The notes beneath the pieces were generated by a model, which was given only the letters and a program-made list of their open reading frames with translations, searched no databases and had not been told where the DNA came from. Both the position numbers and the translations under genes were made by a program. From NCBI GenBank assembly GCA_947489705.1, contig CANLEQ010000033.1, positions 1 to 34,617 on the forward strand: 34,617 nt of DNA, read 5' to 3'. Positions within the stretch are counted from its first letter, which is position 1. Every line of letters starts with the position of its first letter. This document shows positions 1 through 34,617 of the stretch, in pieces. Source of the stretch: an uncultured Paracoccaceae bacterium (GTDB lineage Bacteria > Pseudomonadota > Alphaproteobacteria > Rhodobacterales > Rhodobacteraceae).

Positions 1-76
1 GCTTGCTCATGCGGCGCGTCTAACGGCGTGGATTCGCAAAGTGAATCCTCCGTCGTCAGACTTGTGCAACAACGCC
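1..76 (+). mobile_element. Probable right end of an insertion sequence (IS5-like), cut by the window edge
   Basis: Positions 59-76 read GACTTGTGCAACAACGCC, the reverse complement of GGCGTTGTTGCACAAGTC. This resembles the terminal inverted repeats of IS5/IS903-type elements, recognised from memory of the family and not by a search. Just inside it, GGATTC at 31-36 and GAATCC at 44-49 form a small inverted repeat. A reading frame ends at a TAA at 21-23 and could be the transposase C-terminus, but too little is present to identify the protein. Homology to dihydropyrimidinase appears soon after position 76, so the element probably sits inside that gene. Confidence 0.4.
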
Positions 77-141
77 GGTTCAAGTTGGTGTTCGCAACCC
101 GACCCTACCGAGAATCCCGATGACCGCCTCAGCTACACCAC

Positions 142-744
142 GTGGAGGGACACAACCCCGTGCGGCATCAGGATGCGCTCTGGCACGGGCTCGCGGACGG
201 CACGCTGGACGTCTACTCCTCCGATCACTCGGCCTTCTTCTTCGAGGGGCCGGAGGGAAAGATGCGCAACGGTCGCGACGCCCCGTTCGACAAGGTGCCC
301 TACGGCATTCCCGGTCTGGAACTGCGCCAGCCGCTGCTCTTCTCCGAAGGGGTGGTGAAAGGTCGTCTGTCGCTGGAGAAATTCGTGGCCGTCTCGGCCA
401 CCAATCCGGCGGAGATCTACCGGCTGACGAATAAGGGGCGGATCGCGCCGGGCTTCGACGCCGATCTGACCCTATGGGATCCCGCGCGGACGCAGCGCGT
501 GTCGCGTGACATCCTGCATGACGGGCTCGATTACTCACCCTACGAAGGGATCGAGATCACGGGCTGGCCCGTGACGACGCTTCTGGGTGGCACGATCCTT
601 GTCGAGGACGGGAGGTGGCGCGCAGATCGCGCCACCGGGCGCCTGCGCGCGGCCGACCGTCAGCCCGATCCGGGCAGGTCGATCCCCGCGACAGGCTACG
701 ACGTCACGCTCGACCGCTTCGTCGACGGCTTCGGCGAGGGATAG
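142..744 (+). pseudogene. 3' remnant of dihydropyrimidinase / D-hydantoinase
   Basis: The reading frame encodes about 200 residues matching the C-terminal part of cyclic amidohydrolases that open dihydropyrimidine or hydantoin rings. Family members are about 460-490 residues. Visible hallmarks are the metal-site segment SSDH near residue 27, the ATNPAEIYRL segment, the KGRIAPGFDADLTLWDP beta-sandwich segment, and the C-terminal DYSPYEGIEITGWP. The N-terminal half, with the HxH and carboxylated-lysine metal ligands, is missing. A TGA at 121-123 closes this frame upstream, and residues resembling the preceding conserved stretch (PDDRLSYTT) lie in a different frame at about 113-140. An IS-like end at 76 borders the remnant. 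The likely reading is IS insertion followed by frame decay. The GTG at 142 is only the first possible start after the stop, so a functional product is unlikely. Confidence 0.65.
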
Positions 745-767
745 CCGATCCCATCGACGCGAGGTGC

Positions 768-1868
768 CTAGCGGGCGGTACTTTCCATGAAAAACCGCAG
801 CATCTCGGCCGAGGCATCGGGCCCTGCGGGATCGGCGTAGGAGCCACCGGCATCGCCGCCGAACCACGCATGGCCGGCCCCCTCGACGAGCCAGAGTTCC
901 GATCCTTCTGCGGTAGTCAGCCGCGTCCAGCTGCGCGCGCCGCTATGATGCTTCGTCTCGACGCCGTCGCCCGGAACGAGGATTTCCGCGTTGCGGGGCG
1001 ACACGGTGCCATCGGCCATGCCGTGAAACACGATCGCGCGCAATTTCGGGGCACCTCCGGCGCTTCCCTGCCCGCGCATCGCCGCGAATGCCGACGGCAT
1101 GTCCCGGGCCGATCCTGCCGGCAGGCCGGAATGGATCCCCACGGATGCGAAGATGTCGGGATGCGTCTCCGCCAGGATCGCCGCCATCGCGCCGCCCGCC
1201 GAGAGCCCCGCGGCATGGACATGACCGGCAAGGTCGAACCGCTCGGCCAAAGCCGCGGCAAGCGAGGCGAGGATCGCGGGCTCGCCCCTGTCGCGGGTCT
1301 GATCCTCCGCCCGGAACCAGTTCCAGCACGATTGCATGTTATGCGACCCGGTCTGGCCGGGATAGGCCACGACGAAGCCCGCCTTCTCGGCGGCAAGATC
1401 CATTCTGGTGCCCAGCGCGAAATCCTCCGGCGATTGCGTGCATCCATGCAGCATCACGACCAGGCCGACCGGACCGCCCTCGCGCGGCGACGGCACGAAG
1501 AGCCGGTAGTCGCGGCTGCCATGCGGCGTCTCGTGGCGCAGCGATTCGACCTTCGCGCCCTCGGGGACAGGCGCAGCGCGACCCGTCTTGCCACCGGCGA
1601 GACCCGACAGCCCCGGAAGGTCGCCCATGCCTCGGTCTTTCAGCCCCGACAGGCCCGGCAAAGAAGAGAGATCCAGCTTCGATCCCGATTTTCCCTTGCC
1701 TGCCATGACCTTCGAGAAGGCGGCACAGGGGCCGCATTCCTTGTCGCCGGCCGATGACCCGGTCCGGCCCGACAGGGCCTCCTGGATGATGGCGGTCGCG
1801 CCGCGCGGATCCGCGCCTCTGGTTTTTCCCAGCGCCTGGCGAAGCGCCTGCGTAAGATCGTTGATCAT
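768..1868 (-). CDS. PHB depolymerase family esterase (alpha/beta hydrolase)
   Basis: This 366-residue protein is a serine esterase of the extracellular type 1 short-chain PHA depolymerase / acetylxylan-esterase-like family. Visible residues are the oxyanion segment MLHGCTQ (139-145), the nucleophile elbow GLSAGG with Ser223, the acid Asp286 in HGMADGTV, and the catalytic His333 in GAGHAWFGG. There is no signal peptide, so it may act in the cytoplasm on storage-polymer oligomers or small esters. The N-terminal 100 residues are low in complexity and carry LPGLSGL twice (70-76 and 84-90). The ATG at 1868 has an AGGA ribosome site about 9 nt upstream. It lies 36 bp downstream of, and in the same direction as, a ribbon-helix-helix regulator gene. 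The family call is firm, the substrate is inferred. Confidence 0.85.
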   Translation of the reverse strand: MINDLTQALRQALGKTRGADPRGATAIIQEALSGRTGSSAGDKECGPCAAFSKVMAGKGKSGSKLDLSSLPGLSGLKDRGMGDLPGLSGLAGGKTGRAAPVPEGAKVESLRHETPHGSRDYRLFVPSPREGGPVGLVVMLHGCTQSPEDFALGTRMDLAAEKAGFVVAYPGQTGSHNMQSCWNWFRAEDQTRDRGEPAILASLAAALAERFDLAGHVHAAGLSAGGAMAAILAETHPDIFASVGIHSGLPAGSARDMPSAFAAMRGQGSAGGAPKLRAIVFHGMADGTVSPRNAEILVPGDGVETKHHSGARSWTRLTTAEGSELWLVEGAGHAWFGGDAGGSYADPAGPDASAEMLRFFMESTAR

Positions 1869-1887
1869 GGTGATCGTCCTTGATGCG

Positions 1888-1905
1888 AAGAGGCCCCGGC
1901 CTCTT
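1888..1905 (-). terminator. Perfect GC-rich hairpin between regulator and esterase genes
   Basis: AAGAGGCCCCGGCCTCTT is perfectly self-complementary (AAGAGGCC, then GGCCTCTT). It overlaps the last base of the regulator stop codon and lies in the short gap before the esterase gene. There is no T-run, so it may be an attenuator or mRNA-stability hairpin rather than a full terminator. Confidence 0.35.
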
Positions 1906-2321
1906 CAGGTGATGCGGTCGGCTAGCGCCGCCTTGATGTCCTTCGAAGCCTGGAGCGACCCCAGCACGCTCAGCGAGCCGATCGTCTCCGTCGCAAGTTC
2001 CACGGGCACGTCGCCCGCGATCCGGGCCAGACCCACAACGCGCAGGTGCAGCACCTGACCCTCCGTACGCACGGCCTCGAGATCGGCCCGCGTGATATCG
2101 AAGAGCCCTAGTTCGAACTGGTGCCGTTCGACCGACTGATCGACGGCGCGCGCCTCGGTCGTGAGCTGGGCGCGAATGGCCGAGCGGATGAAATCGGTGC
2201 GGTTGGAATAGAAGCCTTCGCGCACCAGAAGGTCGATGCGCCCCAGATCCACATGGCCCAGATTAATCGTCACCTTCTCGGTATCGGCATGTCGGTCGGG
2301 CAGGCGGTGAATCTTCGGCAT
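1905..2321 (-). CDS. Ribbon-helix-helix (CopG-type) transcriptional regulator
   Basis: This 138-residue protein has a clear N-terminal ribbon-helix-helix DNA-binding domain: strand KVTINLG (16-22), helix LGRIDLLVREG, turn, then helix NRTDFIRSAIRAQL ending near residue 53. Residues 60-138 form a second domain with several predicted strands and helices that I do not recognise. It may bind an effector or mediate oligomerisation. The ATG at 2321 is preferred over the upstream in-frame start at 2375, because GGAGA lies 7 nt before 2321 and the extra residues would cross the palindromic site. The gene directly precedes the PHB-depolymerase-type esterase in the same orientation, so it probably controls that gene and itself. 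Confidence 0.75.
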   Translation of the reverse strand: MPKIHRLPDRHADTEKVTINLGHVDLGRIDLLVREGFYSNRTDFIRSAIRAQLTTEARAVDQSVERHQFELGLFDITRADLEAVRTEGQVLHLRVVGLARIAGDVPVELATETIGSLSVLGSLQASKDIKAALADRIT

Positions 2322-2330
2322 CGCGTTTCT

Positions 2331-2346
2331 CCATCCAAGTGGATGG
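2331..2346 (-). promoter_or_regulatory. Candidate autoregulatory operator (7-bp inverted repeat)
   Basis: CCATCCAAGTGGATGG is a perfect inverted repeat of 7-bp arms around two central bases. It lies between the ribosome site of the ribbon-helix-helix gene and a further GGATG copy at about 2352-2356. A possible promoter on the minus strand (TTGCGC, about 17 nt, CATATA) would place the site just after the -10. Ribbon-helix-helix repressors commonly bind such repeats next to their own promoters. Binding by this protein is inferred. Confidence 0.5.
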
Positions 2347-2435
2347 TATATGGATGTGCGAGCGGACCCGCGCAAGTCCTTCGCACAAACTTAATTGCGA
2401 TATCGCCAAGCGACCGATCGCGCCGGCCCGGGGCG

Positions 2436-3695
2436 TCAGAGGAAGTAGAGGCTGATGCCAGGAAACAGGGCCAGGAGTACCAGGGCCACGCAAGTCACCG
2501 CGAAGAACGGAAACGACACCCGGATGACCGAAATCGGACTGACCCCCGCCACGTTGGCGGCCACGTAGAGCCCGATCCCCACCGGCGGCGACAGGAGGCC
2601 CAGGATCAGGTTGATCGACACCACGACCCCGAAATGCACGGGGTGGATGCCGTAGACGTCGGTCGCGATCGGCAGCAGGATCGGCACCACCATGATCAGC
2701 GCGGGGATGCCGTCGACGATCGTCCCCACCGCCAGCAGGACCAGCATGACGAGCAGCAGGAACGCCACCGGATTCGTCGCGACCGAATGGATCCAGGCGG
2801 CGACGTTCTGCGGCACCTGCCCGAAGACGAGCACCCACGAAAAGACCCCCGCCGCCGCCACGAGAAAGAGCACGAGCGCCGAGTTGATGCCGGTGCGCAG
2901 CAGCACGCCCGCGAGATCGCGCGGCTTCAGCGTCCGGGTGACGGCGCCTCCGAGGAACGCTGCGCAGAGCGCGCCCAGCGCGGCGGCCTCGGTCGGCGAT
3001 CCGAAGCCGCCCACGATCGTGCCGACGATGACGACCGGCACGACCAGCATCGGCAGCGCATCGCGCAGATAGGCGAGCCTTTCGCGCCAGCTCGGACGCG
3101 CCCCGCGGGGAAACCCGTATCTCCGCCCCAGCAGGGCGAGCGTCCCGAGAAAGAGCGCGGTCAGGAACAGGCCCGGCAGGATTCCGGCCAGCAGCATGTC
3201 GCGCACGGCAAGCTGCGCCAGAACGGCATAGACGACGAACACGATCGAGGGCGGGATGATCGGCCCCAGCAATCCGCCGAACGCCGTGATCGCGGTCGAG
3301 ACGTCGCGCCTGTATCCGGCCCGCTCCATCTCGGGGACCATGACCTGGCTCATCATCGCGATCTGCGCGGTGGCCGAGCCCAGGATCGAGGCCACCATCA
3401 TGTTGGCGATCAGGTTCACGTAGGCGAGCCCGCCCCGCACGTCCCCGATCATCGCCGCGGCGAGCCGGACCAGCCGCTGAGTGATGCCGGCCCCGTTCAT
3501 CAACTCGCCGATCAGCACGAAGAGCGGGATGGCGAGCAACCCGAAATTGTCGAGCGCGTTGAACATCTGGAGCGCGTAGCTGTCCAGCAGCACCGCGTTT
3601 CCCGACATCGCGATGAAGGTCACGGCCGCGAGCGCGAGCACGATCCCGATCGGCACCCCGACCGTCAGGAGCACGGCGAAGACCGCCGCGGTCAC
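2436..3695 (-). CDS. dctM: TRAP transporter large permease (DctM-type)
   Basis: This 419-residue, very hydrophobic protein has about 12 predicted membrane segments. It is the ion-coupled channel subunit of a tripartite ATP-independent periplasmic transporter. Family hallmarks include the N-terminal VGVPIGIVLALAAV segment, AIPLFVLIGELM, GSATAQIA, GGLLGPIIPPSI and GSPTEAAALG. The GTG start at 3695 overlaps the end of the small permease gene by four bases (GTGA), which indicates translational coupling and sets the start. The same frame is open far upstream into dctQ and dctP, but that stretch is antisense-like shadow and not an N-terminal extension. It is the last gene of dctP-dctQ-dctM. The substrate cannot be read from this subunit. 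Confidence 0.92.
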   Translation of the reverse strand: MTAAVFAVLLTVGVPIGIVLALAAVTFIAMSGNAVLLDSYALQMFNALDNFGLLAIPLFVLIGELMNGAGITQRLVRLAAAMIGDVRGGLAYVNLIANMMVASILGSATAQIAMMSQVMVPEMERAGYRRDVSTAITAFGGLLGPIIPPSIVFVVYAVLAQLAVRDMLLAGILPGLFLTALFLGTLALLGRRYGFPRGARPSWRERLAYLRDALPMLVVPVVIVGTIVGGFGSPTEAAALGALCAAFLGGAVTRTLKPRDLAGVLLRTGINSALVLFLVAAAGVFSWVLVFGQVPQNVAAWIHSVATNPVAFLLLVMLVLLAVGTIVDGIPALIMVVPILLPIATDVYGIHPVHFGVVVSINLILGLLSPPVGIGLYVAANVAGVSPISVIRVSFPFFAVTCVALVLLALFPGISLYFL

Positions 3696-4276
3696 GACAT
3701 CGCCTTGCGCATATCCAGCCCCGCGGGATCGTCGGGACGCGCCGCGAGCCCCAGATCCTCGGCGAGGTTGGCAAAAGCATGCACGGTCACGCTGGCAGCG
3801 AACCACGGCATGATCAGATAGAGCCAGAAGGACGGGATCGCCGTCACCGGCGTGGTGTCGGTATAGATGAAGTTGAAGGTCGCGGCCTCGAACGCGGCGA
3901 TGTCGAACCCCGCGTGCATCAAGGCCACCGGATCGAACCACCGCCAGCAAAGATGCAGCAGACCGATCCCGAACCCCGCGACGACGACCGACACCGCCCC
4001 GCGCAGCACCCGCACAACCCGAGCCGAGACGACCTCGTGCAGCAGGAGAACCGCGGGATCGATCCGCGCCCGCACCATCAGCGACGCGCCGACGAAGCCC
4101 GACAGGATCATCGCATAGACCGCCATCTCGTCGGCCCAGGCGATGGTGATCCCCGCAAGGCGCAGCAGCACGTTCATCAGCACCAGACCCGCGATCGCGA
4201 GGATCAGCCCCGACAGAAGCACCCGCTCGATCCCCGCGAGGACGGCGGACAGACGGCCGGGGCAACGGGCCAGCAT
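3692..4276 (-). CDS. dctQ: TRAP transporter small permease (DctQ-type)
   Basis: This 194-residue protein has four predicted membrane helices, the usual size and topology of the small TRAP subunit that holds the large permease in the inner membrane. The WADEMAVYAMILSGFVGAS segment (about 47-65) carries the typical W-x-(D/E)-E signature of the family. The ATG at 4276 has a strong GGAGGG ribosome site 6 nt upstream. Its stop codon overlaps the dctM start. It lies 36 bp after dctP in the same operon. Confidence 0.9.
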   Translation of the reverse strand: MLARCPGRLSAVLAGIERVLLSGLILAIAGLVLMNVLLRLAGITIAWADEMAVYAMILSGFVGASLMVRARIDPAVLLLHEVVSARVVRVLRGAVSVVVAGFGIGLLHLCWRWFDPVALMHAGFDIAAFEAATFNFIYTDTTPVTAIPSFWLYLIMPWFAASVTVHAFANLAEDLGLAARPDDPAGLDMRKAMS

Positions 4277-4312
4277 GGCGGTCCCTCCTTCTGGCGGGAA
4301 AAACGCGTGTCG

Positions 4313-5296
4313 TCAGAACGTCGCGGCAAGCTCCCGCAGCCGTTCGACATAGGGCGTCCGCTCCGCCCATTCGGCATCCCAACGCTCCACGATATCGCCG
4401 AAGAACTCGCGGCCGACATCCTCCGTGATGGTCAGCCCCTCCACCTCCTGCAACCGCGCGAGCTTGGCGTCCTCCTCGGCGACGAAGCGGTCGATGGTGC
4501 GGTCGCAATGGATCTGCGCCGCCTCGCGCACGATCGCCTTGTCCGCGTCTGAAAGCGTCGACCAGACCCGCCCCGAGATCAGCGCGACCATCCCGAAGAG
4601 GTGGTGATTGGTCTCCATCAGGTAGGGCGCGTGATCGTAATAGCCGAAGTTTATGATCGATTCGTGGTCCATATCGATCGCGTCGATCTGCCCGTTGGCC
4701 AGCGCGTCGTAGACCTGCGTGAGCGGCATCGGCGCGGGGGCCGCGCCGACCATCTCGAAGAAGGAGCGAATGGGCGGCGCGGGCGTGATCCGGAACCGCA
4801 TGCCCGCGAGCTCGTCGACCGTGTCGACCGGCTCCGTGGTCATCAGCTGCCGCATCCCCGTCATGGCGTAGCAGAGCCCGACCGTCCCCGTGGCCCTCGG
4901 CAGCGCGTCGAGGATCTCGCGCGCCTCGTCGGAGCGCAGGATCCGCGCGGCCCCCTCGATGTCGTCGACCAGGAACGGCGCGTGCAGCGCGCCCATGTCG
5001 GGCACCCGAGTGGTCAGCTCCGCGGTGGTCAGCCACGCCATGTCGAGCGCGCCGGTCTGCAGCTGCTGGAGCATCGCGCCCTCGCTGCCGAGCTGCCCCG
5101 ACGGAAATGTCGCTAGCGACAGGCGCCCCTCCGACAACTCGTCCAGCGTCTCTCCCATGGATCTGGCTTCCTGGTTCCAAACATGGACCGGGGGCGTGAT
5201 CAGGCCCAGGCGAAACTCCCGCTCCTGCGAATGCGCAAGCCCTGGCAGCAGGGCGAGAACCAGGCCCGCGGCGGCGGCAAGACGTCTCAAAGGCAA
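4313..5296 (-). CDS. dctP: TRAP transporter periplasmic solute-binding protein (DctP-type)
   Basis: This 327-residue precursor of the binding protein delivers solute to the DctQM permease. An upstream in-frame GTG at 5329 exists. The TTG at 5296 is preferred because GAGGAG sits 8 nt before it and translation then begins directly with a classic signal peptide (PLRRLAAAAGLVLALLPGLAHSQ, in two parts: the basic PLRR, then a hydrophobic core ending at AHS about residue 23). DctP features are SGQLGSEGAMLQQLQTGALD (67-85) and the FEMVGAAPAPMPLTQVYDAL segment (about 180-199). Arg169 in MRFRI corresponds to the arginine that usually pairs with a substrate carboxylate. This suggests an organic acid, but the actual ligand is unknown. 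Confidence 0.9.
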   Translation of the reverse strand: MPLRRLAAAAGLVLALLPGLAHSQEREFRLGLITPPVHVWNQEARSMGETLDELSEGRLSLATFPSGQLGSEGAMLQQLQTGALDMAWLTTAELTTRVPDMGALHAPFLVDDIEGAARILRSDEAREILDALPRATGTVGLCYAMTGMRQLMTTEPVDTVDELAGMRFRITPAPPIRSFFEMVGAAPAPMPLTQVYDALANGQIDAIDMDHESIINFGYYDHAPYLMETNHHLFGMVALISGRVWSTLSDADKAIVREAAQIHCDRTIDRFVAEEDAKLARLQEVEGLTITEDVGREFFGDIVERWDAEWAERTPYVERLRELAATF

Positions 5297-5352
5297 ACTT
5301 CGATCTCCTCGAATGCGTAGGCGCCGCACGGCGCGGGGCCGCCCGACGCGAA

Positions 5353-5382
5353 ATTAAACACATCATGCCCGTTGGAGTGCAA
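5353..5382 (-). promoter_or_regulatory. Candidate sigma70-type promoter for dctPQM
   Basis: On the minus strand TTGCAC (5382-5377) is followed after 18 nt by TTTAAT (5358-5353), about 60 nt before the TTG start of dctP. This AT-rich patch stands out in a GC-rich region. It is a prediction from consensus only. Confidence 0.4.
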
Positions 5383-5422
5383 GCCCCGCTGCCGGCACGG
5401 GGCCAGGGGCGCGGGCCTATCG

Positions 5423-5452
5423 TTGACACTGTCGCCGTCCCGCTTTCATAGT
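5423..5452 (+). promoter_or_regulatory. Candidate promoter of the alcohol dehydrogenase operon
   Basis: A consensus-perfect -35 box TTGACA (5423-5428) is followed after 18 nt by CATAGT (5447-5452). It lies about 90 nt before the iron alcohol dehydrogenase start and diverges from the dctP promoter. Confidence 0.45.
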
Positions 5453-5504
5453 CGCGCGACGCTTGCGCCGATCCCACGCAGGCTCCCCGGGGAGGAGACA
5501 AAGG

Positions 5505-5552
5505 GTGCGACTTATTCCAAAAGACCTGCCGCTGGGCGCTTCATGGCGCTGA
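5505..5552 (+). CDS. Possible 15-residue leader ORF overlapping the next gene
   Basis: The best ribosome-binding site of the region, GGAGGAG at 5491-5497, sits 7 nt before a GTG at 5505. That frame encodes 15 residues (MRLIPKDLPLGASWR) and stops with TGA at 5550-5552, so the stop overlaps the first codons of the alcohol dehydrogenase gene. The dehydrogenase ATG at 5543 has no good ribosome site of its own. Translation of this mini-ORF followed by reinitiation would explain the arrangement. No function beyond coupling can be claimed. Confidence 0.35.
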   Translation: MRLIPKDLPLGASWR

Positions 5553-6652
5553 TCTCCTATCTGACCCGGATCGAGTTCGGCGAGGGCGAAATCGCCCGGC
5601 TGCCGGATTTCGTCGCCGAACTCGGCGCATCTAGGCCGCTCGTCTGCACGGACCGGGGCCTCCTCGCGACGGGGCTCGTCGACCGGATCCGCGACCTGCT
5701 CGGACCGGCCGCGATCTTCGAGGACACGCCGGCCAACCCGACCGAGGACGCGGTCATGGCCGCGCTCGAGGTCTACCGGCGCGAGGACTGCGATTGCGTC
5801 ATCGGATTGGGGGGCGGCTCGTCGCTGGACCTCGCCAAGGGTGTGCGCCTGCTGACGGGCCACGCGCCGCCGCTCGGCCAATACGCGGCCGTCAATGGCG
5901 GGGTGGCCAGGATCCACGGCCGCATCGCGCCGATGATCGCCATCCCCACCACCTCCGGCACCGGCTCGGAGGTGGGGCGCGCCGCGGTCCTCATCACCGC
6001 GGACGGCCGCAAGCTGGGCATCTTGTCGCCGCACAACCTGCCCTCGATCGCGCTCTGCGATCCGGAACTGACCTACGGCTTGCCGGCGGGGCTGACGGCG
6101 GCCACGGGCATGGACGCGATCTCGCATTGCCTCGAGACGTTCATGGCCCCCGCCTTCAACCCGCCCGCCGAGGCCATCGCGCTGCACGGGCTCGACCGGG
6201 GTCTGAGCGCGCTGAAACACGCCATCGCCGACGGGTCCGACATCGCCGCGCGGCGCGACATGATGATCTGCGCGCTCGAAGGCGCCATGGCGTTCCAGAA
6301 GGGCCTCGGGGCCGTTCACGCCCTCACCCATCCGCTCGGCGCGATCCGCGAGCTCAACCTGCATCACGGCACCCTCAATGCGGTTCTGATGCCCGCGGTG
6401 CTGCGTTTCAACCGCGAGAGCATCGGCCCCAAGTGGCAGGTCCTGCGCGACCGCATGGGGGCGGAGCCCGACGCCCATATCGCCGATCTCAACGCCGCGA
6501 TCGGCATGCCGTCGAGCCTTGCGGAAATGGGCGTGACGGAGCCGATGATGGAACGGGTGGCCAGCGCCGCGCTCGAGGACCATTGCCACGCCACCAATCC
6601 CCGGCAAGCCACGCGCGAGGATTACCTGGAGATCCTGCGAGCCTCGGCCTAG
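5543..6652 (+). CDS. Iron-containing (group III) alcohol dehydrogenase
   Basis: This 369-residue enzyme belongs to the iron-dependent alcohol dehydrogenases (FucO / 4-hydroxybutyrate dehydrogenase / 1,3-propanediol dehydrogenase group), which interconvert alcohols and aldehydes with NAD(P). The nucleotide site GLGGGSSLDLAKG lies at 88-100, and PTTSGTGSEVG at 135-145. Putative metal ligands are Asp191 and His195 (GMDAISHCLE), His259 (AVHALTH) and His275 (HHG). All four are present. The ATG at 5543 starts the conserved core, and the frame is open further upstream without a start codon that has a ribosome site. It is followed 46 nt later by an aldo/keto reductase and then an aldehyde dehydrogenase, suggesting stepwise oxidation of a polyol or sugar. 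The precise substrate is unknown. Confidence 0.88.
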   Translation: MALISYLTRIEFGEGEIARLPDFVAELGASRPLVCTDRGLLATGLVDRIRDLLGPAAIFEDTPANPTEDAVMAALEVYRREDCDCVIGLGGGSSLDLAKGVRLLTGHAPPLGQYAAVNGGVARIHGRIAPMIAIPTTSGTGSEVGRAAVLITADGRKLGILSPHNLPSIALCDPELTYGLPAGLTAATGMDAISHCLETFMAPAFNPPAEAIALHGLDRGLSALKHAIADGSDIAARRDMMICALEGAMAFQKGLGAVHALTHPLGAIRELNLHHGTLNAVLMPAVLRFNRESIGPKWQVLRDRMGAEPDAHIADLNAAIGMPSSLAEMGVTEPMMERVASAALEDHCHATNPRQATREDYLEILRASA

Positions 6653-6698
6653 CCGGGCCCGGCGCCGCGACCCTGAACATCACCATTACGGAGACGAC

Positions 6699-7727
6699 AT
6701 GCACATCGACGCAACGACACGGCGCAAGGTCGGCGAGACCGGGCTGGAACTCACCGCCCTCGGGATCGGCACCGCGCCGCTTGGCGGCCTCTATGCCGAC
6801 GTACCCATGGATCAGGCGCTCGGCGTGCTCGAGGCCGCCTGGGAGGCGGGGATCCGCTATGTCGATACCGCGCCGATGTACGGCATGACCCGGTCCGAGC
6901 ATATCGCGGGCCATGTCCTGCGCGAAAAGACCGAGCCTTTCGTGCTGTCGACCAAGGTCGGCCGGCTGATGACGACCGAACGCGCGGGCCGCAAGCTGGC
7001 GCCCGAGCCGCCCAAGAACCCGCTCGATCCCGGCTGGCAGAACGGCCTGCCGTTCCGCGAGGTGTTCGACTATTCCTACGACGGCATCATGCGCAGCTAC
7101 GACGACAGCCAGCAGCGGCTGGGTTTGGCGAAGCTCGACCTGCTCTACGTCCACGATATCGGCACGGTCACGCATGGCGCGGCCAATGCGGATCATTGGG
7201 CCGCCCTGACCAGGGGCGGCGGCTTTCGCGCCTTGCAGGAGCTGAAGGAGGCGGGCGACATCGGCGGGTTCGGGCTCGGCGTGAACGAATGGGAGGTGAT
7301 CCGCGACGCGCTGGAGGAAACCGATCTCGATTGCTGCATGCTGGCCGGTCGCTATTCCCTGCTCGACCGGGACGCGGAGCAGACGTTCCTGCCGCTCGCG
7401 CAAAAGCGCGGCGTCGCTCTGGCGCTCGGCGGCGTCTTCAACTCGGGCATCCTCGCCAAGCCCAGGGGCGGGCGGCAGAAGTTCAACTATGCCGATGCCG
7501 ATCCCGCGATCGTGGCCCGGGTCGACGCGCTGCGCGATGTCTGCGACGATCACGGCGTGCCGCTCGCCGCCGCCGCGATCCGTTTCCCGATCCGCCATCC
7601 CGCCGTGACCAGCGTCGTGATCGGGGCCAAGACCGCCGATCAGGTCCGCCAGAACGTCGCCTGGTTCGGTACCGAGCTCGACGACACGCTCTGGAGCGAT
7701 CTCGACGCGGCGCTTGCCAGCGCCTGA
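6699..7727 (+). CDS. Aldo/keto reductase, sugar dehydrogenase type
   Basis: This 342-residue protein has the AKR barrel with a complete catalytic tetrad: Asp56 and Tyr61 in YVDTAPMYG, Lys86 in LSTKVGR and His152 in LYVHDIG. The segment layout (LGLGTAPLGGLY-like start, then DYSYDGIMRSYDDSQQRLG) is that of the D-threo-aldose 1-dehydrogenase / L-fucose dehydrogenase / pyridoxal 4-dehydrogenase branch, which oxidises sugars to lactones or a pyridoxal alcohol. The branch is recognised, the substrate is inferred. The ATG at 6699 follows GGAG by 6 nt. It lies between an iron alcohol dehydrogenase and an alpha-ketoglutaric semialdehyde dehydrogenase, which fits the oxidative pathway of a sugar ending in 2-oxoglutarate. 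Confidence 0.85.
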   Translation: MHIDATTRRKVGETGLELTALGIGTAPLGGLYADVPMDQALGVLEAAWEAGIRYVDTAPMYGMTRSEHIAGHVLREKTEPFVLSTKVGRLMTTERAGRKLAPEPPKNPLDPGWQNGLPFREVFDYSYDGIMRSYDDSQQRLGLAKLDLLYVHDIGTVTHGAANADHWAALTRGGGFRALQELKEAGDIGGFGLGVNEWEVIRDALEETDLDCCMLAGRYSLLDRDAEQTFLPLAQKRGVALALGGVFNSGILAKPRGGRQKFNYADADPAIVARVDALRDVCDDHGVPLAAAAIRFPIRHPAVTSVVIGAKTADQVRQNVAWFGTELDDTLWSDLDAALASA

Positions 7728-7767
7728 GCCGGAAGGCCCGCCAATCCAAGACCTAGAGGAGTTCCCG

Positions 7768-9288
7768 ATGACCTATCGCCCCCACGGAAAGCACCTGATT
7801 GCGGGTGAGAGGGTCGGGTCGGACAAGACCTTCGCCTCCGCGCCCGCCGACGGGCCCTCCCACGACTTCTGCGCCGGAACGCCCGCGCTGGTCGACCGGG
7901 CCGCCGAAGCCGCGGAGGCCGCCTTCGACGCCTATGCCGCGACCCCCCGCGAAGACCGCGCCGCGTTCCTCGAGGCGATCGCCGAAGAGCTCGAGGCGCG
8001 GGTCGACGACATCACCCCGACCGCCATGGCCGAGACGGGCCTGCCGGAGCCCCGCATCCGCTCGGTCGAGCTGCCCCGCACCGCCAACCAGATGCGGCTC
8101 TTCGCGCGCCATATCCGCGACGACGCCCATCTCGACCGGCGCCACGACGAGGGCCTGCCCGATCGGACGCCCATGCCGCGCCCCGACCTGCGGATGATCC
8201 AGCGCCCGATCGGACCTGTGGCCGTGTTCGGCGCATCGAACTTCCCGCTCGCCTTCTCGGTGCCGGGTGGCGACACCGCCGCAGCACTCGCGGCCGGCTG
8301 CCCGGTGATCGCCAAGGGGCACGACGCCCATCCCGGCACCGGCGAGCTGGCCGCCGAGGCCATCGCCGCCGCGATCGCGCGCACGGGAATGCCCGCGGGC
8401 ACGTTCTCGTTCCTCCAGGGCGGCGATCTCGGCGTGGGCCAGGCGCTGGTCCGGCATCCCCTCGTCAAGGCCGTGGGCTTCACGGGCTCACTCAATGGGG
8501 GCCGCGCGCTCTACGACCTCTGCGCGCAGCGCGACGAGCCGATCCCCTTCTTCGGCGAGCTCGGCTCGATCAATCCGATGTTCCTGCTTCCCGCCGCGAC
8601 CGAGGCGCGCGGCGCCGAGATCGGCACGGCATGGGCGGGGTCGCTCTGCATGGGGGCGGGTCAGTTCTGCACCAATCCCGGCATCGCCGTGGTGATCGAC
8701 GGCGCGGGCGCCGACGCGCTGCGCGACGCGGCGGCGCAGGCGTTGCACGAGATGGCGCCGCAGACCATGCTGACCGACGGGATCGCGGCGGCCTTCAAGG
8801 GCGGTGCCGCGCGCATGGCCGAAGAGAGGGGCGTGACGCCGCTGGTGACGACCGAACCCGCCGAGCGGTCGGCCACCCCGTTCCTTTTCGAGACGGATGC
8901 CGAGACATGGTTCGCGCGCGAAACGCTCGCCGAAGAGGTGTTCGGGCCGCTCGGCCTGATTGTGCGGTGCCGCGATGCGGGCGAGATGGAGCGGGTCGCA
9001 CGTTCGCTGAAGGGCCAGCTGACCGTCACGCTGCACATGGACGACGCGGATGCCGCCGCCGCGCGGGCCCTTTTGCCGATCGTGGAGCGCAAGGCGGGAC
9101 GCGTGCTCTTCAACGGCTTTCCGACCGGCGTCGAAGTGGCCGAGGCGATGGTTCACGGCGGCCCCTATCCGGCCTCGACGAATTTCGGCGCGACCAGCGT
9201 CGGGACGCTGTCGATCCGCCGCTTCCTGCGGCCCGTGTGCTTCCAGAACATCCCCGAAAGCGTCATGCCGGCCGACCTCGCCGGATGA
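7768..9288 (+). CDS. Aldehyde dehydrogenase, alpha-ketoglutaric semialdehyde dehydrogenase type
   Basis: This 506-residue protein is of the NAD(P)-dependent aldehyde dehydrogenase superfamily. Catalytic residues are Asn158 (FGASNFP), Lys183, Glu264 (FFGELGSINP) and the nucleophile Cys301 (GAGQFCTNPG). The FGELGSINPMFLLP and FCTNPG signatures are those of 2,5-dioxovalerate (alpha-ketoglutaric semialdehyde) dehydrogenases, which make 2-oxoglutarate at the end of oxidative pentose, hexarate and hydroxyproline pathways. The ATG at 7768 has GAGGAG 7 nt upstream. It follows the aldo/keto reductase by 40 nt and is probably the last gene of that operon, with a 157-nt gap before glpS. Other steps of such a pathway (lactonase, dehydratases) are not in this window. 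Confidence 0.85.
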   Translation: MTYRPHGKHLIAGERVGSDKTFASAPADGPSHDFCAGTPALVDRAAEAAEAAFDAYAATPREDRAAFLEAIAEELEARVDDITPTAMAETGLPEPRIRSVELPRTANQMRLFARHIRDDAHLDRRHDEGLPDRTPMPRPDLRMIQRPIGPVAVFGASNFPLAFSVPGGDTAAALAAGCPVIAKGHDAHPGTGELAAEAIAAAIARTGMPAGTFSFLQGGDLGVGQALVRHPLVKAVGFTGSLNGGRALYDLCAQRDEPIPFFGELGSINPMFLLPAATEARGAEIGTAWAGSLCMGAGQFCTNPGIAVVIDGAGADALRDAAAQALHEMAPQTMLTDGIAAAFKGGAARMAEERGVTPLVTTEPAERSATPFLFETDAETWFARETLAEEVFGPLGLIVRCRDAGEMERVARSLKGQLTVTLHMDDADAAAARALLPIVERKAGRVLFNGFPTGVEVAEAMVHGGPYPASTNFGATSVGTLSIRRFLRPVCFQNIPESVMPADLAG

Positions 9289-9367
9289 GCGCGCGGGGGC
9301 GGGCCGACGCCACCGCGCAGGTACGTCCAACCATCGGATGCGCGACGCGAGGTCAACAAAAGAGCGG

Positions 9368-9399
9368 TGGACAAATCGTCCAATCTCAGGCCTTTATGG
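9368..9399 (+). promoter_or_regulatory. Possible promoter/operator upstream of the glp operon
   Basis: In the 157-nt gap before glpS, TGGACAAATCGTCCA (9368-9382) is an inverted repeat with 5-bp arms. Its first six bases could serve as a -35 (TGGACA), with CTTTAT 18 nt later as a weak -10. CGTCCAA also occurs at 9324-9330. This is only a weak consensus match. Confidence 0.25.
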
Positions 9400-9445
9400 G
9401 ATCCCGAGCGATACGTGTGCGGCGACGGACGAAAGGGAAGCGGCG

Positions 9446-10531
9446 ATGACATTGACGCTTGAGAATGTCTCGAAGGTGGTGCAGGGCGACACCCATATCC
9501 ACCCCACGGACCTCACGCTGGAGCCCGGCACGATGAACGTGCTGCTGGGCCCCACATCGGCGGGCAAGACGTCGCTGATGCGGCTGATGGCGGGCCTCGA
9601 CCAGCCCACCACGGGCCGCGTCCTCTGGCAGGGCGACGACGTGACCGGCCAGCGCGTGCAGGATCGCAAGGTGGCGATGGTCTACCAGCAATTCATCAAC
9701 TACCCTTCGATGAGCGTCTACGACAACATCGCCTCGCCGATGCGCCTTCTGGGCCTCGACGCGGACGAGATCGACCGCCGCGTGCGCGAGGCCGCCGACC
9801 TCATGCAGCTGACCCCCCAGATCGACCGCAGGCCGCTGGAGCTTTCGGGCGGTCAGCAGCAGCGCTGCGCGCTGGCCCGCGCGCTGGTCAAGAATGCGGG
9901 CCTCGTACTGCTCGACGAGCCCTTGGCCAATCTCGACTACAAGCTGCGCGAGGAACTTCGCGCCGAGATCCCGAAGATCTTCGAACGCTCGGGCTCGATC
10001 TTCGTCTACGCCACGACCGAGCCCGAGGAGGCGCTGCTGCTGGGCGGGAATTGCGCCACGCTCTGGCAGGGGCGCGTCACGCAGTTCGGGCCGACGCCGA
10101 CCGTCTATCGCCAGCCGGCCGACGCCACCACGGCGCGCGTCTTCTCCGACCCGCCGATGAACTTCGTCGAGATCGAGAAGCGCGGCGACGCGGTTCGGTT
10201 CAGCGAGGGGCACGAGGTGCCCGCCTCGACGCTGGGCCGCGATCTGGCGGACGGAACCTATATTGCGGGCTTCAGGCCCAACCACCTGTCGCTCGAGGAC
10301 CGGGAGACGGGGCTCAGCTTCGACACGCGGCTGGTCGTGACCGAGATCACGGGATCCGAGACCTACGTTCATATCGACCACGACAAGGGCCGCTGGGTCG
10401 GCCTCGTGCATGGCGTGCGCCACCTCGAACCGGGACAGCCGCTCCGCGTGCATCTCGAGCCGCGGCACGTCTATCTCTTCGACGCGAAGGGCCACCTCGT
10501 GCAGCCCGCGCCCTATGCGGAGGCCGCCTGA
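9446..10531 (+). CDS. glpS: Glycerol ABC transporter ATP-binding protein GlpS
   Basis: This 361-residue ATPase of the carbohydrate CUT1 type is recognised as GlpS from its order in glpS-T-P-Q-DUF2160-V, the glycerol importer arrangement known in rhizobia. Walker A is GPTSAGKT (35-42), the ABC signature is an intact LSGGQQQR (133-140), and Walker B is LVLLDEP (153-159). The H-loop, usually VTHDQxEA, reads YATTEPEEA, so the switch histidine is a threonine (Thr191). A C-terminal TOBE-like regulatory domain covers about 230-361. The stop codon overlaps the glpT start (TGATG). A heterodimer with GlpT, which has the complementary defect, is the likely working form. The protein would sit on the inner face of the membrane. 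Confidence 0.9.
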   Translation: MTLTLENVSKVVQGDTHIHPTDLTLEPGTMNVLLGPTSAGKTSLMRLMAGLDQPTTGRVLWQGDDVTGQRVQDRKVAMVYQQFINYPSMSVYDNIASPMRLLGLDADEIDRRVREAADLMQLTPQIDRRPLELSGGQQQRCALARALVKNAGLVLLDEPLANLDYKLREELRAEIPKIFERSGSIFVYATTEPEEALLLGGNCATLWQGRVTQFGPTPTVYRQPADATTARVFSDPPMNFVEIEKRGDAVRFSEGHEVPASTLGRDLADGTYIAGFRPNHLSLEDRETGLSFDTRLVVTEITGSETYVHIDHDKGRWVGLVHGVRHLEPGQPLRVHLEPRHVYLFDAKGHLVQPAPYAEAA

Positions 10532-11637
10532 TGGCCAAGATCACCCTCGACACGCTGGCGCATTCCTATGTCGACGACCCGAAATCCCCCGCGGATTTCG
10601 CGCTGCAGGAGCTCAACCACGACTGGGCGGACGGCGAGGCCTATGCGCTGCTTGGCCCCTCGGGATGCGGCAAGTCCACGCTGCTCAACATCATCTCGGG
10701 GCTTCTGGTGCCCTCGCACGGGCGGGTGCTCTTCGACGGCGAGGACGTGACGCACCTGCCGACGGCCGACCGCAACATTGCCCAGGTGTTCCAGTTCCCC
10801 GTCGTCTACGACACGATGACGGTGCGCCAGAACCTTGCCTTTCCGCTGCGCAACCGCGGCCTGCCCGCGAGCGAGATCGACGCGCGGGTCGACCGTGTCG
10901 GCCGCATGATCGACATGGAGGACGTGCTCGACCGCCGGGCGAGCGGCCTCACGGCCGACGCCAAGCAGAAGATCAGCCTCGGGCGCGGCATGGTGCGCGA
11001 CGACGTGAACGCGCTCCTCTTCGACGAGCCGCTGACGGTGATCGACCCGCACATGAAATGGGAGCTGCGGACCCAGCTGAAAAAGCTGCACCACGATTTC
11101 GGCCACACGATGATCTACGTCACCCACGACCAGACCGAGGCGCTGACCTTCGCCGACAAGGTGGTCGTGATGCATGACGGCCGCGTGGTGCAGATCGGCA
11201 CGCCCGACGAGCTTTTCGAGCGACCCGCCCATACCTTCGTGGGCTATTTCATCGGTTCGCCCGGCATGAACCTCTTCGACGCCGAGATCGACGGCCGCAA
11301 GGCACGGATCGCGGGAACGCAGTTCGACCTCGGCACCTGCTACGGGCTCAAGGGCGGAAAGACCCGGATCGGCGTGCGGCCGGAATATATCCGCCTCGGC
11401 GATCACGGCCTGCCCGCGCGCGTCACCCGCGTCGAGGATGTGGGCCGGCACAAGATCGTGCGGCTCGACCTCGGCGGACAGCAGGTCGCGGCGATCATGG
11501 CCGAGGGGCAGAGCGTCCCCTCCGGCGGCACGCATGTGCAGTTCGTCGAGGGCGGCGTCAACATCTACGAGGACGAGTGGCGCGTGCCCCCCGAAGGCGG
11601 CGACGCGCCGCTCGCCGCGAAGAAGGAGGCCGCGTGA
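10531..11637 (+). CDS. glpT: Glycerol ABC transporter ATP-binding protein GlpT
   Basis: This 368-residue ATPase is the partner of GlpS. Walker A is GPSGCGKST (42-50), Walker B is ALLFDEP (161-167) and the H-loop is canonical, VTHDQTEA, with His199. The ABC signature, normally LSGGQ, is degenerate and reads LTADAKQK (140-147). The C-terminal third is a TOBE-like domain. The ATG at 10531 overlaps the glpS stop by one base, and its own stop overlaps the glpP start in the same way. Not to be confused with the E. coli glycerol-3-phosphate antiporter of the same symbol. The substrate assignment to glycerol is by operon type and not by any residue in this protein. Confidence 0.9.
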   Translation: MAKITLDTLAHSYVDDPKSPADFALQELNHDWADGEAYALLGPSGCGKSTLLNIISGLLVPSHGRVLFDGEDVTHLPTADRNIAQVFQFPVVYDTMTVRQNLAFPLRNRGLPASEIDARVDRVGRMIDMEDVLDRRASGLTADAKQKISLGRGMVRDDVNALLFDEPLTVIDPHMKWELRTQLKKLHHDFGHTMIYVTHDQTEALTFADKVVVMHDGRVVQIGTPDELFERPAHTFVGYFIGSPGMNLFDAEIDGRKARIAGTQFDLGTCYGLKGGKTRIGVRPEYIRLGDHGLPARVTRVEDVGRHKIVRLDLGGQQVAAIMAEGQSVPSGGTHVQFVEGGVNIYEDEWRVPPEGGDAPLAAKKEAA

Positions 11638-12505
11638 TGAAGACCGACAACCAGAAGGCCTGGTTCCTGGTCCTGCCGGTCCTGATCCTCGTCGCCTTCT
11701 CGGCGGTCATCCCGCTGATGACGGTGGTCAACTATTCGGTGCAGGACACGTTCGGCAACAACCAGTTCTTCTGGGCCGGCCTCGCATGGTTCGAGGACAT
11801 GCTGCAATCGGAGCGCATGTGGAACGCGCTGGGCCGTCAGATCGTGTTTTCGGGCATCATCCTCGCGATCGAGGTGCCGCTGGGGATCTTCGTCGCGCTC
11901 AACATGCCCAAGAAGGGGTTCTGGGCGTCGTTCTGCCTCGTCCTCATCTCGCTGCCGCTGCTGATCCCGTGGAACGTGGTAGGCACGATCTGGCAGATCT
12001 TCGGCCGGGTCGATATCGGGCTTCTGGGCTATACGCTCGACGCGCTCGGGATCGACTACAACTACACGCAAGGATTCTACGCGGCCTGGGCCACAGTCAT
12101 CGCGATGGATGTCTGGCACTGGACCTCGCTGGTGGCGCTCCTGGCCTATGCCGGGCTGCAATCCATCCCCGACGCCTATTACCAGGCCGCCAAGATCGAC
12201 CAGGCGAGCCGGTGGGCCGTGTTCCGCTATATCGAGCTGCCCAAGATGCGCGGCGTGCTGACCATCGCGATCCTGCTGCGCTTCATGGACAGCTTCAAGA
12301 TCTATACCGAGCCCTTCGTGCTGACCGGCGGCGGGCCCGGCAACGCCACCACCTTCCTCAGCATCGATCTCGTCAAGATGGCGCTCGGACAGTTCGACCT
12401 CGGCCCGGCGGCGGCCTTCTCTCTGATGTATTTCCTCGTCATCATGGTGATCAGCTACGTCTTCTACATCGTCATGACGAATCTCGACAAGGAGGAGGGC
12501 GGCAA

Positions 12506-12509
<4 letters not shown>
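11637..12509 (+). CDS. glpP: Glycerol ABC transporter permease GlpP
   Basis: This 290-residue permease has six predicted membrane helices and the MalF/UgpA-type fold. The EAA coupling loop reads AYYQAAKIDQASRWAVFRYI (178-197), where the ATPase coupling helix docks. The ATG at 11637 follows AAGGAGG and overlaps the glpT stop codon. It forms the channel with GlpQ in the inner membrane. The stop overlaps the glpQ start by four bases (ATGA). Confidence 0.9.
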
Positions 12510-13398
<889 letters not shown>

Positions 13399-13399
<1 letters not shown>

Positions 13400-13830
13400 T
13401 GAACGACAGCGACGACATCCGCGTCTCCCACGGCCACAAGGGCCTCTTCGCCGCGCTGATCGTGCCGTGGGTCGCCGTCGGCATCTTTCTCCTCGTGGCC
13501 GCGATGCGGGCGAGCGGCGAGGACGGCGCGATCGCCTGGACCGCGTCGCTCAATCCCGGGGGCTGGATGGCCTGGGTGCTGCCCACCGCGCTCTTCTTCT
13601 GGCTCGTGGCGGGAACGCTGGTCCTCTTCTCCATCCTCGCGATCCGCTATCCCGAAACCCCCAGGCTCGGCGTGCTCGGGATCGAGACCACGCGGGGCGA
13701 CCGCCTCTTCATCTCGCTCCTCGCGGCGGGTTTCATCAATCTTGCCTGGCTGAGCATGGCTCTCGGCCCGCAATATCTGGCGCTCGTCGTCAGCCTTGTC
13801 GTCGCCGCGGCGATCTTCCGCTTCGCATGA
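13399..13830 (+). CDS. Small integral membrane protein (DUF2160) of the glp operon
   Basis: This 143-residue protein has four predicted membrane segments (about 15-33, 55-80, 100-120 and 122-143) and little else. It matches the small DUF2160 protein that regularly sits between the glpQ permease and glpV binding-protein genes of glycerol ABC operons, sometimes called GlpU. Its function is not established. Constant linkage suggests an accessory transporter subunit or a facilitator. The ATG overlaps the glpQ stop by one base, so it is cotranslated. A 37-nt gap separates it from glpV, which has its own strong ribosome site. Confidence 0.8.
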
Positions 13831-13867
13831 CGCAATCAACTGTTCGTATATCCAAGGGAGGACTACA

Positions 13868-15589
13868 ATGAACCTATCGCTCAGATCGACCACCGCAGTC
13901 GCGGTGGCGCTCGGGTTTCTCTCCGTTCCCGCCTTCGCGGGCATGGAAGAGGCCATGGAATTCCTCGACACCGAAATCGACGGCGTCTCGACCCTGTCCC
14001 GCGAGGAGCAGGAAGCCGAGATGCAGTGGTTCATCGATGCGGCCGAGGCGTTCCAGGGCATGGACATCAACGTCGTCTCCGAGACGATCACCACGCACGA
14101 ATACGAATCCCAGGTGCTGGCCCCGGCCTTCTCGGCCATCACCGGCATCAACCTGACGCATGACCTGATCGGCGAGGGCGACGTGGTCGAACGCCTCCAG
14201 GTCCAGATGCAGTCCGGCCAGAACGTCTATGACGCCTTCGTCAACGACAGCGACCTGATCGGCACCCACTGGCGCTACGGTCAGGCACGCAACCTCACCG
14301 AATGGATGGAGGGCGAGGCGGCCGACGTGACCTCGCCGACGCTCGATCTCGACGATTTCATCGGGCTCGAGTTCACCACCGCGCCCGACGGCGCGCTCTA
14401 CCAGCTTCCGGACCAGCAATTCGCGAACCTCTACTGGTTCCGGTACGACTGGTTCAACGACGAGAAGAACCAGGCCGATTTCCAGGAGGAATACGGCTAC
14501 GAACTGGGCGTGCCGGTGAACTGGGCCGCCTACGAGGATATCGCCGAGTTCTTCACCGGCCGCGATCTCAGCCACATGGACATCGACGGCGAGATCTACG
14601 GCAACATGGATTACGGCAAGAAGGACCCCTCGCTCGGATGGCGCTATACCGATGCGTGGATGTCGATGGCCGGGATGGGCGACACGGGCGAGCCCAACGG
14701 CCTGCCGGTCGACGAATGGGGCATCCGCGTCAACGAGAACTCGCAGCCCGTCGGCGCCTGCATGGATCGCGGCGGTGCCACGAACTCGCCCGCGGCTGTC
14801 TATGCCGTCGACAAGGCGATCGAGTGGCTCCAGAACTACTCCCCGCCCGCCGCGGCCGGCATGACCTTCTCCGAGGCCGGTCCGGTTCCCGCACAGGGCC
14901 AGATCGCGCAGCAGATGTTCATGTACACCACCTTCGTGCCGCCTCTCGTGGCCTCCGAAGAGGTGATGAACGAGGACGGCACGCCCAAATGGCGCCTCGC
15001 CCCCTCGCCGCACGGCGTCTACTGGGAAGAGGGCATGAAGGTCGGCTATCAGGACGTGGGCTCCTGGACGATCCTCGACAGCACGCCGACCGACCGGGCC
15101 AAGGCCGCGTGGCTCTATGCGCAGTTCGTGACCTCCAAGACCGTCGACGTGAAGAAGTCCGACGTGGGGCTGACCTTCATCCGCGACAGCACGATCAACT
15201 CCGAGCATTTCACCGAGCGCGCGCCGCGTCTGGGTGGTCTGGTCGAGTTCTATCGCTCGCCCGCACGCACGCAATGGTCGCCCACGGGCACCAACGTGCC
15301 GGACTATCCCAAGCTGGCACAGCTCTGGTGGCAGAACATCGGCGACGCCATGTCGGGCGCCAAGACCACCCAGGCGGCCCTCGACACGCTCTGCTCGGAC
15401 ATGGAGGACGTGATGAGCCGGCTCGAGCGGGCCGGCGTCCAGGGTGATCTGGGTCCCGTGCTCAACGACGAGGAGAGCGCGGAATACTGGCTCGAACAGC
15501 CCGGCGCGCCCAAGCCGGCCCTCGAGAACGAGGAAGAAGAGCCCGAGACGATCTCCTACGACGAGCTCGTCCAGTCCTGGCAGCAATAG
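13868..15589 (+). CDS. glpV: Glycerol ABC transporter substrate-binding protein GlpV
   Basis: This 573-residue precursor, much longer than most sugar-binding proteins, has the size typical of GlpV. A signal peptide (NLSLRSTTAVAVALGFLS, then VPAFA) ends near residue 24. The mature domain has the two-lobed type with many aromatic residues, as in LYWFRYDWFND (about 190-200), that could line a polyol pocket. The C-terminus is rich in Glu (NEEEEPETISYDEL). The ATG at 13868 follows GGGAGGA by 6 nt. The binding protein would capture glycerol in the periplasm for GlpPQST. No glpD, glpK or glpR is present beside the operon. Confidence 0.88.
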   Translation: MNLSLRSTTAVAVALGFLSVPAFAGMEEAMEFLDTEIDGVSTLSREEQEAEMQWFIDAAEAFQGMDINVVSETITTHEYESQVLAPAFSAITGINLTHDLIGEGDVVERLQVQMQSGQNVYDAFVNDSDLIGTHWRYGQARNLTEWMEGEAADVTSPTLDLDDFIGLEFTTAPDGALYQLPDQQFANLYWFRYDWFNDEKNQADFQEEYGYELGVPVNWAAYEDIAEFFTGRDLSHMDIDGEIYGNMDYGKKDPSLGWRYTDAWMSMAGMGDTGEPNGLPVDEWGIRVNENSQPVGACMDRGGATNSPAAVYAVDKAIEWLQNYSPPAAAGMTFSEAGPVPAQGQIAQQMFMYTTFVPPLVASEEVMNEDGTPKWRLAPSPHGVYWEEGMKVGYQDVGSWTILDSTPTDRAKAAWLYAQFVTSKTVDVKKSDVGLTFIRDSTINSEHFTERAPRLGGLVEFYRSPARTQWSPTGTNVPDYPKLAQLWWQNIGDAMSGAKTTQAALDTLCSDMEDVMSRLERAGVQGDLGPVLNDEESAEYWLEQPGAPKPALENEEEEPETISYDELVQSWQQ

Positions 15590-15598
15590 GCGCCGACG

Positions 15599-15632
15599 CT
15601 CCGGGGCACGCGCGTGCAGCCGTGCCCCGGAG
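15599..15632 (+). terminator. Strong hairpin closing the glp operon
   Basis: CTCCGGGGCAC (15599-15609) and GTGCCCCGGAG (15622-15632) form a perfect 11-bp stem with a 12-nt loop, 10 nt after the glpV stop. It is followed by a C-rich stretch and not a T-run. It lies between convergent operons and may serve both directions. Confidence 0.65.
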
Positions 15633-15735
15633 ACCTCTCCCCCCACCCTCGCGACGGAAGCTCCGCCGGATCCCCCGCGACGATCCTGCAGATACGCGTC
15701 AGCCGGTCGAGCGATATGCGCCCCCGAAGATCCGC

Positions 15736-17130
15736 TCAGGGAAGGATCGTGCCCGGCAGTGCGGACCAGAGCACCCGCCACGTGACGCTCGCGGCAAGGA
15801 GCAGCGCGAGCGCGGTCCAGAGCGTGCCACGCGCCATCCCGCCGAGCGTGGCGATGCCGCTTTCGGGCGCCACGCCGAAGACGCCCGGCCCCACGATCCG
15901 TAGATAGTAGAAGAGCGACAGGGCGGTGTTGGCGATCGCGACCACCACCAGCCAGCCCAGCTCGGCGTCGAGCGTCGCGGTGAAGAGCGCGAACTTGCCC
16001 AGAAACCCCGCCAGCGGCGGGATCCCCACGAAAGACAGGAACGCCAGGATCAGCGCGCAGACGATGCCGGGCCGGACGCGGATCAGGCCTGCCCAGTCGT
16101 TGCGTGCGGTGCGTCCGCGCAATTCGGCCACGGCGGCGAAGGCCACGATGTTGGCCACGGCATAGACGCCCATGAAGGCCAGAAGCGCGGGCAGCGCCTG
16201 CGGCGTGCGCCCCGCCACCGCCACGGCCATCAGCGCATATCCCGTCTGGCTGACCGACGACCATCCGATGAGCCGCCGCAGATCCTCCTGCCAGAGTGCC
16301 GAGAGATTGCCGAGCGTCATGGTGAGGGCCGCCACCAGCGCCACCAGAAGCGACAGCGTCTGCACGCCCGGGGCGAGCGAGATCAACCGGTAGAGCGCCA
16401 CCGCACCCGCGATCTTCGGCACCACGGTCAGGAACGCGGCCGCGGGCACGGGCGCACCTTCGGCGACATCGGGCACCCAGGCATGACCCGGAACGGCGCC
16501 GAGCTTGAAGAACAGCCCCGTCACGATCAGCACGAGCCCCGTCAGCGTCAGCGGATCGTCCGGGATCGATCCCGAAAGCTGCCGGTAATCGGTGCTGCCG
16601 GCCATGCCCGTCACCAGCACCGCGCCGATCACCAGAAGCCCGTTGGCCAGCGCGCCCATGAGGAAATACTTCATCCCCGCTTCGAGCGAGATCTCCCAGT
16701 CGCGGTGATAGGCGGCGAGCACATAGCCCGTGACCGAGGACAGAAGTACCCCCATCACCAGCTGCATGAGATCCGCGGCACCCGCCATCGCCATCGCGCC
16801 CAGCGCCGAGAGGAGAAGCATGGCATAGAATTCGCCGTGCCGCCGGTCAGTCGTGAACCAGCGCGGCGCCAGTGCCGCGCAGGATGCGGTGACCCCGAGG
16901 ATCAGCAGGCGCGCCCAGGCGGTCGCCCCGTCGATCGCGAACGTCCCCGAGAAGGTCAGCCGCGTCTCCCCCGCCATCGCGTGGGCGAGGATCGCCGCCA
17001 CGGCGAGCCCAGCGATCGCCAGGATGGCGCACCAGCCATGCCGGCGCTGCGGCAGGATCATCGCCAGAAGCAGCACGGCCAGGGCGGTGAACAGGACGCC
17101 GAGCTCGGGGGCGAGATCGCCGATCGGCAT
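15736..17130 (-). CDS. nuoN: Complex I-like antiporter-type subunit NuoN
   Basis: This 464-residue protein of about 14 membrane helices is homologous to the NuoN proton-pumping subunit. The TM7 lysine is Lys209 (FFKLG), followed by HAWVPDVAEGAP, and the TM8 lysine is Lys239 (VPKIAG). The usual TM5 glutamate (E. coli NuoN GIEL) is Leu129 here, in MGVLLSS. The ATG at 17130 has GGAGGG 6 nt upstream and lies one base after the nuoM stop. It is the last gene of the eight-gene membrane-arm cluster, and the nearest downstream gene is the convergent glpV. Loss of the TM5 acid suggests that proton translocation in this subunit is altered. Confidence 0.88.
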   Translation of the reverse strand: MPIGDLAPELGVLFTALAVLLLAMILPQRRHGWCAILAIAGLAVAAILAHAMAGETRLTFSGTFAIDGATAWARLLILGVTASCAALAPRWFTTDRRHGEFYAMLLLSALGAMAMAGAADLMQLVMGVLLSSVTGYVLAAYHRDWEISLEAGMKYFLMGALANGLLVIGAVLVTGMAGSTDYRQLSGSIPDDPLTLTGLVLIVTGLFFKLGAVPGHAWVPDVAEGAPVPAAAFLTVVPKIAGAVALYRLISLAPGVQTLSLLVALVAALTMTLGNLSALWQEDLRRLIGWSSVSQTGYALMAVAVAGRTPQALPALLAFMGVYAVANIVAFAAVAELRGRTARNDWAGLIRVRPGIVCALILAFLSFVGIPPLAGFLGKFALFTATLDAELGWLVVVAIANTALSLFYYLRIVGPGVFGVAPESGIATLGGMARGTLWTALALLLAASVTWRVLWSALPGTILP

Positions 17131-17131
17131 C

Positions 17132-18607
17132 TCAGCCCTCCGCGCCCGCAAGAGGCAGAATTCCGCCCGCATCGACGAGGCCCAGAAGCCATGCCGGCCA
17201 GAGCCCGATCAGCACGACGAGAGCCAGCAGGACCGCCAGAAGCCCGAGCTCCAGCCCGGTGAGATCCGCGAAGCCGGCCCGTTCGGGCGGGGTCACCCCG
17301 AAGAACATCTGCCGCAGCATTCCGAGAAACAGCGCGGCGGTGATCACGATGCCCAGAAGGCCGATGGCCGCGAGCCAGGGATAGACGCCGAAGGCGCCGA
17401 CGAAGATGTGCAGCTCCGCCACGAACCCCGCCAGTCCCGGCAGGCCCAGGGAGGCGAAGGCGGCAAGCGTGGCCACCCCCGCAAGGCGCGGGGCGGGCCC
17501 GGCAAGGCCACCGAAATTCGGCAGGTGGTAATCCTGCGTGCGCTGCCAGACGGCGCCCGCGATCAGGAAGAGCGCGCCGGTGATGAGGCCGTGCGCGATC
17601 ATCTCGACCACCGCGCCGGTCAGGGCGAGCTCGCGCGCCGTCTCGGAGCCCAGCGCGGACCCCGCCACCGCGATCCCCAGAACGGTGTAGCCCATGTGGT
17701 TGACCGAGGTGTAGGCGATCCGCCGCTTGAGGTTGTCCTGCGCGAACGCCACGACGCTGCCCCAGAGGATCGAGACCACGCCGAGGATCGCGAGCGGCAG
17801 CGCCCAGCGCGCGAAGGTCTCGGGCATCATCTGGAGCGGTATCCGGATCAGCCCGTAGGCCCCCATCTTGAGCAGCACCCCCGCCAGCAACGCCGAAGCA
17901 GGGCCGGGCGCGTTCACATGCGCGGGCGGCAGCCAGGTATGGACCGGAAAGACCGGCGTCTTAATCCCGAAGCCCACCACGAACGCCAGGAAAACGAGCC
18001 CCGGCACCATGCCCGCAGCGGCGAGCGGCGGGCTCCCGATCATCGCGCGCATGTCGAAGGTCAGCTCGGGCATGTTGAGGGCCAGCGCGATGATGCCGAT
18101 CAGGATCAGCAACGATCCCGCCAGCGTGTAGACGAAGAACTTGAGCGCCGCATGCTGCGCCTCGCCGTGCCCCCAGCGGCCGATCAGGAAATACATGCCC
18201 ACGAGGCCGAGATCGAAGAAGACATAGAACACGATCAGGTCCAGCGTCACGAAAAGCCCGATCGACACCCCCGCGAGAAAGGCCATCCAGGCGTAATAGG
18301 CCCGCGCGTCGGGCAGATCCTCCATCGGCCAGGCGGTGGTGACGGCAAAGAGCAGCGCGCTCATCAGCGCGAGCGCCAGCGACATGCCGTCGACACCCAC
18401 CCGCCAGGCGATTCCCAGTTCGGGGATCCACGGCACCTCGGCCACGGCACGGAACCCTTCGCCGCCGCCGATCCAGGTCACGACGAGCGCCAGCAGCGCC
18501 AGCGCGGCTGCCCCGGTCGCGATCGCACGTGCCGCGGCGTGCCCCACGGGGACGAAAGCGAGGAGGAGGGCCGCGAAAAGCGGGACGAGAACGGCGAATG
18601 TGAGCAT
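17132..18607 (-). CDS. nuoM: Complex I-like antiporter-type subunit NuoM
   Basis: This 491-residue protein with about 14 membrane helices is homologous to NuoM. The TM7 lysine is Lys216 (GIKTPVFPVHTWLPPAH), and Lys247 (LLKMGAYGL) matches the TM8 lysine. The TM5 position that is glutamate in canonical NuoM (E. coli Glu144) is Asp132 here (VFFDLG), a conservative change. The ATG at 18607 is preferred over the upstream 18640. It starts one base after the nuoL stop codon and lies close to a GAGG-like site. Short spacing to nuoL and nuoN shows cotranscription. Confidence 0.9.
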   Translation of the reverse strand: MLTFAVLVPLFAALLLAFVPVGHAAARAIATGAAALALLALVVTWIGGGEGFRAVAEVPWIPELGIAWRVGVDGMSLALALMSALLFAVTTAWPMEDLPDARAYYAWMAFLAGVSIGLFVTLDLIVFYVFFDLGLVGMYFLIGRWGHGEAQHAALKFFVYTLAGSLLILIGIIALALNMPELTFDMRAMIGSPPLAAAGMVPGLVFLAFVVGFGIKTPVFPVHTWLPPAHVNAPGPASALLAGVLLKMGAYGLIRIPLQMMPETFARWALPLAILGVVSILWGSVVAFAQDNLKRRIAYTSVNHMGYTVLGIAVAGSALGSETARELALTGAVVEMIAHGLITGALFLIAGAVWQRTQDYHLPNFGGLAGPAPRLAGVATLAAFASLGLPGLAGFVAELHIFVGAFGVYPWLAAIGLLGIVITAALFLGMLRQMFFGVTPPERAGFADLTGLELGLLAVLLALVVLIGLWPAWLLGLVDAGGILPLAGAEG

Positions 18608-18608
18608 C

Positions 18609-20513
18609 TCAGCCTCCGATGATGACGAGCGTAAGGGCAAGCGCGAGGCCCGCCACGAGAATCGTGTAGTAATGATGTGCGAGACCCGTCTGCAGGCGGC
18701 GCAGATCGGCGCCGGCCATGCCGGTCACGCGGCCCGTCCCGCTCGGGATGAGGTCGCTCAGCCGTTCGCCGAGGCCCGCGCCGAGCCCGGAGAGGGCGGC
18801 CATCCCCGCCGCGATCCCGCCGATCGCCCCCTGCATTCTTCGCGATGCGCCGCCGGGGGCGAGGCCGTCGATCGCGTGGTCGTCGACCTGCGAGGCGAAC
18901 CGGGCGAGCGAGGCCGCGATGCGGGCGGTTCCGCGCGGGATCATGTCGACAACCCCGTCGTCGAACCGCGCGGCGGCCTCGGCGCATCGCCGGAACGGCC
19001 GGATCGCGCCGTGTTCGTAAAGCGCGGACAGTCCCAGCCAGTCGCGCTGAGGCGCGGGCCATCCCGCGCGCGCGGCGCGAAGACCCGCCAGTACGCCGAA
19101 GGCCGTCGCGGCCAGTGCCACGATGAAGCCTGCGCGCGTTCCGGCAGGCAGATCCCCGCCAAGCCACTCAGCCGCCCGATCGTGCATCCAGGGCAGCCAG
19201 AGCGCAGAGAGGCCGAGCGTTCCTGCCACGAGAACCGCCAAGCCCGCCAACTCGCCACGCGCCTCGCCCGTTTCGCGCGCGAAACATTTTCCGAAGAGCG
19301 AAACCGCGAAGCGCGTCGCATAGGCGGCGCCAAGCCCGCCCGCGGCGATTCCGGCCGCCGCCCAGAACACGCTCGCATGTTCCAGCGCGCGGACGATCGC
19401 CTCCTTGCTCCACCCGCCGGCGAAGGGGGGCACGGCGGCGAGCGACAGTGCGGCGACGGCGGCCATCGCCGCGGTCGCGGGCAGGCTGCGCCCGATGCCC
19501 TTCATGCGCAGATCGAAGCTGCCGGTGGCGCGATGGGCGATGCCCGCCGCGAGAAAGAGCGCGGACTTCGTTGCGGCATGCACGATCAGGTGCAGGACCG
19601 CGACGGCCGGGTAACCCGCGCCCACCGCCGCGATCATGAGGCCGGTCTGGGCCGAGGTCGATCCCGCCAGCAGCTTCTTGGCATGGGTCTGCCGCAAGGC
19701 GACGACGCCCCCGAGGATGGCGGTCGCAAGTCCGATCCCCATGGCGGCGATCCCGAAGCCCGGTGCCGCCGAAAGCTGGGGGTGGAGGCGCGCGAGGATA
19801 TAGGCCCCGGCCGCCACCATGGTGGCCGAATGGAGCAGCGCCGAGACCGAGGTCGGGCCGTCCATGGCCCGGAAGAGCCAGGGCGCGAAGGGGACTTGGC
19901 CCGCCTTCGAGACGGCCGCCACGAGAAGACCGAACGCCGCAAGCGTCAAGCTCCACCCGTCGAGCGCGCCGAGCGCGTCGTAGCCGGCACGTCCCGTCGC
20001 CGCGACGGTCGCCATGAGCGCCAGGAACAGGCCCAGATCGCCGGCGCGCGTCAGCACGAACGCGAATGCCGCCGACGGGCCCGCTGCCCGTTCGCGCCAC
20101 TTGTGCCCGATGAGCGCCCAGGAACAGGCGCCGACGATCTCCCACCCGATCAGTAGGGTGACGAGATCGGCGGCGATCACCACGAGCTCCATCCCGCCGG
20201 TGAAGATCAGCATGAGGCCGATCAGGCGGGGCAGACCGCGCGCCGCCTCGTGCGCGGCCGCGAAGAGCGTGACCGCCAGCAGGATCGCGGGCACCGTGAC
20301 CGCGACCGCCTGCGCCAGCGGCGGCAGCGCCGCGTGGAGCGTGAACGCCTCGCTCCAGCCATGGCGCCCCGTCGCACCGCCAAGCCCGACCGCAAGCCCC
20401 AGCACGACCATGGCCGTCACGGCGCCCGACGCGCCGAGGCGGATCCGCGATCCCCCGCTTGCCCAGATCGCCAGCCCGGCCAGCACCGGAAGATATGCCA
20501 GTGCCCAGATCAC
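18609..20513 (-). CDS. nuoL: Complex I-like antiporter-type subunit NuoL
   Basis: This 634-residue protein is homologous to NuoL, the distal pump of the membrane arm with the long lateral helix. Key residues are present: Glu125 (IGWEIVGACSW), Lys203 (VSKAGQVPFAPWL), His228 (LLHSATMV) and the downstream GGWSKEA lysine. The C-terminal 150 residues include a long helix-rich segment and a final membrane helix after RLQTGLAHHYY, consistent with the lateral helix and anchor. The GTG start at 20513 overlaps the nuoK stop by four bases (GTGA). This is the antiporter-like subunit of the cluster that looks most canonical. Confidence 0.9.
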   Translation of the reverse strand: MIWALAYLPVLAGLAIWASGGSRIRLGASGAVTAMVVLGLAVGLGGATGRHGWSEAFTLHAALPPLAQAVAVTVPAILLAVTLFAAAHEAARGLPRLIGLMLIFTGGMELVVIAADLVTLLIGWEIVGACSWALIGHKWRERAAGPSAAFAFVLTRAGDLGLFLALMATVAATGRAGYDALGALDGWSLTLAAFGLLVAAVSKAGQVPFAPWLFRAMDGPTSVSALLHSATMVAAGAYILARLHPQLSAAPGFGIAAMGIGLATAILGGVVALRQTHAKKLLAGSTSAQTGLMIAAVGAGYPAVAVLHLIVHAATKSALFLAAGIAHRATGSFDLRMKGIGRSLPATAAMAAVAALSLAAVPPFAGGWSKEAIVRALEHASVFWAAAGIAAGGLGAAYATRFAVSLFGKCFARETGEARGELAGLAVLVAGTLGLSALWLPWMHDRAAEWLGGDLPAGTRAGFIVALAATAFGVLAGLRAARAGWPAPQRDWLGLSALYEHGAIRPFRRCAEAAARFDDGVVDMIPRGTARIAASLARFASQVDDHAIDGLAPGGASRRMQGAIGGIAAGMAALSGLGAGLGERLSDLIPSGTGRVTGMAGADLRRLQTGLAHHYYTILVAGLALALTLVIIGG

Positions 20514-20815
20514 TGCTTCAGCGTTCCGATGCTTTCGGTCATGTCGGCCTGGCGCTTGCGATAGATCGCCACGACCAGCGCGAAACCCACGGCCATCTCG
20601 ACCGCCATGACCGCCATGACGAGGATCGCCAGCAGCTGTCCTTCGGGCATGCCGCCCAGCGCCTGCGACCAGAATCCGATGATGGCCAGCAGCGCGCCGT
20701 TCAGCATCAGCTCGAGGCCCATCATCAGCATGACAAAGCTTTGCTGGCTGAGCGCGCCGTAGAGCCCGATGCCGATCAGCGCAGCCGCCCCCAGAAGAAC
20801 GATGATCAGCGTCAT
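20510..20815 (-). CDS. nuoK: Complex I-like subunit NuoK
   Basis: This 101-residue protein has three membrane helices. Both membrane glutamates needed in canonical NuoK are present: Glu35 (MGLELMLNG) and Glu73 (MAVEMAVGF). The protein ends in a short basic tail (YRKRQADM). The ATG at 20815 overlaps the nuoJ stop by four bases, and its own stop overlaps the nuoL GTG. Mrp-type antiporters also contain a NuoK-like subunit (MrpC), but the presence of NuoA, H and J homologues here points to a complex I relative. Confidence 0.9.
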   Translation of the reverse strand: MTLIIVLLGAAALIGIGLYGALSQQSFVMLMMGLELMLNGALLAIIGFWSQALGGMPEGQLLAILVMAVMAVEMAVGFALVVAIYRKRQADMTESIGTLKQ

Positions 20816-21414
20816 GAATGCCCCCCGTGATGATGATGTCCGCCGCCGCTTTCGGGCCGCCGGCCGGCGGGCGGACCGCCGGGATCGAGGCCCGGGGGGC
20901 GCGCGCCCTCGTCGGCGGCGCCGAAGCGGCCCCGGCGCGACGACAGGATCACCGCGCCGATCATCGTCGCCAGAAGCGTCACCCCCGCCGTCTCGAAGAT
21001 CAGCATCGACGGCCCCAGAAGCTCGTGCCCGAGCTGCGCCACCACAGGGGCCTCTGCCGGAACCGGGTTCGACGGCAGCGGCGTCGACAGGATTGCCACC
21101 CCGAGCCCCGTGGCCGCAAGAAGGCCCGCCGCGATCGAAATCCGGTGCTGGTGGACCATGACCATCGGATTGAGACCGGCCGGGTTCATCATGAACATCA
21201 CCATGAAGATCGCCATGACCATCATCTCGACCGCCATCATGAAGATCGTGGCGATGCCGATATAGGGCGCCGACAGCACCACGCCGATCCCGCCCACGGC
21301 GACGAAGGACAGCATCAGCGAGAACGAGGCCCGCACCATCGAATCGACGCGGAAGACCCGCCATCCGGTCCAGGCGGCGAAGGCGGCGAGCAGGCTGACG
21401 ATCAGATCGGTCAC
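20812..21414 (-). CDS. nuoJ: Complex I-like subunit NuoJ with Met-rich helix and His-rich tail
   Basis: This 200-residue protein with about five membrane helices is in the position and size of NuoJ. Two features are unusual. Residues 59-86 contain 11 methionines in 28 residues, spanning one membrane helix and its exit. The C-terminus (163-200) is a Gly/Pro-rich tail ending in HHHHGGHS, which could bind a metal. The GTG start at 21414 overlaps the nuoH stop (GTGA). The similarity to canonical NuoJ is low, so the identification rests on both the helices and the fixed order H-J-K. Confidence 0.8.
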   Translation of the reverse strand: MTDLIVSLLAAFAAWTGWRVFRVDSMVRASFSLMLSFVAVGGIGVVLSAPYIGIATIFMMAVEMMVMAIFMVMFMMNPAGLNPMVMVHQHRISIAAGLLAATGLGVAILSTPLPSNPVPAEAPVVAQLGHELLGPSMLIFETAGVTLLATMIGAVILSSRRGRFGAADEGARPPGLDPGGPPAGRRPESGGGHHHHGGHS

Positions 21415-22271
21415 AATGCGAGAACTCCCGATATGGCGAGGTGCAGGAACGACAGGGGCAGCAGGATCACCCACAGGATCGACAGCATCCGCGACGGCGT
21501 GGTCCGCGCGATTCGCCGGCCGCCCAGGACGAAAAGCGCCATCAGCCCCGCGATCTTGAGCCACAGCCAGACCGGTCCGGGCAGGACCGGCCCGAGCGGG
21601 CCGCCGAGAAAGACCGTCGCGGCGATCGCCGAGACCGAGACCAGCATCGCGGCACGCGCGATGTCCCAGAGCACGCGCGCCGGGCCGCTTTCCTCGGCCG
21701 AAGTGCCGGTGGCGATGTCGGCGGCGTCGGCGTAATCCATCGGCCCCCGCAGGGTCAGCGCCAGCGCCACGATGCAGAAGAGCGGCAGGCCCAGTGGCTG
21801 ACGGATCACGTTCCAGAGCTCCCGCTGGCTGTCGACGATGGCGACGAACGACAGGCTCTCGGCCGGCAGGGCGGCGGCGATGAGGACGAACATCGACGGC
21901 AGCAGGACCGGCAGGCCGATGGCCGCGTAGCGGTAGGCGCCGATCAGCGGAAAGGGCGCGTTGGGCGACCAGCCGTGCAGGAAGACCGTGACGACGATCA
22001 ACGCCTCGCAACTGCCCCAGACGACGATGCCGACGGGGCTGTCGATCAGCGCCGCACCCTCGGCGAAGGGCACGACCGAGAGGCCGATCGCCGCCAGCGC
22101 CAGATACCATGCCGGCGCGAGGTCGCGGTTGAGGCGGTCGGGCGCCTCGGTCTCCACCCGCTGCCGGGCGCCCTGCGCGGCGAGGATGGCAAGCCGTCCA
22201 TCGAGGGCGACGGCCAGCAGCGCCCCGAAGGCCAGGGTGGCCAGAACGGCGAGAACGAGCCCTGCGATCAT
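21411..22271 (-). CDS. nuoH: Complex I-like subunit NuoH (reduced)
   Basis: This 286-residue protein is homologous to NuoH, the subunit that with NuoB and NuoD forms the quinone chamber. It is shorter than usual (about 325-345). Recognisable segments are GWSPNAPFPLIGAYRYAA (100-117), LTLRGPMDYADA (172-183) and SAIAATVFLGG (214-224). The GPNRVGP loop and the E-rich loop of the canonical protein (EAExELxxGYxxEYSG) are replaced by unrelated residues (ADAADIATGTSAEESG, 181-196). The glutamate of the canonical SYE motif is also missing. The ATG at 22271 overlaps the preceding gene by four bases (ATGA). Confidence 0.85.
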   Translation of the reverse strand: MIAGLVLAVLATLAFGALLAVALDGRLAILAAQGARQRVETEAPDRLNRDLAPAWYLALAAIGLSVVPFAEGAALIDSPVGIVVWGSCEALIVVTVFLHGWSPNAPFPLIGAYRYAAIGLPVLLPSMFVLIAAALPAESLSFVAIVDSQRELWNVIRQPLGLPLFCIVALALTLRGPMDYADAADIATGTSAEESGPARVLWDIARAAMLVSVSAIAATVFLGGPLGPVLPGPVWLWLKIAGLMALFVLGGRRIARTTPSRMLSILWVILLPLSFLHLAISGVLAL

Positions 22272-23182
22272 GCCGCCTCCCGCAGGCGCGTCGCGCGCAG
22301 GATCGACGAGGGCGGCAGGGATGCCAGCACCAGCATCGCCTCGGCCCATTCGAGGCCCGACAGAAGTTCCGGCAGTGGCGGCACGGCCAATGCGGCCGGG
22401 GTTCCGGCGAGATAGCCCGCAAGCCTTTCGCGCGCATCGCCGCCCCCCTCGATTCGGCCGAGCCCGCGCGGGACGGCGCCGCGCAGCCATAGCGCACCCG
22501 GCCGGCCGCCGCGGATCACCCGTCGCGCGGCATCTTCGAGCCCGAGCAGCGCCAGCATCCGGGCGCTGCAAAGCACCGGCGCGTCGGCATCGGCGGGCTG
22601 TGCGAAAGGTGGGCAGACGACGCCCGCATCGCAGATCACGTCGCCCTGCAAGGTCAGCTCCAGCACCAGGCCCGGCGGCAGCATCGGCGCGAACGGGCCG
22701 AGCCGCGCGGTATAGCGGTCGAGTTGAAGACCGTCGCGGATATCGAGGCCGGTCATCGCCATCGGCCGTCCATAGGGCGTGCCGCCCATCATGCCCGTGC
22801 CGCCCTGTCCGTGCGGGCCCACGCCACGCCATGCGTTTGACGGCGCGTCGGGTTGCAGATCGTCGTCGCCATCCTCGCCCCCGCAAAGTCCGCGCCACGC
22901 CGTTGCGAGCCGGTCCGCGACGGCATCGCCGGTCTCGGTCCGATCGGTCCAGCGCAGGATCCGCCGTGGCCGCGGAACCTGGTCGTGAACGCGCCCCAGG
23001 GGCTCCATCGCATCGGGGGGCAGATCGCCGGCCAGGAGAAGGACGGCCGCATCGCGCGGCGTGAGCGCACGCCGCAGCCCGCGCCGCGCCAAGAGCCGCT
23101 CGACATCGGCCTGCCGCCCGGGGCCGATCGCGGCGAAGACGGGCACGGGCGCGCGCAGGGCCAGCCGGGCGAGCGGGCTCAT
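22268..23182 (-). CDS. Degenerate NuoB/NuoD-like fusion protein of the membrane-arm cluster
   Basis: This 304-residue soluble protein is not identifiable by a single clear family. Residues 36-80 resemble the NuoB segment after its first cysteines: TPRDAAVLLLAGDLPPDAME, then RVHDQVPRPRRIL compares with the canonical QADVxIVAGTxxxxMAPxL, then xVYDQMPEPRxVI. Residues 157-183 (YTARLGPFAPMLPPGLVLE, then LTLQGDVI) resemble the N-terminal strand domain of NuoD. Between them is a Gly/Met-rich loop GPHGQGGTGMMGG (122-134). Only four cysteines occur (100, 184, 190, 205), none in the paired CC pattern that binds cluster N2. No Fe-S or quinone chemistry is expected. The ATG at 23182 overlaps the nuoA stop (ATGA), and an alternative ATG lies at 23188. 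The homology call is mine by eye. Confidence 0.6.
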   Translation of the reverse strand: MSPLARLALRAPVPVFAAIGPGRQADVERLLARRGLRRALTPRDAAVLLLAGDLPPDAMEPLGRVHDQVPRPRRILRWTDRTETGDAVADRLATAWRGLCGGEDGDDDLQPDAPSNAWRGVGPHGQGGTGMMGGTPYGRPMAMTGLDIRDGLQLDRYTARLGPFAPMLPPGLVLELTLQGDVICDAGVVCPPFAQPADADAPVLCSARMLALLGLEDAARRVIRGGRPGALWLRGAVPRGLGRIEGGGDARERLAGYLAGTPAALAVPPLPELLSGLEWAEAMLVLASLPPSSILRATRLREAA

Positions 23183-23514
23183 TCCCATCGGAACACCCCC
23201 TCGCGCCAGCCATAGAGGATGCCCACCGACAGGATGGCGAGGAACATCCCCATCTCGGCCAGCGCCGTGAGGCCTTCGGAGACGAAGACGACGGCCCAAG
23301 GATACATGAACATCATCTCCATCTCGAAGGCGATGAAGACCAGTGCCATCGTGTAGGGACGGAAGTGATACCTCTGCCAGGCATGGCTGTCGGGTGTTCC
23401 CCCGCCAAGGAACGGCGCGGCCTGCGGCGCGCTCGACGCGGCCGCCTTCATGCCCTGCCGCGCCAGAAGCGCCGCGAGCAAGGCCCATCCCGCGAGAATG
23501 ACAAAGGTCTGCAA
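23179..23514 (-). CDS. nuoA: Complex I-like subunit NuoA
   Basis: This 111-residue protein has three membrane helices and heads the cluster. The conserved C-terminal half is plain: RPYTMALVFIAFEMEMMFMY (52-71) followed by PWAVVF matches the canonical segment ending in FDLEVAFLFPWAV. The loop that normally carries YECGxxP next to the quinone chamber reads APFLGGGTPDS (33-43), without the ECG motif. The TTG start at 23514 is chosen because GAGGGG precedes it by 9 nt and the first helix then begins at once. The LacI-type gene stops 117 nt upstream, and no clear promoter is visible there. NuoA-BD are translationally coupled. Confidence 0.85.
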   Translation of the reverse strand: MQTFVILAGWALLAALLARQGMKAAASSAPQAAPFLGGGTPDSHAWQRYHFRPYTMALVFIAFEMEMMFMYPWAVVFVSEGLTALAEMGMFLAILSVGILYGWREGVFRWE

Positions 23515-23630
23515 GCGGAGATACCCCTCTTCGTTTGCCCGACCAATCGGTTGGCACCGGCACGGGTTCCGATGCGCCGTGACCCCGGCCCTGGCGATCG
23601 GCCTCCCGCCCTGCCCCGCCGGCGCTCCGA

Positions 23631-24647
23631 TCAGCGCGTGCCGGCGGGCGGCGGGCCGGAACTGCCGCGCAGGATCAGCTCCACCTCGATGACCTCCGAG
23701 CGTTCGTCCCTCGTGCCGCTCTCGATCATCGACAGAAGGATCTCGGCCGCGCGGATCCCCAGCCGGGTCCGCGGCTGCCGGATCGTGGTCAGCGGCGGGC
23801 TCAGATGCTGCGCGATCTCGATATTGTCGAAACCGACGATGGAGACGTCGCGCGGCACCCGGAACCCCGCGCGCTGGACCGCGCCGATGAACCCCACGGC
23901 CATCTCGTCGGACGACAGGAAAAGCGCGGTGGGCCGTTCGGCCATCGCCAGCCAGACCTCTGCGGCCGCCGCCCCCGACGCCATGGTGAAATCGCCCTCG
24001 AGCACCCAGTCGTCGCGCACCGGCAGCCCGTGCATCTCCAAGGCCCGGCGATACCCCTCGAGCCGGGCCCGGGTCAGCACGTTCGCCGGCGGGCCCGCCA
24101 CATGGCCGATCCGGCGATGCCCCAGCTCCGCGAGGTGCGCGACGGCGAGCGCGGCGCCGCGATCGTTTTCCACCCGGACGGACGGCATCGCGCTCTGCGT
24201 CCATTCGCAGACCGCCACCGCCGGGGGGCGGCTCGGCATCTCGAGGGTCGCGGGCGATATGGTCCCGTCCAGAACCACTAGGCCGTCGGCCTGCCCCGAG
24301 GCCAGGTAATCGGCGAGCCGGTCCTGCGGATCCGGCCCGGATTTCGTATCGGCGATCAGCATCCCGTACCGCGCGGGGGTGAGGATCGACGACAGCCCCG
24401 CGAGGATCTGTGAGAAGAACGGGTTCGCGATGTTGGGCAGGAGGACGATCACGGTGCCGGTGCGCTGTCGCCGCAGGTTCGAGGCGGTGGCGTTGACCCG
24501 GTAGCCGGTCTGGGCGATCGCGCTCAGGACCGCCTCGCGCGTGGCCTCGGCCACCACAGCGGGCCTCGAAAGGGTCCGGCTGACGGTTGCCGCCGACACG
24601 CCGGCGGCACGTGCAACATCCTGAATGGTGGCAATTTTTCTGTCCAT
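23631..24647 (-). CDS. LacI-family transcriptional regulator
   Basis: This 338-residue protein has an N-terminal helix-turn-helix plus hinge (ATIQDVARAAGVSAATVSRT, 6-25, a close match to the LacI family) followed by a periplasmic-binding-protein-like sensor domain that binds a sugar or a sugar derivative. It diverges from the sugar-uptake operon at 24781 across 133 nt of DNA that contains repeated TGYAAACG sites, so it is the likely local repressor of that operon and of itself. It reads in the same direction as the complex I-like cluster, but the 117-nt gap and unrelated content argue against joint function. The inducing ligand cannot be predicted from residues seen here. Confidence 0.9.
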   Translation of the reverse strand: MDRKIATIQDVARAAGVSAATVSRTLSRPAVVAEATREAVLSAIAQTGYRVNATASNLRRQRTGTVIVLLPNIANPFFSQILAGLSSILTPARYGMLIADTKSGPDPQDRLADYLASGQADGLVVLDGTISPATLEMPSRPPAVAVCEWTQSAMPSVRVENDRGAALAVAHLAELGHRRIGHVAGPPANVLTRARLEGYRRALEMHGLPVRDDWVLEGDFTMASGAAAAEVWLAMAERPTALFLSSDEMAVGFIGAVQRAGFRVPRDVSIVGFDNIEIAQHLSPPLTTIRQPRTRLGIRAAEILLSMIESGTRDERSEVIEVELILRGSSGPPPAGTR

Positions 24648-24662
24648 GCGGATCCCATCCCG

Positions 24663-24740
24663 ATCGTTTGATACATGGCCGCGTTATTTTTGCTTGTAAA
24701 CGCATCCTGCATTGGTAACGCTTGCCTGCAAACGATTACA
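24663..24740 (+). promoter_or_regulatory. Divergent control region with LacI-type operator sites
   Basis: Three related sites lie between the LacI gene and the isomerase gene: ATCGTTTG (24663-24670, inverted), TGTAAACG (24695-24702) and TGCAAACG within the near-palindrome TGCAAACGATTACA (24727-24740). The second and third are 32 bp apart, about three helical turns. CG-centred palindromes of this kind are typical LacI-family operators. Confidence 0.5.
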
Positions 24741-24780
24741 TCATCGCCCGGGGGGAGCTGGGCGAGAAGGGGGGATTACC

Positions 24781-25839
24781 GTGAAGACCATCAAAGGTCC
24801 CGCGCTGTTTCTGGCACAATTCGCCGGGGACGACGCACCGTTCAACTCGTGGACCGACATCACCCGCTGGGCGGCCGATTGCGGCTACGAAGGCGTTCAG
24901 GTTCCGAGTTGGGACCCGAGGATCATCGACCTCGACCAGGCGGCCGAGAGCAAGACCTATTGCGAGGATTGGGCCGGCCAGGGGCGCGAGAACGGCGTCG
25001 AGGTGACCGAGCTTGCCTGTCACATGCAAGGACAGCTCGTCGCGGTCCACCCCGCCTACGACATCGGGTTCGACGGCTTTGCCCGCGAATCGGTGCGCGG
25101 CGATCCCGCCGCCCGGCAACGCTGGGCCGTCGATCAGGTCGAGAAGACGATCAGGGCCTCATCCAATCTGGGGCTCACCAAGATGCCGACCTTTTCGGGC
25201 GCGCTCGCGTGGCCCTATCTCTATCCCTGGCCGCAGCGTCCCGCCGGATTGATCGAGACCGCTTTCGACGAGCTCGCGTCGCGGTGGCGTCCGCTGCTCG
25301 ACCTCGCCGACGAACACGGGGTCGACGTCTGCTACGAGATCCATCCGGGCGAGGACCTTCACGACGGGGTGACGTTCGAGATGTTCCTCGACCGGGTCGA
25401 CAACCATTCCCGCGCGATGATGCTCTACGATCCGAGCCATTTCGTGCTGCAATGCCTCGACTACGTCGCGCATCTCGACATCTACGCCGAGCGGATCGGC
25501 GCGTTCCACGTCAAGGACGCCGAGTTCAACCCGACCGGGCGTCAGGGCGTCTATGGCGGCTATCAATCCTGGGTCGACCGGGCCGGACGGTTCCGCTCGC
25601 CCGGCGACGGGCAGGTGGATTTCGTCGCGATCTTCTCCAAGCTCGCGGCGATGGATTTCGACGGCTGGGCGGTCGTCGAATGGGAATGCGCGCTGAAACA
25701 CCCCGAGGACGGGGCCCGCGAAGGGGCGGCCTTCGTGCGCGACCACATCATCCGGGTGACGCCGCACGCCTTCGACGATTTCGCGGATGGCGGCACGGAT
25801 GCCGAAGCGAACAAGGCAATGCTGGGGTTGTCGCGATGA
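24781..25839 (+). CDS. Sugar phosphate isomerase/epimerase-type TIM-barrel protein
   Basis: This 352-residue protein belongs to the xylose-isomerase-like TIM-barrel (AP endonuclease 2) superfamily. Candidate metal ligands are Glu186 (CYEIHPGED), Asp217 and His220 (YDPSH), His243 and Asp246 (FHVKDAE) and Glu300 (VVEWE). All are present, so an active divalent-metal enzyme is expected. Relatives include IolE, epimerases such as YcjR and 3-keto-glycoside lyases/hydrolases. The next gene is a Gfo/Idh/MocA dehydrogenase, a pairing often seen in oxidation at C3 of sugars or inositols. The GTG at 24781 follows AGGGGGG by 6 nt and starts the conserved barrel. The stop overlaps the next gene's start. 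The substrate is unknown. Confidence 0.85.
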   Translation: MKTIKGPALFLAQFAGDDAPFNSWTDITRWAADCGYEGVQVPSWDPRIIDLDQAAESKTYCEDWAGQGRENGVEVTELACHMQGQLVAVHPAYDIGFDGFARESVRGDPAARQRWAVDQVEKTIRASSNLGLTKMPTFSGALAWPYLYPWPQRPAGLIETAFDELASRWRPLLDLADEHGVDVCYEIHPGEDLHDGVTFEMFLDRVDNHSRAMMLYDPSHFVLQCLDYVAHLDIYAERIGAFHVKDAEFNPTGRQGVYGGYQSWVDRAGRFRSPGDGQVDFVAIFSKLAAMDFDGWAVVEWECALKHPEDGAREGAAFVRDHIIRVTPHAFDDFADGGTDAEANKAMLGLSR

Positions 25840-26989
25840 GCCGGTATGCAGAGCGCACGGGGCCGATCCGGCTCGGGATGGTCGGCGGCGGTCAGGGCGC
25901 GCTGATCGGCGGCGTCCACCGCATCGCATCGCGGCTCGACGACAATTACCGGCTCGTGGCCGGCGCGCTGTCGTCCACCGAGGAGAAATCCCGCGCCTCG
26001 GCGGAAGAGATCGGATTGTCCCCCGACCGGACCTATTCCGACTATGTCGAGATGGCCAAGCGCGAGGCGCGGCTGAAGGACGGCATCGAGGCGGTCGCCA
26101 TCGTGACGCCCAACCACCTGCACCTTCCCGTGGCGCGCGAATTCCTCAAACGCGGCATCCACGTGATCTGCGACAAGCCGCTGACCGGCAAGCTCGCGGA
26201 TGCGAAAAAGCTCAAGGCCGCCGTCGAACGCTCCGACGCGCGGTTCATCCTGACGCACAATTACACCGGCTATCCGATGGTGCGCGAGGCGCGGACGCGT
26301 GTCGCGCGCGGCGATCTGGGCGAGATCCGCGTGATCCAGGTCGAATATGCGCAGGACTGGCTCGCCGAGGAGCCCGATCCCGGCAACAAGCAGGCCGCCT
26401 GGCGCACCGATCCCGAGCAAAGCGGCGCGGGCGGGGCGACCGGCGATATCGGCACGCATGCCTGGAACCTCACACGCTTCGTCACCGGGCTTGCGCCCGA
26501 GGCGCTGGCGGCAGATCTCCAGAGCTTCGTTCCGGGCCGCGCCCTCGACGACAACGCCCATGTGATGCTGCGCTTCCAGGGCGGCGCGCGCGGCACGCTC
26601 TGGTGCAGCCAGGTGGCGGCGGGCGAAGAGAACGCCCTGACCTTGCGTGTCTACGGCACCAAGGGCGGCCTCGAATGGCGGCAGGAGAACCCGAACGAAT
26701 TGCGCGTGACGCCCATGGGCGGTGCGACGCGCATCGTGACGCGGGCCCTGGCCGAGACCGATGACGGATCGCGGCGCCTGACGCGCATCCCCCCGGGCCA
26801 TCCCGAAGGGTTCCTCGAGGCCTTCGCCAACATATACGGCGAGGCCGCGCAGGCGATCCGGGCGGCCCGGACCGGCGCGGAGCTGCCCGAGGGCGTGATC
26901 TTCCCGACGATCGAGGACGGCGTCGAAGGGGTGGCCTTCGTCGATGCCTGCGTGCGGTCCTCGGCACGAAACGCGGCTTGGGTCACATT

Positions 26990-26993
<4 letters not shown>
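25836..26993 (+). CDS. Gfo/Idh/MocA family oxidoreductase
   Basis: This 385-residue NAD(P)-dependent dehydrogenase has an N-terminal Rossmann fold with [12 protein letters not shown] (14-25), the CDKPL signature (112-116, catalytic Lys114) and [10 protein letters not shown] (203-212) with the conserved Asp204 and His208. The C-terminal half is the substrate-binding beta-sheet domain. Such enzymes oxidise or reduce ring hydroxyls of sugars, inositols and glycosides. Translational coupling with the TIM-barrel gene through a four-base ATGA overlap suggests that the two act one after the other on the sugar imported by the downstream ABC system. Confidence 0.88.
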
Positions 26994-28485
<1,492 letters not shown>

Positions 28486-28489
<4 letters not shown>

Positions 28490-29493
28490 CCGACACCACC
28501 ACCGCCACCCGGACGGCCACTCCGCAGCGACGCCGCGTGAACTTCCAGACGCTCGGCCCGGTGCTGGCGCTGATCGGGCTGATCATCCTCGGAGCGTCGC
28601 TGAATTCGAGCTTCCTCGGCTACGGCAACGTCACCAACGTTCTGGCCCGCTCGGCCTTCATCGGCATCATCGCGGTCGGCATGACCTTCGTGATCACCGC
28701 CGGCGGGATCGACCTGTCGGTGGGGTCGATGGCGGCCTTCGTCGCGGGGGTGATGATCCTTGCGCTGAATGCGATGGTGCCCACCTTGGGCGTCGGCCTG
28801 CCCCTCATCGCCTGCGGCATGGCGGTGGCCCTTCTGACCGGCCTCGCCGCGGGCCTGCTCAACGGGGTGCTGATCGCGAAGGTCCGGATCGAGGCGTTCA
28901 TCGTCACCCTGGGCGCGATGGGCGTCTATCGCTCGCTGACGACATGGCTCGCGGATGGCGGGACGCTGTCGCTCAATTTCGACGTGCGGGGCTTCTACCG
29001 GCCGGTCTATTACGACGGGATCTTCGGCATCGCCTGGCCCATCATCGTCTTTGCCATCGTCGCGATCCTGGGCGAGATCGCCCTTCGCAAGATGCCGTTC
29101 GGACGCCATTGCGCCTCGATCGGTGCCAACGAACAGGTGGCGCGGTATTCGGCGGTGAAGGTCGATCGCGTGCGGATCGCAACCTACACGCTGCTCGGCG
29201 GGCTCGTGGGGCTTGCGACGATCATGTACGTCCCGCGTCTCGGCTCGGCCTCGGGATCCACCGGGGTTTTGTGGGAGCTCGAGGCGATCGCAGCCGTCAT
29301 CATCGGCGGCACGGTGCTCAAGGGCGGGTTCGGCCGGGTCTGGGGCACGGTCATCGGCGTCCTGATCCTGAGCCTGATCGACAACATCCTGAACCTCGCC
29401 TCGATCGTCTCGCCGTATCTCAACGGCACGATCCAGGGCGTCATCGTCATTCTTGCCGTGGTTCTTCAACGGCAGGGAAAGTCCGCCGAGTGA
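28486..29493 (+). CDS. Ribose-type sugar ABC transporter permease
   Basis: This 335-residue permease of the CUT2/RbsC type has about 8-10 predicted membrane helices. Family segments include GMTFVITAGGIDLSVGSMAA (64-83), NGVLIAKVRIEAFIVTLGAM (about 125-144) and the conserved GGTVLKGGFGRVWGTVIGV near residues 270-290. The ATG at 28486 overlaps the ATPase gene by four bases (ATGA). It probably forms a homodimeric channel. The stop codon is followed after 28 nt by the binding-protein gene. Confidence 0.9.
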
Positions 29494-29521
29494 GCGGCAA
29501 TTACCAATCGGGAGGATTGAA

Positions 29522-30487
29522 ATGAAACGCAGGACAATGTTCAAGGGTGCCGCCATGGGGCTGGCGCTGGTTGCGGGGCCGATCGCAGGGCCGGTCGCCG
29601 CGCAGGAGGAGAGCTACACGATCGGCGTCGCGATTCCGTCGGCGACGCATGGCTTCATGGGCGGCCTCAACTATCACGCCCAGGCCTCGATCGAGCGCCT
29701 GCAGGAAGCCCATCCGGAACTCGAATTCGTGCTCGCCACGGCAGGAGATTCCGGCAAGATGGTAAACGACATCGAGGACATGGTGGCCACGCGGGGCATC
29801 GACGCGCTCGTCGTGCTGCCGTTCGAATCCGAGCCGCTGACCTCGCCGGTGCAGGCCGTCAAGGACCAGGGCATCTGGGTGACAGTGGTCGATCGGGGGC
29901 TTTCGGTCGAGGGGATCGAGGATCTCTATGTCGCGGGCGACAATACCGGCTTCGGGCGGATCGCGGGCGAATATTTCGCCGAGAACCTGTCAGAGGGCGA
30001 CAATATCGTCGTCTTGCGCGGCATCCCCACGACGCTCGACAACGAACGCGTGGCGGCCTTCGAAGCGGCGATCGAAGGGTCGGGCATCAACGTGCTCGAC
30101 ATGCAGCACGGCAACTGGAATCGCGACGACGCCTTCAACGTCATGCAGGATTTCCTGTCGAAATACGACGATATCGACGCCGTCTGGGCCTCGGACGACG
30201 ACATGGCGATCGGCGTGCTCGAAGCCATCGCCCAGGCCGACCGCAACGAGGAGATGTGGGTCGTCGGCGGCGCCGGCATGAAGCAGATCATCCAGCGCGT
30301 GGGAGAGGGCGACCCGATGCTGCCGGTCAACGTCACCTACCCGCCCGCCCAGATCGCCACGGCGATCGAGCTGACCGCTCTCGGCCTTCTGACGCCCACG
30401 CCGGTTTCGGGTCGTTTCATCATCGGAAGCCAGCTCGTCACGCCCGAGAACGCGGATCAGTTCTACTTCCCCGACAGCCCGTTCTGA
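29522..30487 (+). CDS. Ribose-type sugar ABC transporter substrate-binding protein
   Basis: This 321-residue precursor is of the periplasmic binding protein type I (RbsB-like) family. Its N-terminus, MKRRTMFKGAAMGLALVAG, is a signal peptide with a twin-arginine-like RRTMFK, and cleavage is likely near residue 27 (AAQ). The first strand SYTIGVAIPSATHGFMGG and the hinge segments VLPFESEPL and WASDDDMAIGVLEA are those of sugar binders. The ATG at 29522 follows GGGAGGA by 5 nt, the strongest ribosome site of the operon, as usual for abundant binding proteins. It is the last gene before an intrinsic terminator. Confidence 0.9.
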   Translation: MKRRTMFKGAAMGLALVAGPIAGPVAAQEESYTIGVAIPSATHGFMGGLNYHAQASIERLQEAHPELEFVLATAGDSGKMVNDIEDMVATRGIDALVVLPFESEPLTSPVQAVKDQGIWVTVVDRGLSVEGIEDLYVAGDNTGFGRIAGEYFAENLSEGDNIVVLRGIPTTLDNERVAAFEAAIEGSGINVLDMQHGNWNRDDAFNVMQDFLSKYDDIDAVWASDDDMAIGVLEAIAQADRNEEMWVVGGAGMKQIIQRVGEGDPMLPVNVTYPPAQIATAIELTALGLLTPTPVSGRFIIGSQLVTPENADQFYFPDSPF

Positions 30488-30553
30488 GCGGTCCGCGACC
30501 CGAGAGGGTCGTGAAGGGGGAAACGGCTGCGCGATCTGCCCCAAAGCGAGTTC

Positions 30554-30580
30554 GGTTGGCCACCTGGTGGCCAACCTTTT
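30554..30580 (+). terminator. Intrinsic terminator after the sugar operon
   Basis: GGTTGGCCACC (30554-30564) and GGTGGCCAACC (30566-30576) form a perfect 11-bp inverted repeat around one base, followed by TTTT (30577-30580). It lies 66 nt after the binding-protein stop. Confidence 0.8.
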
Positions 30581-30600
30581 CGATCAGGACATACGAGGCT

Positions 30601-30621
30601 CCGGCCCGGACGTCGGGCCGG
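30601..30621 (-). terminator. Hairpin downstream of the beta-helix/RTX gene
   Basis: CCGGCCCG and CGGGCCGG form a perfect 8-bp stem with a 5-nt loop, 42 nt after the stop codon of the minus-strand gene. No T-run follows, so termination is only inferred. Confidence 0.35.
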
Positions 30622-30663
30622 GGACTGGCCCCACCCCGCCGCCCTGCGACCTCAAGGCGGCGC

Positions 30664-33600
30664 TCAGGCGAGCCAGTGATCGTGGTGATAGTCGATCGCA
30701 ACGCTATCTTCTTCGAGGCCCTCGCCGCGGATCGCGATCGTATCGCCATCGCCCCGCAAGGTAATCCAGTAGGTGTCGCCGTGCATCGCCATGCTCATGG
30801 CCTTGGCCCCCTGCTCGATCACGATCGAATCCTCGCTGGCATCGAAGTCGTAGATGAAATCGATCGCCTGGGTTCCGTTGCGCGCGTCTGCGCCGAACAC
30901 GAACACGTCGCCGCCGTCGCCGCCCCATGACCGGTCGAGGCGCCCGCCACCGGTTCGGATGACGTCGCTGCCATCGGTTCCCTTGATGTCGTCATTGCCG
31001 TTCGAGCCGGAAATGACGTTCCAATGATCTGCGACGCCGCTGATCTCCAAATCGACGGTGGAGGTGGCGACGCCGCCGCGGCCGTCGCTGACGGTATAGG
31101 TGAACGAGACATTCTCGGTCTGGCCGTTCGGCAGATCGTCGAAGTCGCCCTGCCCGTCGAACACGAACCTGCCGTTGGGATCGATGCGCACCGACCCGCT
31201 TTCGGTGTTCTCTAGAAGGCTGAAGGTCAGGTCGTCCCCGTCGGCGTCGCTGGCCGACAAACGGCCGTTCAGCCCCTTCCCGGCCTGCCCCTCGAAGCTC
31301 AGGCTTTCCGCCACCGGCGCGGCATTGGGCACTGGGGACGGGGGCAGATCGGGCTCGCTCACCGGCGCGCTGCTCCCGCCCTTGGCGACCTTGATCGTGT
31401 CGACCTCGCTGTCGAATTCGGCGATCTTCACACCGGCGGCGTCGAGAAGATCCGTCCGGCCCCCGTGCGAATCGAGCTGGAGTCCGGCGATCTGCTGGTC
31501 CTCCAGGATGGCCGAGAGATCCAGGCTGTCATTCGCCCCGTAGCCTTCGATGAAGATCTCCCGGCCCTCGGCGAGGACGAAGACATCGGCATCGGAACTG
31601 CCGATGAGATGCAGATCGTCGCCGCCCCTGGCCACCTGAAGGCGGTCTTCACCGTAATCCATCCAGAACGACGCCCCTGAACCGCCCTCGACCTCGATCG
31701 TGCCGAAGCCGCCGACGAGCCTGTCGACATCGATGAGGTCCAGACGGGCGCCGGTGGTGATCCCGCCGATATCGACCCGAAGGCTCGCGTCTGCGGACCC
31801 GAGATCGACGCTCGAAACGACATTGGTCTCGCGGACATCCCAGGCGCCGCTGCGAAATTCACCGATCGCCGAGAAACCGCCCCGGTCGCCCGTGAAGGAC
31901 AGCGTCGCGGTATCCGCGAAGGAAAGCGCGGCGGTCCGACCGCCCTGACCGTCGAAGCCGATCTTCGCGTCGCTTCCGCCGATCTCGATACGGCCGTCCG
32001 CGGTGAACGACGCCCCGCCCGTGGCAAAGATCGTCTCGCCGCCCGAGACGGACAAATCGAGCCCTCCATCGACGCGCCCGGTATTGGCGAAACGGCCCCC
32101 CTCGATCGTTGCCGCGATACGGCTGTCGCCGTCGTAGCCATCGGTCCAGAATTGTCCCGCCCGTCCGATCTCGATGCCGCTTCCGGCGCCGCCGCGCAGG
32201 TCGCTGACCTCCAGGAGGCCCTGACGGACGGTCAATTGCCCGCCCGCGCCCAGATCGACGCTCTTGAGGGTATTCGTGCCGGCATAGGTCACCCAGTTCC
32301 CGGCAAGCTCGACCCGGTCGCCATCCTGGGGACGCTCCTCGTCGGTCCAGTTCAGGCGATTGTCCCAACGGAACCCCTCGCCGCGCTCATCGGGCACGAA
32401 CCGCAGCGTCTGGCTCGTCGCGGTCACGCTGGTGTCGATGCCGAAGCCTTCCTGGAAGAAATCGACGATGTCCGACGCCCCGATCTTGCCCCACTGATCG
32501 CGCAGGAAGGTCGCAAGCACGTCGATCGGATCGTCGAGATCGTGGATGCCGAGCTCTTTCTCGACGAAGCGCCTTACGGTGACCTCGTCGAGCTGCGCGG
32601 GGGCGATGTCGGGCAGGTTCTGATCGGTGTCGAACCGGTTGGCTTCGCGATAGGCGTCGCTGATCCAGTTGTAGATGATTGTGTCGTCCGTGACGGCGTC
32701 GCCCAGGCGGATCTCGTGGGGATTGTGCGGCGCCGTCGCCTTTTCATCGCGCTCCGCCGGGTCGGCCGGATCGGCAAGATGTGCGATGATGTTCCCTATA
32801 TAGCTCGACCAATGCGCATAATCGTGGATGCCCCAGTCTATGGCGCCCGGTATGATCTTGTACCCGGCGGAGGTGACGATGTTGTCGAGGATCAGCGAGT
32901 AATTGTCGAGGTGACCCCGGCCGCCATAAGCTCCGCCGCTCGTGTTGAACGCGGCGTTGTTGTCGATGAAGGCATTGTTTTCGATGACCGCGCCCGATCT
33001 GAACTGCGCCCCAAACGAACTGGCGCGCATTGAGACGTTGTCGCGAAAGGTCACGTCCTCATTGCCGTACTGGATGTAGAAATTGTGATTGACCATCGTC
33101 GGCGCCTGACCGTCGCCGGTCTCGTAGCCTTCCTGCCAGCCGTTGTGGTCGGCCAGGGTCTTTTCTATGAGAAGCCCGTCGATGCCGGCCGCGTAGACCC
33201 CGCTGATCCTCCCCCCGTTGGAAGCGTCCACAATCATCGAATTGCGGATGGTGGCACCCTCGATCACCGTTCCATAGCCTTGGACGATCACTTCCCCCCG
33301 GACGGTCAAATCGTCAAACATCAGGTTGACGCCGTTGAGCGCCCTGATCCGCTCGAATTCGAGACCCTGTACGACGATATTGGAGCTTTGCTCCTGAAAT
33401 ATGTGGAGCGTATCTCCAAATACCGGCTTGTCGCCGTTCCCCCAGGCCCCGACGAAGATAGGATGCAGCGCCGATTCCCCCTCGGAGCCACGGTTGATGA
33501 TGCGCCCCGTATCCTCGTATTCGTAGCCGCTTTCGAACAGCAACCAGTTCGAGGACGGGTCGGATTCCCGCCCCGTGGTTCTGTTCCACAGGGAGATGCC

Positions 33601-34098
33601 GAGGTCGGTGTCGAGCGCTAGCGCCTCGGTGCTGCCGTATTCGGGGTGATCTTCGAGCCATCTGGCGTTGATCCGGCCCTCGGCAATACCTTCGCGCGCG
33701 GCGATGTCGGCGCGGTCGAGAGCGGCATCGCTCTCCGAGACATGGATCTTGCGGTGGTTCTCGCCGGGCTCGACGACCGTGTCGTCGTTTCCATCCACGG
33801 CAAGCGTGTAGTGATCGCCCTCGCCCCAGCCCCCCTTCTGGGGTCCGGCCTTGGCGCGGATCGGGACTTCCACGGTCTCGATCTCGCCGTTTGCGCGATC
33901 GATTTCCACCCAGAAGCTGGCATCGCCGCGCTGGTCTTCGTCGGCCAGGACGAGCGCCACGGTGCCGTCGGGGTTGATCGTCGCGTTCCCCGATTGAGGT
34001 GTCGCGACCACGGCGGAAACCGGGGATCCGAAATCGAAGGTCGTCACGCGACCCGCCGTCACGCCGATGCGTCCGGATATGTTAGAAGCGTCGATCAT
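30664..34098 (-). CDS. Large secreted-type beta-helix protein with cadherin-like and RTX Ca-binding C-terminus
   Basis: This 1144-residue acidic, Gly/Asp/Asn-rich protein has no signal peptide, which fits type I secretion. Order of regions: an Ig-like N-terminus (about 8-85); a right-handed parallel beta-helix (about 230-445), with repeated short strands such as NIVVQGLEF, NSMIVDASN and AVIENNAFIDNNAAF; a linker rich in helices (445-560); autotransporter-like beta repeats (about 575-860); a cadherin-like domain (925-1022) with SASDADGDDLTFSL and TYTVSDGRGGVATSTV; and an RTX segment with GSNGNDDIKGTDGSDVIRTG (1031-1050). Beta-helix regions of this kind occur in polysaccharide lyases and epimerases. 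No catalytic triad is recognised here. The ATG at 34098 has GGAG 8 nt upstream and is preferred over 34164. No T1SS genes are nearby. Confidence 0.75.
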   Translation of the reverse strand: MIDASNISGRIGVTAGRVTTFDFGSPVSAVVATPQSGNATINPDGTVALVLADEDQRGDASFWVEIDRANGEIETVEVPIRAKAGPQKGGWGEGDHYTLAVDGNDDTVVEPGENHRKIHVSESDAALDRADIAAREGIAEGRINARWLEDHPEYGSTEALALDTDLGISLWNRTTGRESDPSSNWLLFESGYEYEDTGRIINRGSEGESALHPIFVGAWGNGDKPVFGDTLHIFQEQSSNIVVQGLEFERIRALNGVNLMFDDLTVRGEVIVQGYGTVIEGATIRNSMIVDASNGGRISGVYAAGIDGLLIEKTLADHNGWQEGYETGDGQAPTMVNHNFYIQYGNEDVTFRDNVSMRASSFGAQFRSGAVIENNAFIDNNAAFNTSGGAYGGRGHLDNYSLILDNIVTSAGYKIIPGAIDWGIHDYAHWSSYIGNIIAHLADPADPAERDEKATAPHNPHEIRLGDAVTDDTIIYNWISDAYREANRFDTDQNLPDIAPAQLDEVTVRRFVEKELGIHDLDDPIDVLATFLRDQWGKIGASDIVDFFQEGFGIDTSVTATSQTLRFVPDERGEGFRWDNRLNWTDEERPQDGDRVELAGNWVTYAGTNTLKSVDLGAGGQLTVRQGLLEVSDLRGGAGSGIEIGRAGQFWTDGYDGDSRIAATIEGGRFANTGRVDGGLDLSVSGGETIFATGGASFTADGRIEIGGSDAKIGFDGQGGRTAALSFADTATLSFTGDRGGFSAIGEFRSGAWDVRETNVVSSVDLGSADASLRVDIGGITTGARLDLIDVDRLVGGFGTIEVEGGSGASFWMDYGEDRLQVARGGDDLHLIGSSDADVFVLAEGREIFIEGYGANDSLDLSAILEDQQIAGLQLDSHGGRTDLLDAAGVKIAEFDSEVDTIKVAKGGSSAPVSEPDLPPSPVPNAAPVAESLSFEGQAGKGLNGRLSASDADGDDLTFSLLENTESGSVRIDPNGRFVFDGQGDFDDLPNGQTENVSFTYTVSDGRGGVATSTVDLEISGVADHWNVISGSNGNDDIKGTDGSDVIRTGGGRLDRSWGGDGGDVFVFGADARNGTQAIDFIYDFDASEDSIVIEQGAKAMSMAMHGDTYWITLRGDGDTIAIRGEGLEEDSVAIDYHHDHWLA

Positions 34099-34305
34099 CT
34101 GATATCTCCACTCCCGGGAATCAGGGTTTCCGGGGTCCAGTTGAAGGGGACCCGCATCGGGCAACCCATTGTGGTCAGATCGTTATTCCCTCGGGTTCCG
34201 CTCTGCAAATCGCCCTGAGCGAGCTTCCGCTGCCGCAGGCAAACTCATGCCGCCCATCGCCTCCCTTGCTTCGAGATGGGTTGTAGAGCATCGCCATCAG
34301 TCCCA

Positions 34306-34443
34306 ATGTCACGCGCTACCATTTCGTGGAAGACGCCTCAGCCGGTTTTGCGCCAAAGCTGCGACGCATTTCTAAGCAAGTCCGTCAACGACAAGTCAGG
34401 GCAATTCCTCGAGGCATTTGCCATCGCGGGGTCGGCTCGTTGA
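34306..34443 (+). other. 45-codon ORF of uncertain status in the right-end spacer
   Basis: The 519-nt stretch from 34099 to 34617 has no recognised gene. This ATG-to-TGA frame encodes 45 residues starting MSRATISWKTPQ, has no ribosome site and shows no family resemblance I can name. Its stop codon overlaps the first copy of the repeat at 34441. It may be a gene remnant. Confidence 0.15.
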
Positions 34444-34528
34444 CCTGAGCCCCGAACCTCCTGCAGCCATTCGGAGGGTCCGCAGGTCACTGACCTGCCA
34501 CTGAATTTTCATGCAGCCGCGTCCGGAG
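34441..34528. repeat. Degenerate direct repeat and 17-bp palindrome, IS-end-like
   Basis: A unit starting TGACCTGAGCCCCGAA at 34441 and one starting TGACCTGCCACTGAA at 34491 can be aligned over about 36 nt, both continuing to (C/A)TGCAGCC and ending near CGGAG. Between them GCAGGTCACTGACCTGC (34482-34498) is a perfect 8-bp inverted repeat around one base. TGA...TCA termini are typical of IS3-type elements, so abutting IS ends are possible. No transposase is visible before the window ends. Confidence 0.35.
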
Positions 34529-34617
34529 CACGGTTGGTAGTGATCCGATCCCCAACGTTGGACCGCCCGAAGGCAGAGTTTTCCGGCTTCGATTAGGGTG
34601 ACAGGCTGGTGATGCCC

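What the first reader, a model, noticed from the sequence alone, without database searches (positions are those of the whole stretch)
15736..23514. A complex I membrane arm encoded without any electron-input module
Eight genes in one coupled run encode A, a B/D-like protein, H, J, K, L, M and N. Seven are homologues of the whole membrane arm. No NuoC, E, F, G or I gene is present, and the cluster is bounded by a LacI gene and by the convergent glp operon, so it is complete here. Six of the seven junctions are four-base overlaps or one-base gaps typical of a stoichiometric complex. It is not an Mrp antiporter, which has no NuoH, A or J homologue, and not a DabAB-type system, which needs a DUF2309 protein. 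The working idea is a complex I relative that moves ions without NADH:quinone chemistry, or that borrows an electron donor in trans.
Basis: partly seen in the sequence, partly recalled or inferred. Interest (0 to 1): 0.85.

Follow-up and report, generated by a model that had tools for sequence, protein, structure and literature searches.

The report
Copper-linked, redox-dead complex I relative
A bacterial gene cluster encodes the membrane half of respiratory complex I with its electron-handling half replaced by metal-binding parts; its relatives often sit beside copper-resistance genes, so it may be a proton-coupled metal (probably copper) transporter rather than a respiratory enzyme.

Summary
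Eight coupled genes (window 15736-23514, minus strand) encode NuoA, a NuoB/NuoD-like cap, and NuoH, J, K, L, M, N, without C, E, F, G or I. The genome has a full canonical nuo set elsewhere and a second copy of this cluster. In 37 related loci no ORF has a redox subunit as best match. The cap lacks all four NuoB cluster-N2 cysteines (19 of 19 aligned); the quinone motif is gone in 8 of 8 full NuoD domains.

New here: (1) sister-type caps carry 1-5 heavy-metal-binding motifs (21 of 21), window-type NuoJ a His-rich tail (16 of 16), never both. (2) Met makes up 17 of 47 family-fixed changes in A/J/K, the E-channel subunits, against 2 of 57 in H/L/M/N. (3) 13 of 16 plasmid clusters have copper-named genes within the 10-16 kb flanks fetched, against 2 of 9 control stretches.

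Best reading: a redox-dead, proton-coupled heavy-metal (probably Cu+) transporter. Copper linkage is well supported; transport and direction are inferred. The bare gene layout is in print as a "partial nuo operon" for marine or osmotic adaptation. The window copy has no copper genes nearby.

The parts
23179..23514 (-). NuoA-like subunit, 111 aa; keeps the two acids of FEMEMMFMYPWA, gains Met at E. coli positions 80, 82, 85
   Evidence: PF00507 E 1.5e-22; alignments
22268..23188 (-). Cap protein, 306 aa: NuoB-like first half without the N2 cysteines, then a shortened NuoD-like part with the invariant GMMGGxPxGRxMAMT block
   Evidence: Weak NuoB hit; alignment; AlphaFold and Foldseek; cysteine check
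21411..22271 (-). NuoH-like subunit, 286 aa, without the canonical N-terminal ERR...GPNRVG stretch
   Evidence: PF00146 E 1.5e-39; alignment
20812..21414 (-). NuoJ-like subunit, 200 aa; Met-rich third helix (FMMAVEMMVMAIFMVMFMM) and His-rich C-terminal tail (GGGHHHHGGHS)
   Evidence: PF00499 E 1.6e-17; Met columns; tail
20510..20815 (-). NuoK-like subunit, 101 aa; both channel glutamates kept, gains Met at E. coli positions 30, 66, 69, 73
   Evidence: PF00420 E 1.1e-17
18609..20513 (-). NuoL-like antiporter subunit, 634 aa; proton-path residues kept
   Evidence: PF00361 E 3e-50; best NCBIfam hit subunit L
17132..18607 (-). NuoM-like antiporter subunit, 491 aa; proton-path residues kept (E144 is Asp)
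   Evidence: PF00361 E 8.7e-61; TIGR01972 over cut-off
15736..17130 (-). NuoN-like antiporter subunit, 464 aa; lysines kept, E133 and H305 lost
   Evidence: PF00361 E 1.1e-55; best NCBIfam hit subunit N

Best explanation
A complex I-derived, redox-dead membrane complex that handles a soft heavy metal, most probably Cu(I), coupled to proton movement. Shown by sequence: the membrane arm is complete; proton-path residues of L, M and K and the lysines of N are kept; the cap is a NuoB/NuoD relative without iron-sulphur or quinone sites; every member examined has a metal-binding element (His-rich J tail or heavy-metal-binding domains in the cap); helices around the E-channel carry fixed methionines; many clusters lie among copper genes. 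Inferred: cap and tail collect metal in the cytoplasm and hand it to the Met-rich A/J/K region; protons entering through L, M and N drive its export to the periplasm, where neighbouring multicopper oxidases and efflux systems act. Metal binding at the old quinone site would replace quinone chemistry as the coupling event. Direction and metal identity are not shown. The score is for proton-coupled metal transport; I give about 0.8 to the weaker claim of a role in copper or heavy-metal homeostasis.
For: No redox subunit as best match in 37 loci. N2 cysteines absent in 19 of 19 caps, HRGxE deleted in 8 of 8 full D domains. Cap halves fold like NuoB (weak E-values) and, in the sister type, NuoD (E 1.3e-11). 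Heavy-metal-binding motif in 21 of 21 sister-type caps; J tail with 4-33 His in 16 of 16 window-type, 0-1 in 21 sister-type and 0-3 in 27 canonical rows. Met is 17 of 47 family-fixed changes in A+J+K, 2 of 57 in H+L+M+N; ten J columns are Met in 37 of 37 family rows and at most 1 of 27 canonical rows. Proton-path residues kept. Copper-named genes near 13 of 16 plasmid clusters against 2 of 9 control stretches. The genome's second copy sits by CDF, ZIP, Sco1, MerR-like and heavy-metal P-ATPase genes.
Against: No experiment. No copper gene was found with 21 probes in the window's 34.6 kb, nor beside L002 and L003; 13 of 23 unnamed or contig loci were negative (one of them, L035, has MerT and an HMA protein), and of the 16 plasmid clusters L111 and L112 had none and L167 only a heavy-metal P-ATPase. 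Copper genes are common on such plasmids. The Met cluster is not shown to cross the membrane. NuoN lost E133 and H305, so part of the proton machinery is changed. Zn, Ag or Hg fit almost as well; the own second copy has zinc-type neighbours. A few members have frame breaks (L109 NuoH, L168 and L119 caps).
Confidence: 0.45

Rival explanations
1. Metal-gated proton conductance: copper bound at the cap opens or closes proton flow through the arm to protect membrane potential or pH under metal stress; no metal crosses the membrane.
For: Same anatomy. J TM3, the E-channel gate in complex I (PMC10212512), is where Met residues cluster.
Against: Ten fixed Met in J plus seven in A and K are many for a gate alone; keeping three antiporter subunits looks costly for a leak.
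Confidence: 0.2
2. Proton or sodium pump/antiporter for marine or osmotic adaptation, as published for the partial nuo operon.
For: Marine hosts; PMC3314556, PMC6002675, PMC6676996 (passages); antiporter subunits kept.
Against: Does not explain metal-binding domains, His tails, fixed Met or copper neighbours. PMC6676996 itself notes the operon beyond marine strains and discusses a strain from copper-rich mine fluid.
Confidence: 0.12
3. Copper supply machine: moves or loads copper for cuproenzymes such as oxidases and multicopper oxidases rather than detoxifying.
For: Sco1, DsbA and cytochrome c genes near some copies.
Against: Neighbours are more often resistance genes (CueR, Cu P-ATPase, CopB, CusA).
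Confidence: 0.1
4. Complex I variant that borrows an electron donor in trans.
For: Membrane arm and a B/D-like cap are present.
Against: No N2 cysteines, no HRGxE motif, no NuoI-type protein in the run, NuoH R37 lost in 37 of 37.
Confidence: 0.03
5. Decaying remnant of a complex I operon.
For: Redox motifs lost; a few members have frame breaks.
Against: Same eight genes in order in two phyla, residues fixed across 37 loci.
Confidence: 0.02

Closest known systems
Respiratory complex I (NDH-1), including this genome's own copy at C4
   Same: A, H, J, K, L, M, N homologous and in the same order; proton-path residues mostly kept; cap related to NuoB and NuoD
   Different: No C, E, F, G, I; no N2 cysteines, no quinone motif; Met-rich E-channel helices; metal-binding elements
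'Partial NDH-1 operon' of Salinispora, Kocuria and Streptomyces (PMC3314556, PMC6002675, PMC6676996; passages seen)
   Same: nuoA, a hypothetical protein, nuoH, J, K, L, M, N in that order (PMC6676996)
   Different: Published reading is ion pumping for marine or osmotic adaptation; their sequences were not compared here, so kinship is likely but untested
Mrp Na+/H+ antiporter
   Same: Complex I-type antiporter subunits used without redox chemistry
   Different: Here NuoH and NuoA homologues and a B/D cap are present; Mrp lacks NuoH and NuoA (recalled)
Group 4 hydrogenases, MBH and MBS
   Same: B- and D-like cap on a complex I-type arm; Foldseek lists MBH, formate hydrogenlyase and MBS chains
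   Different: Those keep FeS/NiFe or FeS chemistry (recalled); here the cysteines are gone
DabAB inorganic-carbon systems
   Same: A NuoL-type subunit with a cytoplasmic metal-binding partner (recalled)
   Different: No DUF2309 hit in the eight proteins
Copper efflux systems (P-type ATPase CopA, CusCBA)
   Same: Neighbours in many loci; HMBD also occurs in Cu P-type ATPases and RND adaptors (rows)
   Different: Unrelated proteins; a different energy source is proposed here

Membership tests
Respiratory complex I (NDH-1) | Membrane arm of A, H, J, K, L, M, N | tested here: met
   Pfam and NCBIfam
Respiratory complex I (NDH-1) | Electron-input subunits C, E, F, G, I | tested here: not met
   No ORF in 37 loci with these as best match
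Respiratory complex I (NDH-1) | Cluster N2 cysteines in NuoB | tested here: not met
   Absent in 13 window-type and 6 sister-type caps
Respiratory complex I (NDH-1) | Quinone motifs of NuoD (HRGxE, HPxxHG) | tested here: not met
   Gone in 8 of 8 sister-type D domains; the window's D part is too short to test
Respiratory complex I (NDH-1) | Lysine/glutamate proton path in L, M, N, K | tested here: met
   Kept except N E133 and H305; M E144 is Asp in the window type
Mrp antiporter | MrpA-G gene set, no NuoH or NuoA (recalled) | tested here: not met
   NuoH (PF00146) and NuoA (PF00507) homologues present
DabAB | DUF2309 partner protein (recalled) | tested here: not met
   No such hit in the eight proteins
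Group 4 hydrogenase / MBH / MBS | Metal-cluster cysteines in the cap subunits | tested here: not met
   NuoB-type cysteines absent; NiFe cysteines not examined separately
Copper-homeostasis systems | Copper genes nearby | tested here: met
   13 of 16 plasmid clusters, 2 of 9 controls; but not in the window
Copper-homeostasis systems | Copper binding, induction or transport | not testable with these tools
   Needs experiment
Partial nuo operon of marine actinomycetes | Same gene order | tested here: met
   Order given in PMC6676996 matches
Partial nuo operon of marine actinomycetes | Sequence kinship | not tested
   Those genomes could not be reached (not accepted); Rubrobacter members were found instead

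The most novel reading that the evidence does not exclude
Complex I has been converted into a proton-driven Cu(I) exporter: the iron-sulphur/quinone module became a metal-loading cap and the E-channel a methionine-lined copper path, making a new class of energy-coupled metal transporter, in part carried on plasmids.
Probability: 0.35. Interest if true: 0.93.

Novelty: new variant of a known kind. Interest (0 to 1): 0.8.

Why it matters
If the complex I membrane arm can be driven by, or can drive, metal binding at the old quinone site, it is a natural experiment on how that site is coupled to distant proton channels: same arm, different trigger. It would also add a machine to bacterial copper handling that annotation now labels NADH-quinone oxidoreductase, and would change the published marine or osmotic reading of such clusters.

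Tried and rejected
Electron donor in trans, decayed remnant, Mrp, DabAB and hydrogenase: weighed above and set aside. Promoter/terminator scan of 15400-24900: no promoter-like site (0.6 expected) and 4 terminator-like sites (4.1 expected), so nothing on regulation. I looked by eye at the stretch before nuoA for a CueR-type dyad and saw none; no tool test. Class scan with the cap core (385 genomes): besides the own genome, the rows listed match only the NuoB-like half (E 1.4e-11 or weaker); the list was cut. Of the weak hits, L047 around G110 showed no nuo-like gene and G324 was not followed. The fixed Met could not be placed in 3D (no complex coordinates). The cap model is modest (mean pLDDT 64.8, 108-170 disordered) and no Foldseek hit reaches E 1e-3, though 32 of the first 32 are NuoB/PSST/hydrogenase small-subunit-type chains of complex I relatives.

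Literature: ten searches; judged by listings, none gave a paper linking a complex I membrane arm to copper; three returned nothing. The library is open-licence PMC only. PMC3314556, PMC6002675, PMC6676996 and PMC10212512 were seen as passages, all others only as listings.

Corrections made on re-checking: the 27 canonical NuoJ/NuoK rows include the own genome twice (26 distinct NuoJ); the frame breaks; the glp label not confirmed.
Full report
What is there. The window is contig C33 of a 156-contig genome. Minus-strand genes 23514-15736 encode NuoA, a 306-aa cap, NuoH, J, K, L, M and N. Junctions are one 10-base overlap (A/cap), four 4-base overlaps and two 1-base gaps. A LacI-family gene lies upstream on the same strand; downstream the run converges on ABC-transporter genes. 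No C, E, F, G or I gene is in the run. The genome has a canonical complex I at C4: blastp with E. coli subunits finds A, B, CD, E, F, G, H, I, J, K, L, M and N there. A second copy of the eight-gene cluster lies on C16, subunits 71-91% identical. The genus is probably Palleronia: contig 1 of the same-genus genome G066 has the same length (868,730) as the Palleronia rufa contig; an inference.

Where else. In 394 genomes of the family, 21 matched the cap at E <= 0.001; six had strong matches, own included. Nine of the weaker ones were read and proved to be a sister type. Altogether 37 loci were read: 16 window-type, 21 sister-type. No ORF in them had NuoB, CD, E, F, G or I of E. coli as best match; some contigs end within the cluster (L044, L046). 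The 16 plasmid clusters (15 strains) all show A - cap - H - J - K - L - M - N, in Alphaproteobacteria, Halomonas (Gammaproteobacteria) and Rubrobacter (Actinomycetota). Frames are broken in L109 NuoH and in the caps of L168 and L119. In the phylum scan 9 of 398 genomes, own included, match the D-like half of the cap. In the genus, 7 of 14 genomes, own included, have at least one extra divergent NuoJ. A NuoJ tree puts 35 distinct family rows on one side of a 100/100 branch from 26 canonical rows; sister type 93/96, window type 87/60 (with long-branch warnings).

The cap is redox-dead. Its first half folds like NuoB (prob 1.00, E no better than 1.7e-3). In the sister type the C-terminal part is a full NuoD fold (model; Foldseek E 1.3e-11 to Paracoccus NuoD; PF00346 E 2.8e-15). 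In the window type this part is shortened; Halomonas has an intermediate (PF00346 E 2.7e-7). The four NuoB cysteines are absent in 19 of 19 caps; HRGxE is deleted and HPxxHG altered in 8 of 8 D domains. NuoH R37 is kept in 0 of 37, and NuoA E51 (0 of 36) and NuoH K140 (0 of 37) are lost; A_E51 - H_K140 is a closed-state contact in Table 2 of PMC10212512 (passages).

Metal-binding parts. Sister-type caps carry 1-5 CPMHP motifs (21 of 21; a lower bound where the cap is cut or broken, L046 and L119); Pfam HMBD (PF19335) was found in each of the four sister-type caps scanned. Window-type NuoJ proteins end in a His-rich tail (4-33 His, 16 of 16) against 0-1 in 21 sister-type and 0-3 in 27 canonical rows. 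The presumed metal site has moved between subunits but was seen in every member. As the NuoJ TM3-4 loop faces the peripheral arm (PMC10212512), the J tail should be cytoplasmic, like the cap; an inference.

Methionines at the E-channel. PMC10212512 states that A, J, K and part of H form the E-channel and that J TM3, with its pi-bulge at the key tyrosine, gates it. Here J TM3 reads FMMAVEMMVMAIFMVMFMM (window) or, in most sister-type rows, IMMMATEMSVMAIFMVMFMM. Thirteen J columns are Met in 37 of 37; ten are Met in at most 1 of 27 canonical rows, including Y59. K gains Met at 30, 66, 69 and 73 near kept E36 and E72; A gains Met at 80, 82 and 85 beside kept acids 79 and 81. Of substitutions fixed in the family and differing from both reference sets (E. 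coli, own), Met takes 17 of 47 in A+J+K and 2 of 57 in H+L+M+N (Fisher p 1.8e-5). Rows are related and only two references were used, so p is a guide. J also gains a Glu at 62.

Proton path. L keeps E144, K229, K399, H254, H338 and D178 in 36 of 36; M keeps K234, K265, E407, with E144 as Asp in the window type; N keeps K217, K247, K395 but loses E133 and has Gln for H305; K keeps both glutamates, one as Asp in one row.

Neighbours. Counting products that name copper, Cu(I) or multicopper in the stretches fetched (flanks 10-16 kb, cut at record ends), 13 of 16 plasmid clusters are positive (two are near-copies in one Roseivivax strain); L111 and L112 have none, L167 only a heavy-metal P-ATPase. 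Nine 25.9-kb stretches elsewhere on nine of these plasmids give 2 (L159, L161). The nine were all cluster-positive and not drawn at random. With 21 metal-gene probes on 23 unnamed or contig loci, 10 had copper- or heavy-metal-type neighbours, some only P-ATPases at 34-49% identity; 13 had none of these, including the window, L002 and L003. Among the 13, L035 has MerT and an HMA protein by Pfam, and several contigs are short. The own second copy lies by two CDF genes, ZIP, DsbD, Sco1 and MerR-like and P-ATPase matches.

Mechanism. Shown: complete arm, kept proton residues, dead redox site, metal elements, Met cluster, frequent copper neighbours. Inferred: cytoplasmic Cu(I) is taken by cap or tail, enters the Met-rich region where the quinone-driven change used to start, and is exported at the cost of proton entry through L, M and N. 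I give 0.45 to proton-coupled metal transport, 0.35 to Cu(I) export, 0.8 to metal homeostasis in general, 0.2 to a metal-gated proton valve.

What is known. The seven-gene 'partial NDH-1 operon' was reported in Salinispora (PMC3314556), Kocuria (PMC6002675) and Streptomyces (PMC6676996), the last giving nuoA, hypothetical protein, nuoHJKLMN and reading it as osmoadaptation. That paper discusses, in this context, a strain from copper-rich mine fluid, and PMC6002675 tabulates the genes in a Kocuria from a copper mine. I saw passages only. The ten library searches gave no paper with a copper role for such a cluster; subscription journals are not held.

Limits. No experiment; metal identity open; the window locus lacks copper neighbours; the Met cluster is not shown to reach the periplasm.

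Noticed in passing
L038 6013-6699; L039 12575-13261; L043 3586-4272; L045 12541-13224; also L111, L124, L125, L127, L167, L168: A DUF6629 gene lies near many sister-type clusters, a possible partner of unknown function.
   Followed up: partly
L111 7346-7861; L127 1152-1955; L168 6609-7832: Short extra 'proton-conducting transporter membrane subunit' genes (NuoN-like for L111 and L127) beside the DUF6629 gene, perhaps fragments of an antiporter subunit.
   Followed up: no
L104 and L105: Roseivivax marinus TCYB24 carries near-identical copies of the cluster plus CueR, P-ATPase, multicopper oxidase and cytochrome c genes on two plasmids.
   Followed up: no
L110 9591-10282: Xanthobacter autotrophicus pXAUT01 has only a NuoA-like gene and a short B-like piece annotated as hydrogenase large subunit, apparently a remnant, near a bilirubin oxidase gene.
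   Followed up: no
L107, L114, L116-L118 caps: Halomonas-type caps (436-438 aa) keep more of NuoD than the window's cap; L114 (345 aa) is shorter: steps of a wearing-down NuoD.
   Followed up: partly
G000, G1119, G1124: Three genomes of the genus hold two copies of the divergent NuoJ; the own two copies are not nearest neighbours in the NuoJ tree.
   Followed up: partly
window 30664-33960: A 1098-aa protein with bacterial Ig/cadherin-like domains near the contig end.
   Followed up: no
window 7768-9288: An aldehyde dehydrogenase family gene upstream of the ABC-transporter genes; the glp label for that operon was not confirmed.
   Followed up: partly
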